Shown piece by piece: positions 1-64,000 of a DNA stretch of 64,000 nt; within the stretch, counting starts at the first letter, position 1; each line of letters begins with the position of its first letter. A program made the position numbers and the translations under genes. The stretch covers positions 54,148 through 118,147 of IMG/VR virus record IMGVR_UViG_3300008117_004020; one strand, given 5' to 3'. Source of the DNA: a virus. Below the pieces are notes generated by a model. It made no database searches, had not been told where the DNA came from, and worked only from the letters and a program-made list of their open reading frames with translations.

Positions 1-119
1 AGCGTGAAGAAATCAAAGACTTTGTAAAAAGAATGGCAGTAAACGCAGATAGCTTTGATTATCAGCAGTTTATAAAGACAGAATCTGGTATTGAAATTGT
101 AAGAGATATTGTACAATAA
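1..119 (+). CDS. C-terminal fragment of an unknown protein
   Basis: An open frame enters from the left edge and ends at TAA 117-119. Reading codons from base 3 gives 38 residues, ending in the sequence IEIVRDIVQ. It overlaps the start of the DNA polymerase gene by one base (TAATG), the tight coupling seen elsewhere in this genome, so it is probably translated and belongs to the same replication operon. Its composition is charged and helical, and nothing in the visible part identifies a family. The 5' part lies outside the window. Confidence 0.6.
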   Translation, partial: REEIKDFVKRMAVNADSFDYQQFIKTESGIEIVRDIVQ

Positions 120-2050
120 TGAATCATTGGGTAATGGACTATGAGACAATGTCAAGTTGTTTCATAGCAGTATTTGAACATTATAAAGATAAGACTAGGA
201 AGGTCTTTGCTGTAAATCATCTTACAGCACGCTCTCAATTTGATGACTATGTAGTATTTCTACAAAGTAACATTGAGAAAGACGAGTGGCACATCTCCTT
301 TAATGGTCTTGCATTTGATGCTCAAATAACCCAGTATATCTTAAAGAATTATGAGTCTTGGAAATATTCCACTAATGATGAAATAGCCAGACTCATATAT
401 GCTTATGCTCAATACATCATCTCAGGTCAAGAAGAAAGAAGACTGGACTATAATGAACGAGATCTTTACATTAGACAGATTGATTTATTCAAACTAAATC
501 ACTGGGACAATGCTGCTAAAAGATCTGGTTTGAAATGGATACAGTATTCCATGGACTGGGATAATGTTGAGGATATGCCTATACATCACTCATATGAGAT
601 TAAGACAGTGGCTGAGCTAGAAACTGTAATTAAATATTGTATTAATGATGTGCAGTCTACCAAAAAGATATATGAAGCTAGCACTGAACAAATAGCTCTT
701 AGGAAATCTCTATCTGAAGAATATGACATCAACTTATATTCAGCATCAGAGACTAAGATTGCTAGAGAACTATTTGCACATTTTCTAGCCAAGGATTTGA
801 AAATACCTAAATATGAACTTAAAAAGCTTAGAACAGAACGTGCATACATCAATCTTAAGGATTGTATCCTGGACTATATAAGTTTTGAAAGTAAGGAGTT
901 TAAAGATTTGCTGGAGTTCTTTAAAGGCAAGGTGGTCAAAGAAACCAAGGGAGCGCTAAACCACAAAATCACATATAAAGGATTAGACCTTTATTATGGC
1001 TTGGGTGGTATACATGGTGCTGTAGATTCTGGTATCTATAAGGCAGAAGAAGGATATACTATCATGACATCAGATGTCGCTAGCTACTATCCTAATTTAG
1101 CTATTAGAAACAAGTTTTCCCCAGGTCACTTAAACAAAGAAGCATTTTGCAATTTGTATGAGTGGTTCTTCAATGAAAGAAAGAAGATTCCAAAGACTGA
1201 TCCTAAAAACTATGTTTATAAGATCATTTTGAATTCCACTTATGGTCTTTCTAATGATGAGAACAGCTTCCTTTATGATCCTCAGCTTACTATGAGCATC
1301 ACCATCAATGGTCAGCTATTGTTATCAAAGCTGCTAGAAATGGTGACACTAGGTATACCTGGAGCTCTTCCCATCATGATCAATACAGATGGTTTAGAGG
1401 TGATGATTCCTAATTGTTACAAGAATGAATATCTTAAGATATGTGAACAATGGGAAAAGATGACCAAGCTGTCTCTAGAGCATGATGAATATAGCAACGT
1501 GATTGTTGGCGATGTAAACAATTATATTGCCATATATCAAAATCCAGCTAAAACTCCTAAATGTAAAGGTAGATTTGAATGGGAAGACTTACAAAAGAAG
1601 AAGGTTAGTATTCTTCACAAGAATAAAAGCTTCCTCATCATCCCTAAAGCCATCTATCATTATTTTATTAATGGGACAAAACCAGAAAACTTCCTCAAGA
1701 CAAACAGAGACATCTTTGACTATTGTGGAGGCATTAAGGTGAAGTCTGATTGGCAACTGTTAAACATCTACATTAAAGAGGGTGAAATTATAGAAGAACC
1801 CATGCAAAAGATATGTAGATATTATATCAGCAAATCAGGCACAAAACTTGTCAAGCGTAATAAAAAGGATGGTAGGGAGATTCAAATAGAATCTGGCAAG
1901 TGGTTACAGAGCATATATAATAAAAATTCAAATATGTCCTTTGAAGATATGGATATAGATGAAGAATATTATATTGAAAGAATTTATAAGGAGATTCATA
2001 ACATTGATAAGATAATTAAACGTAAATTTGAGCAACTAACATTATTTTAA
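119..2050 (+). CDS. Family B DNA polymerase with 3'-5' exonuclease
   Basis: This is the replicative DNA polymerase of the phage. The N-terminal proofreading exonuclease has Exo I (D7-Y-E9), Exo II (NGLAFD, 62-67) and Exo III (YCIND, 173-177). The polymerase part follows in the usual order: a YGLGG motif at 293-297, motif A DVASYYP (319-325), motif B KIILNSTYG (368-376) and motif C NTDG (422-425). At 643 residues it is short for a cellular PolB and similar to phage enzymes. Some crAss-like phages carry PolB and others PolA; this is the PolB type. Motif C has Asn in place of the first Asp of the usual DTD, while the second Asp (D424), the essential metal ligand in the family, is kept. The ATG overlaps the stop of the preceding gene and the next gene starts one base after its stop, so it sits in an operon. 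The family call is secure; the priming mechanism is not visible. Confidence 0.95.
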   Translation: MNHWVMDYETMSSCFIAVFEHYKDKTRKVFAVNHLTARSQFDDYVVFLQSNIEKDEWHISFNGLAFDAQITQYILKNYESWKYSTNDEIARLIYAYAQYIISGQEERRLDYNERDLYIRQIDLFKLNHWDNAAKRSGLKWIQYSMDWDNVEDMPIHHSYEIKTVAELETVIKYCINDVQSTKKIYEASTEQIALRKSLSEEYDINLYSASETKIARELFAHFLAKDLKIPKYELKKLRTERAYINLKDCILDYISFESKEFKDLLEFFKGKVVKETKGALNHKITYKGLDLYYGLGGIHGAVDSGIYKAEEGYTIMTSDVASYYPNLAIRNKFSPGHLNKEAFCNLYEWFFNERKKIPKTDPKNYVYKIILNSTYGLSNDENSFLYDPQLTMSITINGQLLLSKLLEMVTLGIPGALPIMINTDGLEVMIPNCYKNEYLKICEQWEKMTKLSLEHDEYSNVIVGDVNNYIAIYQNPAKTPKCKGRFEWEDLQKKKVSILHKNKSFLIIPKAIYHYFINGTKPENFLKTNRDIFDYCGGIKVKSDWQLLNIYIKEGEIIEEPMQKICRYYISKSGTKLVKRNKKDGREIQIESGKWLQSIYNKNSNMSFEDMDIDEEYYIERIYKEIHNIDKIIKRKFEQLTLF

Positions 2051-2051
2051 A

Positions 2052-2927
2052 ATGACAGGTTTAAACGCAATGGAGAGGATGTTTTCAGCACCTCTCCCAG
2101 AAAAAACAGACAGCTATACACCAATAGCTCATGAAACTATAGACAAGATAACAAGAACAGCCCTCCAAGAGCAGGGCTTTGTGTTATCTAAAACATTTTA
2201 TAGAAGTTCTACAGATGGTAGATTAGGACAAGCTGAGTATCACATTAACTATGGAGATGATCCAGAAATGGGACTGATGATTGCTTGGCAGAATAGTTAC
2301 AACAAGCTTATATCATTTAAATACGCTATTGGAGCACACGTAATGGTGTGTTCTAATGGTGCTGTTTCAGGTGATATTGGAGCATATAAAAGAAAGCATA
2401 CAGGTACAGCTGATGAAGAGGCTGCATCACAAATCAAGTATTATTTACAGAATGCTAAGCAAATCTTTTTGAATTTAGTTAGAGACAGGGAGCATCTAAA
2501 GAAGATTGACTTATCTCCTGAAAGAATGGCTGAGATTATAGGTAGAATGTTTATTCATAAAGAGATTATTACATCTACGCAAATCAATATCATGAAGCGT
2601 GAAATGGAAACTCCATCATTTGATTATGGTGTACCAGTACATAACGCATGGTCATTGTATAATTTTGCAACACATGCTTTTAAAGAAGATAGTCCTAGAA
2701 ACTGGATTTCTAGACATATAGATTTACATAGCTTCTTTGGAGAAGAGTTTGGATTGGAAAGGTCTGAGGAATCACCTGAGCCTGTACAACCCACTTTGTT
2801 TCCTGAAGAAGCAACCCCTGAAGAAACCTCTCAACCACTTGAAGAAGTAATGGAAGAAGTCCCAGCTTTTTCATCCAATGAGGAGAGAGACTCTGACGAA
2901 TTAATTGATTTGTTAGAAGATTTTTAA
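2052..2927 (+). CDS. DUF932-like phage protein
   Basis: A soluble 291-residue protein encoded immediately after the polymerase. The middle part has features I associate with the DUF932 / phage-plasmid-like family: a hydrophobic strand, then VCSNGAVSGD (about 98-107), followed at once by KRKHTG. The last 60 residues are a low-complexity acidic tail rich in Glu, Pro and Ser (roughly 230-291). It therefore looks like a folded domain with a disordered acidic C-terminus. DUF932 proteins are common in phages and plasmids near replication genes, but their biochemical role is not established. The position suggests an accessory role in replication; that is inference. Confidence 0.6.
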   Translation: MTGLNAMERMFSAPLPEKTDSYTPIAHETIDKITRTALQEQGFVLSKTFYRSSTDGRLGQAEYHINYGDDPEMGLMIAWQNSYNKLISFKYAIGAHVMVCSNGAVSGDIGAYKRKHTGTADEEAASQIKYYLQNAKQIFLNLVRDREHLKKIDLSPERMAEIIGRMFIHKEIITSTQINIMKREMETPSFDYGVPVHNAWSLYNFATHAFKEDSPRNWISRHIDLHSFFGEEFGLERSEESPEPVQPTLFPEEATPEETSQPLEEVMEEVPAFSSNEERDSDELIDLLEDF

Positions 2928-2935
2928 AACCAACA

Positions 2936-2980
2936 GAAGAGGGGGGGAGACTACTAACCCCTCCCCCCTTCCTTCTCTAT
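2936..2980 (+). terminator. G/C-tract hairpin between DUF932-like gene and dNMP kinase
   Basis: The gap holds a strikingly G- then C-rich inverted repeat in an otherwise AT-rich genome. GGGGGGAG (2942-2949) pairs with CTCCCCCC (2961-2968) around an 11-nt loop, and flanking GAAG/CTTC bases may extend the stem. No good T-run follows on either strand, so a weak or attenuating terminator or an RNA-processing hairpin is more likely than a strong terminator. Confidence 0.4.
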
Positions 2981-2999
2981 TAAAACCCCACACCACAAT

Positions 3000-3623
3000 A
3001 TGATATTAGGAATTAATGGTTACTCTGGATCAGGAAAAGACACTATAGGAAAACTATTGCAGGATTTATATCCTGAAGAGAATTGGAAGATTAAAAAGTT
3101 TGCTGGTAAACTTAAAACTGTAGCAAGTTTGCTATCAGGAATACCACAGTCTAATTTTGAAGATCAAGACTTTAAAAAAACACTACTAGGAACAGAATGG
3201 TGGACTGCTTGTGATGAGGGATTACAACCTATGACTGTAAGAGATTTCTTGCAGAAACTAGGTACTGAAGGACTGAGAGTGGGACTGCATGAAAACACCT
3301 GGGTGAATGCTCTAATGGCTGATTATAAGCCAGAAACAATGTATGTAGTCAATCCTATAACAGGATCACTGGATGCAAAAGTGGACACTAAAATGCCTAA
3401 TTGGGTGATTACAGATGTAAGATTCCCTAATGAAGCACAGGCTATCAAAGAGAAAGGTGGATATGTGATTAGAATAGACAGACCAGGCGTCAAGCCCATC
3501 AATGATCATCCATCTGAAACCAGTCTTGACACATGGAAATTTGACTATAAAATTGCTAATGTATCAGATATAGTTTCATTAGCATTCACTTTAACGAATA
3601 TTATATCTAAAATTAAAGAATAA
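3000..3623 (+). CDS. Deoxynucleoside monophosphate kinase
   Basis: A P-loop kinase expected to phosphorylate dNMPs to dNDPs for phage DNA synthesis in the host cytoplasm. The N-terminus is a strand followed by a Walker A loop GYSGSGKDT (7-15). Later come TDVRFPNEA (about 137-145) and DHPSET near 166-171, both typical of phage dNMP kinases of the T4 gp1 type. The length of 207 residues fits. It follows the G/C-tract hairpin by about 30 bases, and its stop overlaps the next start (TAATG), so it is translationally coupled to the downstream small gene. The family call is firm; base specificity cannot be read from the sequence. Confidence 0.85.
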   Translation: MILGINGYSGSGKDTIGKLLQDLYPEENWKIKKFAGKLKTVASLLSGIPQSNFEDQDFKKTLLGTEWWTACDEGLQPMTVRDFLQKLGTEGLRVGLHENTWVNALMADYKPETMYVVNPITGSLDAKVDTKMPNWVITDVRFPNEAQAIKEKGGYVIRIDRPGVKPINDHPSETSLDTWKFDYKIANVSDIVSLAFTLTNIISKIKE

Positions 3624-3892
3624 TGGAAGGACAATTAGTAAGAGTAACAGAGTTGTCACCTATTATTGTAAAAGTGTATAATCCTTTAAAACAAGAGCTG
3701 ATAGGTGTTTTTGAGAACTATTCTAAGGCTGCTAGAGCACTAGGGCTTACGCCTAAGATTGTATATAACAAAGCCACCTCAAAGAAAAGAGTGATGTCAC
3801 CCTATCTAGAAATTGAAGTGGCTATACGTATTACTAGAAAAAAACCAGAAGATAAGTTCTTTATGAGCGAGATCTTCAAAAGAATATTATAA
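3623..3892 (+). CDS. Small NUMOD1-like DNA-binding protein
   Basis: An 89-residue protein, the last gene on the plus strand. Residues about 24-62 read as a short beta strand (VYNPLKQELIGVF), then a helix (YSKAARAL), then a predicted second helix and a strand. This layout resembles the NUMOD1 helix-turn-helix module that accompanies homing endonucleases and some stand-alone regulators (pattern: strand, S-x-x-x-A-A-x-x-L-G). No nuclease domain is present, so it is either a stand-alone DNA binder or the remnant of a homing endonuclease gene. The start overlaps the dNMP kinase stop. The call rests on a short pattern only. Confidence 0.45.
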   Translation: MEGQLVRVTELSPIIVKVYNPLKQELIGVFENYSKAARALGLTPKIVYNKATSKKRVMSPYLEIEVAIRITRKKPEDKFFMSEIFKRIL

Positions 3893-3920
3893 TTACGCTG
3901 TGTTTTGTTAGTTAAGGTCA

Positions 3921-3958
3921 AAGGGGAGGATGTTTCTACATCTTCCCCTTATTTTTTT
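3921..3958 (+). terminator. Rho-independent terminator at the convergent junction
   Basis: A 13-bp stem (AAGGGGAGGATGT at 3921-3933 with 3938-3950, one G-T pair) closed by a TTCT loop is followed by ATTTTTTT (3951-3958). This is a strong intrinsic terminator for the plus-strand replication operon. On the minus strand no T-run follows, so it ends plus-strand transcription and shields the 3' end of the convergent giant gene. Confidence 0.9.
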
Positions 3959-6900
3959 ACTTAGCACGCTGCTGGTATTCAAATGACTGTATAGCATCAA
4001 CAGGATGGAATGTCTTTCCTGTATATCCTATAAATGTCTGAACAAGCATAGCTAATAGTTTTGAATCACCTCTTTCTTTAAACTCTGACTCACCTGAATC
4101 GCGTTTGTAATATAAGCTTTCAGTGTCTCCTCCAAATAGCCCTAATAGATGATCTATCATCAGTCCAGCCATTGACAAGAAGTTTGTATTGATGTTCAAA
4201 AGAATAGATGGGTTGGAGTAAATACGCTGAATCTCACCAAGACCTGCTTGTGGTAAAGGTATAAACTGTTCAGTCTCAGACCTCACCTTAAGCATAGTGT
4301 ACACCATATATTGAGTGAACCAGCTCTTGCGTCTCAATTCTTTAAGTCTACCCTTCTCATCATCATCATATCCAAACATAACACCATAAATAATATAAGT
4401 TAGCAACATAGCACCAAGGTCAGCAAATGTGCGCTTTATAGCTGCTCTCTCCATATCTGAATAATTCTCCCAATTCTTAACTACATTCAGACGCATCTTT
4501 ATAAGATCTTTTCCTGCTGTTTGTAAGAATGTAAGATAGAACCCTTGTTCTACACTCATGCCTTCATAATCAGCTCTTCTTATACCCCATCTGTTCATAC
4601 CAAGCTGCATAAAGTATTTTCTAAAGAAGAACATAGCTCTTCCAATAGATGACTTAGCCTGATATGCAGCATCAAACTTAGCATAAGAACCATTTATACG
4701 CTTTTGCATAGCATGCAGCTTGCTGACAACATCAGAAAACTGTTTACTATTTAAGTCAAAAGCATTCTTATATTGGTCTTTAACTTGTACCTTCTTGTCT
4801 TTCATCTCAAATATATCAATGAGATTGACATCCAACTTATCAAATTCTCTCAAAGCCTCTAGCTTCTTTTCTCTGATTTGTTTAAGAGTCATACCACTAA
4901 AATCAGTACCCACTTTCATAGTGACAAATGTCTCTCTATCATACATCTTGCCATTATAGAGTCTCACTGATTTCAAATATGCCAAGAAACTACTCATTTG
5001 AATCTCCCACTCACCCCACACTTTACCAGAATAAATACCCAGCTTTAAGATGTTCTTATAAGAGTTCCATGCTGTTTTATTACCAAACTCATTTTCAAAT
5101 TCACCCTGTATAGGATCAAATATTTCCATCATTTGTCCCCAGAAAGACAGCTCACCCACTTTATTAAAGTCAGCCATCATATCTTTCATAATGTGACCAT
5201 TCTTTGAGTCTAGATATAAGTCTTTCTTTGCTTGCATGAAATCCTTATAATTGATCACTCTACCTCCTGCAGCCTCCACCATATTCTGTACATTACCAGA
5301 TATCCAGTTCACTGACCAGTTTAAAGGTGACAAACCTAACAAAGTAAAACTTGTCAATCCCATCATCTGATTAAGCATTTTTTGAGTGTTAAATCCTAAT
5401 ACATCATATCCCTCAAAGTGCTCTTCATTATATAATACAGAGTTGATAAAACTCTTAAACACCTCTAAACGAATATTACTACCAAGATTTATCCTTTGCT
5501 CTACCTCTGGAAGATATTTCTTCATGACATTATTGAGCATCAGGTTTTTACTCTCACTCTTAGGTTGATTCTCTTGGTCTGACAAAATTTGTTCTAACCC
5601 ATTAATCAATGAAAGTTCTTTATCAAGTTCCTTCTTTCTAATAGTAGACCCTACATAGTTAAGAACAGATCCCCATACATCATATGATGCATCTGAAGCT
5701 TGTCCTTTTGAGGTGTATTTCACAGGAACATATTTCACCTCATCATTATCAATAGTGGCTAATTTAGCCATATCTCTAGAAACACCAGGATCACTTGCAA
5801 ACCCTGTATCAACATCAGACTCAGTTCTACTAAGACTTCTCTTAATACCCTGCCAAACACTCTTAACACTTTCTTTAGTTTCAGATACCTTAACACCTAA
5901 AGCTCTTTCTGTCTTGCTCTTCTCCATAAATGGAACAGCTAAACCAAGTCTATATCTAGGTTCAATATCTTGCTGAGCATCTAACATTTCTTTATGTATG
6001 AATAGCAGATTCTCATAATCCACCTTCTCATACTCATTAGCTGTATTATTGTTATACTTGTCCCTAAGTGATACAAAGTCTTTATTTAAATAAGGATGGT
6101 CAGTGCCATATTCTTTCCTATATTCTTCATTACTCTTAGGTTTATACCTATTTTGAATATCTCTATTATCTTTGTTAATAAGTTTAACCTCCTCACCCTT
6201 CTCATTAATATATGACTCTTTGAGTTTGCGAGAATAAAAATGCCTAGCTGGTTTCTCCTCAATATACTCCTCTAATGGGGCATTCCTAGTCCATATTGCT
6301 ATAGGTGTAAAAGAAGCAGATGTAAGAGACTCTCCGTGTTCAGTGTCAAACAAAGACCTCACCTCTTTATTATGATTCTCTAAAAACCATGCTGATTCTC
6401 TAAATTGATCATATAAAGTGTCATCACGCCTTAGTTCTTCATGTGATACATCTAGCTCTTTAGCAAATGCTATTTCCTGCCTATCAAGCTCTTCATAGTA
6501 ATACTTAGTGTATTCCATGTTACCCATAGCTTTAAGCTGTGCTTTGATTTCACCCGCTCTTTCCACTTTAGCTCTTAAATCTGGGTCACTGCTCAATCTT
6601 TCATCTCTAGCTGCATAAATACTATTCACTGTATATTTATCATAGTTCTCAGGCTCATTAGTCCTAAAGTAAAACTGTTGCTTGAGAGTTTGTTTTTCAG
6701 CATAAGTAAATCCATCAGGTGTATATTCTTCCACTTCATCCCTTAAAGATTCAATCTCTTGTTGTAAGTCTTTGATTCTCTGGATCTTATCTGAAGGCAC
6801 CTTACTACCAACTACAGCACCATCATTATCTCTGTATGGTTTAGTCAATGCATTTAGCTCCTTATAAAGTTCTGTTATCCTATCAGCATTAGGATTTTTT

Positions 6901-9900
6901 GATATCTCAGATAGTTCAGTGAACAAAGCAGCTCTTTCATCATAGTACCTTTGAGAAATCACCTGGCGGGTATTATTAGCCAGCCATCTTTTGTACATCT
7001 CACTGTCCTCACCATATGTTAGTTTCATCTTTGTCTTAGCTCTCTCAAACGCTGCTCTAAGTTCTACATCTTCATAGATGAGATTCTTGTTTTTCTGATA
7101 CTCTCTCAAAGCCTGAGCTATCTTTAAGTCATCTCCTGTCTTATCTGTACCATCTAGATTTTTTATTTCCATAAGAGAATAGTATTTCTCCCATAGCTCT
7201 TGTCTGGTTTTAAGATGATCTTCGCTAAGTTTACCCTCAGCAATAGCCTCATTATCATACATCATCTCTATACCTCTGATTTCCTCAAATATCTTGCTGG
7301 TAATTTCTCTTATACTAGTCTTTTTATTACCATACATCACTTCTGTATCCAACATTTTAGTAAGATCAAAGTAAGCTTTTGTATAGTCTGACTCAAAATA
7401 TTTACGCTCAAAGTCTTTAATTTCTTTTTTTACTCTTTTAACTTCATCTTCAGACACCTCATCAGCCTCAAATTTCTTGTTTGTTAAATATAATTTACGC
7501 TTGAGTTTATCATACTCATAGTATAAACTTTCATCAAACTCAGATTTAAACACCAGACCAAAACTCTCATCACCTGATGCTATATCCAGTCTTTTAGCCT
7601 CATAGACCAATGACTGATTGATTTCCTTAATATTAAGACCTCTACCATAAACTTTAGCACGTTTATTAAATTCAGGTGACAGTTTATCTCTAAAGTCTTT
7701 CATCTTTAATCTCACACCATCTAATACACGTTTTAATCTCTTAGCAACAGATGCTATAACAACATCTGGATTAGATATTGTAGGCAACCATTTGCTCAGA
7801 AACGCACCTGCATCACCCATGCCACCTGTCATAGTAGCTTTAATAACATCATAACTTGCTAGCTGATCTCTCTCCTTTGTAAGTTCTGCCACTCTTTTTT
7901 TATCTTTTCTTTGCTCAGCAGCCTTAATAAGCTCATTGTATTCTCTCTTCATATTATCTAATAAGTCTTTTGTAAACTCTTCAGATAATGTAGAAGCAAC
8001 GTGTGGGGTGATAGCTTTAATATAACTAGTTCTTATGTTCTCAATAGCACCCATCATTTGTGTAAGCCTGTCAACAAGAATATTATCTTCAGCTACAGTG
8101 GTACCTAAAGCATCCAACATTTCTTTAAATACATTCTCATAGCCTATTACAAAGTCCTTGATCTTTTCTAGCTCCTTAATCTTTTGAATAGCAGCCTGTT
8201 GTGTTGCAGGGGTTAACGCTTTGAGTCTATCAAACTCTTTAGATATAATATTAATAATAGGCCCAGCAGAATCAACCAGCTCAATAAAAGCTTTTTGTAT
8301 AGCCACCATATTACGCAAATCCCCATCTTCACCATAGTTTTCTAAGAATGTCTTAACAAGGCGTTCCATTTGTTCCACCTTGTTGACTTTATCCTCATCA
8401 GTTAATAAATCATATACATTCCTAACATCCTTGTTTTTCTTAAAATAAGCATAGATTTGATCCAACCTACCCTTCATTTTAGCAAACGCCTCTTTCATCC
8501 TAGGTTTACTAATATTCTCTAAAAGTTTAACCCTAGCATCTTCTTCTTTGGATGTCTCCTCTTTTCTGTTAGCATCCATACTCATATCAAGATCTGGGAA
8601 ATATCCATTTGCCAGCCTATCATTAAATGGTGTTGGAGCTGTCTGAAAAACACCAATCTTATTAATCTTATTGGTTGCAGGGTCAATCTTATATCCTACA
8701 CCAATAATAGTAGTGTCGCCCACCTTTACACCTTGAGACATCAATATCTTCTTATAAATTGACATCTGCTGACTATATTTTTCCCTAAGTCTTCTTCTAT
8801 TACCCACTAACTCAGGAAGAACACCTTCAGATTTTCTTACACCACCTGTTGATAACAAATCAATTACATAGTTAAATTCATCCTCTAGATTAGTAAACTT
8901 TTTAAACTCAGGTCTATCTTTTAAAAATTTAGTTTTAAAGTCTAATATGTGTGCTACACCATTCTTGTCAATAGCAATAACGTCAGCCACACCACCCACT
9001 TCTAAATTACCTATCTCAGTCTCAGTCATTAAAATATGACCCTCATCAATAAGTTTCCTAATAATCCCTCTAATTCCAGGTTCTCTTAATGTACCATTGA
9101 TAACTTTGTCTAGCGTAGACTTATCCATGAAAGTATAAATAATAGGGTCAAGATTGTCTAAATCAATCTCTCTATCCATTATAATATTCTCCACTATACT
9201 ATGTATAGCTGTACCAAAAAGAGTCTTCTTTTGATTTTCAGATGCAGAATATAACAACTCTGTTATCCTATCTCCTAATACTGTCTGAATATCTTCTTTC
9301 TCATATTCACCCTTAATGATTTTATCAATCAAATGCGCTGCAATCTTTTTAGCAATCACTTCATCTGAGTCTCCAATATCATACACATCAGAAAACTCAA
9401 TATCATAATTGCTCACCAATTGCAGTACAACATCTGGACTTTCAAGTTCACTATAAAAGTCAGAGCCAAGCAGTCTACTAGGAGATTTAAGTCTTATTGG
9501 TTCACCTGTGATAGGATCTAATACAGTGAGACTATTGTTATCTTCACGCTTGATTAAAGCTGATATAGCAATAATCTTATTTAACGTATCTTTTTGTGAA
9601 TCATTCATAGACTGAGCCTCATAGAATGACTTAGCCTCATCTGTAAGTTGGTTATAAACCTCACTAGATGTAAGGTTCATGTTAAGATTACTGATGTCCT
9701 CTGCCATAAACATCTCTTCTAAAATATCAATAGGGTCTCTTTTTAACTTAAGAGCTTTCACCCATGTCATGATTCTTTGTAAAAGAGCTCCCAGCCAAGA
9801 TTCTTTTGCTTTGATGTTACTAGCCAGCTTTTTAGCCAATGCTTCACGCTGTATCTTATCAAATCTAATCTTACCATCTGGGGTTCTATAGTTGGGATTG

Positions 9901-10601
9901 TCTTTATACTCTGCTAGTGTATCTTTATACACCTGAGTGTTCCTGATTTTATCCAGGGCCTCTCTTAATTCAGGCATATCTTGAGGCAACATATCTATGA
10001 AAAAGTGTAATGCTTCTTCAGGTAGAGCTTGCATCTCTTTACCTTCTTGTATTCTCACCATCCACTCTGCCATATCAGCTACACCATTAGAACCATACCT
10101 CTTCATTATATCATTAGACACCTCAATAGGTACACCTATTCTTCTTAAAAATGACCTAGCCACCTGTTCACCTGTCCTCTTATCTTTATTCATCTGAGAA
10201 GCTATATTATTCCAGCTATCTACACCTGCAGGATTAATAGCAACATAGTCTCCACTATATTGTAAAACAGCACCATATTGTGTTGAAATATCTCCTAGTC
10301 TTTTACCAAGGTCATCGATAGTCATATTAAGAGCATAATATGTCAACCCATCCCTCTGTTGTGATGAGTCATATATTAGCCCTCTTTCCATCAACATACC
10401 TTTAATCTTCTCCTCAGACAATGTAGGGAGTGATTCAAAAGACTTTAATAATCCTACATTAGTGATTAATTCTCTAGCTTCAGCCACAGACACAGGCATC
10501 TCATTACCCTTTCTTATAAAAGCTAACATAGCACGATCTTCTCCAAGTTTCTCAGATAGATTTTGCCATTCTCTAGATAGTTTATTAGGACACGCTAACA
10601 T
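3957..10601 (-). CDS. Giant virion protein with PD-(D/E)XK nuclease domain
   Basis: A 2214-residue protein, the last of four giant genes. Near residues 460-620 it carries a RecB/Cas4-type PD-(D/E)XK nuclease pattern: FGTAIHSIVE, then TETEI, GVADV with D540, LDFKTK with D554-F-K556, and a QMSIY motif (612-616) matching the QhxxY helix of that superfamily. Long charged helical and coiled-coil stretches follow (about 700-1450). The C-terminal 500 residues contain hydrophobic segments (about 1745-1770, 2045-2068 and 2134-2157) that could insert in a membrane. Around residue 195-265 an EEALHFF stretch followed by a KIxxEA helix resembles degenerate zincin regions of phage large polyvalent proteins (weak). 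It begins 14 bases after the RNA polymerase gene ends. By position and size it is probably packaged and injected with the polymerase. A nuclease acting on host DNA is plausible but inferred. Confidence 0.7.
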   Translation of the reverse strand: MLACPNKLSREWQNLSEKLGEDRAMLAFIRKGNEMPVSVAEARELITNVGLLKSFESLPTLSEEKIKGMLMERGLIYDSSQQRDGLTYYALNMTIDDLGKRLGDISTQYGAVLQYSGDYVAINPAGVDSWNNIASQMNKDKRTGEQVARSFLRRIGVPIEVSNDIMKRYGSNGVADMAEWMVRIQEGKEMQALPEEALHFFIDMLPQDMPELREALDKIRNTQVYKDTLAEYKDNPNYRTPDGKIRFDKIQREALAKKLASNIKAKESWLGALLQRIMTWVKALKLKRDPIDILEEMFMAEDISNLNMNLTSSEVYNQLTDEAKSFYEAQSMNDSQKDTLNKIIAISALIKREDNNSLTVLDPITGEPIRLKSPSRLLGSDFYSELESPDVVLQLVSNYDIEFSDVYDIGDSDEVIAKKIAAHLIDKIIKGEYEKEDIQTVLGDRITELLYSASENQKKTLFGTAIHSIVENIIMDREIDLDNLDPIIYTFMDKSTLDKVINGTLREPGIRGIIRKLIDEGHILMTETEIGNLEVGGVADVIAIDKNGVAHILDFKTKFLKDRPEFKKFTNLEDEFNYVIDLLSTGGVRKSEGVLPELVGNRRRLREKYSQQMSIYKKILMSQGVKVGDTTIIGVGYKIDPATNKINKIGVFQTAPTPFNDRLANGYFPDLDMSMDANRKEETSKEEDARVKLLENISKPRMKEAFAKMKGRLDQIYAYFKKNKDVRNVYDLLTDEDKVNKVEQMERLVKTFLENYGEDGDLRNMVAIQKAFIELVDSAGPIINIISKEFDRLKALTPATQQAAIQKIKELEKIKDFVIGYENVFKEMLDALGTTVAEDNILVDRLTQMMGAIENIRTSYIKAITPHVASTLSEEFTKDLLDNMKREYNELIKAAEQRKDKKRVAELTKERDQLASYDVIKATMTGGMGDAGAFLSKWLPTISNPDVVIASVAKRLKRVLDGVRLKMKDFRDKLSPEFNKRAKVYGRGLNIKEINQSLVYEAKRLDIASGDESFGLVFKSEFDESLYYEYDKLKRKLYLTNKKFEADEVSEDEVKRVKKEIKDFERKYFESDYTKAYFDLTKMLDTEVMYGNKKTSIREITSKIFEEIRGIEMMYDNEAIAEGKLSEDHLKTRQELWEKYYSLMEIKNLDGTDKTGDDLKIAQALREYQKNKNLIYEDVELRAAFERAKTKMKLTYGEDSEMYKRWLANNTRQVISQRYYDERAALFTELSEISKNPNADRITELYKELNALTKPYRDNDGAVVGSKVPSDKIQRIKDLQQEIESLRDEVEEYTPDGFTYAEKQTLKQQFYFRTNEPENYDKYTVNSIYAARDERLSSDPDLRAKVERAGEIKAQLKAMGNMEYTKYYYEELDRQEIAFAKELDVSHEELRRDDTLYDQFRESAWFLENHNKEVRSLFDTEHGESLTSASFTPIAIWTRNAPLEEYIEEKPARHFYSRKLKESYINEKGEEVKLINKDNRDIQNRYKPKSNEEYRKEYGTDHPYLNKDFVSLRDKYNNNTANEYEKVDYENLLFIHKEMLDAQQDIEPRYRLGLAVPFMEKSKTERALGVKVSETKESVKSVWQGIKRSLSRTESDVDTGFASDPGVSRDMAKLATIDNDEVKYVPVKYTSKGQASDASYDVWGSVLNYVGSTIRKKELDKELSLINGLEQILSDQENQPKSESKNLMLNNVMKKYLPEVEQRINLGSNIRLEVFKSFINSVLYNEEHFEGYDVLGFNTQKMLNQMMGLTSFTLLGLSPLNWSVNWISGNVQNMVEAAGGRVINYKDFMQAKKDLYLDSKNGHIMKDMMADFNKVGELSFWGQMMEIFDPIQGEFENEFGNKTAWNSYKNILKLGIYSGKVWGEWEIQMSSFLAYLKSVRLYNGKMYDRETFVTMKVGTDFSGMTLKQIREKKLEALREFDKLDVNLIDIFEMKDKKVQVKDQYKNAFDLNSKQFSDVVSKLHAMQKRINGSYAKFDAAYQAKSSIGRAMFFFRKYFMQLGMNRWGIRRADYEGMSVEQGFYLTFLQTAGKDLIKMRLNVVKNWENYSDMERAAIKRTFADLGAMLLTYIIYGVMFGYDDDEKGRLKELRRKSWFTQYMVYTMLKVRSETEQFIPLPQAGLGEIQRIYSNPSILLNINTNFLSMAGLMIDHLLGLFGGDTESLYYKRDSGESEFKERGDSKLLAMLVQTFIGYTGKTFHPVDAIQSFEYQQRAK

Positions 10602-10614
10602 ATTAATATTCAGT

Positions 10615-13600
10615 TTATTTTAGTTTACCAAGACAAGACATTCTTTGTAAGAATTCTTCTATTGTTTCTCCAGATAGTTTTTCTTTATTATACATTCCTT
10701 CCATTTCTTCATTAGTCATCTCAAGAACCCATGGAAGCATTTCTCTAAATGCATTAATCTTACTATTAGTATCTACTGTACTAGTAGATGATTCTGCTTG
10801 AGGTTTGCCCATTAGTTCTGTAAAAGATCTTGTATCAATCTTATCATAAGTTGTAAAGTTCTTTTCTTCTGGTTTTTTTGAAGCAATAGCTATTTCACTA
10901 TCCTCATTTGGATAAAAGAACAGCTCATCAAATCCAGACTTGTTTATTACTTTCCAATAAGTATTATCTATATACCAGTGTTGACCATCCACTTGTAACA
11001 TTCCTTTGCTAGTCTTTTTGCCACCAGCTTTAATAAACATATCTTCAACAACTTTTTTACTATCTACTGTTTCTGTAGTAGGTTTAGTTGATAAGTTTTT
11101 AATCTTATACACATACACTTTCTGATTACCCTCCAAAAACTCAGGACGCAGGGTTCTTGTTTGTCCAGTGCTAATCTTCTCCATTAAGTCCATCCAAGAT
11201 GCGAACCCTTCATTCTTAGCATAGTATTCTTTCTTCTCAGGTGTATTTAAGTCATTGACTGTTATAGCTTTATAAAGAGATAGCTCAATTGGAATGACAT
11301 TACCTTCAGCATTTTCTGTTTGATAGACGCCATTCTTAATTATATAAGTTCTACTTGTGAGAGTCTTTTCTCCAGACTTAATCTTCTCTACATTATAAGA
11401 CTGCATCTTAATCTTATTAGTAGTAGTTGTTTTCTCACCAGCTTTAGGCATAACCTCTTCTTTTATTCTTTTTAAATCTATACCCATATCTTCAGCATAC
11501 CATTTACCTCTCTTAGGACTTTCCCCAGTAGGTGTGGAAGAAGTATCTCTATTGTTAAAGAATGCTGGGTTATTTGCCTTAAACTTAAATGAGAAGTTTT
11601 GATATTCAAGTTCTTTCTCATCATTCTCCAGTTTCATAAACTCATCTTGTGAGTATTCATACAACTTGTTTACAATATTCACAGGTGTGGTTCCTGTAAA
11701 ACTATTTTGAGCTGTATTATATCCAGATTGGAAAATAGAATACAAAGCTAAATTTCTAAAAAAGTCTTTAACTATCTTTAAATCAGGATCTTCTAAGTTT
11801 ACCAAATCCTCAAACTGAGCAATTACACCATCTTTTTCTACAGAGTTATTAATATTCTGCAGAAGCTTAAAGTTAATAAAGTTTTTGGTATTTTCCCCTG
11901 GTTCAACGATTATATTTTCTATCAGAGGATACTGCTCAACCAGGTCAGCATAAAAAGGCAACTGTTTAATCATTGTAAACTGTTCCCTCATTAAAGGTGT
12001 TTCTATAAGCTCCTTTAAATACTCATTAATATCTTTGTCTGTACCAAATGTTTCTTTAAAAAACTCCATACCTGCTGTAGACTTGCCCAAATAATTCTGA
12101 AGAATATAGTTCATCAGGTCATTTTTATATGTCCTAGCATACTTATTCATATCATCATCACTTACAATAGCTGAGTTCTTCTTATTGCTACGTTCTGATA
12201 ACACATCTTCTAGCAAAATCATATTTAACTCTCTAGAATCACGTAAAGGGAAAAGTTGCTCTAAAACATCAATTATAACACTTCCAGTATCTAGAGGAGA
12301 AATAATACTCTCTTTCTTTATTCTTCTTAGTGTATCAGGAGACAACACATTACTTTTTCTATTCACTGCATTCACATAAGATACATTTCTAGCATATGCA
12401 TCAAATGAACTTACATATGGTTTAGTATCAAAGTTTAAGAATCTTTGAGCTGCAGTTAAACTATCTGATTGCTTTTTTTGATTCAGAAACTCATGTAATA
12501 CAGCAAGTTGTAAAAACTTTTTATCTGCAGGAAGCTTTGATATATCTGTTTTGTCATCAGCCAGAATATTATTATAAAGATTCTGTGATGTAAATTGATT
12601 ATTAAAAGATATTTTTGATTCTTTAAGTTTCTTACCTATTTCACTTCTAGGATCTGCTGTCATATTAATATCAGTAAATCCTAGTTGCTTAACTGTCTCA
12701 GACATAGCTTTAGCTCTAGCACTTGACCTAAGTTTACCAAGCTTTATTCTAAGCTCCTGATATTCCTTGTTATCTACAATCTCATCTGGACCATAGCTCA
12801 TCATTTGTCTTTCTACATCAGTGGCAGTTTTTTCTAAGTAGTTCTTAACAAACATACTCTCATACTTACTAAGATTCTTTACATAAGTACGCATTGCAGG
12901 CTGATTAATAAACGCAAAAATCTTTCTAGATGATAGTCCCGCATACTTCATATAGAATGCCACAGGTGTAAGTTCAGTGACAAAGTTGATAGCAAAGATG
13001 TAGTCATCATTCGCAGCATCTACAAATGAGCTAATAAACTCAGCAAAAAACTCAGACTTATGTACACCATCCTCGTCATAAATATCACCATAAAATGTAT
13101 TAGTGATTAAATTATCCTCATTCTTTGCTACATCACTAGAATTAAAGAATGTGGTAATATTCTGTTTTTCAAAGAATAATCTATTACCTGTAGCATTAGA
13201 CAGCTGAAACAATACATTAAATGTATTAGCCACAGCTGCAATACCTAAGTCAGACTTACTCTTAAGAAGACTCATGAACTTTTCAACATTCCTCACCCTG
13301 TTAAGAATATCAGTGTGAGCATAATCATTAGCTACACGTTTGCCATCCTTAACATTTTTGGGATACACCTTCTTATATATCTTATCTACAAGTGGTAGAA
13401 TATGATAGTTTGTAGATGGTGTAACCAACTCCATATAGTTGCTAGGATGAAGTATGATTTCACTTAATACATCATACATTTCATTCTGTAGAGTGGCCCT
13501 AAATGACCCAGCATCTATTCTTTTTAAATCTTCAGGTGTATATGGAATCTTTGTATACTTACCATCCTTATCAAGATTAGGATAGAATGTAAACATCTTA

Positions 13601-16600
13601 TCATAGTCAAAGTCAGAACCAGACTTAATGATAGCCTCTGTAGGCATGATGATAGCATCTCCAAATGCAGCAGGTAAAAATTCAACCACTTCCATAACAT
13701 CCAAGAAGTTTCTACCCTGTGTAGGAATACGATAGGATATCATCCTAATAGACTTCTTATTCTCCTTACGCCAATTCTCATCTTTTAGTGCGCTATTAAG
13801 TCTATTTAAAGAATCAATAGGCATTCCATCTGGGTGTGTAAGCTTTAATAAAGACTCCCATTGCTTTGTAAATCCTATCTTAACCTGCATCTCTGTAATC
13901 GATAGAGCACCATTTGTTCCAGTAAATACATCATAAGATTTCAACTCACTATTACCAAAGGTCTTTGTAGCTTTTTCAGAAGCTTCTCTGCTAAATTTCT
14001 TAGCTGATCCAGTGATAGCCACTTGGGTGAGCATACTACCATTAATCTTATATCTTGGTATTCTATTATTAATAGATGATATAAGTATACCTTCTATAAT
14101 TTGTGCTTGTACAGCAGCATCCAGTCCTATCAAAAACTTACCTGAATCTTTAGAAAGCATCAAAGCTTTACGAACATTTTGATCTTGATTCTTCTTAGAA
14201 ATCTCTTCCTCAAAATACTTCACTAGCTTTTTCATATCTGTCACTGCAAGCACACCAGCTTTATCAGTGATACCCAATTTATTATATATCTCAGTTTTTT
14301 CTATCTGAATAAGTCCATCAACTAACGACTTATATCTACGATATAGATTTTCAAACTCTTCTTTTTTGTAAGATGACTTAAGAGACAATATATTCATCAA
14401 CACAAGCTTTCTCATCTGTGAACCAAATGGAGCTTCTGTATGTGCTTCTGAATCAGCCTTCACCTGCTCTTTAAGATGATTAAAGAATATGGTGTGCTCA
14501 GAATCAAACTTAGTTTTACCAGACTCCACTCTTAAATCAAATGGAATGATGTATCTTTCTTTAGGATTGTTAGCATCGTAGTTCTCATACAAATCATCCT
14601 GTTTCAGAGGTGTTTCAGTCTTACTACCTGTTTTAAATTTAACATATCCCACACCCTCAAACTCCATCCTATCAGCCAAGTCTTCATCCTCAGTGTTTTC
14701 TATCACTGTAGGAATCAATGGTTGCAGTGAAAACTTATCAAACATTGGTACATGTGAATCAAATAATCCTACAGATGTATAAACCTGATGTTTCATTGGT
14801 CCAGAATACTGGAACTTCTTAGGAGGAAAATACACTTGCTCAGCGGGATCATATCCTATAGCATCTCTTTTAGAGATATACTCAGTTCTCTTTTGTTCAT
14901 CAGTGGTACTCTTAGCCAGCTTATTATAATGTGCATATTCTACAATCTTTTTATAAGATGCCTCTTGGTCTGCTGTCCAGTTATTAGTGAGAATACTTAT
15001 AATCCTATAAAAGTCAAATGTGCATTTACCCTGACCATCAGCCTCCTTACCAGAATAATTATCCTGAATGGCTTGCTTAAGACTATCTTTATATAAATTA
15101 TAGTTCTCCTCAGAAATATATCCAGCAGCATATAGTCTTTCAATATTAGCAGGGATCTTTGTTGCCTGCTCAGAGTTAAACACCACATCTTTTAATATAC
15201 CAGACTTATACTCTTTAGAAACAGTCTGTCTGGATATAATCATATTCTTTGTATCCTCATCAATCTGACCAAGCTCAAACAACCTTTCAGCTAACAACCT
15301 ACCAGACAGATTAGTATTAGCACCTATGTCTTGTTGGTTCTCATAGTTGTTAAAACGAGCAATCAAATCATTCTCCATAAAGGTGAATATACCTGTAGCT
15401 GAGTCTTTACCAGCTCTTTTATGAAATGCTTTAAAGTGGATGGACCCACCAAAGAACAGTTTCATATTATCAAGATCAATCAAGAATGTATTAGCTATGT
15501 AGTAGTTAATAGACGACCTTAAGTCAGGCATTGTTTTAAAATTACCCTTTCCTAATAGATAACTACTCTCAACAATACTTTTTGCAGATGCAAGTTTATT
15601 TGCAAACTCCTCTGAATACTCGTTAAAATACGCTGTTATAGCATTATTAATCTCTGCTTTATATCCATCAATAAGATTACTAGCTTCAGCAGGAGAGTTA
15701 ACTTCTTTAAGTTGAGCATTTAACGCATCCCTCACTTCAGGAATCCTATTCATAATAGACTCAAACTCTCCCCATGTGTTTAGAATGTTCTTACTAGCAA
15801 AATCCAGGTCACTGTAAAACCCTTTCTCTCCTAAAAACTTAAGAGCAGAATGGTTTTTAATACCATTAGTCACTTGTGTTAAAAACAATTCTGACTTGAA
15901 TATACCATTGTCCCCTTTATACTCAGCGACACCCAAAGGTCTTGGCATAGGATCACCTGTAAGAGGATTATAATAATAGTTGGAATGAATGGATAGGTCA
16001 GTGGATTTATCGCTCAATCTTGTAACACTAGAAAAACCCTGTAGATTAAATGTATTAATATCCTGTAAAAGTTTATCTATATCACTTAGGTTGATGGTGG
16101 AAGCAGCATCAGACCTAAAACCATTTTCTTTAAGTTGTATACCACCAGTATTATTTATGTTTAATACTACAGGTGTACCACTACCATCAGTCACGTATTT
16201 ATATCCACTACTTGTGAGTTTTACTCTTCTTCTCTCCCCAAAGTTATCAGCTGCAGGGTCAAAATAAAATAAACTATTAAGATATAAACTGTCTTTAATT
16301 CCAGGATTAGTAACAGGGTTAAGCCAAGACAAAGATGGCTCAGCATCTAAAATATCCTGTAATTTAGGATAGGTTTTAAAATCTGATAGTGCTTTATTAA
16401 TAACAGTGAAGTTATTATGATATTGAGAGGAGTGCTGTCTATTACCCTCAGGATTGATTACACTACGCTCTATACTGTAAACAGGATTGTATTTAACCTC
16501 AACATCAATTATATTATTGATGACATTGTTCTGTCCTGTCCTGTCTTTATTCCAGTCTTTTTTTAGTGATGCAATTGGATTAGTGATGACATCTGTTTTT

Positions 16601-17790
16601 CCTACAACACCATATCTTCTATTATTGCTAGGAACAGACAACCTATTAATCAAATGCCCTGATATATAATCTATGAATTTTTGATTAGCAGGCAGCTTCA
16701 TAATCTCCTCAGTCTTAGGAGATAGCTGAAAACCCACTGCTTTTAAAAATGCCACCTTTCTTGCAGCAACACCTTCACTTGCTGGAATCTTTTTAGGGTC
16801 TAGAAAATCCTTAATCTTAGATAGGTCATCATTAGACAGTGTCCACACACCATCTTCTTGATGTGCTAGATTTATAATTTCTCCATTAACTACAACAGGC
16901 ATCCCATTTAAATAAAAGTTAGACTCTACAATCTGCTCATATTTACTTCTGGATGCTACAGTGGTTTGAAACACTTTAATAAGGTTTCCTTCCACTGATG
17001 TCATATAGATGGGAATAGTAGCCTTTGCAAATGAATTTCTAAATGCAATCTTGAATTTAGTTTCAGCCATGTTATCTCCTGCTTTAAACTCAAGCTTATC
17101 TATAACAGACTGATACTCAGGAACTTTATCTAAATTATTCTTTAGTCTTTCAATTATCTCAGCAACACTTGTAGTATTTTCTAAATCTACAATAAGACCT
17201 CTGGTAAAAGAACCATAGTCTACAGGCACTGTAAAACCATAGTCATCAAATACATCTGCACTACGAGGGATACTAAGTATGAACAGCTCTACAGCTTTGT
17301 CAATAGTATCAAATGGATCCATCTCATTAGCTGCCTGATCAAATACTAACTTTTTAAGAACAGCATCATCGTCATCAGACACCATGGATAAATCCACCAT
17401 ACCCTCCTCATCCAGCTTAAACTTAGTTTTTAATTTAAACGCTCTACCATATGCTGCCATATTTGCAACAATATCATTCCAATTAGCATTTAAAGTTCTA
17501 AGATTGGATGCAAATGTCATATAGACATCTGCTACATCTTCATTACCATTTTGTTTTTCAGCTCTAGCACGAGCCTCATACTCAGCAGCTTTATTTGTAA
17601 TTAATTGATTAGCAGTCTTATACAACTGTTCTAAATCAGACCTATACTTAGCTGGATCACTTGTAATCTGTGCTAATTTAAAAAAGTCCATGTTCATCTG
17701 CTCCACAGCACGAAACATGAAATATTCAGCCTTATTAATTACTTTAGGAAGAGATTCAATCTTTAAATCAATAGAACAATTCTTAGCCAT
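10615..17790 (-). CDS. crAss-like phage virion RNA polymerase (single-chain, DPBB type)
   Basis: A 2391-residue protein carrying the catalytic signature of multisubunit-type RNA polymerases. R1354-I-P-T-Q-G-R1360 precedes SGSDFDYDKM with D1393, D1395 and D1397. The layout (R-x-P-T-x-x-R, then about 33 residues, then DxDxD) matches the RNA polymerase beta-prime RAPTLHR...NADFDGD region, where the three Asp hold the catalytic Mg. In crAss-like phages such as Cellulophaga phage phi14:2 (gp66) a related giant protein with a DFDID motif is a virion-packaged RNA polymerase that transcribes early genes after injection. An upstream stretch around 1190-1300 (ISSINNRIPRYKINGS) may be the beta-like barrel. 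Near residues 2128-2235 an ASCH-like domain (SGEKTLTSRTY, then a strand-rich part and NEGFASW) is fused. The start overlaps the upstream giant gene's stop, indicating coupled translation. Confidence 0.88.
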   Translation of the reverse strand: MAKNCSIDLKIESLPKVINKAEYFMFRAVEQMNMDFFKLAQITSDPAKYRSDLEQLYKTANQLITNKAAEYEARARAEKQNGNEDVADVYMTFASNLRTLNANWNDIVANMAAYGRAFKLKTKFKLDEEGMVDLSMVSDDDDAVLKKLVFDQAANEMDPFDTIDKAVELFILSIPRSADVFDDYGFTVPVDYGSFTRGLIVDLENTTSVAEIIERLKNNLDKVPEYQSVIDKLEFKAGDNMAETKFKIAFRNSFAKATIPIYMTSVEGNLIKVFQTTVASRSKYEQIVESNFYLNGMPVVVNGEIINLAHQEDGVWTLSNDDLSKIKDFLDPKKIPASEGVAARKVAFLKAVGFQLSPKTEEIMKLPANQKFIDYISGHLINRLSVPSNNRRYGVVGKTDVITNPIASLKKDWNKDRTGQNNVINNIIDVEVKYNPVYSIERSVINPEGNRQHSSQYHNNFTVINKALSDFKTYPKLQDILDAEPSLSWLNPVTNPGIKDSLYLNSLFYFDPAADNFGERRRVKLTSSGYKYVTDGSGTPVVLNINNTGGIQLKENGFRSDAASTINLSDIDKLLQDINTFNLQGFSSVTRLSDKSTDLSIHSNYYYNPLTGDPMPRPLGVAEYKGDNGIFKSELFLTQVTNGIKNHSALKFLGEKGFYSDLDFASKNILNTWGEFESIMNRIPEVRDALNAQLKEVNSPAEASNLIDGYKAEINNAITAYFNEYSEEFANKLASAKSIVESSYLLGKGNFKTMPDLRSSINYYIANTFLIDLDNMKLFFGGSIHFKAFHKRAGKDSATGIFTFMENDLIARFNNYENQQDIGANTNLSGRLLAERLFELGQIDEDTKNMIISRQTVSKEYKSGILKDVVFNSEQATKIPANIERLYAAGYISEENYNLYKDSLKQAIQDNYSGKEADGQGKCTFDFYRIISILTNNWTADQEASYKKIVEYAHYNKLAKSTTDEQKRTEYISKRDAIGYDPAEQVYFPPKKFQYSGPMKHQVYTSVGLFDSHVPMFDKFSLQPLIPTVIENTEDEDLADRMEFEGVGYVKFKTGSKTETPLKQDDLYENYDANNPKERYIIPFDLRVESGKTKFDSEHTIFFNHLKEQVKADSEAHTEAPFGSQMRKLVLMNILSLKSSYKKEEFENLYRRYKSLVDGLIQIEKTEIYNKLGITDKAGVLAVTDMKKLVKYFEEEISKKNQDQNVRKALMLSKDSGKFLIGLDAAVQAQIIEGILISSINNRIPRYKINGSMLTQVAITGSAKKFSREASEKATKTFGNSELKSYDVFTGTNGALSITEMQVKIGFTKQWESLLKLTHPDGMPIDSLNRLNSALKDENWRKENKKSIRMISYRIPTQGRNFLDVMEVVEFLPAAFGDAIIMPTEAIIKSGSDFDYDKMFTFYPNLDKDGKYTKIPYTPEDLKRIDAGSFRATLQNEMYDVLSEIILHPSNYMELVTPSTNYHILPLVDKIYKKVYPKNVKDGKRVANDYAHTDILNRVRNVEKFMSLLKSKSDLGIAAVANTFNVLFQLSNATGNRLFFEKQNITTFFNSSDVAKNEDNLITNTFYGDIYDEDGVHKSEFFAEFISSFVDAANDDYIFAINFVTELTPVAFYMKYAGLSSRKIFAFINQPAMRTYVKNLSKYESMFVKNYLEKTATDVERQMMSYGPDEIVDNKEYQELRIKLGKLRSSARAKAMSETVKQLGFTDINMTADPRSEIGKKLKESKISFNNQFTSQNLYNNILADDKTDISKLPADKKFLQLAVLHEFLNQKKQSDSLTAAQRFLNFDTKPYVSSFDAYARNVSYVNAVNRKSNVLSPDTLRRIKKESIISPLDTGSVIIDVLEQLFPLRDSRELNMILLEDVLSERSNKKNSAIVSDDDMNKYARTYKNDLMNYILQNYLGKSTAGMEFFKETFGTDKDINEYLKELIETPLMREQFTMIKQLPFYADLVEQYPLIENIIVEPGENTKNFINFKLLQNINNSVEKDGVIAQFEDLVNLEDPDLKIVKDFFRNLALYSIFQSGYNTAQNSFTGTTPVNIVNKLYEYSQDEFMKLENDEKELEYQNFSFKFKANNPAFFNNRDTSSTPTGESPKRGKWYAEDMGIDLKRIKEEVMPKAGEKTTTTNKIKMQSYNVEKIKSGEKTLTSRTYIIKNGVYQTENAEGNVIPIELSLYKAITVNDLNTPEKKEYYAKNEGFASWMDLMEKISTGQTRTLRPEFLEGNQKVYVYKIKNLSTKPTTETVDSKKVVEDMFIKAGGKKTSKGMLQVDGQHWYIDNTYWKVINKSGFDELFFYPNEDSEIAIASKKPEEKNFTTYDKIDTRSFTELMGKPQAESSTSTVDTNSKINAFREMLPWVLEMTNEEMEGMYNKEKLSGETIEEFLQRMSCLGKLK

Positions 17791-20700
17791 TACTTACAAT
17801 TTTTTTCAAATATTTCATCATATGTTGGAGCTCTAAACTTCTTTTTCTTCTTGATAGCATTTGTCTCTTGCTCATTCTGAGATATTTTACCATCAGTGTT
17901 TACATTGTTTTTAACATCATTCTTAACTGCGTTAGGGTCATTTAATAAGTCATCAGCTGTTTTACCCGCAGGTGTTGCAACTTGAATATCTCTAGGGTTA
18001 GTGAAAGCAACTATTGAGTTATATCTTATTAATTGATCTTGTGCTGGTATTTCTACAGTGTCTGAGCTAAGACCCACCTTAGTCATTATAAAGTTCTTGT
18101 AGTCAATGTCTCTAAACTCTACACTCTTAACACCTTCTTTATCTACTATGACTGGGAATAAGAACTGCTCAAATCCTGTCTCCTTGTTCCACCACTTCTT
18201 AGATATATTAATAGGACGATTACCCACTTTATTTACCACCTGAGCTAGTACAGCCTCATCAATCAACGCTTCTCCATTAACCACTTTAATCACATCATAC
18301 ACTGTTGGCGTATCATCATTATATTGTTTAATTGTAAATCTTGACAATGTATTAGGAATCTTAAAGTTTTCTCCAGTGAGCCAGATGTTATATACAAATT
18401 TAATAAGATTTTCCTTAACTACATCAGCATTTTTATCTCCTCTTAATAACATCTCATGGTATGTTTTCATAACATCCACAATATGATTTATAAATGGAGT
18501 TTCTACACCATTCTTATTAAAATTAACATATCTAGTGTTAGGAGGATATAGAGGCTCTTCATTCACTGCACCATTTTTATCCTTAATCATCATCATTAAT
18601 ACACCCTTGTTATTAAACTTAAAGCTAATATTAGGCTGCATTAATTGAGCTAAGAAGCCAGGGTCTTTAGCTGTATTCTTACGATCAGCTTGATTACTCC
18701 TAGCAAGTTTTCTTTTATTCATCTGTCCAGCTGAAATCACAGTGAGGTCAGCAATCTGAGGATTACCTGCCATAGCTTTTCTTCTAGCTTCATTTAACTT
18801 ATCATAAGACTCTTTAGTGAGAAGCTTAGCCATAGGTGACTTGCTATCCTCAGCAAACAATTTAAAGTAGACTATTTGATTCTCCCCATTGTCTAAACCT
18901 TTCTTATCAGATAGATTAGCTCTGTCTAATGTACCCAATCTAGTACCATCTTTAGCAAATACAATAGGATTTCCATTTATATCAGACAAGAAACCAACCA
19001 CTCCTTTTTTAGCAGCTTTCCAATCTTCATCAACTGAACCATCCCACCTAAGTCCTTCATTATCAGCATGTATTGTAACAAATACATCTCCCAGCTTTGC
19101 CTTGTCCATTATATGAAGAGCATTGATGATAGCTCTCACTTTATGATAATACTGTGTAAAATAAGGAGTTTCCTGTTGATTGCTAGGAAATACATCATTA
19201 TTAAGAGACCTTAGAGCATTTGTATCCATTGCACTAATACCTTGTGATGGGTCAACTACACTAGCATCAAATATAGCAGGGTCAGAACCTTGTTTATGTA
19301 CTGGAGGTGTGTATGTTACATCGCCTTCATCTGAACCTGTAGTTTCTGTTTCTTCTTCATCTGCAGGTGCTGGTTCTTCTCTTTTATTTTGAAGCTCTAA
19401 TTCAATTTTAGTCTGAAGAGCATCAGAGATATTAACACCTAATGTTTGTTTAAGAACAGAATTTATATACCTACGAGTCTCCTCATATTCTGAAGAATCT
19501 ATATTACCACCCTCAATTAAAAACTGCATGTAATCAACCAATTGACTTTCACTAAAATTTGTATCATCTTCAGTGAGAATTTCTTCTAAGGAAAGACCTT
19601 TTCTGTCAATGCTGATTAATCCTTTTTTAATTAACTTCTCTATATTAGATCTTGAATCTATATATCCTGTCAACTCATCATAGTTACCTACAGCTGTAGC
19701 TCCATACCTATCTTTTAAATATGCATATTTCTTTGTAAGCGCTCCCTCTTTTACAAACTTCCAATACTCATTTTTAAAGTCTGCATAATCTTTTTGACTC
19801 TTAAATGGTAGGGATATAACCAGTCCTACAAATGGTGCATATTGAGATTCTGACAATGGAACATCTAGCATTTGACCAGATGCATATGATCCCATTCTAT
19901 CTGGATCACCCATTATATCTATAACATTACGTCTTAATGAATCAGATAATAATTCATTTATAGACTTTGATTTAAGAAGTTGCATAAACACTTGCTCATA
20001 AACAATCGCAGCCTTAACAGGAGTGACACCCTTTCTTGTTTTATTAAACACCTCAAGGATGCCATTCTTTGTAGTGTAATAGTATGTTTGTTTTCCAATC
20101 TTAACCTTGGACATACCCTGCACTTGTTTAGAAGCCTCTTTATCTCTAATGGACTGTATTTTAGAACTGATTAACTTCTGAGCACTACTATATAAAGATG
20201 GCACCATAGAGTCTTCGTAGTTAGTCAAATCCTCAGAAAGACTATTAAGCTCTTCAATAGTGCTAGCCTCAGCCACCTTACCTAATAATTCATTAGTGTA
20301 GTTAGACTTAATCAACTCTGCAGTCTGATTAATCACCTCATTTAGTACAGTGCCCTCAACATCAATGCCTATACTCTTTAATAAGTTAGACAGAATTTCA
20401 AGGAATTTCTCCCACACTGACTTGCCAGATTTAGCATATGGTATAGTGGATAGAAGATGCTGAAATGATGGGTTGGTGAAAGCCTCAATAACAAACTCTC
20501 TTATCTGCTCATCATCTGTAAGATTCTCTTGGAATGCATAGAAAGTCTTTGCAGCTGGATTATTTCTTACAGCAGCCATAGCAGACTTAATAGCTTTGGT
20601 AAACTCACCAGAAGGATTTTGAAGTTCCAACTCTATCTCTCTGTGCAAAAGCTCATGTAGAATAACTGTTTCAATAGGAAGATAGGGTTTTTCTTCTGTG

Positions 20701-23700
20701 TAACCCACCTGCTTCATATTGATAGCTACATTATTAGTATCTGGATCAAAGTCTCCTGATGATGGTAATGAATTATTAACTTCTATTGTATCATCAGCAG
20801 CTGTCCTACCTAATAACTTTCTAGCCAGCTCCCTCTCACCCAGTGTTGCAAACTCACTATTAATAATATTCTGTAAAGCTAATCTTGTATTTATCCTACC
20901 ATCTTTAACTTGATATTCTTGCATCAAGTCTTCTTCAGTTCTAATATCAGCGTCATCTTTAGCACGCAAAGCCAACATTCCAGGTTTTGATCCAGGCTGT
21001 ATAGTGGTCAGTTCTTCTAGTGTTAACTCAGGCATAATCTCTTCATAACCAGGAGCTCTTGACAACTTACCCCTACTAGCTTCTATTAAATCCTCTTTAT
21101 ATTGTCTAACTTGCTCCATCTGAGAAGCAGTCAAAGTTCTTTGCTCACCATTAAGAATCCTTACAATCTCTTCATCTGTAAGAGGAGTTGGTGCAGCTTG
21201 ATTGTTAAACATTATAGCCTCCACTTCTAACACTGTAGCAATCATTGCTTTAGATACATTACGTAAATCTCCAGCAAAAATAGTAGGAGCATGTTTATTA
21301 ACTAGTGCTTTTATTAAATTATCAGCTTCTTTCTTAGTAGAAGCCACCCTGATATTTTCTATTACATCTAACAAATCATTATAATAAGTAACAACATCAG
21401 GTTTATTATTAGCAGCCTTTTTTAAAAACCTCTTAGCTATTTCTTCAACTTCAAATGCTGACAATACTTCTTCTATAGATTTATAGACAGTACCTTGCTG
21501 TAAAAATTTATTCTTTTTATCTGATAAAGACTCTAGATTTGCCAATAAATTAGCTTCACTCTGTACTCTATTAATAGACCTGTTATACTCCTTTAAAAGC
21601 TTATACTGCTCATCTGTAATTTCTGATGTAATGGGAATATTAAGTTCTTCTAATATATCAGCTACTTTAATTGATTCTTTATCCTGAGCATATCTAGTTT
21701 TAAAATCATCTATAATATCTTTAGCTTTATATTTAATCTCACCCTCTGATATTTTACCTTTATTAGATAATAAATAGTTAGTAATTTGTTCTTCTAGTTC
21801 ATCAATTTTTCCTGTACTTATAAATATATAAGCTGCTTTATTAATATTAATTGTATAAATCCTAGCTACACCAAGATTAATATGCTCACTAGCATCTGCT
21901 TTTGTACCTAAAGCTTCTAAATTAATACCATCAACATCTGCTGATAATGTACCAGCATTTATAAGATTACTAATTGCAGCTTTTTGACCTGCAGTTGCAG
22001 GATTACCACTGGTTTTACCATTTACAATTGATACATGAGTATCATTTTCATAATCATTATCTACATCAACTGTTAGATTAACCCCCTGCATTTTAGTTGC
22101 TACTGTTTGACTCTGCTGTTTAAATATTTCAAGAGCACCTTGAATCTTTGATTTATATGCAGCTAAATCATTAATGTATTGTAATACAATACTATCATTT
22201 TCAGCAGACCCTTCCTGTTCAATCTTATTAATAGCCTCTTGATATCTCTTATCTATAAGAGACACATAGTATTTGATTAACTCTTCTTTTATTTCAGGGG
22301 ATGCCTGCTCACCTATTATAGTCAAAGCAGCCTCATCCATATCAGACAACAACTGAAGATTTTTAATAGCATCAGCTATCCTAGACTTGAGAGCAGCCAT
22401 GTTTTTAGAATCAGCATTCTTCTTAAGAGTTCTCACTATACTATCCCTCTCATTATTAACCTTATCCATCCACTTTGCTCTCTCAATATTATCAGCCAGA
22501 CTATCTAGCACTGGTGTAAAATCCTCAAATGCTTTTATCACCACTGAAATAGCAACATTAGAATTCTTAAGCAGGTCCCTAATCTTTTGTCTTACAGTAT
22601 TATAAGCTGCTTTGAATTGAGGATCATCTTGAGAATAGACTTTTTTAGGAAGACCTATAAGCTGAGTAGCTCTTTGTGATATAGCCATCTCCACCTTGTC
22701 TCTTTGCTCAGGAGATAGTGAATCATATTTAGCATTACCTGGAGTGATGTAATCAACAAAATCTTCTAATAATTCATCTTGTGTAGCATTACTAATCCTC
22801 TCAATAAGATTATCAACATCTACTGTTGGGGTTGATGGTGTAGGTGTAACAGGAGCTGCTTGTTTACCACCTTCTAAAGCAGCCAGTTCTGCATCATACT
22901 TAGCTTTAATTGCTTTGTATATTGCAGGAATAACTCCTGTCATATTAGGATCTAAACCATATTGTTTAGCATAAACTTCTTTACCTCTTCTCTCAAAATC
23001 AATTTCTTCTTTTCTTAATCTTTCTTCTATATGTGCTTCAATAAGCTCTCTATTTGATTTGTTAAAGCGATTATCAAGTTTTTCACCTTCAAAATAAACT
23101 CCATCAGCCTTCACTTCATAGTTAGTACCATCCACTTTACCTAATGGTATATCAGGTCTTGTAGGAGGCTGTGTAACTGGAGGAGTTGCAACTGGTTGAG
23201 GAGTAGGCTGTTGCGACATTGCTTCATCTAAATTCTTAGCAATCTCGTTAGCTTCATCTTCTGTAGCAATGCCCTTCTGTACTAAATTACCCTGTGGACT
23301 TATTACAGAGAATGTGCCATCAGCATCTTGTTTAACTGTATGTACATTTCCTATTTGTTCAGGAGCTGTTTCTACCTCTTTAGCAGTTTGATAATAATTA
23401 TTATATTCATCAAGAATCTCATCCATCAACTCATCCACTGTATCAAACTCTCTATTTGCTGCAGCTTCTCTAAGCCTAGCATACAACACCTTCACCTTAG
23501 GTTGATTAGCAAAATCAGTATTAGAGTCTAGTTCCTTGAGCAACTCTGTTCTTAGTTGTACAACAGCTTGCCTTCTAAACATCTCAGCTGTATAAAATTT
23601 TGTAGCTGATTCAAAATGTCTGTCAAACTGTTCAGCAAAACCTTCAGGTGATGAAAGTAAAGATATATTAGTGACAGCCCTGCCCTTATCATTATTAAGA

Positions 23701-26231
23701 CGAGCATAATCAATCATCCCCTTATATCCAGCTTCAATCTGTTCAGACGTAAGCATATCACCACCCATAGTATCCTGATAAGCATCCATCAACTCTTTGA
23801 ATGCAGCTTTAGACTCATCTGTAAATTCAGCCATAGACAAACTGAATCCTTCTGCTCTTGTAAAAGATTCTGTAATAAGTTTATTGGAGTCTCTCCATTT
23901 GCTAAGAGCTCTTAATTGTCTTTCTTTGTCAGCAATCAGCTTCTTAGTCTTTTCATCTTGTGTCTCTGCAGACTTAAGATTCTTTATCTCATCTTGTAAT
24001 AGAAGAGTCTCTGTAGTGATATTCTCATCAGATGTAGCTGTGTAGAAAGGATTATAGAGAGCATCTCCTAATGAATCTTTGACATCACCCAGAATATTAG
24101 ACATCCTACCTATAACATTTCTATAGGTATCTTTTTCAAATATTAAGTCTTGTACAGCATTCTCCCAAGCTATATATCTAAGCTGTCCTCTCTTTTTCTC
24201 CTCAGTACCATCTTTTAATTTAGAAAAATCAGACCATGCATTAGGGAACTCTTGTTTTATTTTGTCATAGTCTTTTGCTATATCAGCAGCCTTTTGTTCA
24301 AAAGTATTAAGATAATCCATAGCAGACTTCTTATTACTTGAATCTGCAGTCACTTTAAATATTGCTTCAAAGTCATCTGCACTAAGATTATTCAACTGAT
24401 CACGCATGGTGTCCATCATATACTCTAGCTTACCAGTACGCAATCCTAGTACAATCATATCCCTCATCTGCTGGTTATGCAGATTCTTATACGCATAAAT
24501 GTCCCCGCTTTTAATAGCCTCAGACATTTGTTTAGAAAACTCCATCTGATTATTAGCATTAGCAATACGTGGGTCAAATACTCTCAGAGGATTCTCTTCC
24601 CATTTATTTAATTTTGCAGCATAATCATCAATAATGTTTTTTCTTTCTTGCATTTGTTTTTTGTACACTGTACTGTTCAGAGCCTTTCCTATACTCATAT
24701 TAACAGCAGTGCCAGGAACACCTATAATAAATCCACTAATGAACTCATCAAAAGCATTTTTACCATCTAAGTGATCAGATACAGCTTTACCTGCCAAGTA
24801 CATTTGCTCAAACCCACTTTTTCTATCATACTGATCTTTATAATACTTGTTCCAGAACTCAGAAGATGATCCTTGTACAACTTCTTGAACACCTTCCCAT
24901 GCACTATCAATACCCCATTTAAAAAGACCTTTACCAGCACCAGCAGCTCCTTCTTTAGTAAACATAGAAAGAGTACCTTTCCTCACCCATCCTTTTGCTG
25001 TTCTCACCAAATCATCCCCTATATTTCCTGAAAGCTCAGATAAAAATCTTTTTTGAGCACCAAATGGACCTCTAAATAAGTTGCCCATATTAATCCTGTT
25101 CATCACATACAGCAGTCCTGTATTAGTGATACCATTGCCCATAGCAATATCAGACGCTTCTTTCTCTAGATTTGCACGCTCACCTAGAGTTAGCATCCTG
25201 CCCTCTTCCTTAGCTTTTCTTGTAGCCTCATCCATATAATCAACATATGATGATGCTGCTTCAAATTTTGCTTCTGCAGCAGCAGCATTCCATTGTTTAG
25301 TGAATGAATAAAAGCTACCAAGACCAGCCTTTATATTACTAGATTTTGTAAAGTATTGATATGCTTGTTTGATTTTATTAGCAGACTCTATAGAGTTTTC
25401 AATCTTACTAAGATTTTTATAAAACTTACCTAGAGTTAGTATTCTCTTAACTTTATTAACTAAAGATGCGCCAGCAGCAGCAATACTTGCTCCTTCAGTT
25501 TCAGGAGCTAGTATGGCTGCAGCAGCAAACTCTAATACTAATTGTGTACTGAATGCTCCTATTGTTCCTAGGGTGAATCCAAATTGACCAACAGTAGTTG
25601 CAAACTTTCCAAATCCAAACTCATCTCCTCTTTGTTCAGCTTCAGTGAGAGGAATATAGTTTTCTGTAGAAATCTGCTGCATGGTTCTACCCATATCAGC
25701 CAACTCCTTTGTATCACTAAATGGAAGAAATGCCTCTTTTAAATCACCACTGACAAGATTTTTCCAAAACTTACCTTCTGTAACCCATTGTTCTTTAAAT
25801 GTTTCTGCAGCAAGACCAGTCATTTGATCCCACGCAAGACCCATCTTTTGCCATCTTGTTAAACTTCTAGCAAACCTATCCTCATTATTTTCAAATGGGT
25901 AAAACCCTATCTCTGTAAATAGATTATCTCTATCTGGATTATCAAATGTCTTTTGAAGCTTTGTAAAACTCTCATCTGTATATCTTATAGGCTGAGTGAT
26001 GTTTGCAGGATCAAATGTTTTTCCTGCATACCTTGATAAACTATTAGACCTAATTGCATTATATGGATCTACATCATACCTACCAGATGAAAGTTCTGGT
26101 ACAATAGTTAATCCTGGACTTGGCAATCCTTCTAATGGTTCAAGCCCACTAGGATTTAATACCCCTAAAGGGTCAAGAGTTTGATTATCAGGTTGTTGTG
26201 GAGGAACAGGAGGAGTGTTATCTAACGCCAT
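17790..26231 (-). CDS. Giant virion protein with HELLH zincin domain
   Basis: At 2813 residues this is the longest gene in the window. The N-terminus is Pro-rich and disordered, followed by hydrophobic, Ala/Gly-rich stretches (about 205-260 and 470-530) of the kind seen in ejected phage proteins. Pro/Thr-rich linkers near 1010 and 1130 separate long helical segments. A zinc-peptidase motif HELLH lies at 1859-1863. About 65 residues later REFVIEAFTNPSF supplies a Glu suited as third zinc ligand; this pairing is typical of zincin domains in phage large polyvalent proteins. The C-terminus has another disordered acidic segment and a basic KKKKKFR tail. It lies just upstream of, and overlaps by one base, the RNA polymerase gene. 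It could act as a protease in virion maturation or after injection, or as an accessory subunit of the polymerase; the sequence does not decide. Confidence 0.7.
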   Translation of the reverse strand: MALDNTPPVPPQQPDNQTLDPLGVLNPSGLEPLEGLPSPGLTIVPELSSGRYDVDPYNAIRSNSLSRYAGKTFDPANITQPIRYTDESFTKLQKTFDNPDRDNLFTEIGFYPFENNEDRFARSLTRWQKMGLAWDQMTGLAAETFKEQWVTEGKFWKNLVSGDLKEAFLPFSDTKELADMGRTMQQISTENYIPLTEAEQRGDEFGFGKFATTVGQFGFTLGTIGAFSTQLVLEFAAAAILAPETEGASIAAAGASLVNKVKRILTLGKFYKNLSKIENSIESANKIKQAYQYFTKSSNIKAGLGSFYSFTKQWNAAAAEAKFEAASSYVDYMDEATRKAKEEGRMLTLGERANLEKEASDIAMGNGITNTGLLYVMNRINMGNLFRGPFGAQKRFLSELSGNIGDDLVRTAKGWVRKGTLSMFTKEGAAGAGKGLFKWGIDSAWEGVQEVVQGSSSEFWNKYYKDQYDRKSGFEQMYLAGKAVSDHLDGKNAFDEFISGFIIGVPGTAVNMSIGKALNSTVYKKQMQERKNIIDDYAAKLNKWEENPLRVFDPRIANANNQMEFSKQMSEAIKSGDIYAYKNLHNQQMRDMIVLGLRTGKLEYMMDTMRDQLNNLSADDFEAIFKVTADSSNKKSAMDYLNTFEQKAADIAKDYDKIKQEFPNAWSDFSKLKDGTEEKKRGQLRYIAWENAVQDLIFEKDTYRNVIGRMSNILGDVKDSLGDALYNPFYTATSDENITTETLLLQDEIKNLKSAETQDEKTKKLIADKERQLRALSKWRDSNKLITESFTRAEGFSLSMAEFTDESKAAFKELMDAYQDTMGGDMLTSEQIEAGYKGMIDYARLNNDKGRAVTNISLLSSPEGFAEQFDRHFESATKFYTAEMFRRQAVVQLRTELLKELDSNTDFANQPKVKVLYARLREAAANREFDTVDELMDEILDEYNNYYQTAKEVETAPEQIGNVHTVKQDADGTFSVISPQGNLVQKGIATEDEANEIAKNLDEAMSQQPTPQPVATPPVTQPPTRPDIPLGKVDGTNYEVKADGVYFEGEKLDNRFNKSNRELIEAHIEERLRKEEIDFERRGKEVYAKQYGLDPNMTGVIPAIYKAIKAKYDAELAALEGGKQAAPVTPTPSTPTVDVDNLIERISNATQDELLEDFVDYITPGNAKYDSLSPEQRDKVEMAISQRATQLIGLPKKVYSQDDPQFKAAYNTVRQKIRDLLKNSNVAISVVIKAFEDFTPVLDSLADNIERAKWMDKVNNERDSIVRTLKKNADSKNMAALKSRIADAIKNLQLLSDMDEAALTIIGEQASPEIKEELIKYYVSLIDKRYQEAINKIEQEGSAENDSIVLQYINDLAAYKSKIQGALEIFKQQSQTVATKMQGVNLTVDVDNDYENDTHVSIVNGKTSGNPATAGQKAAISNLINAGTLSADVDGINLEALGTKADASEHINLGVARIYTININKAAYIFISTGKIDELEEQITNYLLSNKGKISEGEIKYKAKDIIDDFKTRYAQDKESIKVADILEELNIPITSEITDEQYKLLKEYNRSINRVQSEANLLANLESLSDKKNKFLQQGTVYKSIEEVLSAFEVEEIAKRFLKKAANNKPDVVTYYNDLLDVIENIRVASTKKEADNLIKALVNKHAPTIFAGDLRNVSKAMIATVLEVEAIMFNNQAAPTPLTDEEIVRILNGEQRTLTASQMEQVRQYKEDLIEASRGKLSRAPGYEEIMPELTLEELTTIQPGSKPGMLALRAKDDADIRTEEDLMQEYQVKDGRINTRLALQNIINSEFATLGERELARKLLGRTAADDTIEVNNSLPSSGDFDPDTNNVAINMKQVGYTEEKPYLPIETVILHELLHREIELELQNPSGEFTKAIKSAMAAVRNNPAAKTFYAFQENLTDDEQIREFVIEAFTNPSFQHLLSTIPYAKSGKSVWEKFLEILSNLLKSIGIDVEGTVLNEVINQTAELIKSNYTNELLGKVAEASTIEELNSLSEDLTNYEDSMVPSLYSSAQKLISSKIQSIRDKEASKQVQGMSKVKIGKQTYYYTTKNGILEVFNKTRKGVTPVKAAIVYEQVFMQLLKSKSINELLSDSLRRNVIDIMGDPDRMGSYASGQMLDVPLSESQYAPFVGLVISLPFKSQKDYADFKNEYWKFVKEGALTKKYAYLKDRYGATAVGNYDELTGYIDSRSNIEKLIKKGLISIDRKGLSLEEILTEDDTNFSESQLVDYMQFLIEGGNIDSSEYEETRRYINSVLKQTLGVNISDALQTKIELELQNKREEPAPADEEETETTGSDEGDVTYTPPVHKQGSDPAIFDASVVDPSQGISAMDTNALRSLNNDVFPSNQQETPYFTQYYHKVRAIINALHIMDKAKLGDVFVTIHADNEGLRWDGSVDEDWKAAKKGVVGFLSDINGNPIVFAKDGTRLGTLDRANLSDKKGLDNGENQIVYFKLFAEDSKSPMAKLLTKESYDKLNEARRKAMAGNPQIADLTVISAGQMNKRKLARSNQADRKNTAKDPGFLAQLMQPNISFKFNNKGVLMMMIKDKNGAVNEEPLYPPNTRYVNFNKNGVETPFINHIVDVMKTYHEMLLRGDKNADVVKENLIKFVYNIWLTGENFKIPNTLSRFTIKQYNDDTPTVYDVIKVVNGEALIDEAVLAQVVNKVGNRPINISKKWWNKETGFEQFLFPVIVDKEGVKSVEFRDIDYKNFIMTKVGLSSDTVEIPAQDQLIRYNSIVAFTNPRDIQVATPAGKTADDLLNDPNAVKNDVKNNVNTDGKISQNEQETNAIKKKKKFRAPTYDEIFEKNCK

Positions 26232-26234
26232 TCT

Positions 26235-29200
26235 TTATCGATTTAAAGATCCATCTAAGTCTTGCACAGTAATAAATGTCTGTGGAGAGTTAGCTTTCAA
26301 TGACTTAAGTTTAGTTTTATTTTGTCTTTCAGCTAGTGCTATTTGATTACCTATGTAAGCGACAACACTTTCATTAACAGATCTAAAGCTATTAGTTGGA
26401 GGAAATAATATCACTTGATCAGCATCATCGCCAGCCAAAGATACAGGTTCATATTCAATCTCGCCATTATCATTAATTACAGGCATTTTATATGTACCAC
26501 TCACCTCATACCCTTCTCCTGTAGACAGCTTTCTTATTTTATATTCATAGCGATCTTTAGCAAACTCAGGACTTGAGTAGTTCATATTCTCTTGAAAATA
26601 TCTTTCTGTAATATTATACTCACCTGGAAGTGTGCCTGGGATCATTTTATTTGGGAGTCTTATTTCTTGCTGAGAAACTCTAAATACTAAACCATTTGCT
26701 TTAATCTTTTTTACAATTTCTTTCTCAGCTAGTATAGCATCATTATCATTTGTAGCAGTTGACTGAGTGGTTAACTCTGCAATTCTACCTTCTAAATATT
26801 TATCATTAAATCTAATAGTGTATCTATATCTATCATCTCCTTGTATACCAGTAAAAGGTTCATATAACACTTGATGTTGAGCACCAGATGTAGCGTGAGA
26901 ATTTAAAAGATTACCAATTGCAGATCTAATTGCATTTTTTTGTTCATCATCTATTTCATTATTACCGACTAATTTAGAATAATCTAATATTTGAGTTAAA
27001 TTATCTTCAGGAAGCTTTGGCTGAGAAACTTCTTCACTACCTAATTTTAACAATAATCCAATAGCTTTTTCAGCATTTTCACCTTGGAGATCAGGCATAT
27101 CAGCTAATGTATATCCATAAAACTGAGCTAAATTATCTTTCTCACCAATCAACTTTAAAGAATCTTGAGCAGGAAGTGAATTATTAAACTCTTCTATTAT
27201 ACTATCATAATTATTATCAATATACCTAAGTTTTTTAGCTTTAGCTGGATCTTTACGAGTAACAACATGTGTACTATAAGATATACCAAAGTCTCCTGGT
27301 GTTCTAATCTCCTCATCTTTTATCACTGAAGTAGCATCATTAATTTCTGCTTTTATTTCATCTCTAGTTTTAAATCTATAATTCCCATGGGAATCTTTAA
27401 CTACTAAAAGCGGATCTACTATATTTTTACCTGGAGCAAGCAATTCATTAGAAATCTTGTTAATATCATTATTTATTTTATCTAATTGATTTTTAGCATT
27501 GTCAATATTCTCTAAATCAAATGCCAGTTTTGACCACTCACTAAATGGCATATTAGCTTTAGTGAGATTCATATTATCTGAAGCCTTACCAAATAAAAAA
27601 CTATACATATTGGCATATGTAGGTGTCTTATCACCATCTTTACCTGCTAACCACTTTTCAAACTCAGCGCCATATTTTTGTACAAATTTCTTTACAGGCA
27701 GTTCTGTATTGTCATCTTTGTAACCAATATCAGTTTTTGGATCAGTAATTAACCCCTTGAACTTAAGATACTCAGGAGACTCTTTATTTAAATCACCAGA
27801 ATTGCGTTTTAGTACATGCTGAATAACTGTATTAACTTCAGGAAATTCAGTTCTCAAAGCCCTCTCTATAAAAGACATAGAAGCAGCATCCACTGTACCC
27901 TCTAAAGATTTCCTATAAGTAGCCATTGTTCCAAGCAAACCTGATATAGATGTGTTTTTTGGAACGTTTCCTAATAAAGATTGCTGAGGAGTGTTAGCTT
28001 TTTGTAAATCTGTAGGTTCCCCAGGAGTTGTACCTTTTTTAGTAGTTTTAGTACCAGTGGCAGGAATCATTGTTAATTGTCCTGTTTCTGGATCAAAACC
28101 AAATGTCATTCCTCCAGGTGTTCCAGCTGCATCAATTCGCATCTGAGCCATTCTCTCCCTACTCTCTCTATCTAACTTTTTCTCTTGAAGATCCAACCAT
28201 GCAAAAAATGTCTCATCTTTTTTAACAGTGGACTGCTCTGTTCCATAAGAATAACCCTTTACAATCTTATCTAAAGATTGACTATAAAGAGTTTCACTCC
28301 AATAGTTTTTACCAAGCCTAGTGTATTCACTTGCTGTCTTATCCAGGTCAAACATATTGAGTCTTTTCTCATAGTCCTCATATTGTTTCTTATAGAATAA
28401 AACATTTGCCCTATAACCTTTTGCATCTTCTGTATTAGGGATTTTACCATCTTTTGAGTTGGCTTTAAAATAAGTATCCCAAGCAGTGTTAGCCCTTTCA
28501 TATGCTGATTTGTAATTCTGTAGCTCCTGAGTGTATAAATCTCTAGTCTTATTTGCTAAATCATATCCCAGTTCCTTCCTAGCATCAGTCTCAGATAACC
28601 CCTGTGCCATCTTTTCTTCAAGAGCGCGATCATATACTACTTCTCCCCATGCATCAAAGTATTTCCTCTCATCACCTGTAATAAGACCATCTAAAAGATA
28701 TTTAAGAGGTTGTTCAATTAATTTGCCGTTCACTCTCTCAAATATAGCACCTTTACCATCCCTAGTTTGTGAAATCACTTTTAACTTGTCAGAAGTAAGA
28801 TATTTTTCTAACTTATCAACCAAATTAACACCAGGAACATAATACCTAGGCTTAACATTCATAATGCTACCATCCCCTCTTTTAGCTCTTCTGAGTTCTT
28901 TTAAAGGAAGAGTAACATACTCATCAGATATTGGAGAGTGCATAGCTCTTTTCTTAGCATCATCAGATGTTAAGAAAGACTGCCCCATTTGAAGCTGCTG
29001 TCCTGATATTTTTGTAATACCTATATCGTTTTGAAGTTCCTTATCATTAAAGAATGGTTCAAACACATTCTCAGCCATACTAACATTCTGTGGGAGAGAC
29101 AAATCTACATTAGGAAGATCTTTAAGATTGTTTTCTATATCTTTAAGATACTCTGCTTGTTTCTCAATATCCTGAGGATTTGTAGCCTTAGAGTTAAGTA

Positions 29201-29342
29201 CGCTATTATATAATGACTTTAATCTTGTAAAACCTTGGTCATACCTTGACTGTTTTACCTGTAAAGCCTTGGAAATCAAATCAAAATCTGGTACAAACAG
29301 CTTTTGTTCGGGAAAGTAATCTGCGTTTAAATATGTTGCCAT
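26235..29342 (-). CDS. Internal (cargo) virion protein, unknown function
   Basis: A 1035-residue protein opening the giant-gene block, preceded directly by a copy of the phage promoter-like motif. The first 110 residues are helical with the pattern FDLISKALQVKQSRYDQGF, then an acidic segment with SLPQNVSMAENVFEPFF. I associate this layout with a conserved protein found beside the giant genes in crAss-like and related Bacteroidota phages. No enzyme motif, signal peptide or membrane segment is visible. A low-complexity Gly/Thr/Lys region sits near residues 420-445. Only three bases separate its stop from the start of the 2813-residue gene, so the two are co-transcribed. The cargo/ejection role is inferred from the neighbours. 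Confidence 0.6.
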   Translation of the reverse strand: MATYLNADYFPEQKLFVPDFDLISKALQVKQSRYDQGFTRLKSLYNSVLNSKATNPQDIEKQAEYLKDIENNLKDLPNVDLSLPQNVSMAENVFEPFFNDKELQNDIGITKISGQQLQMGQSFLTSDDAKKRAMHSPISDEYVTLPLKELRRAKRGDGSIMNVKPRYYVPGVNLVDKLEKYLTSDKLKVISQTRDGKGAIFERVNGKLIEQPLKYLLDGLITGDERKYFDAWGEVVYDRALEEKMAQGLSETDARKELGYDLANKTRDLYTQELQNYKSAYERANTAWDTYFKANSKDGKIPNTEDAKGYRANVLFYKKQYEDYEKRLNMFDLDKTASEYTRLGKNYWSETLYSQSLDKIVKGYSYGTEQSTVKKDETFFAWLDLQEKKLDRESRERMAQMRIDAAGTPGGMTFGFDPETGQLTMIPATGTKTTKKGTTPGEPTDLQKANTPQQSLLGNVPKNTSISGLLGTMATYRKSLEGTVDAASMSFIERALRTEFPEVNTVIQHVLKRNSGDLNKESPEYLKFKGLITDPKTDIGYKDDNTELPVKKFVQKYGAEFEKWLAGKDGDKTPTYANMYSFLFGKASDNMNLTKANMPFSEWSKLAFDLENIDNAKNQLDKINNDINKISNELLAPGKNIVDPLLVVKDSHGNYRFKTRDEIKAEINDATSVIKDEEIRTPGDFGISYSTHVVTRKDPAKAKKLRYIDNNYDSIIEEFNNSLPAQDSLKLIGEKDNLAQFYGYTLADMPDLQGENAEKAIGLLLKLGSEEVSQPKLPEDNLTQILDYSKLVGNNEIDDEQKNAIRSAIGNLLNSHATSGAQHQVLYEPFTGIQGDDRYRYTIRFNDKYLEGRIAELTTQSTATNDNDAILAEKEIVKKIKANGLVFRVSQQEIRLPNKMIPGTLPGEYNITERYFQENMNYSSPEFAKDRYEYKIRKLSTGEGYEVSGTYKMPVINDNGEIEYEPVSLAGDDADQVILFPPTNSFRSVNESVVAYIGNQIALAERQNKTKLKSLKANSPQTFITVQDLDGSLNR

Positions 29343-29344
29343 AG

Positions 29345-29372
29345 TCTATATAATATAATATACAAAAAAATC
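29345..29372 (-). promoter_or_regulatory. Phage promoter-like motif, copy A
   Basis: On the minus strand the sequence reads TTTTTTTGTATATTATAT and continues TATATAGA, ending within a few bases of the ATG at 29342. The core TTTTGTATATTATAT is identical to copies B and C. If transcription starts just after the TATA-like part, the mRNA would be nearly leaderless. It would drive the four giant genes (29342 to 3957). Confidence 0.6.
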
Positions 29373-29401
29373 TGGTAAGTTTAGAATTAAACTTATAATG
29401 T

Positions 29402-32400
29402 TTACCAACCTCCCACTCTATATTCTGGGATGTAACCACCTTGTTTTGATTGTCTTGGGTTGTTTGCATCAGCCATATTCATCATCATCATAGCTGCCAT
29501 AGGATTCTTATTAAACATTATTTGCTGTAAATATAGCTTATCAAATGGATTATTAGGATCCAATTTATTCTGAGTGATAAAGTTTCTATATTGAGCATAT
29601 CCATCACCACCAAGTCCAGTACCAAAACCAAATGGGTTAGTATCAGCTACTGAATACCCACTTCCTGGTTTAAAGTACATATTATAACTTAATGGGTCAA
29701 AAGCTGCCTGAGGATACATTTGATTCATTAAATACTGCTTGTTAGCATTAGCCACCGTATTTATAAAAGCTGCTTTTTTTTGTGCAAACTTGTCCATATT
29801 AGATCTATCAACATTACTTATAAAAACAGCATTTTTATCAGCTAGCTGAGTATTAGCAAGGGCTTCTTCTCTAGCAGCTTGATTGTAGATTTGATTATTC
29901 ATTTGCTCATTAGCTGTAGCAAACTGAATGTTTTGTAATCCTGTATCTAATGTATTCTTTTGAATCTCAGGAAGTAAACTAGCGTTCACTTGCATTTGTC
30001 TAGCAGCTCTAGTTTGAGGAGCTCCACCATACAAATCATTACCTGCCATTGCCATAGCACCTTGAGACTGTAAAAGTCTATTATATGCATCTGTACTAAT
30101 CTGCTTTGCATCAGTATACCTAGGTTGCCATTTAGCTTGATATGGAGGAACATTTCTATAAGGATCATATTGAGCAGCAGCAAATCCTAATATATCTTCT
30201 TCAAATGGACGCTTTTGCAAAACCTGTGAATATGTACTATATACTCTTTTTTTGTCCTCCTCTTTCTTTTTTAAATCATAAGAAGAAGTTTTATCACCCT
30301 TATCTTTTTCTCCACTAGTACTTTCTGAAGTGCTCTCATCAGGAGTATCAAATGTAGCATATAAATCAGGTGTTCCTTCTTTTCCTTTTGTACCTTCTAA
30401 TGGTTGATAATACGTTTCCCAAAATCTTTTTACATCTTCTCTAGGAAGTACTATTCTTCCTACACCAGGTTTATATGCTGTAATTTCTTCCCATGTTGCG
30501 CCTTTTTCTGCAAGAGCCTTAACCATTGGTCTCCAATCTCCTTTTCTGGAACTTCTTCTAGGAGTTACACCTAATGAACCTGGTTGTCCAGATATACCTT
30601 CTTGACCTTGTTGCCAATATAAATTAGGATAGTTATTAGGATCATAAGGAATATATCCCTGTGGAATTTGAGTTTTATCTTTTACTTTGGTAGCTCTAAT
30701 CTTCCTTCCATTGATATCAACATCCACTTCACCATCAGTTTGGAACTTATGTAGTCCACCATGCATCATCATTTCAGGAGATTCTTCTTCTTGTTCTTGT
30801 GGTTGCTGTGGAGCTGTCATTCCCAAAGCCTCACTCAATTCTTCCATATTTTTAGGAGGATTGGTTTGTATCACCTGAGCCAACAAGTCTCCCATACCCT
30901 GCATGCGCATAAGCTTCATCATAGCAGGCATAGCTAATGATGGAATATCATACTCCTTACCCATCATACCCTTGGTCAATTCACCCCCTAATACAGCCTT
31001 AGACATATAATCCTGATAGACGCCAAACTTGTTCATAGCTGTAGATAGTTCAAACTGGTCTGTAATACCACCACCTTGAGCAGTTTTAATAATTTCCGCC
31101 AGTCTATTGTAGTCTTTAGCATTCACCTTAGATCCTAACAGCTTAGCCCATGTATTGTCTTTCTTTTTGTTAGACTCTACATCAAAACCCATCACTTCTT
31201 TTAAAAATGATGGAGCTGTGATATAATCACTCACTACATAAGACCCTGGTTCTACATTAACAGGAACACCCCCTTGACTATGTTTTTTACCATTAACATC
31301 ATAGACGCTCATGCCATCCTTAGCTATAATCATCTCACCTCCCTCCACTTCAATGTTAGGATTGTCTTTTTCACTAGCTTTAGGATAGACAGATCTAATC
31401 TCTGAGTCAACAGGCGCTTCTTCAAAAGATTTAAAATCTCTTACACCTTGTCCTCTATAAAGACCATAGCCCATTTGATCACCCACTGTTCTACCTCCTT
31501 CAGCATATTGACGCTTATCAGAAGTACCTGTAATTCTTATTTTCATACTATTAGGATTATCTTGTAACATATTATCTTCTGGTATTTCTCCACCTTCTTC
31601 AAAATACCCTTGTTGTTTTAATTGATTATAGATCTTTCTATCCTCCCACTTAACAAACTCTTCAAATACCTTTTTCTTTTGTTTTTCATTTAGTTGATTT
31701 AGCTTAATATCTGTACCTACCTCTTTCACTATATATGGGGTGGAACTAGTTTGTTGTTTGGGATTACCAGTGACCCATTTGTTTCTAGCTTCTGAAATAG
31801 AAAGATTATTATAAGCACTTCCAAATATCAAATCACGCATAGCCTTTAAGCCTGTTTCCATATCAGGGAATATTGCCACATGACCATTACCATCCTTTCT
31901 ACCCTTTATTCCACCATACACCTTTGCAAAATCACCCTCTATATGTATATTACCAGGATTATTATGATCCCAGTTAGATATATTAGTTTTATTACTCTTT
32001 TCTCCACTTACACCTTTAACATTAAACAAATGAGAAGGATCTACAAATTTACCTGTTGCATCTCTAAAAGTAAAATGTAAATGTGGACCAGTTGATATGC
32101 CACTATTGCCAGATAACGCCACCTGTTGACCTCTAGTCACCTTATCTCCAATAGTCACTGTATAATCATTTAGATGCGCAAACCCAGACTTTGAACCATC
32201 GTTATGCCTGATAATCAATTGTTTACCACCTTTATCATTACTATAAATATTCTCAACCACCCCATCCATAGGAGAATAAACAATACTATTTACTGGAGCA
32301 GCTAAATCAATTCCATTGTGACTAGATGAAGCTCCTTTTTTTGGTGACTTACGTGGACCAAATCCACTTGTAATTTTAAAGTCTTTTAGAGGCATTGCTA

Positions 32401-33331
32401 TTTCTGAACTTGCACTAGCTGTAGATGAGGCCTCAGAGTCTATAGATGTAACATCAGATTTATCAACTGGTTTAGTAGCAGCATCTTTAGATGAAGCATC
32501 TTGTGCTGGTGTTGGTGCTGTTGCACCACCCACTGGACCAGCATTTCCACCTGGATAATATCCTTGACTCATGTAACGCTCATAGTTCATATTACCTCCA
32601 CTACCAGGCATATAGTCAGGATAGGGTGCTCCTTTCACTGTAGGAGGTATGTCAAATGGCACTAATGCTCCACGCTGTGCCATAAATCTATTACGAGAGT
32701 TATACAAAGACTCTGAGTAGTATGCAGGATATCCCATGTATTCTCTTACAGGTCTACCAGCAAATGGTGTAGGAGTGGTAATCATACCAGGTGTACCTAC
32801 ATTCATAAGCAAGTTGCCTCTCTCACCACCAGGAGCTGTTACAAAGTTTGCAGACTGCCCTAGTTCCTTAGCATACTGGGTGTTGGTATTATAGTTATCT
32901 ATACCCTGCATTAAATCTGAAAACATAGACATACCAGCATTAATCATTGATGGTAGAATATAATTAGACTGTCTAAATGTCTTTTTATTTTGTGCAGCAG
33001 TTTGATTTATAGCTCCAGGACCCCCTACTTTTTGACCCATAGGATTAGTTGTTCCAGTAATAGGTTGTCCTTTAGATCCTACACCTTGACCCATCCAAAT
33101 TCTATTAGCTTCTAATTGTTCAGGATATATCCAATTCCCAGTCTCATCTTGAACCATTCCAGCTGTTGGTGATGCAGAAGGCATCATATTACTAGGACGA
33201 GAAGGTATATTATCAATGTCTGGTATACAGTTACCAAATCCATCATCCATATATCCTTGAGGGCAATCATTAAATAACCCTCTCATTTGAAACTTTGGTA
33301 GTCTTTTTTGACCTGTAATTTTAATACGCAT
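29402..33331 (-). CDS. Virion protein with M23 peptidase and lysozyme-like domains
   Basis: A 1309-residue structural protein with peptidoglycan-cutting domains. Residues about 320-435 are an M23 (lysostaphin-type) endopeptidase: SGFGPRKSP, then H338-N-G-I-D342, then H417-L-H419. H338, D342 and H419 are the expected zinc ligands. A second domain (about 450-560) starts with NNPGNI and has the spacing seen in phage virion muramidase-like domains. Before and after are Gly-rich, Gln-rich regions with short recurring motifs (LPKFQ at 11-15; GGLHKFQT near 860; CPQGYMDDGFGNC at 23-35). A segment near 655-700 (IEVEGGEMII...KKHSQGGVPV) is of a type common in Bacteroidota phage structural proteins. It probably helps open the cell wall during infection. 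A 12-base gap links it to the upstream gene. Confidence 0.75.
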   Translation of the reverse strand: MRIKITGQKRLPKFQMRGLFNDCPQGYMDDGFGNCIPDIDNIPSRPSNMMPSASPTAGMVQDETGNWIYPEQLEANRIWMGQGVGSKGQPITGTTNPMGQKVGGPGAINQTAAQNKKTFRQSNYILPSMINAGMSMFSDLMQGIDNYNTNTQYAKELGQSANFVTAPGGERGNLLMNVGTPGMITTPTPFAGRPVREYMGYPAYYSESLYNSRNRFMAQRGALVPFDIPPTVKGAPYPDYMPGSGGNMNYERYMSQGYYPGGNAGPVGGATAPTPAQDASSKDAATKPVDKSDVTSIDSEASSTASASSEIAMPLKDFKITSGFGPRKSPKKGASSSHNGIDLAAPVNSIVYSPMDGVVENIYSNDKGGKQLIIRHNDGSKSGFAHLNDYTVTIGDKVTRGQQVALSGNSGISTGPHLHFTFRDATGKFVDPSHLFNVKGVSGEKSNKTNISNWDHNNPGNIHIEGDFAKVYGGIKGRKDGNGHVAIFPDMETGLKAMRDLIFGSAYNNLSISEARNKWVTGNPKQQTSSTPYIVKEVGTDIKLNQLNEKQKKKVFEEFVKWEDRKIYNQLKQQGYFEEGGEIPEDNMLQDNPNSMKIRITGTSDKRQYAEGGRTVGDQMGYGLYRGQGVRDFKSFEEAPVDSEIRSVYPKASEKDNPNIEVEGGEMIIAKDGMSVYDVNGKKHSQGGVPVNVEPGSYVVSDYITAPSFLKEVMGFDVESNKKKDNTWAKLLGSKVNAKDYNRLAEIIKTAQGGGITDQFELSTAMNKFGVYQDYMSKAVLGGELTKGMMGKEYDIPSLAMPAMMKLMRMQGMGDLLAQVIQTNPPKNMEELSEALGMTAPQQPQEQEEESPEMMMHGGLHKFQTDGEVDVDINGRKIRATKVKDKTQIPQGYIPYDPNNYPNLYWQQGQEGISGQPGSLGVTPRRSSRKGDWRPMVKALAEKGATWEEITAYKPGVGRIVLPREDVKRFWETYYQPLEGTKGKEGTPDLYATFDTPDESTSESTSGEKDKGDKTSSYDLKKKEEDKKRVYSTYSQVLQKRPFEEDILGFAAAQYDPYRNVPPYQAKWQPRYTDAKQISTDAYNRLLQSQGAMAMAGNDLYGGAPQTRAARQMQVNASLLPEIQKNTLDTGLQNIQFATANEQMNNQIYNQAAREEALANTQLADKNAVFISNVDRSNMDKFAQKKAAFINTVANANKQYLMNQMYPQAAFDPLSYNMYFKPGSGYSVADTNPFGFGTGLGGDGYAQYRNFITQNKLDPNNPFDKLYLQQIMFNKNPMAAMMMMNMADANNPRQSKQGGYIPEYRVGGW

Positions 33332-33342
33332 ACTATTTAAAA

Positions 33343-33918
33343 TTAATCAATTATCTCAAATTTATAGCCTTCTGCTGTAAGTTTTTTTAGCATTTCTTCA
33401 TTTACATCATTTAATACAGTACCTACAGTGAGACCACCCTCTTGCATATATTGCTTCATAGGGTTATTATCTGCATACAAAGATGGTGCTATTGTATACA
33501 TATATGGTGAATTTGCATACGCTGGGATATTAACCTCTCCTTCATATTGATAAGAAGACATACCACCATCTCCAAACATAATATTCTGTGGAAAGTATCC
33601 TCCAAAGTTATACATAGCATTCCCTTCTTTCATATAGTTAGGAATATCACCACCATGCCTATACCACATATTACCTGAGTTAGTTGATCCACCACCTCTG
33701 TATTGAGCACCTGTTTGTTGTTCTTGAATCATTGCTTGAACAGCCTGCCTAATTTGCATTATAGCTTTTTGCTGATCTTTAGGATTCATCTCCTGAATTT
33801 GCTTAATAAGCTTTTCAGGTGTTGTATTAGAAGCTTTTGCATATAATGCGATCTCTTGCATTAATGTATCATCTGTCATGTCCCCATCTTGATTTTGAGG
33901 ATAGTAGGATTTGTTCAT
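33343..33918 (-). CDS. Small structural protein, unknown
   Basis: A 191-residue protein between two large virion proteins. The first 75 residues are helical (TPEKLIKQIQEMNPKDQQKA), probably a coiled-coil or helical bundle. The rest is rich in Gly, Tyr, Asn and Met with repeated short GG-containing turns (RHGGDIPNYM, NFGGYFPQ, FGDGGM). The same turn style appears in both flanking giant structural proteins, which suggests a shared assembly. The leader before its ATG is A-rich (AATAAATCAAATG) with no Shine-Dalgarno. No family recognised. Confidence 0.6.
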   Translation of the reverse strand: MNKSYYPQNQDGDMTDDTLMQEIALYAKASNTTPEKLIKQIQEMNPKDQQKAIMQIRQAVQAMIQEQQTGAQYRGGGSTNSGNMWYRHGGDIPNYMKEGNAMYNFGGYFPQNIMFGDGGMSSYQYEGEVNIPAYANSPYMYTIAPSLYADNNPMKQYMQEGGLTVGTVLNDVNEEMLKKLTAEGYKFEIID

Positions 33919-33923
33919 TTGAT

Positions 33924-36900
33924 TTATTTTTTAATTTTCATGTTATAATAGTCCTTCAACAATCCACCCTCTTTCATAGATTTTTTAGATGGTTTGGAAA
34001 CATAACCTCCATAATTATACTGTAGATTAGTATAATTAAGCATTTCACCAAGTGTTGGTTGGTATTCTTGAGGATTTTTTTGTTTAAACTCAACTCTTTT
34101 ATCTTGATGAACATATGGGTTAAACTTATCTTTCTTTGCATAGTCAATACCATATTTAATGTCTTTAGTCACTCTTGGTCCTGTAGTTCTACTTAATTTA
34201 TTATCAAGAGATATATATTTAGGATCTTTAATTATTTTACTTTCTGCAATTCTTTTTAAAGAATCTAATTTCTCAAATATATTCCATCTTTGTTGTGCAG
34301 CTTGTTCTGTATAATAACCTCCTTCACCTCTTGCTTTATCAAATAATTCACTAAGCTCTTTATTAAGTTTTTTTACTTCTGGTTTACTATTATAATAAAT
34401 ATCCATTTTATTATCATAATAGTTCTCACGCTCTCTATAATATTTTTCAGTGTCAGGGTGATAGTAAGTTCTACTAAACATAGCATCTAATACCCCTACC
34501 CTGCTGTCTCCATATGCAGGAGCATTAGGATTAATACCTAACCATGGACGATCAGGTCTATAATAGAAATTGCTCACTCTTGAAAAACTTGGGGGATTAG
34601 GATAGAAATTCTTAGGATCATTTACACCAACAAGATCATTAGTGGAACAACTTCCTAAATAACAATTAAAATCACCAGCTCTTCTTTGAGCTTGTTCTAA
34701 TGCATCTCCCCATAAGTCATTAGGAATACCTGCATATCTTGAACCATGATGACCTAATATATAAACTCTGTCATCTTTTGTAATCTTACCTAATGTAGGA
34801 ACCACTTGTTTGTCAAAGTATTCTTTACCATATCCTGGCATAATAACTACTTCTTCATTGGGATAGTTTTTACCAATATATGTTTGTAAGTTTTTTGCTT
34901 CTTGTATAAAAGCAGAGGTTGTACGAGGACCAGGAAGACCTGCATTAGGGTCTTCAGGAAACACATAATGTTTTACTGTGCCTTTCTTTTGATACTTAGG
35001 TATTTTAGGAGCGAGTACAGGTATAGATATGTCTCCGCCACCTTGCATTATATTACCACCATACTTTCTATCATAATATCCTGTAGTTCCAGTTCCTATA
35101 CCTATAGGTCTACTCTGAAGCTCTTGCATAAACTGTGAACCTTCTTTCTCAGATGGAAAATATTGAGATGCTCTTTTACCAGACTCATCCGTATAGTCTA
35201 CTCTATAAGGAGTGCTCATATTAACTTTTCCTGATATATCTCCAGCTACCTGTCTAGTTAATGGAAGTATATTATACTCAGGAGCTTGAGATTCTCTTTC
35301 ATTTTTAACAGCTCCACGTTTAGGATGTAAAGTAGCTTCTCTATAAATAACAGGTTGTTTTGGTTTATCGTAAACATATGTTCTTTTATGTCCACCAGTT
35401 CCACCACCTAGATCTACCCATTCATTTGAATATTTAACACCTGCAGGATATTGTTTTTGTTTTATAGCGTATTCCGCATTTTTGAAAAGTTCTTTAAATT
35501 TTGGATTTTTTTTAACACTTTCACGATATTTTTTTAAATTTTCTTTTCTTTCTTGTGCTGATTCTACATGATCATAATGTTCAACAAAACCAACAGCTGG
35601 ATACCTTTGAAAGTTTACAGCACTATCACCATGAGCTTTCAATCTAGGATCATTAGGATCATTTGTATATATAGGAGGAAGAGTCCCACCTTTTTGCATC
35701 ATAGGATATTCATCTACATAATCTGCACCTGGAAAGTAATAGTCTTGACCAGGCTGCATAATAATTTTTTGACCTGTATTAGCATGCGCTTCTACAGGAT
35801 AAGGTACTCCATCCATTGTAATACTAGGCGAAAATACTCTTGTATTTTTACCAGGATGAGCCCATTGACCTCTATCATCATTTATCACCTTCCCTTGTTT
35901 AGCCGTAGTTCCTAAAGATAGTTGATTTGCAGAACCTCCCCATTTTTTAGTTGGAAAAACTTCTTCAATAGGTTCTTTAACTTTTTCACTAGGTTTACTA
36001 TCAAATAAATCATCTGCGTTAAAAACACCATTATAGCCTATACTATATTCAGGATTTGGATCTGCATTCCATTTGTCTATATACTCTTGACGTTCTTTAT
36101 TGGTTTTAAGGTTTATATTTTTTTTGCCAGTATCAGTATACATTGTCAATTCATAAGGACTTTCTATTTTATCAGTTTTTAAATATTCTAATGGAGTAGT
36201 ATTAATTTGTCCAAGCGATAAACTAGCAGCTGATTTACTTCCATCTTCTTCAGAGCTTTGGAAAGCTCTTGATCCACTAAATCTATCCTTAAGTTTTTTC
36301 CATGAATCATAATCCTTTACATATACTGTTTGCTGTTTACCTTGGTAATCTACATAATTAATAGCAAAAGAAGGATTGAATTCTACCTTTTGTTTAGCTT
36401 CTTGAAACTCAGGAGCATATTGAGTAGAAGCGGTGTCAACAAGATTACCTTTCTCATCATAATGTTTAGAGTCCACATGATAATCTGTAATAGCTACAGG
36501 ATTAATTATTTGATTTCCACTTATTACAGAGGCTGACTGATCAACAAATTCATCAACTGCTTTTGGATCATTTCCTTCTTTGATTAATTTGTCCTTATAT
36601 TGTTGAGTAGTATGTCTAACTAAAGGTTGATTTTTATATTTAGTAACGCTTTTAGCAACTGATTTCTTATCTTTATAAGATTTATCAGATGTTGATAATG
36701 TAGGACGAGCATTATTTGCTGTAATTGTTTTTTCATTAAAACTATTAAGATCATTTTCTTTTATACTAACTGCAGAGTTAATTGCTGCATTTGTACTATC
36801 ACTAGCTAATTGATTCCTTCTATTAAAATCATTTATATCTGATGTAATATATGGAGCAGGTCTTGGAACACATGTTCTTTTTACTGTATCCCAATACATA

Positions 36901-39900
36901 TTAGCAGGACATGATCCTGGACCACCTATATCAAATCTTGGAATTTCATATTTAATATCACCACCATTAGCATATCTACCTACATTTTGATAATAATTTT
37001 TTTGTAATGAAGGATTAGTAAAAATTCCTCTCTCCATTGATTTAGTAAGAGGATTATAACTAAATGATTTTAATCCTTCTATACCAGGTAAATCCATTTC
37101 AGTAGTTGGAGTGATAGTTATATTTTTTCTAGGTAATACCCCTTTTTGTAAAACATCACCTAATAATTCCCGATGTGTATCTAAAGGTCTACCTAATGAG
37201 GATTCAAGAGCTGATTGTTTTGCAAATAAATGTCTCCCAAATGGTTTATCAAATATAGATCGTTTAAACATCCCACTATATGGTTGGCTTTTCAACCACC
37301 ACGTTTTGTCACCTGTTAACTTACCAAGATCATTATGAATAATCCAATCATCAATTGGAGTAACTTCTTCATCATATTTAAAATAATCTTTATATGGATC
37401 ATCAAATTCAATTGGTGCTGCATCTGAAACATTATATTTCTTTTGTAACTTTTTAATATGTTTACTAGGATATGGATGATCTGGTCTTGGCATAAACATG
37501 TATGTTTCATCAGAAAGCCCTATTCCATTCTCAAACTCTGACATATAATACATCCTACCATTTCTTTGCAAAAAAGGACCATCAGAATACCACACTGTTT
37601 TTCCTTCAGGGAAATTAGGAGTGCCTTTATAAGATACATTAGGCCCAATAAGCTCTTCTTCAAGAATACGATTAGCATAATATCTATCAGCAAGTTTTGT
37701 ATTTAACTTACTGTTATTTAGCATTTTAGATACAATGACGCTTCTAGGACTGGGTATATTAGAAAGAAGACCTGATTCTGTACCTAAAGCTTTACGTGTT
37801 GCGTTTGCAATTTTTACTGGAGCATTTGTAACAGATTTAGAGCCAGGTAACATTTTAAAACTACCTACACCTGCTACATCACCTAATACTCCTAAAGCTG
37901 GAAGTATATTACTAGTAATACCATCACTGTTAAACCCATATGGATTTTGTCCAACAGCTAATTGCGTAAGTCTACCTGAAGAAGTTATGGGAGCTGTAAT
38001 AGGATTCATATTTACAAATACCTCAGATCCAGCAGTAGCAGCATCATAATCTCTACCAGATGGTGTAGCCATAGCAGCTGTTTGTACTAATGCTGGTGTT
38101 TGTACTTTTCCCCATGCACCTCCCTTAGCTGTTGGGTCATTAGCTGGAGCTATATCACCTGTCTCATAATTAAACTTAGCTCCTGTTTCAAATGCACGTT
38201 GTTTATTTAATTCATACCTTCTTTTTTTAGATTGAGGTGATTCAGGTGTAGCTGGACCTACAAATGTTCTTCTAGCATTTTCTCTAGCACCAGCATCCAT
38301 TTTTCTTTTTGTCTCAGCAGCTATAGCAGCACGTTGCATTACAGCTAAAGCGTCAGCATCTGTAGAATAGTTAGTAGTCTGTCCTAAATCCATCATCCAA
38401 GGATAAACTGTTCCTTTGGTTTGATATTTTTGTAATCCCCCTTCTTTATTAGGTGTAAGATTTTGCCATGCATCTATACCTCTATAGGTTTCTCCTAAAT
38501 CTAAATTTTTGGGAACCTTGCCATATAACTTGTTTAAACGCGCTTGAATTTTTGAAGATGTTTCTGCATCATCCGCCATTTTTAAAAGATCCTCATAATG
38601 TTTAATTTGATTAGATACTACTGAATTTAAATCAACATAGTTAGCCAGCTCATCTCCAAATACATAAATGTTTTTATTTCCTATGTCAAAGTTGGGATCC
38701 ATCATGTTAGATGGATTAGCACGCATTACTCCTTTAGCTTGTGACCCAAGAGGTTTTCTACTCCATAAATACTCAGGTCTAAAATCTTTATGATATGGAT
38801 TATAAGTATTTGCACCTCTTGTTAATTTTTGAAAAGTCCTTTCTAATGATAAATTATGGTCAAAATCAGGATGATTTTTTAAATTATCTAAAGTTCTATT
38901 AACAGCATGATTAATAGCATCTTTCCAATCATACCCCATATTAGTAAAATCACGAATATGTTTCTTATATTCATCCATGAATATTTGTTCATTAAACAAC
39001 TGCTCATTAGTTACAAAATCTAATTTTGTTGGAACTTTTTGTTCTCCATATTGAGCTAAATTAACTAATCTATCACCTGCTGTTGGATTTTGAGAACTAT
39101 AGTAAGTTCTTCCTTTTTGATTTTTTGCTGCTTCTTCAGCACCTTTTTCCTGTTGTTTTAAAAACTGCATATACTCTTCTGCTGTAGAAGGTATACCTGC
39201 TTTTTTATTAAACCAGCTATCTGTAACTCTTTGATTACGAGCTGCTAATCTAGAACTAGGAGGAAGCTCTTCTACAAAAACTGTTTCTGGATTATAGGTA
39301 CTACCTGATGGTGTCCTTGTAGTCATTTTAAGCATACCAAGATCACCAGATAATGCTAAAGCCCCTAGTATGTTTTGTCCTATACTATTATCTGCACTAA
39401 AATATGGATTGAATGTCTTAGGATCAAACATACTTCTACCAGCCCCATAAAGTCTGCTTGTTGACATAATAGGTCCAGTGATAAGAGGATTCATATTCAC
39501 TGTAGTCTCAGCTCCTATTACACCAGCATCTACATTATCTCCTGTAGGCGTAAACAATCCCATAGTTTGAGCTAAAGCGCTGTTTCTCTGAGCTTGACTT
39601 CTAGCATATTCTTGTGCAGATTGTTTTCTTTGTACATCGTACACTTTATTATACTGCCCAATCTGAGGACCTGTTTGTACAGCCCTTTGTTCATTTCTTC
39701 TAGCTATAGCTAAAGCATCAGATGGAGAAACTCTATATCCTGTAGGATTAGTAATAGGATGATAGGGTTGATCTGGTCCTACAGTGCCATCAGTTTGATA
39801 TTGATGCAGTCCCCCATATCCTTTCTTATTAAGAAATTTTTTAACATAATTAAGCTGGTTCTTTATCTTTTCTTCATATACAGGATCTGATGCATACCTA

Positions 39901-40433
39901 TTACCCGCTGCATTAATAAATCCTTTAGGCTTAAGTAAGTCTTCAAATGACTTTTCTCCTTTCTGTAAATAATCATTATACATTAAGTTAAGATAGTCAC
40001 CAACAGATTGTTTTGCAGAAGGGTAGTCTTTAGTTAATCCTTCATCTGTATTACCAATATTAAAATAATTATATTTGCTTTTAAGTTTTGTACCTAACCC
40101 ACTTTCCATTTGACCTTGAGTTAATATCATTTCTAGTGGAGCTTGATAACCAGTCTTATTATAAAAGTCCATAGCTGCATCTGCTATATCTTTAGCCTTA
40201 AGAGATGTGCCTTTAAACACTGGGCGGTTTAAATACTTTTGAGCGCTATTCAGATATGTATTATAATCAAAAGCGGGTTTTGTTGAACTTTCATTTCCTC
40301 CCATCATTCCCCTCATAAATGACCCAAGTCCAGATGCTATTTTAGACACTAAAGGATCAAAGATGTAATTTCCAACCTGTGCTTTTGGAAGTTTACCACT
40401 ATAATAGTTGCTAAGTTTAGATTTTTTTGCCAT
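33924..40433 (-). CDS. Virion protein with GH73-like N-terminus and internal duplication
   Basis: A 2169-residue structural protein. Residues about 60-205 resemble a glucosaminidase/lysozyme-like (GH73, FlgJ-type) domain: MILTQGQMESGLG with E110 as candidate catalytic acid, then NYFNIG (122-127) and YASDPVYEEKI. After it, two related segments (about 210-400 and 670-860) repeat the same order: a GL-x-K-Y-Q-T motif, an Ala/Arg/Gln-rich helix, a TP-(S/T)-G-x-x-x-D stretch, VNMNP, and a glycine-rich hydrophobic run, so the protein contains an internal duplication. Near the C-terminus RVYILGHHGSRY (H1895/H1896) and FNCYLGSCST (C1929) form a His-Cys pair reminiscent of caspase/clostripain-like folds. 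LPKAQ at 15-19 and IPKYQ near 1814 match motifs in neighbouring proteins. The stop lies five bases before the small gene downstream, so they are coupled. Confidence 0.65.
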   Translation of the reverse strand: MAKKSKLSNYYSGKLPKAQVGNYIFDPLVSKIASGLGSFMRGMMGGNESSTKPAFDYNTYLNSAQKYLNRPVFKGTSLKAKDIADAAMDFYNKTGYQAPLEMILTQGQMESGLGTKLKSKYNYFNIGNTDEGLTKDYPSAKQSVGDYLNLMYNDYLQKGEKSFEDLLKPKGFINAAGNRYASDPVYEEKIKNQLNYVKKFLNKKGYGGLHQYQTDGTVGPDQPYHPITNPTGYRVSPSDALAIARRNEQRAVQTGPQIGQYNKVYDVQRKQSAQEYARSQAQRNSALAQTMGLFTPTGDNVDAGVIGAETTVNMNPLITGPIMSTSRLYGAGRSMFDPKTFNPYFSADNSIGQNILGALALSGDLGMLKMTTRTPSGSTYNPETVFVEELPPSSRLAARNQRVTDSWFNKKAGIPSTAEEYMQFLKQQEKGAEEAAKNQKGRTYYSSQNPTAGDRLVNLAQYGEQKVPTKLDFVTNEQLFNEQIFMDEYKKHIRDFTNMGYDWKDAINHAVNRTLDNLKNHPDFDHNLSLERTFQKLTRGANTYNPYHKDFRPEYLWSRKPLGSQAKGVMRANPSNMMDPNFDIGNKNIYVFGDELANYVDLNSVVSNQIKHYEDLLKMADDAETSSKIQARLNKLYGKVPKNLDLGETYRGIDAWQNLTPNKEGGLQKYQTKGTVYPWMMDLGQTTNYSTDADALAVMQRAAIAAETKRKMDAGARENARRTFVGPATPESPQSKKRRYELNKQRAFETGAKFNYETGDIAPANDPTAKGGAWGKVQTPALVQTAAMATPSGRDYDAATAGSEVFVNMNPITAPITSSGRLTQLAVGQNPYGFNSDGITSNILPALGVLGDVAGVGSFKMLPGSKSVTNAPVKIANATRKALGTESGLLSNIPSPRSVIVSKMLNNSKLNTKLADRYYANRILEEELIGPNVSYKGTPNFPEGKTVWYSDGPFLQRNGRMYYMSEFENGIGLSDETYMFMPRPDHPYPSKHIKKLQKKYNVSDAAPIEFDDPYKDYFKYDEEVTPIDDWIIHNDLGKLTGDKTWWLKSQPYSGMFKRSIFDKPFGRHLFAKQSALESSLGRPLDTHRELLGDVLQKGVLPRKNITITPTTEMDLPGIEGLKSFSYNPLTKSMERGIFTNPSLQKNYYQNVGRYANGGDIKYEIPRFDIGGPGSCPANMYWDTVKRTCVPRPAPYITSDINDFNRRNQLASDSTNAAINSAVSIKENDLNSFNEKTITANNARPTLSTSDKSYKDKKSVAKSVTKYKNQPLVRHTTQQYKDKLIKEGNDPKAVDEFVDQSASVISGNQIINPVAITDYHVDSKHYDEKGNLVDTASTQYAPEFQEAKQKVEFNPSFAINYVDYQGKQQTVYVKDYDSWKKLKDRFSGSRAFQSSEEDGSKSAASLSLGQINTTPLEYLKTDKIESPYELTMYTDTGKKNINLKTNKERQEYIDKWNADPNPEYSIGYNGVFNADDLFDSKPSEKVKEPIEEVFPTKKWGGSANQLSLGTTAKQGKVINDDRGQWAHPGKNTRVFSPSITMDGVPYPVEAHANTGQKIIMQPGQDYYFPGADYVDEYPMMQKGGTLPPIYTNDPNDPRLKAHGDSAVNFQRYPAVGFVEHYDHVESAQERKENLKKYRESVKKNPKFKELFKNAEYAIKQKQYPAGVKYSNEWVDLGGGTGGHKRTYVYDKPKQPVIYREATLHPKRGAVKNERESQAPEYNILPLTRQVAGDISGKVNMSTPYRVDYTDESGKRASQYFPSEKEGSQFMQELQSRPIGIGTGTTGYYDRKYGGNIMQGGGDISIPVLAPKIPKYQKKGTVKHYVFPEDPNAGLPGPRTTSAFIQEAKNLQTYIGKNYPNEEVVIMPGYGKEYFDKQVVPTLGKITKDDRVYILGHHGSRYAGIPNDLWGDALEQAQRRAGDFNCYLGSCSTNDLVGVNDPKNFYPNPPSFSRVSNFYYRPDRPWLGINPNAPAYGDSRVGVLDAMFSRTYYHPDTEKYYRERENYYDNKMDIYYNSKPEVKKLNKELSELFDKARGEGGYYTEQAAQQRWNIFEKLDSLKRIAESKIIKDPKYISLDNKLSRTTGPRVTKDIKYGIDYAKKDKFNPYVHQDKRVEFKQKNPQEYQPTLGEMLNYTNLQYNYGGYVSKPSKKSMKEGGLLKDYYNMKIKK

Positions 40434-40434
40434 T

Positions 40435-43400
40435 TTATCTAAATGATTTAGTCATTTTTTGATTAGACAATCTAAATAACATTTTAACATCATCAGATAC
40501 CATCCTCTTTAATAATATCTTATTAAGATAGTGTCTGATTTTTTTATGTTGTAAAGATGTCTTTTGATAATTTACATAGCGATCATTTAATTCTCTCTCA
40601 TATCCATTAGCTGCTGTTTCCCATATAGGTTGATAGTTAGTTATAAACTCCCCGCGATTACGCGTGACATCCCAAAACTGATTAAACCTATACTTATTCT
40701 CTTCCTTAGAATACAATATATCAATATTACTAGACTTGACAATAGGATATTCTATTAGAGCTATAGGATCATTCTTAGGTTTAAGAACTAGTCTTAGATT
40801 ACCTGATGTTTGTTCTGTATTATGAATAACAGCCCTGTCAAAGTTCCAATCCAGAATATGATTCTTGTCTTGACATGTACCATCATATTTATAGCATTCC
40901 AACTGATACTCTACACTCTTTAATGTTGCCACCTCTTGTCCTGTAGATGATACAAACTCCACCTCAAATGGGTAATTTACACCATAGAAATTACAGAATA
41001 GGTCACAACGATCATTATGTCTGTAGATGTCTGTTCCTTTAGTTGTCAAGAAATGACTTTTAGAAGGAAGGACTAAATCAGGATGCCAGTCATGGAAACT
41101 AATCCAAGACTGTGATTTAACATCATAACTCACTGTAAATGAAGCATCTTCAAAATATAAAGGATCACCTAAATATATAGTTCTTGTTGCTCCTATTTTA
41201 AAGATGTTTGCCTTATGGTACACTAATGTGGAAGCATACTCATCTCTCACCTTATAGTCCTTCTTACATAAATAAAGAATATTGTTAATATTATCATATG
41301 TAAGTTGGACACCCACTCCCAAAATCGGATTATCTGACAACTCAAAATCAGGATATGACTTAAGCAAATATGAAGGGAGGTATTTAGCAAACCACCATTT
41401 GAGTCCTGCATTAGATATTTCTTGCAATCCTTGTGCAAAATAAAACACCCTTCCTTGGTTCTGACTCACCCAGAATAAACCCATAGGTGTATTTAATACA
41501 GCACCAGAGTTTTGACATGATCCATATTCATAGACATATTCAGCATTACTTGCTGCTTGCATTGGAGTACCAAAAAGCCCACCATCACCAATAGTCACTT
41601 TTACTCCATTAGTAGTCTGAAGTTGATCCACCCCAGCAAAGAAATCAGGACTTGCATTTTTAAATAATATAATAGATCCAGACTGATTGATTGACTTCAT
41701 AGAAACAACAGTACTAGAAAAATCATAATAGTTATTAGCTAAAAATACTCTCCAATTATCTTTTTTAAGTTCTTTTTGTGTAGGCAGTGAATATATAGCT
41801 CTTGATGAATAGTAGGAATAACAAGAAGAAGCCACCTCAGGATCATAGTCTTTTGGTAACACTGTACCCCATGATATGTTATTCTGGAACATTCTACTAG
41901 CTGATAAACTATAGTCATACTTGTAATAGTTACCAGCCTTAATTAAATCAGACCTAAATAAATACTGAAGGTCAGTGTATGTATATTGATCATAGTGTCT
42001 TTGTCCATCATTCTCTCCATAGTCTCTTTGTGCAAGATTGATTTCTGATTCTACAAAGAAGTCTTTTACACCATTCGCAAACAAATAGAAATATCCATTC
42101 TTTACTCCAAACCCTATTTTACCTGTAAGGCAATCGCTTTTAAGTCTATCCAAATGCATAAAATCATTTGGTAAAGCATTGTTTTTCCAGGAATTTATTG
42201 AAATAGCAGCACTACTTCCAGCACCAGCTATGGTAGATAGAGTGGTTAAAAAAGACTTAATTGTAACATTACCAAATATCTTTTTATCCTGTGCAGTTTT
42301 ATTAAATAAACTACTAAGCTGTCTGCCTATTGCATTTCCTATGAGTGCTCCAGAAACCGTATTAACAAATGGTTGAATAAGTACTGAGGAATCATACTCA
42401 TTTGAATTCATCCAATATCTGGGATACGTTATGTTAACATGCTCCATATAGTTAAATGGATACTCATTAGGTTGTCCTATTAACCAATCATTAAAGAAAC
42501 AAAATGAATTCTTCTCAGTGTAGCGATTAATATAAACATCACCTCCAAATAAAACAGGAGATGTGAATTTAGTGCTAGGCGTTGTATTTGTGAAATGAAC
42601 ACACGATGATACTGGTACTTGCAATACCCCATCTAACTGCCCATATTGACTAGGCATCTTAATTTTCAAAGAAGCATAATGAGATGATATAGTTCTTTTA
42701 AAAGATGCTGTAGGATTACTGTACTGTTTTAATCCTCCAATAGTAACCCTTGAATTATCTTTTGTGGTAGGATCATCAAACTCTCCATTAGTTTGAAGAA
42801 TAACATATCTTCCTCTAAATAGATTATTAATTCTATAGTCTAAACCAAAATCTTGAATATATGGGTTAATGTATTGAGCATCAATAAGTTTGCGTCTTCT
42901 ATTGTTTTGTGTAGGCTCAATATAATTATTATAAAACCCATGAGCATCATATTGATATGCGTATTGCTCAGGAGAAACCATTTGTTTAATTATTCTAAGA
43001 GCATTCTCCATACCCTCTCCCATAAAATATAAGAACGTCAGGGTTTTTTGAGCAGCTGCTAATGTAGGAATCTCATCAAAAGGAGATTGTTCTTGTGTTA
43101 CTGATTTATCAGTGGATATATTATATCCCCCAAAATTGGCATTAGGTCCAACACTAGGTTTTTTAATTAATTCATTTAGTGGTAATAATGGTCCAACAAA
43201 CAGCGGGTCAACACCTTCTGCAGAACCACTTGTACCTGTAGGTTGTCCTGTAATAGAGAGACCTAAATTAAAGCCTCTTGCATTATTAATAGTGGTGGTG
43301 GAAGTTTTCTTTCCAAGTAATGATGTAAGTCCTATACCTGTACCCACTATACCAGCTATAAATAAAGCAAAATCCCTAAGCAGCTTATGCTTAGGATGTT

Positions 43401-45303
43401 TATAAGGAACAGTAAATTTACCTTCTGCATTTCCCCAATACTCACCATGAATCTTCACCTCATAAGGATTTAGATAGGGATCTCTAAACTGTGTGTCAGG
43501 AGAATGAAAACTAAACATGTCTCTAAGGAATGTACCCATAGGTTCATATCCTTTACCCTGACAACCACCCTTCACTTCTTTTTTAGAAAGAAAAGGGTCA
43601 ATGTTTAAATCATTAAAAGGATAGTTTTGATATAATCCCTTACGACTAGTGATGTCAGGATTAATCTCATACTCTCCCATATTGCTAAGTATACCCTTTG
43701 CAATCACTGTTTTATTTCCTTCCCTGGACCCTCTAAGAATCTCATATCCTACCACTGATTCAAGAGGAACACCATTATTGTCTAATGGATGGGTGATGTT
43801 TTCAAACTTAACACCTAATAATACGATACTATTAGTGGTTGTATTGTAAATATGAGAAGTGCTATTATCAGGCATCTTGTGATGTCTGATAGGCTTACCG
43901 CACAAATCTCCCCATATTTGGGGTTTGTCATCTGGGTATTTCTCTGTTGATTCCCAATATCCCATTGTACCCTCAGCTACAACCTTTCCTTCATTATTAG
44001 GAAGAATGGAAGAAGATCTTGATGTAGTGTTTGATGTATCAAATACTTCCCATCTTTTAGCAGGGACTGTTGGATTGTCTTGATTCTCAATAGCATCTCT
44101 ACCTCCAGCAACAGATATATCACGCCCTACAGAAGCTCTACCAGGAATATGATAGCTCGCAGACTTCTCACCTGTGTTATACACCCAGCGAATAAAAAAT
44201 GAATATACCTCATCACGCAAATAGGATGTTTGATTTCCACCCTTAATATAGTAATCAGCAGGTTGTTCTACAGCCACCCACTTTGTTAAAATCTTATTAG
44301 CTTGAGGTTGATAGTTAAAGTCTGGTTTAGTGTATATGCCAATTCTAATCAGATAATCATTTAAACTAAGCAAATTATCAGATTTCTCATACGCTGGTGT
44401 AATCAATGGAATGAGATCAAGCCCTACAGTTTTTAACGCAGGATCAAGTTTATCAATAGACACCTTAGTGGTTCTAGTTGAATAATACCCTATGATTCTA
44501 GCTGTTAAGTTTTCTTTAACATAGCTAATCAAGACTAATTCAAACTCATCAAAATCTAAATCAATACTGTCAATTTCCACCTCCAATGCTCCATTGTTAT
44601 CAGCGTGTGTAAATAAAGACTGTATATTTGAAGGAAGAAAGTAATCAGTGACTTTAATGCCTGCAATACTATATGCTATTGCCACCTGGTATGATCCATT
44701 AGGCATTGTTCCACCTGACTTAGATTTAATTACTCTTAAGCATGGAGTGGTCATTAATGGTGCCAGTCTTAATGCTTCACAATCTAATTCATTAGAATAT
44801 TGGGGAACATAGCATGTATTTGCTATTGTATTACTTTTAGGTATTTCTTTATAAGGAATCCTATCTACATTTAATACTCTTGTTGGGTTGATTCCATCAT
44901 CCCAGTATAAAGATGTAGTGCAGTCAGCATTTGATTTAATGGCTGCCTTAATAAGATTTGTTCTTTTGAAATTAAGACATGGAGCATTAACTACTTTTTC
45001 GTAGGTGCATGTACTTTCTCTAAACAATCCTATCTCTGAGTTTACGTCATCTGTAGAGAATAAGTACCATTTGTCTTGTTCATCATATAAAGCAGCAATA
45101 ATAGGGTAGGGGGTACTGCTGCAAAACTTATTAGCAGGTTCATTTCCTAAATATCCAACATGTCCTTCATTAGTGTTATTGACAGCATTACGCGCGTGCG
45201 TCCACATGCCCTCACCTATGTAAGATTCTGCAGTGTCTTTATTAAGACCTTTGACAAAAGAATTTGTCTTTATATTACTGGATTCTTGAAAATTACTCGC
45301 CAT
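40435..45303 (-). CDS. Large tail stump protein, hub or muzzle candidate
   Basis: A 1622-residue protein encoded after the ring-protein genes and before the cargo genes, the place where crAss-like phages encode the large tail stump (hub/muzzle, also called stabilization protein). The N-terminus reads SFVKGLNKDTAESYIGEGMWTHARNAV, a pattern typical of this conserved protein in Bacteroidota phages. Most of it appears to be beta-rich, with Tyr, Asn and Asp abundant. Two hydrophobic glycine-rich stretches (LFIAGIVGTGIGLTSLLG near 640 and a second near 1010-1050) could be internal plug or membrane-contact segments. The start overlaps the small zincin gene's stop by 11 bases. The role is inferred from order and size, not from a catalytic motif. 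Confidence 0.65.
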   Translation of the reverse strand: MASNFQESSNIKTNSFVKGLNKDTAESYIGEGMWTHARNAVNNTNEGHVGYLGNEPANKFCSSTPYPIIAALYDEQDKWYLFSTDDVNSEIGLFRESTCTYEKVVNAPCLNFKRTNLIKAAIKSNADCTTSLYWDDGINPTRVLNVDRIPYKEIPKSNTIANTCYVPQYSNELDCEALRLAPLMTTPCLRVIKSKSGGTMPNGSYQVAIAYSIAGIKVTDYFLPSNIQSLFTHADNNGALEVEIDSIDLDFDEFELVLISYVKENLTARIIGYYSTRTTKVSIDKLDPALKTVGLDLIPLITPAYEKSDNLLSLNDYLIRIGIYTKPDFNYQPQANKILTKWVAVEQPADYYIKGGNQTSYLRDEVYSFFIRWVYNTGEKSASYHIPGRASVGRDISVAGGRDAIENQDNPTVPAKRWEVFDTSNTTSRSSSILPNNEGKVVAEGTMGYWESTEKYPDDKPQIWGDLCGKPIRHHKMPDNSTSHIYNTTTNSIVLLGVKFENITHPLDNNGVPLESVVGYEILRGSREGNKTVIAKGILSNMGEYEINPDITSRKGLYQNYPFNDLNIDPFLSKKEVKGGCQGKGYEPMGTFLRDMFSFHSPDTQFRDPYLNPYEVKIHGEYWGNAEGKFTVPYKHPKHKLLRDFALFIAGIVGTGIGLTSLLGKKTSTTTINNARGFNLGLSITGQPTGTSGSAEGVDPLFVGPLLPLNELIKKPSVGPNANFGGYNISTDKSVTQEQSPFDEIPTLAAAQKTLTFLYFMGEGMENALRIIKQMVSPEQYAYQYDAHGFYNNYIEPTQNNRRRKLIDAQYINPYIQDFGLDYRINNLFRGRYVILQTNGEFDDPTTKDNSRVTIGGLKQYSNPTASFKRTISSHYASLKIKMPSQYGQLDGVLQVPVSSCVHFTNTTPSTKFTSPVLFGGDVYINRYTEKNSFCFFNDWLIGQPNEYPFNYMEHVNITYPRYWMNSNEYDSSVLIQPFVNTVSGALIGNAIGRQLSSLFNKTAQDKKIFGNVTIKSFLTTLSTIAGAGSSAAISINSWKNNALPNDFMHLDRLKSDCLTGKIGFGVKNGYFYLFANGVKDFFVESEINLAQRDYGENDGQRHYDQYTYTDLQYLFRSDLIKAGNYYKYDYSLSASRMFQNNISWGTVLPKDYDPEVASSCYSYYSSRAIYSLPTQKELKKDNWRVFLANNYYDFSSTVVSMKSINQSGSIILFKNASPDFFAGVDQLQTTNGVKVTIGDGGLFGTPMQAASNAEYVYEYGSCQNSGAVLNTPMGLFWVSQNQGRVFYFAQGLQEISNAGLKWWFAKYLPSYLLKSYPDFELSDNPILGVGVQLTYDNINNILYLCKKDYKVRDEYASTLVYHKANIFKIGATRTIYLGDPLYFEDASFTVSYDVKSQSWISFHDWHPDLVLPSKSHFLTTKGTDIYRHNDRCDLFCNFYGVNYPFEVEFVSSTGQEVATLKSVEYQLECYKYDGTCQDKNHILDWNFDRAVIHNTEQTSGNLRLVLKPKNDPIALIEYPIVKSSNIDILYSKEENKYRFNQFWDVTRNRGEFITNYQPIWETAANGYERELNDRYVNYQKTSLQHKKIRHYLNKILLKRMVSDDVKMLFRLSNQKMTKSFR

Positions 45304-45670
45304 GTTTAACCTTCAAATTCTTTTTATCTAAAAATTTATGAAGCACACCTGTTATATGTCCACACAACCATGCTTGAGTTTCCTCATCTACAATATCTCT
45401 ATCCTCAGTTATCTTCACTGTAGCATGATAGATTTCATGTGCTATAGTATTATAAGACAAATATCTAAGATCAATTACTAAATAATAGTCTGTAATATCA
45501 GGAGATAGTACAACACCTTCTGCTTCATCTGTAAATTGATATCCCATTTTGTGAGTGGAGCATATCTTATTAACTGTCTTATTCAATGCTGATGTTACAT
45601 ACAGTATCAACTTACAGTTGTATACAGGTAGGTCTACAGTCTTCTTATATGTTGTGTTTTTAACTACCAT
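45293..45670 (-). CDS. Small zinc metallopeptidase (zincin)
   Basis: A 125-residue protein with a clear HEIYH motif (78-82) in a hydrophobic helix. It is followed by DEETQAW (95-101), whose Glu fits a third zinc ligand as in minimal gluzincin-type phage proteins. There is no signal peptide or membrane segment, so it would act in the cytoplasm or in the virion. It is wedged between a ring-protein gene (one-base overlap) and the large tail stump gene (11-base overlap), so it is translated together with tail proteins. A role in processing a tail component is possible. The fold call is good; the substrate is unknown. Confidence 0.7.
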   Translation of the reverse strand: MVVKNTTYKKTVDLPVYNCKLILYVTSALNKTVNKICSTHKMGYQFTDEAEGVVLSPDITDYYLVIDLRYLSYNTIAHEIYHATVKITEDRDIVDEETQAWLCGHITGVLHKFLDKKNLKVKHGE

Positions 45671-46509
45671 TAGCGTTTAAACATATTATAGTATTTGCCA
45701 TACATAGCCTTTCTATTCATCTCCCAGTTTTTCTTAAACTCATCAAAATCAGGCATATTAACAAAACTATAAGCATTATTTCTAGCCGCTCTAAGTCTTT
45801 GCTCAATAAGCTGTATTCTTTGTGCAACGTCTTCTCCATTCATAAATAAGTTTTCTAGTACCCTTTGCTTTAATGCATACTCATAAAATTCATTTACAAG
45901 AGGATTATCTAATACAAGTAGATTACCACAATCATCTTCTAATGTACCCTCATAATTAATGTGTACTTTTCCTGTCTCTAGATTAGTGTATATAAACCCG
46001 TTTTTAAGTTCAGCTCTATTATATGATTTTACATGTATGTTAGGACAGTCAACAGATACTACCTTTGCCTTACCTAATTGCAAAGGATAGAACTCCTCAT
46101 AAGTTCTAATCTCTGACCTAAGAGTTTGTACTAAGTTGTAGTATTGACCACAATCTGTCATACAAGCATTCACTCTACCGCAGCTATCCACTTTAGGTGG
46201 AGTCTTAAGAATAACATCCTCTACATGTGTTCCTGAAAATACTGGGTCTTGCACTGTATACTTACCACATAAATTAGCATAATTCAAAACGTAGAAATCA
46301 TCTGGAAGTTTTGCTTTATTATGCTCAATATCAAGTATGACATCTTTAGTTTGATGAATCCTAAGCCCAAGTTCATAGTTCACTCTAATAGCCACCTTTA
46401 TAAGTTGTTGAGGATCAATCATCCCCTCTAGGTTAAAACTACTAAAGTCACTCAGCACCTCTGCCAAGAGCTCATCAAATTTTTTATATTTTAATTCAAT
46501 CTTTGCCAT
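45670..46509 (-). CDS. Tail ring/tubular protein (P22 gp4-like candidate)
   Basis: A 279-residue protein with a helical N-terminus (FDELLAEVLSDF...), a central beta-rich part containing several Cys (CGKYTV, CMTDCGQYY), and a long helical C-terminus ending in NMPDFDEFKKNWEMNRKAMYGKYY. This layout and its position just before the large tail stump gene match the tail tubular, P22 gp4-like ring proteins conserved in crAss-like phages. It would form a ring below the portal. Four bases separate it from the 75-aa gene upstream. The call comes from order and composition. Confidence 0.55.
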   Translation of the reverse strand: MAKIELKYKKFDELLAEVLSDFSSFNLEGMIDPQQLIKVAIRVNYELGLRIHQTKDVILDIEHNKAKLPDDFYVLNYANLCGKYTVQDPVFSGTHVEDVILKTPPKVDSCGRVNACMTDCGQYYNLVQTLRSEIRTYEEFYPLQLGKAKVVSVDCPNIHVKSYNRAELKNGFIYTNLETGKVHINYEGTLEDDCGNLLVLDNPLVNEFYEYALKQRVLENLFMNGEDVAQRIQLIEQRLRAARNNAYSFVNMPDFDEFKKNWEMNRKAMYGKYYNMFKR

Positions 46510-46512
46510 GTT

Positions 46513-46740
46513 TTATATACATAAATCAGAACCATTAACAATTAGTTTAACCTTGGTTTCTTCTTTAGTCTTAAGATTTACAAGAATTGCCCCATCCAAA
46601 TAACCATCTACATCAACTGGTAATGTGTTAATTGGAATAAGCTCATCCTCATAAAAAGCAACAATCTCAGACGCATTATTTACAAACGCGTAGATGTCAT
46701 TGTTAAAATCTATAAAAATATATGTTTTGTAGTTAGTCAT
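46513..46740 (-). CDS. Small unknown protein in tail operon
   Basis: A 75-residue protein, mostly beta strands by pattern (YIFIDFNNDIYAFV, AILVNLKTKEETKVKLIV), with no Cys pairs apart from one near the end and no signal or membrane segment. It is co-directional and closely packed between two ring-protein genes (19-base and 3-base gaps), which supports it being real. It may be a small structural adaptor. No family recognised. Confidence 0.55.
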   Translation of the reverse strand: MTNYKTYIFIDFNNDIYAFVNNASEIVAFYEDELIPINTLPVDVDGYLDGAILVNLKTKEETKVKLIVNGSDLCI

Positions 46741-46759
46741 TATAGTTTAGATTTTTTTA

Positions 46760-47434
46760 TTATCTTAAAATGTTTTGTTTATCAGAGATTAAATCTGGAG
46801 GAATCTGATAGGCCATACCAAAGTCTTTCATTACAAATGTCTCTAGTTCACCATGTAAGTAATCTGGAACATTAAATGGCTGATCTTGTCTTAATGTGCA
46901 ATCATCATTTGTATCACAATTAAAGCCTGTAACATCATCCTCAAATATACCATCCACCCTAATAGCCTCCCACTCAATATTTGGCAAATACAAATACCCA
47001 TCTAAATACCAATAATACTTTGTCTTATTGTATTTAAATGTTTTAGAATGGGTCATTGCCACCCAGGTTTTAGGATCTGTGGGAACAAACACTTCACTAC
47101 CATCCAGTGACATTACACCAGAAATCAATGGTCCAAAGTATCCTTCTAAAAATGCAGGGAGTCTTTCTTTTGTGCGTTTAATCTTACAGTTGGTGTACAT
47201 GTTAGTGCAACATGCTTCCACCTTATCTACATCAATCAGTTCAACAGTTGGTAGAGTGCGAATCACTGATTTAAATTTCATTAGTCTGAACTTAGAGTCT
47301 TCTCTCTTCATTAACCAATGAGCATGCTTTATAATAATACTGTATATAAATCTATCAGTGAGGAATGCATCCTTATTTACAGCCTTGAGCTGGTTTCTCA
47401 CCCTTGAAATAATATCTCCTATTGTAGTTGTCAT
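46760..47434 (-). CDS. Tail ring protein candidate
   Basis: A 224-residue protein starting TTTIGDIISRVRNQLKAVNKDAFLTDRFIY, a helical opening seen in phage head-tail ring/adaptor proteins. The middle contains a CCTNMYTNCKIKRT stretch and a beta-rich part (KYYWYLDGYLYLPN). The C-terminus has a DCTLRQDQPF segment and a helix. Its ATG overlaps the TGA of the upstream gene (ATGA), showing translational coupling and use of TGA as a true stop in this phage. With the 279-residue protein downstream it probably forms two of the tail rings. Assigned by context and layout. Confidence 0.55.
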   Translation of the reverse strand: MTTTIGDIISRVRNQLKAVNKDAFLTDRFIYSIIIKHAHWLMKREDSKFRLMKFKSVIRTLPTVELIDVDKVEACCTNMYTNCKIKRTKERLPAFLEGYFGPLISGVMSLDGSEVFVPTDPKTWVAMTHSKTFKYNKTKYYWYLDGYLYLPNIEWEAIRVDGIFEDDVTGFNCDTNDDCTLRQDQPFNVPDYLHGELETFVMKDFGMAYQIPPDLISDKQNILR

Positions 47435-48012
47435 AAGTCAAATTCATTATAAGTTTCTAAGGCAATTTTGTCTTTGTTCTGCATATCTAGTTTAAACACC
47501 TTTCGCCTAAACACAGCGTTTATCTTTTTATAATCCTCAACATGCAAATACCTGTTAAAGTTTTCAGGATAGTGTTTTGCAACAGTTCTGGAAAATTGTC
47601 TAACAGGACTAAATCCCCACAAATTAGAAAATGTAAATCTGTATTTAGTAGCTGAATTAGTATAAAATATTTTAGCTAGATACTGATCACTTTCCCAATT
47701 TCTATGCTGAATCACCTTTCTTAATTCTACAGACAAATGATAATTAACATTCTCTTTTTTTGGAGCTGGACAGCTTCCTATGAAAATATATCCTAACTGC
47801 TCTGGTAACTCCACCCCATCTCTATCATCAATCACAGATTGCCATATCTTACCATTCACAGTACTGATAATCTCTTTAATTTGTTTATTAGAGAGATGGG
47901 CATATTTAGGGTGGGTCTTTCTAAAACTAACATAAAAATCCCTCTTAAGAATGTCTAGACATTTAGCTCTATATCTAGGGGCATTTAAATCAGGAGATCG
48001 CATTTCCCTCAT
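47431..48012 (-). CDS. Conserved tail-operon protein, unknown
   Basis: A 193-residue basic protein opening the ring-protein operon, just downstream of a promoter-like motif. Its N-terminus (PRYRAKCLDILKRDFYVSFRKTHP) is helical and basic, and the centre is beta-like (QLGYIFIGSCPAPKKENVNYHLS). The ATG at 48012 lies only a few bases after the TATA-like part of the motif; a second in-frame ATG three codons on (48003) is an alternative start. The stop overlaps the next start (ATGA). Position suggests a connector or head-tail joining role, but I do not recognise a family. Confidence 0.6.
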   Translation of the reverse strand: MREMRSPDLNAPRYRAKCLDILKRDFYVSFRKTHPKYAHLSNKQIKEIISTVNGKIWQSVIDDRDGVELPEQLGYIFIGSCPAPKKENVNYHLSVELRKVIQHRNWESDQYLAKIFYTNSATKYRFTFSNLWGFSPVRQFSRTVAKHYPENFNRYLHVEDYKKINAVFRRKVFKLDMQNKDKIALETYNEFDL

Positions 48013-48046
48013 AGTATACCTATATTATAATTTACGAAAAATTTGT
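48012..48046 (-). promoter_or_regulatory. Phage promoter-like motif, copy D (variant)
   Basis: The minus strand reads AAATTTTTCGTAAATTATAA and continues TATAGG, then the ATG at 48012. It matches the other copies at most positions (TTTT-(T/C)-GTA-(T/A)-ATTATA-(T/A)-TATA), with C for T before GTA and A for T in two places. It lies directly in front of the ring-protein operon. Confidence 0.5.
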
Positions 48047-48073
48047 GAAGTTTCCTATCTAAACTTTATAGAT

Positions 48074-49276
48074 TTAAACTGTATAAATAAACTCAGAAAC
48101 CTTACCATAGTTCTCGCTGTGACATTCTATGATGGCTTGACGCTTAGCTCCTACATATTTGTTGTGATAATGCCAGTAGTCAGTGGAGCAAAGACTTGGT
48201 AAATGCTTGATACTGAACCCATTGTGTTCATTTTCTGTAACATACTCTGTAGTCTTTTTACTATGGAAGTGACCAGTGTAACATGTTCTAAATTGTGTAT
48301 TACCCCATTGCACTGGAAACTCTGTAGCATAAACTAGTGGAGTATATTTTTTTGTTACATCCCCATGCTCAAACGCAAAGAAGTTTAAACCATAGGTGAT
48401 CACCTTGCGTTCTGAGTAGTCTGTTTTAAAAGATATGCTGTCATCATTAAAGCATTTCTCTAATGCATGAGCTAAATGGTATGAGCTTAGTCTGTCATGA
48501 TTACCAGGAATATAAACCACAACCAGGTTATTACAAAATTGTTTAATGTAATTTACTGACCAATATAAAGCATCAAATGCATCTTTATACGCATCCTGAG
48601 CCCTCTGGTCGTTATCTACAGGCGTACCTGATGTAGTGGTTCCATTAAAGGTATCCATGTTAAGAATGTCTCCTCCTATCACATAAACCACCTTATCTAC
48701 ATTATGTACCATGTAAGCCCTGTGTATAAGGTTTTCTATGGCAGCTTTAAACTCATCTATAATCCCTAGGTTTCCCTCTTTGCCAAAATGAAGATCTTGT
48801 ATAGATAATACAGCAGCCACCTTCTCTGCGTATTTAGTATTGATGTGGGGCTTACCTACAGGCTTATAACTAGGCTTAAACTCTTTAATAACCTCAGCTA
48901 GTATATCTTTAGGTTCTTTCTTTATAAGACTAACTAATGCAGAAACCAGCCACTTACCACCACCAGTTTCTTTATTCCAGTAGTTGGAAAGTTTCCATTT
49001 TGTTGTGTCAATCTTAAGTAGTTTGATAATTTCCTCAGGAGAGCGAGGTTCAGAGAGGGAGATTCCTTTGATTTCAGCAGTACCTTTGTCTAAGTCTTCT
49101 TTAAATTCTATTACTTTTTCTTTATCTTCTATATCCTCAACCTCAGACTTTTCTAAATGTAATACCTTGGTTTTCAGTTTCTTATATTGTTTGAGAGATA
49201 TTCCTAACTTCTCAGCACAATAAGCATCTGACTTTTTCCATTTTAACGTGGAATAAACACGATTGATTAAATTCAT
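48074..49276 (-). CDS. Calcineurin-like metallophosphoesterase with N-terminal HTH-like region
   Basis: A 400-residue protein. The C-terminal 250 residues carry all motifs of the calcineurin-like phosphoesterase fold: D161-L-H163, GGD (201-203), GNHD (258-261), HGD (304-306) and GHFH (335-338). These bind two metal ions, so the protein should hydrolyse a phosphoester, either nucleic acid or a small molecule. The first 40 residues (AEKLGISLKQYKKLKTKVL) look like a small helix-turn-helix, followed by a charged linker to about 150. It is the first gene after the glycosyltransferase cassette's terminator and ends about 60 bases before the ring-protein operon. Some related phage proteins are DNA nucleases; the substrate here is open. 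Confidence 0.85.
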   Translation of the reverse strand: MNLINRVYSTLKWKKSDAYCAEKLGISLKQYKKLKTKVLHLEKSEVEDIEDKEKVIEFKEDLDKGTAEIKGISLSEPRSPEEIIKLLKIDTTKWKLSNYWNKETGGGKWLVSALVSLIKKEPKDILAEVIKEFKPSYKPVGKPHINTKYAEKVAAVLSIQDLHFGKEGNLGIIDEFKAAIENLIHRAYMVHNVDKVVYVIGGDILNMDTFNGTTTSGTPVDNDQRAQDAYKDAFDALYWSVNYIKQFCNNLVVVYIPGNHDRLSSYHLAHALEKCFNDDSISFKTDYSERKVITYGLNFFAFEHGDVTKKYTPLVYATEFPVQWGNTQFRTCYTGHFHSKKTTEYVTENEHNGFSIKHLPSLCSTDYWHYHNKYVGAKRQAIIECHSENYGKVSEFIYTV

Positions 49277-49302
49277 ATATATAAGGATTAGTATGCATGC
49301 CG

Positions 49303-49333
49303 TAAATATAAGGGTTTTATTTTAAAAAACAAA
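49303..49333 (-). promoter_or_regulatory. Candidate host-type (Bacteroidota) promoter
   Basis: On the minus strand TTTG (49333-49330) is followed by exactly 19 bases and then TATATTTA (49310-49303). The Bacteroidota housekeeping consensus is TTTG, about 19 bases, TAnnTTTG, so 11 of the 12 defined and spacer-consistent positions fit, with only the last G missing. It would drive the phosphoesterase gene starting at 49276. It overlaps the T-run of the preceding terminator. Confidence 0.4.
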
Positions 49334-49386
49334 CCCCCGTGTAGAAACACAGGGGGATTTTTATTGGAGGAAACCAACAAACCTCC
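49321..49386 (-). terminator. Terminator after the glycosyltransferase cassette
   Basis: On the minus strand a CCCCCTGTGT / ACACGGGGG stem (49356-49334, one bulged base, TTCT-type loop) is followed by TTTGTTTTTT (49333-49324). A short GGAGG/CCTCC stem lies just upstream (49366-49386). Both sit right after the stop of the 248-residue gene at 49393. This is a good intrinsic terminator ending the glycosyltransferase unit. Confidence 0.85.
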
Positions 49387-49392
49387 TATTAT

Positions 49393-50139
49393 TTATTTAA
49401 AAAAGTCTTGTGGAATTACACTTTGATAATCTTTTACATACCAAAAATTCTTTAAATACTTGTCATCGTTTATATAATGCACCTGATCTAAATTAGTCAA
49501 TTCTATTAACCTTGGTTTACCTAGTGCATGTGCTAGTGCTGTAATTCCTGTCATATTACCAACGTATTTTTTACCAGAATTAATGACTAAAGCAAGTTCA
49601 GAAACTGTATCTACTACAATTGATTCTACTGAATATTTAGATTTAAACGACTGAGCAAAAGCATCGTTAGTAGATATAAATAAACAATTTTCTTTTTCAA
49701 TAACCTCTCCCCATGGAAACTTATCATTATGTCTATGAAACGATCTATGAATTATAGTGTAATTTTCATAGTCTGATACTTTCTTATAAGACAGCCAATT
49801 TGTTGTAATTGGGTCAACCTTAAAAGTTTCAGATAACATTTCAATCCAACACTTTGAATATAAAAATCCTGAGTGTCTCCATTTATTTAAATTAATATCG
49901 ATTCTTTGATTATTATACACATCATAAGTGTTTATATAATCTTGAGACAATATTAAATCCTTTGTATCTAAAAGAACTTTTTTTGCACCATATGAAAAAC
50001 CATCCCCATCAAATCCTCCTGATGCTAAATAGACATTTCCTTTTTTACCATATTTAATGTAGTTTTGTTTTACTACCATTAAAGCATGAATAAAATCTCC
50101 TAGTTTACCGCCTGATACATAGTTAATTGTACCATTCAT
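49393..50139 (-). CDS. GT-B-like glycosyltransferase (heptosyltransferase/GT9-type pattern)
   Basis: A 248-residue protein. The N-terminus has a strand followed by GGKLGDFIHAL (10-20), the loop seen in heptosyltransferase-like GT-B enzymes. The C-terminal half contains ALVINSGKKYVGNMTGITALAHALGKP (given here in pieces: INSGKKYVG, then NMTGITALAHALGKP, about 185-210), which matches the sugar-nucleotide-binding region of GT9 proteins. It is shorter than a full two-domain heptosyltransferase (about 320 residues), so it may be a minimal form. It overlaps the upstream gene by one base and is the last gene before the terminator. It is expected to act in the host cytoplasm; donor and acceptor are unknown. 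Confidence 0.65.
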   Translation of the reverse strand: MNGTINYVSGGKLGDFIHALMVVKQNYIKYGKKGNVYLASGGFDGDGFSYGAKKVLLDTKDLILSQDYINTYDVYNNQRIDINLNKWRHSGFLYSKCWIEMLSETFKVDPITTNWLSYKKVSDYENYTIIHRSFHRHNDKFPWGEVIEKENCLFISTNDAFAQSFKSKYSVESIVVDTVSELALVINSGKKYVGNMTGITALAHALGKPRLIELTNLDQVHYINDDKYLKNFWYVKDYQSVIPQDFFK

Positions 50140-50975
50140 TAAAACAATTTATTTGATAGCTCTTTAAACTCTCCCCAGTAAGGATCAACTTCATCAACAC
50201 CATGCCCATATATAGTGAAGTGAGAAGTAAAATGTCTCCCATGATTCACATGAATGGCAGGATTTGCACAGTGCCATTTAGATCTTTTAGACTGAGGCTC
50301 TAGTAACACTTGACCATTTTGAATAGCTTCTTTAAATAACTTTTCAAAATGTGCTATAGCATCATTAAATCTCATAGTCATTTGATGAAGAGGTTCATGG
50401 TCAGCATTTCTTTTTTGAAAACCTGCTGAACATATTCCCATATAATTCATATTAGTGAGCACACCACCTTCAAAATCTGGGAAATCAAAATAACCATCAG
50501 GGTAAAGAACATCATGTTCAAGGAAACTTACATAATCATACTCCCCACTATTCTTGGCAGCATATAACAATTGGAGTATTTGAATTACAATATTCAAATG
50601 ATTACTACTTCTTGTCATAGCTCCCACTTCAAAAAATGGGTTGTTAGGTATTGGTTTCCAGACACATGTAAGAATATCAGCCTTATCTTTAAACTTTGTA
50701 AGAGTTTGTAAGCTTTCACTTACAACATTATCTACATTGTTATTAGTATAAAAAATACCTAACTTTCTACTTTTAGAATCTGGAAGTGTAAGATAAGATC
50801 CTTCTTGAATCTTTTTACTACCTCCTTCATATTCCACTTCTAAGTATTTAATTTGCCCAACTGCAGGATCACCAAAAATATCATTACCCACTTTAACTCT
50901 CAGCTGACCATCTTTAACTTTAGAATTTAATATAGATGTGACATCACGTCCACCATATGTAGCTTTCTTTATCAT
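50139..50975 (-). CDS. DUF3395-like domain fused to a glycosyltransferase-like domain
   Basis: I place the start at the ATG at 50975 (278 residues), because the frame upstream begins with TTG and the ATG forms an ATGA overlap with the TGA of the preceding gene. Residues about 3-65 (KATYGGRDVT, KVGNDIFGDP, KYLEVEY, EGSYLTLP) match the pattern I know as DUF3395, a small beta domain found at the end of some DnaJ-like and bacterial proteins. The rest reads as a GT-A-like domain, with YVSFLEHDVLYPDGYF, where E-H-D (153-155) would replace the usual DxD, and a C-terminal His-rich segment (NHGRHFTSHFTIYGHG). The fusion is unusual. It may modify a sugar or a virion glycan, which is inference. Confidence 0.55.
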   Translation of the reverse strand: MIKKATYGGRDVTSILNSKVKDGQLRVKVGNDIFGDPAVGQIKYLEVEYEGGSKKIQEGSYLTLPDSKSRKLGIFYTNNNVDNVVSESLQTLTKFKDKADILTCVWKPIPNNPFFEVGAMTRSSNHLNIVIQILQLLYAAKNSGEYDYVSFLEHDVLYPDGYFDFPDFEGGVLTNMNYMGICSAGFQKRNADHEPLHQMTMRFNDAIAHFEKLFKEAIQNGQVLLEPQSKRSKWHCANPAIHVNHGRHFTSHFTIYGHGVDEVDPYWGEFKELSNKLF

Positions 50976-51892
50976 AACAAACAAGAGGTTTTAGCTGTGT
51001 TAACAATTGCTTTAGCATAATTATAAGCACAAAACTTATTACTAAAACTTTCTTGTTTTATATCATAGGGAAGTTTACCAATGTATGCCCCCTTATAAAA
51101 CAATTCTCCAGGACCTGTAACACCTGCATTATGATAGATGGGATGTTTATCCCATTCACTGATTGGTGATGTAGCCCAGGAGAATGACAACTTATCTGTG
51201 GTTTCCACCTTTCTATCTAACACCCATAGATTCCAAAGAACTGCCCACATATCAGCACACCATATTTGAATAGCATGTGGAGGCTGATCTTTTGCAATCT
51301 GTTGATTTACAAGGCGAAACATTGTTTCACAATCTTGATAAACCTTTCTCCAAAACTCTGTAGGAATATTTTTAAGAATATATTGAGCACCTCCGCTATT
51401 CTTCTCTTGCTCAATAACATATTGTTTATTAACTCCTACAATCCCTGTCATCAAATCTAGATAGTGTTCTCCCTTAGAGCGAATATAATTAGCTCCTATG
51501 TAACTTGCAGTGTCACTGACATAGCATGTATCCAAATCCATAAGATCCTCAGTATCAAATGGTTTTGCCAATACAATATCACAATCGTGATAAAATACTG
51601 TTTTAGATGCTAGTTCAGGATTATGCACCCAATGCTTGTGCAAAACATGGGGACGTACACTTGGAATATATCCTGGTTTGAATCTTTCATCTGTATAAAA
51701 TGCAAATGTTACATCTGAATATTTAGTCTTTAGTTTTTCCCATTTTTCAGGAACAGTCCCATAATGGGAGCAAACTATGTGAATATTTTTAGGATCCACT
51801 TTATTCTCAATAAAGTTATCCAGCATCACTTCTACTTGCCAAGCATAATAGTCTATGGCAGGTTGAGCACACATGTAAATCATGTCATTCAT
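50972..51892 (-). CDS. GT-A-like glycosyltransferase
   Basis: A 306-residue protein with a nucleotide-sugar transferase layout: an N-terminal strand (MIYMCAQPAIDYY), alternating strands and helices, then VFYHDCDIVLAKP with D103-C-D105 as the metal-binding DxD motif. Further on, CADMWAVLWNLW and YHNAGVTGPGELFYKG (about 270-290) are typical of the acceptor-side half of such enzymes. No membrane anchor or signal peptide is present. It is the first gene of a three-gene cassette that begins right after a terminator and ends at another. Sugar and acceptor cannot be read off; the neighbouring Thr/Ser-rich fibre proteins are possible acceptors. Confidence 0.7.
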   Translation of the reverse strand: MNDMIYMCAQPAIDYYAWQVEVMLDNFIENKVDPKNIHIVCSHYGTVPEKWEKLKTKYSDVTFAFYTDERFKPGYIPSVRPHVLHKHWVHNPELASKTVFYHDCDIVLAKPFDTEDLMDLDTCYVSDTASYIGANYIRSKGEHYLDLMTGIVGVNKQYVIEQEKNSGGAQYILKNIPTEFWRKVYQDCETMFRLVNQQIAKDQPPHAIQIWCADMWAVLWNLWVLDRKVETTDKLSFSWATSPISEWDKHPIYHNAGVTGPGELFYKGAYIGKLPYDIKQESFSNKFCAYNYAKAIVNTAKTSCLL

Positions 51893-51913
51893 TGTTGGTT
51901 ATTTTTTGTTGGT

Positions 51914-51955
51914 TTATAAAAAAGTAGCTAGTCTCTACATAGAAAGACTGGCTAC
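51914..51955 (-). terminator. Terminator upstream of the glycosyltransferase cassette
   Basis: On the minus strand an 11-bp stem (GTAGCCAGTCT / AGACTAGCTAC, 51955-51945 with 51934-51924, one mismatch or G-T pair) with a 10-nt loop is followed by TTTTTTATA. It lies eight bases after the stop of the 352-residue gene and so ends the fibre/protease unit. The glycosyltransferase gene starts at 51892, about 20 bases on. Confidence 0.8.
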
Positions 51956-51962
51956 AAATATA

Positions 51963-53021
51963 TTACAAAATAGGATATGGATTTTGGTCCACTCTTGTAG
52001 TCATCCACCATACAGCACCTGTAAGAGCTGTGGCTAAAAAATTATAATCAATCCAGATTTTTCCACCACATGCCCAATTAGGTCCATAAGAATTTTGACA
52101 TAACCATGCCTGTTTTGCATCATCATAGCCAATAATCACCATTGAGTGAGTTGACATAAGAGTACCCCTAGAATTCCAGATGTAATCACAAGAAGGTGCA
52201 TTGTAATAATTATAATCCATTTGAAAATCTAACTTAAGACCATGATTATTACAAATAAGTCTTTTCATTGCATACAAATCAGTAGATTGTACATTACCAA
52301 ATCCTGTAATTTTATGATTTGCTGCATCATCTGCCATTGCTTGTGTAAACGCTGCAGTAGAACATCCATCTTGAGAATTATAAGGACAAAGTGACCATCT
52401 AGGTAATCCAACATTTAAACAAAAAGACAAATTTGTTAATGTAGCAGAACCACTTCCACAGCCTTCATTAAATTTTGTATAATTATATATATACTCAGGA
52501 CTCAATTCATTAGTAGACTGACTATATGATGTGGCACCTGTTGTATAATATTGTTCTATTGACCTCTGTAAAGCTGTTGCTTGAGCATTACAAGATCCCT
52601 CTCCTCCTTGATTCCATGCAGTGGGGGTAGCTAAGATTTTGCTACTAGGCAGTGTAGGGGGAGGAGCAATTGTAGTTGATGTGGTGGTAGTGGTAGTACT
52701 ATCTGTTCTATTAATTACAACAGAATGACTTGCTGTATTACCAGCAGCATCGTATGCCTTAGCTGTCAATGTAAAAATTCCTAGTTGTGTACTCACAGGC
52801 CATGCAGCACTATAAGGTGAACTAGTATCAGTTGCTAACAATGCTGTAGCACCAGTTGAATTATTCTTTACATAAAACTCCACTTTTGCTACAGCTTTGT
52901 TATCAGTAGCAGTAGCTGTTATACTAATAGTACTTGATGTTAAAAATATTTGTCCATTAGCAGGCGATGTGATAGTAACCACTGGTGCAGTTCTATCTTT
53001 AGAGCCAGTACCCCTTGCCAT
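51963..53021 (-). CDS. Ig-like domain plus papain-like cysteine protease, paralog 2
   Basis: A 352-residue protein. Residues about 10-105 form a bacterial Ig-like domain (PVVTITSPANG, KVEFYV, DAAGNT). A Thr/Ser/Pro linker (106-125) follows, then a C1 papain-like peptidase: Q138-G-G-E-G-S-C144 is the oxyanion Gln and catalytic Cys, H292 sits in STHSMVIIGYD, and N310 in QNSYGPNW. The catalytic residues are all present. The usual Trp after the Cys is Asn. There is no signal peptide, so the protein is probably displayed on the virion rather than secreted. It is a paralog of the 372-residue gene at 53479, whose first 23 residues are the same except the last few. It ends just before a terminator. 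Confidence 0.8.
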   Translation of the reverse strand: MARGTGSKDRTAPVVTITSPANGQIFLTSSTISITATATDNKAVAKVEFYVKNNSTGATALLATDTSSPYSAAWPVSTQLGIFTLTAKAYDAAGNTASHSVVINRTDSTTTTTTSTTIAPPPTLPSSKILATPTAWNQGGEGSCNAQATALQRSIEQYYTTGATSYSQSTNELSPEYIYNYTKFNEGCGSGSATLTNLSFCLNVGLPRWSLCPYNSQDGCSTAAFTQAMADDAANHKITGFGNVQSTDLYAMKRLICNNHGLKLDFQMDYNYYNAPSCDYIWNSRGTLMSTHSMVIIGYDDAKQAWLCQNSYGPNWACGGKIWIDYNFLATALTGAVWWMTTRVDQNPYPIL

Positions 53022-53040
53022 ATTATTAAAAGTTTATATA

Positions 53041-53442
53041 TTAAACAATCTTAGATGTACGATAACCATTGATACGGAAGTCTTCTGACATAATCATTGG
53101 AACATCAGCAAGATCTTCAGGAGAATCAACTACAACACCTGAGTTTTCATTCTCTCCACGAGGGCGTCCAATAACATTATCTTTAAACAACTCCATGTAG
53201 TTTCCTACAGGTACAATAGTAGACACTACCAATGAACCATTAATTACATTTCCATTAGCATCCAACTGTACAAAAAATCTGTTGTTGCCAGCAAATGCAG
53301 GTTTAAATGAATCAGAAATAGGTCCATTAATTACATTCTTCACTTGAATGTGTCCTGTAGATGGTCTTCTATTAGCTCTAATGTTAGAACCTGCTAAGGG
53401 TAAACCATTTCTACCCCTTCTGAAATACAAATTTTGTCCCAT
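53041..53442 (-). CDS. Small unknown protein between the two protease genes
   Basis: A 133-residue protein starting GQNLYFRRGRNGLPLAGSNIRANRRP, a basic Gly/Arg/Asn-rich and probably flexible N-terminus. A beta-rich part follows (FFVQLDANGNVINGSLVVSTIVPVG) with an acidic end (DSPEDLADVPMIMSEDF). No signal peptide, membrane segment or catalytic motif is visible. It lies between two paralogous protease genes with gaps of 19 and 36 bases. It may be a virion decoration protein or a linker for the proteases. I do not recognise a family. Confidence 0.6.
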   Translation of the reverse strand: MGQNLYFRRGRNGLPLAGSNIRANRRPSTGHIQVKNVINGPISDSFKPAFAGNNRFFVQLDANGNVINGSLVVSTIVPVGNYMELFKDNVIGRPRGENENSGVVVDSPEDLADVPMIMSEDFRINGYRTSKIV

Positions 53443-53478
53443 TTTTTTTATTATTTTAAATATTAAAGAATTAATTTA

Positions 53479-54597
53479 TTAAAGAATTGGATATGGATTC
53501 TGATCAATCCTTGTTGTCATCCAGTATAGTCCACCAGTTTTTACAGGTAAAAAGTTATACGCTATCCACAACTGCCCATTGCATCCCCAATTTGTTCCCC
53601 ATGAGTTTTGACATAACCAAGCTTGTTTAGTGTCATCATATCCAATAATAGAAACCGCATGAGTACTCATAGGTGTTCCAACACTGTTCCAGATATAATT
53701 ACATGGTGCAATACCTTGATCAGTACCAGTATAGTAAAAATTACTATCCACTTGAAAAGTAAAATGAAGAGCGTGATTATTATTAATCAAACGCTTCATA
53801 GAATAAATATCAGTTGGTTGAACCACACCATATCTAGTAATCTTATAGTTAGCAGCATCATCAAGCATACCTTGTGTAAAACTTGTAACACTGCATCCAT
53901 TTTGATAATTCCATGGACATATTGATGATCTGCAAATTCCAACTCTAGTGATTTTTCCAAATGTTGTAAGTGTTGCAGTGCCATATCCACATCCATCACA
54001 AGTAGGACTAACAAAGTCTTCTACTGTAATGGGTTCAACACAATTACATATTTGAATATTATAGAGCCACTCAGGACTTAAAATATTAGTAGCTGTGCTA
54101 TAAGATGTAGCTCCTGTAGTGTAATATTCTTCTATAGATCTAGTTAATGTAGCAGACATAGTACAACAAGATCCTTCTCCACCCTGGTACCATACAGGAG
54201 GAGCAGCTAATATTTTACTAGCTGGTAAAGTTGGTGGTGGTGCTATGGTGGTACTTGTAGTAGTGGTGGTAGTGCTATCTGTTCTGGTCACTACAATAGA
54301 ATGTGTAGAAAAGTTACCAGATGTATCTACAGCTTTTGCTGTAATAGTATAGTTACCCACCTGTACAGGTACAGGCCAAGTTGTACTATATGGTGAAGTT
54401 GTATCAGTAGCTAATGCACCAACAGCACCTGTTGAATTATTAGTCACTTGAAATTCTACTCTTGCCACTGCTTTATTATCTGTAGCTGTAGCTGTAATTG
54501 TTATTGTACCTGCTGTAGTATACAAGGTACCATTTGCTGGGGAAGTGATAGTAACCACAGGGGCTGTCCTATCTTTTGAACCTGTTCCGCGTGCCAT
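53479..54597 (-). CDS. Ig-like domain plus papain-like cysteine protease, paralog 1
   Basis: A 372-residue protein with the same order as the gene at 51963: an Ig-like domain (about 10-105), a Thr/Ser/Pro linker, then a papain-like C1 peptidase with Q138, C144 (in QGGEGSC), H313 (STHAVSIIGYD) and N331 (QNSWGTNW). The NSWG motif is the family standard, and six residues separate the Gln and Cys as in papain. The Trp after the catalytic Cys is replaced by Cys. Additional Cys pairs (CNCVEP, CDGCGYG, CRSSICPW) suggest disulfides, fitting an extracellular setting. A promoter-like motif lies about 30-50 bases before the ATG. Possible targets are host surface proteins or capsule-associated proteins; this is not shown by the sequence. 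Confidence 0.85.
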   Translation of the reverse strand: MARGTGSKDRTAPVVTITSPANGTLYTTAGTITITATATDNKAVARVEFQVTNNSTGAVGALATDTTSPYSTTWPVPVQVGNYTITAKAVDTSGNFSTHSIVVTRTDSTTTTTTSTTIAPPPTLPASKILAAPPVWYQGGEGSCCTMSATLTRSIEEYYTTGATSYSTATNILSPEWLYNIQICNCVEPITVEDFVSPTCDGCGYGTATLTTFGKITRVGICRSSICPWNYQNGCSVTSFTQGMLDDAANYKITRYGVVQPTDIYSMKRLINNNHALHFTFQVDSNFYYTGTDQGIAPCNYIWNSVGTPMSTHAVSIIGYDDTKQAWLCQNSWGTNWGCNGQLWIAYNFLPVKTGGLYWMTTRIDQNPYPIL

Positions 54598-54625
54598 AGT
54601 TGTAAGGATTAAATTGTTATAAGTT

Positions 54626-54650
54626 TATAATATAATATACAAAATTTTTA
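54626..54650 (-). promoter_or_regulatory. Phage promoter-like motif, copy B
   Basis: The minus strand reads TAAAAATTTTGTATATTA and continues TATTATA. It shares an uninterrupted 21-base stretch with copy C and 19 bases with copy A. It lies about 30 bases before the ATG at 54597 and could drive the protease pair (54597 to 51963), whose unit ends at the terminator at 51914-51955. Confidence 0.6.
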
Positions 54651-54663
54651 GGGGTTTGCCTAA

Positions 54664-55734
54664 TTAAACTGCTGTAATTGTTACAGTATTTACTGCCTGT
54701 AGAGCAACTACATCTCCATCAGTTACTAAAGCTGTTGGTATTGTAAGACTTATAGTGTTTCCTGATATTCCTGCAAATACTCCATCATCTCCTGTAGTTG
54801 AGCCCAAACTTGTACATGCAGGTAAAGTGATGGTAGTTAATGAATCACAATTATTAAAGCAACCATCCACTATTGTAGTTACACCAGGTAGGTTAACTGT
54901 TGCTAAAAGAACTGCATTTTGTAAACTTGCACATGTTATAATACAACCTGCCTGATCATTTATACCAATCAGATTATCATTAGATGGAGTATTTAATGTT
55001 GATATTGTACCTGAAGATAATGTTATTCCAGATCCACCATATAAATAAATTTGTGTGCCACTTGGATCAGCAGTAACATTTGTAAATGGTGTCCCATTTG
55101 TTGGCAAATTAAATACTGTATTCCATTGCCCAACATTAAATGGATCTGTTACACCAGTAGCATTATAATCTTGAAGTGTAATAATTAATGGTAATGGGCA
55201 ACTTCCTTCTCCTGATACAACAGATTCACCCAACACAAAACTACCTGGAACAGCCTCCACCTCAATACATTCAAATGGATCTAGAGCATCAGAAATCTGT
55301 GTTCCAAAACAATCTGTATATTGATAATCTTGAGGAGCCAGATTAGCTAAATTTAATATATAATAACTTGTACAATCAGGATTAATAGTAGTAGTGGTAG
55401 TAGTAGTTGATGTACTTGTAGTTGTAGAAGTGGTTGACGTTGAGGTTGTAGTAGAAGTGGTACTAGTTGTCGTAGTGGAAGTGGTTGTAGTGGTACACTC
55501 ACACAAAAACTGACTTATTAGATTTAAAATATCTAATAAACTATCACCTGGATTAATTCCATAATCCTCTAAAAATGTACCATTGTATATAATACATTCT
55601 GCTGGTATTACAACATCACATCCTGGTTCATTAGGATTGTATGTAGTTGTTGTAGTTGTAAAAGCTGTAGTAGTTGTAGTGATTTGGTTACAACAACATG
55701 GATTACAATAACATCCGCAATTATAATGTGCCAT
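54664..55734 (-). CDS. Fibre protein with Thr/Ser linker and BspA-like LRR C-terminus
   Basis: A 356-residue protein. The first 17 residues are very Cys-rich (NCGCYCNPCCCN). Residues about 47-80 (CIIYNGTF...GDSLLDILNLISQFLCEC) resemble the N-terminal motif of the 429-residue fibre at 62598. A Thr/Ser linker (about 81-118) leads to one copy of the recurring Cys-rich domain (119-175: CTSYYILNL, YTDCFG). The C-terminal 100 residues have BspA-type leucine-rich repeat units (GCFNNCDSLTTITLPACTSLG). Such repeats are common on Bacteroidota surface proteins. It is probably a tail or head fibre that meets the host surface. Its stop lies 66 bases before the protease gene's start. Confidence 0.65.
   Translation of the reverse strand: MAHYNCGCYCNPCCCNQITTTTTAFTTTTTTYNPNEPGCDVVIPAECIIYNGTFLEDYGINPGDSLLDILNLISQFLCECTTTTTSTTTTSTTSTTTSTSTTSTTTSTSTTTTTTTINPDCTSYYILNLANLAPQDYQYTDCFGTQISDALDPFECIEVEAVPGSFVLGESVVSGEGSCPLPLIITLQDYNATGVTDPFNVGQWNTVFNLPTNGTPFTNVTADPSGTQIYLYGGSGITLSSGTISTLNTPSNDNLIGINDQAGCIITCASLQNAVLLATVNLPGVTTIVDGCFNNCDSLTTITLPACTSLGSTTGDDGVFAGISGNTISLTIPTALVTDGDVVALQAVNTVTITAV
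55386..55498 (-). repeat. Thr/Ser codon repeat (linker of the 356-aa fibre protein)
   Basis: Degenerate ACN/TCN triplets in the gene's frame encode about 38 consecutive Thr and Ser residues. Similar runs occur in neighbouring genes. Confidence 0.85.
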
Positions 55735-55747
55735 AGTTATATTTAAA

Positions 55748-57679
55748 TTATGGGGTTATAGTGACTACCACTGACTGAGCTGTAAGTGCTGCTACTGCTG
55801 CATTAACAGCTGGAGTAAATGATCTAGTTCCTCTTAAATTAATTTCTAATGTAAAGTTTAGTGCTGTATATCCTGGAGGATATGTCCATGTTTTAATAGA
55901 CAAATCAAGTAATAATTGGTCAATATCAGGAGTGGGCATGTTACCAGCAGATACAGGCATAACACTCACTTGACTCATTCTAATAGGACTCCATATCTTA
56001 CCATTATATCCTGTAACAGTATTATTACCTCTGAGTTCAATATTTTCCAATGATGTAGGTGTATCTCCCAAATCACCAGTCAATATGCAAGCCAAATCAC
56101 TACTGTCAATTGAGAATTGTTTAATACCTGCAGGTAATGTTGCAATATCTCCTATCACCGTATTAGCACCTTGAAGTGTAAACTCATCTATACTAGGAAT
56201 TATTGCAGCCAATGAGCTAATATTACCTGTAATTGTATTGCCACCAGGAGCATCTCCTCTTACATTAAATTTAATAGTAGTTGTTGGTGATGCACCTACA
56301 CCTGTAGGCATATCTACCAAGTCTCCATATACAGTGTTAAATCCACCAATGCTTGTACTATATACTGTCTTAGGAATATCAGCAATATCACCAGTGACAG
56401 TATTTCCATATCCTGGAGGAGTTGTAAATGGATCATTATCAATTGATAAGATAACAAGAGGTAGAGTTGAAAGACTTGACAAATCACCTGACAATGAAGA
56501 CCATCCAAGTATTGATATTCTAATCAAACCTGCTAATGCACTAAATGCAGCAATGTCTCCATCAATAGTATTAAATCCATGAATAGTAATCTCTGTAATA
56601 ACAGTGTATGTAGAGAATACAGAAATATCTCCTGTAAGTGTATTTTTACCTTGTATTACTAATCTTGTCATTGCTGTTGCATATCCAGCTGGCAAATCAA
56701 TAATATCACCACTAATAGTATTATTACCTTGTATTACACAAAGCGTTAAGTTAGGAGGCAAATCACCCACATCTCCAGAAAGTATATTAGCTTCAATTGA
56801 TGTTAAGTTTAATTGAGTGAGAGTTGTAGGAAGATCTGCAACATCACCTGTCAAAATCCCTTTATAGCTTGTAAGTCTTGTTAATGTATCTGGTAACTCT
56901 GACGCATCAGCATTAAGTATTGTAGTGATGCTGTATAGTTGTTGAAGATTTACAAGTTTACTAATCTCAGGACCAGTAATAGTCAAACTACCTACAGTGA
57001 AAGTATTTATATTGTCTGTACGCAATTCAGTGATTGCAGCCAAACTAGCAGTTAATATTTTAACCTCTCCAGTAAATGGTGAAGAATAAGTGTGAGTTCC
57101 AACGTTTGTTGTGCTACCAAGATAGGATGTTTGATTACCATCACCCCAGTCAACTATAAATGGAACTGAAGTTACAATCTTACGAATGTTTAATTTATTA
57201 ATACCAGATGCAAACATTTTAAATACCTCATAGCATTCTGAATCTCTAGAGCATTCATCTACTCCTCCAGTTACTATAATATCACCTGTACCGCTATATT
57301 GAATAGAACCTTCCTTAGCACAGAAATTATTTGTTTCATCAGCTAAATAATCAATGTTTTCATTACCATCACAATCAATCCATTCTACTGCATATGAGCC
57401 ACCTGTAGTATCCACCTTATAGCAATAGCATGGAACAGTGGTTGTTGTAGTTGGCAACTGTACTATTACATTATTAGTACATATTACACCATCAGAAATC
57501 AATTTAATTTCTGTTGTACCATCAGGAACATTTACAGAGGTAAACCCAGACAACAATGCAGCCTTAGAAATATCATTTTCAAATGGTGTTGTAAATCCAT
57601 CCACATTTGAATAAATATCAAATACAGGACCTGCATCTACTCCTGCTGCTGTTATTGTTATAATTGCTGTAAAAGACAT
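55748..57679 (-). CDS. LRR-type fibre protein with PKD-like domain
   Basis: A 643-residue protein. Residues 1-72 form an N-terminal domain also found in the 977-residue protein (GPVFDIYSN, VPDGTTEIKLISDG). A short Thr run leads to a Cys-rich domain (about 80-145), then a PKD-like stretch (FIVDWGDGNQTSYLG, about 165-180). From about 215 to 560 there are some twelve repeats of 25-30 residues with the pattern L-x-x-L-x-I-x-G-x-N-T-(I/V)-(S/T)-G-D-(I/V), a leucine-rich or beta-solenoid array. Each contains the NT-x-x-GDI core. It is likely a receptor-binding fibre with variable repeat faces. Gaps of 13 and 21 bases separate it from its neighbours in the fibre operon. Confidence 0.7.
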   Translation of the reverse strand: MSFTAIITITAAGVDAGPVFDIYSNVDGFTTPFENDISKAALLSGFTSVNVPDGTTEIKLISDGVICTNNVIVQLPTTTTTVPCYCYKVDTTGGSYAVEWIDCDGNENIDYLADETNNFCAKEGSIQYSGTGDIIVTGGVDECSRDSECYEVFKMFASGINKLNIRKIVTSVPFIVDWGDGNQTSYLGSTTNVGTHTYSSPFTGEVKILTASLAAITELRTDNINTFTVGSLTITGPEISKLVNLQQLYSITTILNADASELPDTLTRLTSYKGILTGDVADLPTTLTQLNLTSIEANILSGDVGDLPPNLTLCVIQGNNTISGDIIDLPAGYATAMTRLVIQGKNTLTGDISVFSTYTVITEITIHGFNTIDGDIAAFSALAGLIRISILGWSSLSGDLSSLSTLPLVILSIDNDPFTTPPGYGNTVTGDIADIPKTVYSTSIGGFNTVYGDLVDMPTGVGASPTTTIKFNVRGDAPGGNTITGNISSLAAIIPSIDEFTLQGANTVIGDIATLPAGIKQFSIDSSDLACILTGDLGDTPTSLENIELRGNNTVTGYNGKIWSPIRMSQVSVMPVSAGNMPTPDIDQLLLDLSIKTWTYPPGYTALNFTLEINLRGTRSFTPAVNAAVAALTAQSVVVTITP

Positions 57680-57700
57680 ATTATTTTATTTTATAATAAA

Positions 57701-60634
57701 TTATATAGTTGTTGTAGTTGTTGTATATAAACAAGTATCAATTGCAGTTATAACAGAAAAGCCTCCCACTAAAGATACTGTAACTATCTGAACTGATGTG
57801 GTCGCTGGATCTCTTAAATAAACATCTACATTAATTGCAGTATTAGGTTGATAAATATAATACCCTGCGCTAATATTAGTACAACTTGTTAATGACCACC
57901 CTGGATAAACTCTTTCTCCAATAGTTAAAGAATTTATCTCAATTTGTGTAAATCCATAACTTCCACCTGTACCTACATGATAATAGTTAAATGCATTACA
58001 AGCATCTACTACTGAAACAGTTCTAAAATTCCAAATTGGATCTCCTGCATTTTGAACTTGGGATACTAATATACCATCAGTTAATCCAGTAGGTCTTTGA
58101 CATACAGTTGTTGTAGTTGTGGTAGACGTTGTACTAGTAGTAGTAGAGGTGGTTGAAGTAGTAGTTGTAGGTGCTGGTTCTCCACAATTAACATCAATTC
58201 TTTCAACGCATGTTCCTGAATCAATATCGTAACTATATCCACCTGGACAACCAAAATTGCTACAGAAATTACTATTATACAAAGGACCTGTAGATCTGTA
58301 GTTTTCAGTGGTAAACACTATATTAATCATTGCTGTAGAGGTAGCAGCAATTAACTCAGACAAAGTATTATCATATATTTCTGCAGCAAAACCACCAACC
58401 TGAGTTCTATTCCATCCCTCTAATTCAATTACATTAGTACCTGCTGGTATTTGAACTGGATATATATGCCAATAGTTAAAGTTTATATTTGTACCTGCAG
58501 CACTTGATCCTATACCATATTGATCTACTATAATAGTACCATTAAGCTTTATAGTCACATCATTATCACCAGCAATTCCAATATAATATATTTTACTTTC
58601 AGTTAATTCAACTGTATCACATAAACTAACATAATCTGGATAAGCAGGATCAGGCCAAAAAGCATTTCCACTCACCCAAACACCTGTTGTATTCAATCTT
58701 TGTCTCCAGAATGCTGTATTTGCTGGTTCAGGCGTTGGACCTCCAAAAGCTGCAGTAAGTCCTTGGAATGCATATGTAGTACTAATAGAGTTACCTAAAA
58801 TATCATAGTCATTAATGTTGTAGATTCTAAATCCACCATTTCCATACGCAAGATTAGGAGTTATATCAGCAGTTAACAAAGTATCAACTATTGAGGGGGG
58901 AGTTTCATTTACAGCTACACAACCAGATTCATCAGGTAATACAGTAAATCCAGGAGGACAATCACAAACAGTTGTAGTTGTAGTTGTGGTAGGTTCTACT
59001 GTAGTAGTCGTTGTAGTAGATGTTGTTGTTGATGTTGTACTAGTTGTTGTAGTAGTTGTAGGCTCTATTGTGGTAGTTGTAGTTGTGGATGTTGTTGTAG
59101 ATGTAGTACTAGTGGTGGTTGTTGTAAATGGACATGAATAATCTGGACCATACCACTGCATAACTTCCTCACATGGAGCTGTTAAATTTTCAACTATTTC
59201 CACTCCATCTGCTGCAATAGGATTTTTACCACAGTAAACAAGAGTTTGACCTGCAAAAATAAATCCTAAATTTAAATTATTAAAGCAATTTCTAAATGAA
59301 AAATTTAATCCTTCACCTGTAGTATTGGTAAATGTAATACAATGACAATCAGTAATTAATAATGGACAATCATAAGTTTCTCCATCTAATACACACTCAA
59401 CTCCTGATTTTACATAATAAACTGCAATACTTGGAACTATAGTATCGTAATAGCCACAAACATTAATTGGACTACCAAATGATATATTATCGCTCACAGT
59501 ATTTCCAAAACAATCTGTATATTGATATGGATAACTTCCTTCTATATTAGTTGAGATATTAAAACATTCACATAATGGACAATCTGTGTTTGATACGCAT
59601 GGATCACCCACTGTAATTGTAGGAGCTGTTTCAAATCCTGAATATGTAACAGAACCTTCTCTAGCACAGAAAGAATAAGGACCTATTTGATCTATTGAAT
59701 TAATTGTAATTTCTTCACCATCACAATTGATATAACCCACACTATAACTTTCTGGCCAAGAAATGCCATTAGGTAATGACACTGTATGACATAAGCATAT
59801 AGGTGCAGTAGTAGTTGTAGTTACACAATATCCAGTACATGGATCCAATTGAACAACAAGATCTACTATTCCTGCTCCAGCATATTGAACAATACTTGCA
59901 TCCCAAGCACATATTTTAGCCACTTCATCTGTAAAGGTATCAGTTGTAATAATATTATCATACCCTGTCCATCTTAATGACACTTCACCTATTATTGTTA
60001 ATTCATAACAATAACTCATAGGAGCGGCACAATCAATTGAACAATCTCCTTCTGGAGTTACTACTAATCCAGGAGTAGTCACTACATTGCTTAAATTAGA
60101 ACAAATAAACTTAATTTCACCAATAGCCATTTCTTCTACTAGTGTATCCCCAAATGTTGGAGAATCTACATTACAATCCACCCAAGTTACACTCTCAATA
60201 GATAAACCTGGATTAATCACCTTATAACAATTGCATGGCAATGTTGTTGTGGTGGTGGTACTTGTCGTAGAAGTAGAAGTAGTGGATGTTGATGTAGTAG
60301 TAGGTATAATGACCTCCACTTCAAAACCACAGTTTGGAATCTGTGTAGTGGTACTTGTGGTACTGGTAGTTGATGTAGTTGAGGTGGTAGTTGTTGTAGG
60401 AATTACAAATTCATATGTAATTTCACAATCGCTTAAAATATCAACTAAACGTATTTTAGTGCAATCATCTGGCACCACTGTAGAAATATATCCAGCTTGA
60501 AGTTGAGCTAGTGTAATATTAAAATCAAATGCAGGATAAATCAAATTACCCAATGAATCTACGCAATGCAGATTAAATGGACCACTGAGAGCTGATCCAG
60601 ATGAAGTTACCGTTATAAGTACTTTTTTTGCCAT
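57701..60634 (-). CDS. Multidomain fibre protein of Cys-rich domains and Thr/Ser linkers
   Basis: A 977-residue protein. The N-terminal 75 residues are the same adaptor-like domain as in the 643-residue protein. Two Thr/Ser linkers (about 79-97 and 111-132) follow, then about five copies of a Cys-rich domain of 60-75 residues (signatures CNCYKV, SYCYELT, CLCHTV, CECFNI, CHCITF, each with a later DC-x-G or NCF and a Cys near the end). A long tandem Thr/Ser linker follows (about 500-555), then a CPPGFTVLPDESGC motif, a beta-sandwich that looks sugar-binding (YYIGIAGDNDVTIKLNG...PAGTNVIELEGWN), a CPGGYSYDIDSGTC motif, another linker and a final domain. The protein ends inside a Thr run (YTTTTTTI). 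Probably a tail fibre. Confidence 0.7.
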   Translation of the reverse strand: MAKKVLITVTSSGSALSGPFNLHCVDSLGNLIYPAFDFNITLAQLQAGYISTVVPDDCTKIRLVDILSDCEITYEFVIPTTTTTSTTSTTSTTSTTTQIPNCGFEVEVIIPTTTSTSTTSTSTTSTTTTTTLPCNCYKVINPGLSIESVTWVDCNVDSPTFGDTLVEEMAIGEIKFICSNLSNVVTTPGLVVTPEGDCSIDCAAPMSYCYELTIIGEVSLRWTGYDNIITTDTFTDEVAKICAWDASIVQYAGAGIVDLVVQLDPCTGYCVTTTTTAPICLCHTVSLPNGISWPESYSVGYINCDGEEITINSIDQIGPYSFCAREGSVTYSGFETAPTITVGDPCVSNTDCPLCECFNISTNIEGSYPYQYTDCFGNTVSDNISFGSPINVCGYYDTIVPSIAVYYVKSGVECVLDGETYDCPLLITDCHCITFTNTTGEGLNFSFRNCFNNLNLGFIFAGQTLVYCGKNPIAADGVEIVENLTAPCEEVMQWYGPDYSCPFTTTTTSTTSTTTSTTTTTTIEPTTTTTTSTTSTTTSTTTTTTVEPTTTTTTTVCDCPPGFTVLPDESGCVAVNETPPSIVDTLLTADITPNLAYGNGGFRIYNINDYDILGNSISTTYAFQGLTAAFGGPTPEPANTAFWRQRLNTTGVWVSGNAFWPDPAYPDYVSLCDTVELTESKIYYIGIAGDNDVTIKLNGTIIVDQYGIGSSAAGTNINFNYWHIYPVQIPAGTNVIELEGWNRTQVGGFAAEIYDNTLSELIAATSTAMINIVFTTENYRSTGPLYNSNFCSNFGCPGGYSYDIDSGTCVERIDVNCGEPAPTTTTSTTSTTTSTTSTTTTTTVCQRPTGLTDGILVSQVQNAGDPIWNFRTVSVVDACNAFNYYHVGTGGSYGFTQIEINSLTIGERVYPGWSLTSCTNISAGYYIYQPNTAINVDVYLRDPATTSVQIVTVSLVGGFSVITAIDTCLYTTTTTTI
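58972..59129 (-). repeat. Tandem Thr/Ser codon repeat in the 977-aa fibre gene
   Basis: Two near-identical units encode Thr/Ser runs separated by IEP and VEP. This is a tandem duplication of a linker of about 22 codons, followed by a shorter Thr run. Further runs lie at 58100-58172, 60241-60307 and 60344-60402. Confidence 0.85.
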
Positions 60635-60660
60635 TTGATTTATATCACACTATTATAAGT

Positions 60661-61845
60661 TTAAGGACAAGGAGATCCATTAGGTGAAGCTAATACATTA
60701 GGATCGCTTCCTATGATACTACCAGGAACTGCACAAATAGTATCTGTAGCACCAGCTGTTATTAAAATAGTTCCGCTTGGAGCACCAAGACAGTTTGTAT
60801 AAGTGTAACTAGCTGCAGGTTCTCCAGGAAGAACATCATAAAATACGTTATAACCAATACAAGCAATTGTTGTAGTGGTAGTTGTACTACTAGTTGTAGT
60901 AGTGCTAGTAGTGCTAGTAGTTGTACTAGTTGATGTTGTAGTTGAAGTTGTGCTGGTAGTAGTACTAGTACTAGTCGTAGTTGTCGTACTGCTAGTAGTC
61001 GTTGTTGTGTCATTTACAAGTTCTATAGTTCCTGTAATTTCACAAGGATTTAGTGTAGTACTTGTAGTGGTTGTTGTAGGAAATGATATTTCAAAATCAA
61101 AATCACACAATGGACCATCACACACCACTTGAGTGTTTGTTATTATAATACCAGGTATTGGTATTACAGGAACAAAATCATCACATCCACATACTTCTAG
61201 CGTTTCTCCAGCTAGAATAGTTAATACAGCATCGTAACTACCATTTGCGCTACATCCTGTATAATTTCTAATCCATGTGTTGTTAGTGTTATTAACTACT
61301 GTAAAAATATTACAGGTACACTCGTACACATCATCACACGCATCATCAGATAATTGATTAATCTCAATGCCTTGTATTGGAGATAACAACTCAATATCTG
61401 AACATCCACATACCACCTTGCGTTGGTTAGGATATACAGTTACAGTTAATTGTGAGTTTTGATCGCCATCACATCCTGTATAAGTGCGGGTAAACTCGTT
61501 ATTTGTTAAGTTGATTATCTCATATGTATGACAAATACATACATTGTTAATATTACAATCAGGATCATTAGTAGCGTCCTCAATTAAGATTCCCGCAGGA
61601 ATATTAGAAGGAACTAGATTAATACATCCTGTAAATACTTTTGATACCCCATCCTCAACCACAGCTGTAACCAATGTGTTAGTACCATCTTGATTACATT
61701 TGAAATAGTTACGCGTCCAAGTAGATCCTGATGTATTTGTAATTCTATAACAAGAACACTCACAATTACATCTATCTGTTAATTCCTCTAAAATATCAGC
61801 AATTACAGTACATACATTATCATCAGGATTAATATTTTCAGACAT
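60661..61845 (-). CDS. Cys-rich tandem-domain fibre protein
   Basis: A 394-residue protein. Three tandem copies of a 65-70-residue domain lie at about 30-97, 103-170 and 176-242. Each runs C-x-C, an aromatic-hydrophobic strand with NxT, (W/F)-x-R-x-Y-(T/F)-x-C, a strand, a CGC or TGC turn, and a closing strand with (I/P)-x-GI-x-I. A Thr/Ser linker of about 47 residues (280-326) joins them to a fourth, related domain (329-394). It is a virion or fibre protein by context. The start overlaps the upstream 64-codon gene by 43 bases. The Cys spacing points to disulfides or metal binding; neither is proven. Confidence 0.65.
   Translation of the reverse strand: MSENINPDDNVCTVIADILEELTDRCNCECSCYRITNTSGSTWTRNYFKCNQDGTNTLVTAVVEDGVSKVFTGCINLVPSNIPAGILIEDATNDPDCNINNVCICHTYEIINLTNNEFTRTYTGCDGDQNSQLTVTVYPNQRKVVCGCSDIELLSPIQGIEINQLSDDACDDVYECTCNIFTVVNNTNNTWIRNYTGCSANGSYDAVLTILAGETLEVCGCDDFVPVIPIPGIIITNTQVVCDGPLCDFDFEISFPTTTTTSTTLNPCEITGTIELVNDTTTTTSSTTTTTSTSTTTSTTSTTTSTSTTTSTTSTTTTSSTTTTTTIACIGYNVFYDVLPGEPAASYTYTNCLGAPSGTILITAGATDTICAVPGSIIGSDPNVLASPNGSPCP
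60868..61011 (-). repeat. Thr/Ser codon repeat in the 394-aa gene
   Basis: Degenerate ACN, TCN and AGT triplets encode about 47 consecutive Thr/Ser residues, the longest unbroken run in the window. The complementary strand shows a false open frame of Val and Leu. Confidence 0.85.
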
Positions 61846-61997
61846 GGTATATTAGGAGGTTGAATGCAGCATAAATCAAAATATTCCCCCTCACATGGAT
61901 CAACAGGTTTACAGGTGGTAAGATTAGTTACCCCTGGAGGTACGCAGCATGCGCATCCTTCTTTTTTTACCCCAGTTGTTTTGCAAGTACAAGACAT
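61803..61997 (-). CDS. Short Cys-rich protein
   Basis: A 64-residue frame in the fibre operon. The first 52 residues hold twelve Cys (SCTCKTTG, EGCACC, DPCEGEYFDLCC). The start MSCTCK resembles the MSCSYQ start of the gene upstream and the Cys-rich start of the 356-residue protein. Without it the gap would be 167 bases, unusual in this tightly packed genome. The last 13 residues overlap the start of the 394-residue gene in another frame and are hydrophobic. Possibly a small structural or disulfide-rich protein. Less certain than its neighbours. Confidence 0.55.
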   Translation of the reverse strand: MSCTCKTTGVKKEGCACCVPPGVTNLTTCKPVDPCEGEYFDLCCIQPPNIPCLKILILMIMYVL

Positions 61998-62012
61998 TTA
62001 CTTATATCAGAT

Positions 62013-62579
62013 TTATGTACAAGGTGGAAATGTAAAGTCACCCCCTAATGCTATAAACTCAGCATATGGAAATACAGGAAATGATACTGGAACACTTGAT
62101 GTGGCAGGAGCCTCAACTACCCCTGTTCCACCTCCACTAAAATACATAGTAGAAGCAATAGAAGGCAATGTTTTAAATGCAATATATAACACATCTCCTC
62201 TGTTACCATCGGATTTTAAACTCATACCAGTAATAGTAAATAAGCCAGCAAATGGAGTTTGATTTAATGCAGCTAATATATCTCCTGATGTTGAACCTGT
62301 ATTTATATTTGATAAAAAAGGATAATAAACATTATCAACTGTAATTCCTCCTATTTCTACATCATTATAAACAGGTGTGGGAGGATCTGGCACAGAACTA
62401 TTTTCAGACTCCCCAAATACTACCCCATAACATTCTATTGTTTCTACATTAGTTAAATTTAAACAATCATTTACAGAATCTAATTGTGCTGTATCTGTTG
62501 CAGCAATAAGAGTAGCTCCAGGAGGCAATACAAATTGCTCATTGGGTTGAAGCGTTACTGATTGATATGAACATGACAT
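62013..62579 (-). CDS. Small virion protein, unknown
   Basis: A 188-residue beta-rich protein (VTLQPNEQFVLPPGATLIAATD). The middle has Pro/Asn-rich and Gly/Thr/Ser-rich segments and no Thr run, and it ends FTFPPCT. It has few charged residues, as in decoration or fibre proteins. It sits between the Cys-rich 64-codon gene and the 429-residue fibre gene with gaps of 15 and 18 bases. The family is not recognised. A structural role is inferred from its neighbours. Confidence 0.55.
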   Translation of the reverse strand: MSCSYQSVTLQPNEQFVLPPGATLIAATDTAQLDSVNDCLNLTNVETIECYGVVFGESENSSVPDPPTPVYNDVEIGGITVDNVYYPFLSNINTGSTSGDILAALNQTPFAGLFTITGMSLKSDGNRGDVLYIAFKTLPSIASTMYFSGGGTGVVEAPATSSVPVSFPVFPYAEFIALGGDFTFPPCT

Positions 62580-62597
62580 ATTATAAGTATTTTAAAT

Positions 62598-63887
62598 TTA
62601 TGTAATTGGAGCTGCTGTAGTAGTGGTTGTTGTTGGACAAATTGTATAAACAATTGTATTTTCAGAATCACTAGTATTAGTAATTACACAACAATCTGGA
62701 GCAACAGGAGGAACTGTAGTGCTAAAGCACTTAATACATGTTGTATCTCCATTAGTCAAACACAAATCTGATGTTATAGTCAATCCTGTGGTTGCATCAA
62801 GCGGTGACAATGAAAGATCAATTTCATAACCATTAGCAAGTACACCAGCATCCTCTAGAACATCTTCTCTTATTTTAATATATGTAAACCATTGAGCACC
62901 ATTACCATCAGTGAATAAGAATTTGTTTCCTAATGTTTCATCACAATCGTTAAATCCATTTGGAATACTTGTCTTAGGAAGGAAGAAGAACAATAATGTT
63001 TCTTCATCAAGCGCCTTAACATCAAATCCAAACATAATATCATCACATGTAATCTTGCAACAGTTATCCTGAATAGCTTTAACAGCCCCTCTTAAATCAC
63101 AAATAGCCAACCACATTTTATCCAATGTTTCAGCAATATTTGTAGAAACCCCAGTCCAAAGATCAGTAGTGGGGTCAGTGAGTTTTTTTACAGGAAGAGT
63201 GCATTCTTTATCTATTACATCTAGCAAATCACCAGTTCCACCTAATGTTTCTTTTAGTGTACAATAATCTTGCTCAATACTTTCAACCGCTTCATCAATA
63301 GGTTTAACTCCTGGAGTGATACATGTTAACGTAACAGTGGTGCCTCCCTCATTTTCTAATGCAGTGATCCTGTCATCATGATCTATTAATGTATTATTAA
63401 TATTTGTAATATCACTATTAAGTCCTGCCACCTCATTAATTAGAATACACAACTTTTGTGCAATCTTCTGAACATACTGACTAATGGTTACATCTTTTGT
63501 AATATCACCATTTCCATCAGTAAAATCAGGATAGAAACATGTAGCTATTCTGATTAAAGTTTCATCTGTAGACCCACCTGTAAGTTGAGCAATCATTTCC
63601 TCAAGTGTACACACCTTGTCAATCAACAGCTGTAATACCACTTTAAGAGTTTTTTCAGGATCTGGGCATAATGCGCAGTTATCTATGATACATTTTAAAT
63701 CTAAATCACTTAGATTTAATTGTTCTTTCAAATCACAGATTTCTTCTGCTAATCTATAAATCACCTCAGACACACTATCTCCCTTGCAAAGATTAATGCA
63801 TGATATATCAGGACCCTGCCACACTATACAATTAGATGAGACAGGAGAACAGTTTTCCTTATTTAAATTTGAATTTGTAGGAATCAT
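62598..63887 (-). CDS. Coiled-coil fibre protein
   Basis: A 429-residue protein, the first gene of the minus-strand region shown. Residues 20-52 (CIVWQGPDISC...GDSVSEVIYRLAEEIC) are a motif I recognise from fibre-like proteins of Bacteroidota phages. Between about 40 and 200 the pattern is helical with heptads (SDLDLKCIIDN, LNSDITNINNTLIDHDDRITALENE), a trimeric coiled-coil candidate. A beta-rich head follows (about 270-400). The C-terminus is a Thr run with AAPIT. A long leader of about 90 bases with a promoter-like motif precedes it. Structural role likely; exact position in the virion unknown. Confidence 0.65.
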   Translation of the reverse strand: MIPTNSNLNKENCSPVSSNCIVWQGPDISCINLCKGDSVSEVIYRLAEEICDLKEQLNLSDLDLKCIIDNCALCPDPEKTLKVVLQLLIDKVCTLEEMIAQLTGGSTDETLIRIATCFYPDFTDGNGDITKDVTISQYVQKIAQKLCILINEVAGLNSDITNINNTLIDHDDRITALENEGGTTVTLTCITPGVKPIDEAVESIEQDYCTLKETLGGTGDLLDVIDKECTLPVKKLTDPTTDLWTGVSTNIAETLDKMWLAICDLRGAVKAIQDNCCKITCDDIMFGFDVKALDEETLLFFFLPKTSIPNGFNDCDETLGNKFLFTDGNGAQWFTYIKIREDVLEDAGVLANGYEIDLSLSPLDATTGLTITSDLCLTNGDTTCIKCFSTTVPPVAPDCCVITNTSDSENTIVYTICPTTTTTTAAPIT

Positions 63888-63973
63888 TTCATAATAGTTT
63901 AATCAAAATGATTGTAATATGTTGATAATCAAATGATTATAAAAAATAATAGAAAAATACTAAGCAAAACACT

Positions 63974-64000
63974 CTATATATATAATATACAAAATTTTTA
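63974..64000 (-). promoter_or_regulatory. Phage promoter-like motif, copy C
   Basis: The minus strand reads TAAAAATTTTGTATATTATA and continues TATATAGAG, at the right edge of the window. It lies about 87 bases upstream of the ATG at 63887 and would drive the fibre operon. In the leader between them, direct repeats of TCAAAATGATT and TCAAATGATT (plus-strand, about 63903-63938) might bind a regulator. Confidence 0.6.

Follow-up and report, generated by a model that had tools for sequence, protein, structure and literature searches.

Gram-positive bacteria export serine-rich-repeat adhesins, low-complexity Ser/Thr proteins whose genes adjoin those of their own cytoplasmic transferases; glycosylation is initiated there by the GtfA/GtfB pair, which is GT-B (GT4-type). 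Glycocins, which are glycosylated RiPPs, are encoded with a transferase beside a ribosomal peptide that has a leader and an exporter. Virion glycosylation has so far been demonstrated in a few mycobacteriophages, including Che8, Corndog and Myrna (Freeman et al. 2023, as relayed in PMC12619734 and PMC12363180), where glycans are reported on capsid and tail-tube subunits, at their C-termini. The locus described here lies in a window (the whole stretch of viral DNA that was analysed) of 64,000 nucleotides. Common to it and the mycobacteriophages (PMC12619734, PMC12363180) is a phage-encoded transferase proposed for the phage's own structural proteins; it differs in its enzyme, a member of family phrog_4417, in its proposed substrate, runs of threonine, and in the position of these runs, mainly internal fibre linkers. 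As in serine-rich-repeat adhesin loci, Ser/Thr low-complexity proteins adjoin transferase genes, while in contrast to those loci the enzyme (GT-a) has a predicted GT-A rather than GT-B fold and the proposed substrates are virion proteins.

Seven adjacent minus-strand genes (51963-63887) each carry in-frame Thr/Ser runs of at least five residues. The longest run, of 47 residues (60868-61008), lies in a putative fibre protein (60661-61845) that has a second run of 8, and another putative fibre protein (57701-60634) contains runs of 18, 20, 19, 20 and 21 residues plus runs of 7, 6 and 5, the 6-residue run being the C-terminal TTTTTTI, one residue short of the stop. A third (54664-55734) has runs of 36 (55387-55494), 6 and 5 residues and a weak C-terminal match to BspA-type LRRs, and a fourth (55748-57679) has a 5-residue Thr run. 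Two genes encoding a Big_7 Ig domain and a papain-family peptidase domain (53479-54597 and 51963-53021) each include a 10-residue Thr/Ser linker (54247-54276 and 52671-52700 respectively), and a putative structural protein (62598-63887) carries a 6-residue run near its C-terminus, which ends ...TTTTTTAAPIT. We infer that these genes encode fibres from their layout and domains (Big_7, papain-type, weak BspA-type LRR). The initial annotation had described linkers of 20-47 residues in at least six fibre genes; the runs themselves are present in all seven, but their length was overstated, as runs of at least 18 residues (maximum 47) occur in only three genes and those of the other four span 5-10 residues. 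PHROG tail-protein matches of these Thr-rich fibres (phrog_14018, phrog_5073) were discounted because they are located on the Thr tracts.

The runs in these genes exceed chance expectation: across 39 random viral loci, Thr/Ser runs of at least seven residues have a density of 0.61 per 100 kb. Low-complexity segments are common in proteins generally (PMC6821194), and the tracts might on that ground be neutral products of DNA slippage. Their Thr codons are mixed, however (60 ACT, 52 ACA, 22 ACC, 8 ACG), with an entropy of 1.71 bits compared with 1.42 elsewhere in the window, so that the tracts are no DNA microsatellite and a simple-repeat artefact is ruled out. Thr-run density near the GT-a gene is also ∼58-fold above that of random viral DNA, and tracts recur at C-termini across different structural families. 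Codon mixing and enrichment largely refute slippage, to which we assign a negligible chance.

The adjoining cassette is encoded on the same strand. GT-a (50972-51892, 306 aa) is a full-length member of phrog_4417 (profile positions 1-291 of 293, E 4.3e-67), a family annotated in PHROG as 'unknown function'. GT-a matched no Pfam family and no NCBIfam glycosyltransferase, and a sequence search of the PDB was also empty, so a fold search was required. The AlphaFold2 model (pLDDT 96.6) matched UGGT best when compared with the PDB by Foldseek (E 6.6e-7, probability 1.00), followed by LARGE1, GT6 and GT8, with modest TM-scores of 0.4-0.5. Judged by this model, GT-a has a GT-A fold and is nearest to GT24/GT8/GT6-type enzymes, a resemblance to GT8, GT24 and GT6 in fold only, with no sequence-profile match in Pfam or NCBIfam. 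Its DxD metal/donor motif (D103/D105) is invariant at both aspartates in alignments of 64 and 16 sequences. GT-b (50139-50978, probably starting at the ATG at 50975) overlaps both GT-a and GT-c and is likewise modelled as a GT-A fold (pLDDT 88.9; Foldseek matches in the PDB to CHSY3, E 9.8e-6, and heparosan synthase 2, E 2.4e-5), with an N-terminal segment similar to rhamnose-binding lectins (3e-14); a search for its relatives in catalogued phages found none. The best that database searches gave for GT-c (49393-50139) was a hit to heptosyltransferase I (TIGR02193) that stayed below threshold (E = 0.056); there was no other match, and the protein could not be placed in a family. This faint hint makes a heptosyltransferase-like GT-B enzyme possible. 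Of the three putative glycosyltransferases of two folds initially proposed, two thus stand, both of the GT-A fold; the third enzyme, and with it a second fold, is no more than possible.

We consider it likely that this cassette is a virion O-glycosylation module in which GT-a starts on the Thr runs and GT-b and perhaps GT-c extend. In the host cytoplasm GT-a would recognise the Thr runs, some of them with Ser, of freshly synthesised virion proteins, and its DxD-bearing GT-A fold would place the first sugar from a nucleotide-sugar donor onto many residues of the run; GT-b, with its lectin-like N-terminal segment, would then lengthen the glycan, possibly along with GT-c. The acceptors in this phage would be fibre-protein linkers between domains together with some C-terminal tails of the same proteins, those in other phages the C-terminal tails of major capsid and major tail proteins, and exposed parts of the particle would end up densely coated with sugar in a mucin-like manner. 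Such a coat may, as initially proposed, stiffen or hide the fibres or bind host lectins. The scheme resembles eukaryotic mucin-type O-glycosylation in that Thr/Ser(/Pro)-dense tracts are the presumed acceptors and sugars are proposed to be added stepwise, and differs in that no polypeptide GalNAc-transferase occurs among the 50 PDB matches listed for GT-a. The hallmarks of the GalNAc-transferase that initiates such glycans in eukaryotes (GT27), a GT2-type catalytic domain and a ricin-type lectin domain, had no Pfam match in GT-a.

Co-occurrence of Thr runs and GT-a in relatives had been set beforehand as a test, and the result was clearly positive. Relatives of GT-a were found in 292 viral stretches and 74 catalogued-phage records; a Thr run lay nearby in 70 of 80 related viral loci, compared with 2 of 39 random viral loci and 5 of 31 loci of relatives without GT-a. 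After length matching the count was 66/80 (Fisher p 8e-17, the p-values being too small since the loci share ancestry), and an ORF with a Thr run immediately adjoined GT-a in 57/69 loci. A clear run upstream of GT-a was not found in three loci (L016, L017 and L035).

The same association could arise if the tracts were unmodified flexible spacers and the transferases acted on host surface glycans, in receptor masking or seroconversion, since transferases would travel with fibre genes when both concern host recognition. Phage transferases that alter host serotype are known (PMC12619734), and many tract-bearing phages lack GT-a, which is present in 14 of 71 true Thr-tract loci and absent throughout 23 tract-bearing records chosen as GT-a-negative. 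Some of the records without GT-a encode other transferases; the tracts in others may be unmodified.

The catalogued phages speak against this spacer explanation, which we regard as unlikely. Of their 74 GT-a records we sampled 20 loci: all 20 have a Thr-rich stretch near GT-a, and in 16 a Thr run lies at most 10 residues from a C-terminus. The tags are mostly on the C-termini of major capsid or tail proteins, at their extreme end and not between domains; the tagged proteins match major tail (phrog_238, 88, 2645 and 14018), major head (29) and Ig (1240/215) families, and because the runs end these proteins a 'linker' role makes no sense there. GT-a is located within the head-tail morphogenesis region, away from the receptor-binding genes. 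In phage 1706 of Lactococcus lactis, for example, orf13 ends in the Thr tail VTTTTTTTTTTHHD and orf14 is the transferase. The pairing thus reaches capsid and tail-tube proteins of unrelated phages with other hosts, and strongly suggests that GT-a reads Thr tags and thereby covers virus particles with sugars.

Bacterial homologues of GT-a, mostly within RiPP clusters of Bacteroidota, also argue against host-glycan targets. A C39 ABC peptidase-exporter is encoded in 16 of 27 bacterial GT-a loci, LanC-like and radical-SAM genes also occur, and GG-leader precursors are present in ten loci; in two, the gene directly upstream of the GT-a homologue encodes a GG-leader precursor whose core has Thr6-7. 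Sphingobacterium bovisgrunnientis and Niabella aurantiaca are among the bacteria with such RiPP loci. GT-a homologues sit, as the transferases of glycocins do, in peptide-modifying clusters; RiPP-cluster membership applies to these bacterial relatives only, the phage itself being outside that class. Together with co-occurrence, such neighbours support the earlier proposal that the phage's own enzymes glycosylate its Thr/Ser linkers. Long Thr runs are found in only 2 of 22 RiPP-group loci, most precursors having just scattered Thr close to the core start, as might be expected if GT-a glycosylated other sites of virion and peptide substrates and the Thr runs merely served as docking or spacer segments. 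A Thr-rich stretch is the sole feature common to the tagged proteins, however, and we think such a docking or spacer role quite improbable. Glycosylation of phage DNA is common (PMC12619734), and the transferases could instead modify DNA bases; gene order with structural genes and relatives in RiPP clusters make this very improbable, and no link to DNA-modification genes was noticed in passing.

If virion proteins are indeed the substrates, glycosylation of phage particles would be widespread, judging by the 292 viral stretches and 74 catalogued-phage records, and could be predicted from a sequence signature, a Thr run with an adjoining phrog_4417 gene, which would give this family a function and connect the coats of phage particles with peptide modification in bacteria. 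The Thr tails of catalogued GT-a phages are located where the mycobacteriophage glycans are reported (PMC12619734, PMC12363180). A shared origin was tested in Che8 and not found: a GT-a profile search gave no homologue, and no Thr runs occur at the C-termini of its major capsid and tail proteins; nor is any mycobacteriophage among the 74 records. The open-licence literature searched contained nothing relevant on Thr-run phage proteins, which is no proof that they are undescribed. A broader proposition, for which we see roughly even chances, is a Thr-run glycosylation code in which the enzymes of a so far undescribed transferase family, phrog_4417, read homopolymeric Thr tags on capsids, tail tubes, fibres and RiPP precursors, with +1 frameshifting adding the tag in its long form to a fraction of the tail proteins of staphylococcal-type phages. 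A short portable tag and one enzyme would then suffice for a mucin-like coat, and the pair might be turned into a tool for research; dairy phages, being easy to handle, open this reading to direct test. As to the phage itself, the product of the gene at 40435-45303 distantly matches large virion structural proteins of csAssE-Sib and of Cellulophaga phages phi17:2 and phi4:1, a distant homology of this one protein that suggests a crAss-like context.

Seven adjacent genes on the minus strand of the window (51963-63887) each carry uninterrupted Thr/Ser runs of at least 5 residues. Runs reach at least 18 residues in three of the seven, the longest being 47 residues (60868-61008), and measure 5-10 residues in the remainder. 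Because all four Thr codons are used within them (60 ACT, 52 ACA, 22 ACC, 8 ACG), the runs are evidently maintained at the protein level rather than arising by DNA slippage. Directly downstream lie three overlapping minus-strand genes for putative glycosyltransferases, GT-a (50972-51892), GT-b (50139-50978) and GT-c (49393-50139).

GT-a matches phrog_4417, a family annotated as of unknown function (E 4e-67); sequence searches of Pfam, NCBIfam and the PDB matched it to no transferase family. Its structure model, built from 64 homologues (pLDDT 96.6), gave as best PDB matches the UGGT catalytic domain, LARGE1, alpha-1,3-galactosyltransferase and LgtC, all GT-A enzymes, a resemblance at fold level given the modest TM-scores (0.4-0.5). 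The families of these matches are mostly known as retaining. A search of viral structures returned two homologues and then a glycosyltransferase family 8 protein, and the DxD (D103, D105) and Gly-Ala-Gln (168-170) motifs are invariant across all clades. GT-b was likewise modelled as GT-A (pLDDT 88.9; transferase matches from 9.8e-6), and the sole match of GT-c was faint and heptosyltransferase-like (E 0.056). The N-terminal segment of GT-b, fused to the GT-A domain, resembles L-rhamnose-binding lectins (5h4s, E 3e-14). Of 21 GT-b loci, 11 (about half) have a GT-a homologue next to GT-b, and several of those without one are truncated.

The initial annotation had proposed that the phage glycosylates its own Thr/Ser fibre stretches, and the expected co-occurrence was found in relatives. 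Of 292 GT-a relatives in viral contigs, 80 were retained for locus analysis; runs of at least 7 residues occurred in 70 of these loci versus 2 of 39 control loci picked by an arbitrary 15-base word. With GT-a loci clipped to 8.4 kb the counts were 66/80 versus 2/39 (Fisher p 8e-17, a value that is too small because loci share ancestry). The Thr-run ORF immediately adjoins GT-a in 57 of 69 loci. Several seemingly run-less loci have contigs ending just upstream of GT-a, or shorter Thr clusters; the true exceptions so far are L016, L017 and L035. The link is one-directional, from GT-a to Thr run and not the reverse: GT-a is present in just 14 of 71 true Thr-tract loci, and 23 GT-a-negative Thr-tract records have no GT-a elsewhere in the same record. 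Among 20 records related through a tail gene of the window phage, none has GT-a and only one has an (ACN)8 tract. GT4- or GT2-type transferases lie close to the Thr-tract gene in four GT-a-negative loci (L197, L210, L224, L244), hinting that other transferases may fill the role of GT-a in such phages.

GT-a homologues also occur in 74 catalogued phage records, most of them from phages of Lactobacillus, Enterococcus, Staphylococcus and Lactococcus, plus a single Chryseobacterium and a single Arcanobacterium phage. All 20 loci inspected have a Thr-rich stretch near GT-a, with runs of at least 7 in 17 and looser stretches in L304, L335 and L342; in 16 of the 20 a run lies within 10 residues of a C-terminus. 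Examples are the ends of the phiFL1C major tail protein (...TTTTTSTTTTTTSSTTTTTTTQASSK), 1706 orf13 (...VTTTTTTTTTTHHD), the R9.1 major head protein (...TTTTTTTSHV) and the Enterococcus 4995_1 major capsid protein (...TTTTTTKPTTTTTTTQA). A Thr tail at the extreme end of a protein is no linker. The tagged proteins that were examined have matches in major tail (phrog_238, 88, 2645 and 14018), major head (29) and Ig (1240/215) families, so the tag reappears across several protein families.

L298, L299, L303 and L336 each have Thr runs at the ends of two distinct structural proteins, apparently one of the head and one of the tail. In Enterococcus phage phiFL1C (L299:5001-5877) the GT-a gene is split across two reading frames and contains an internal stop, which may leave this copy inactive, though the major tail protein retains its Thr tail. 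In Staphylococcus-type phages and Arcanobacterium phage TPWB06 (L302:4232-4934, L305:4164-4926, L337, L339:1617-2430, L343), the coding sequence of the major tail protein ends ...ACT CCC TAA, and an ORF overlapping it in the +1 frame continues with further Thr runs. This arrangement resembles a programmed +1 frameshift (CCC-stop), by which a fraction of the tail subunits would gain a long Thr tail.

The GT-a tree has three separate groups: catalogued phages, environmental phages including the window phage, and homologues from bacterial peptide-modification (RiPP) clusters. Thr-run proteins adjoin members of all three, in the RiPP group only occasionally. The 27 bacterial-genome loci are mostly predicted RiPP clusters of Sphingobacterium, Chitinophaga, Pedobacter and relatives, the homologues lying mostly with C39-peptidase ABC exporters (16 of 27), LanC-like proteins and radical-SAM peptide maturases. 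Immediately upstream of the GT-a homologue, L323 and L328 encode GG-leader precursors with Thr-run cores (VSWTTTTTTSS and TNLDETTTTTTTG, respectively); other loci have short Thr clusters or none. In a Chitinophaga niastensis RiPP cluster (L313:6001-7743) the homologue is fused to a Glyco_transf_7C-matching domain (E 2.9e-7), suggesting a two-step enzyme.

The folds, tags, co-occurrence and gene order observed support putative self-glycosylation, and broaden the proposal from the fibres of one phage to a general, putative pair of tag and enzyme. The simplest reading is that GT-a would start O-glycans on Thr runs, which GT-b, part of which is lectin-like, and perhaps also GT-c would then lengthen; here we infer acceptor, linkage, transfer order, sugar and benefit. 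This reading is immediately testable and hence of high interest. According to two reports, mycobacteriophages can glycosylate capsid and tail-tube C-termini, and the glycans reportedly shield particles from antibodies (PMC12619734; PMC12363180). Che8, a mycobacteriophage with such a system, had neither GT-a by profile search nor Thr tails at capsid and tail protein C-termini; the window system is therefore not the same, though the two may work alike.

The window forms the right-hand 64 kb of a linear virus record of 118,147 bases. A large crAss-like structural protein (40435-45303) has distant matches in the phage catalogue that include csAssE-Sib and Cellulophaga phages phi17:2 and phi4:1, and a gene matching DNA repair exonuclease families (48074-49276; phrog_704, E 1.3e-51) separates the structural genes from the transferase cassette. 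Two paralogous fibre-like proteins (51963-53021 and 53479-54597) each unite a papain-family cysteine peptidase domain (Peptidase_C1, E 1e-8 and 3.5e-12, respectively) with a Big_7 Ig domain and a short Thr linker; peptidases are unusual on phage fibres.
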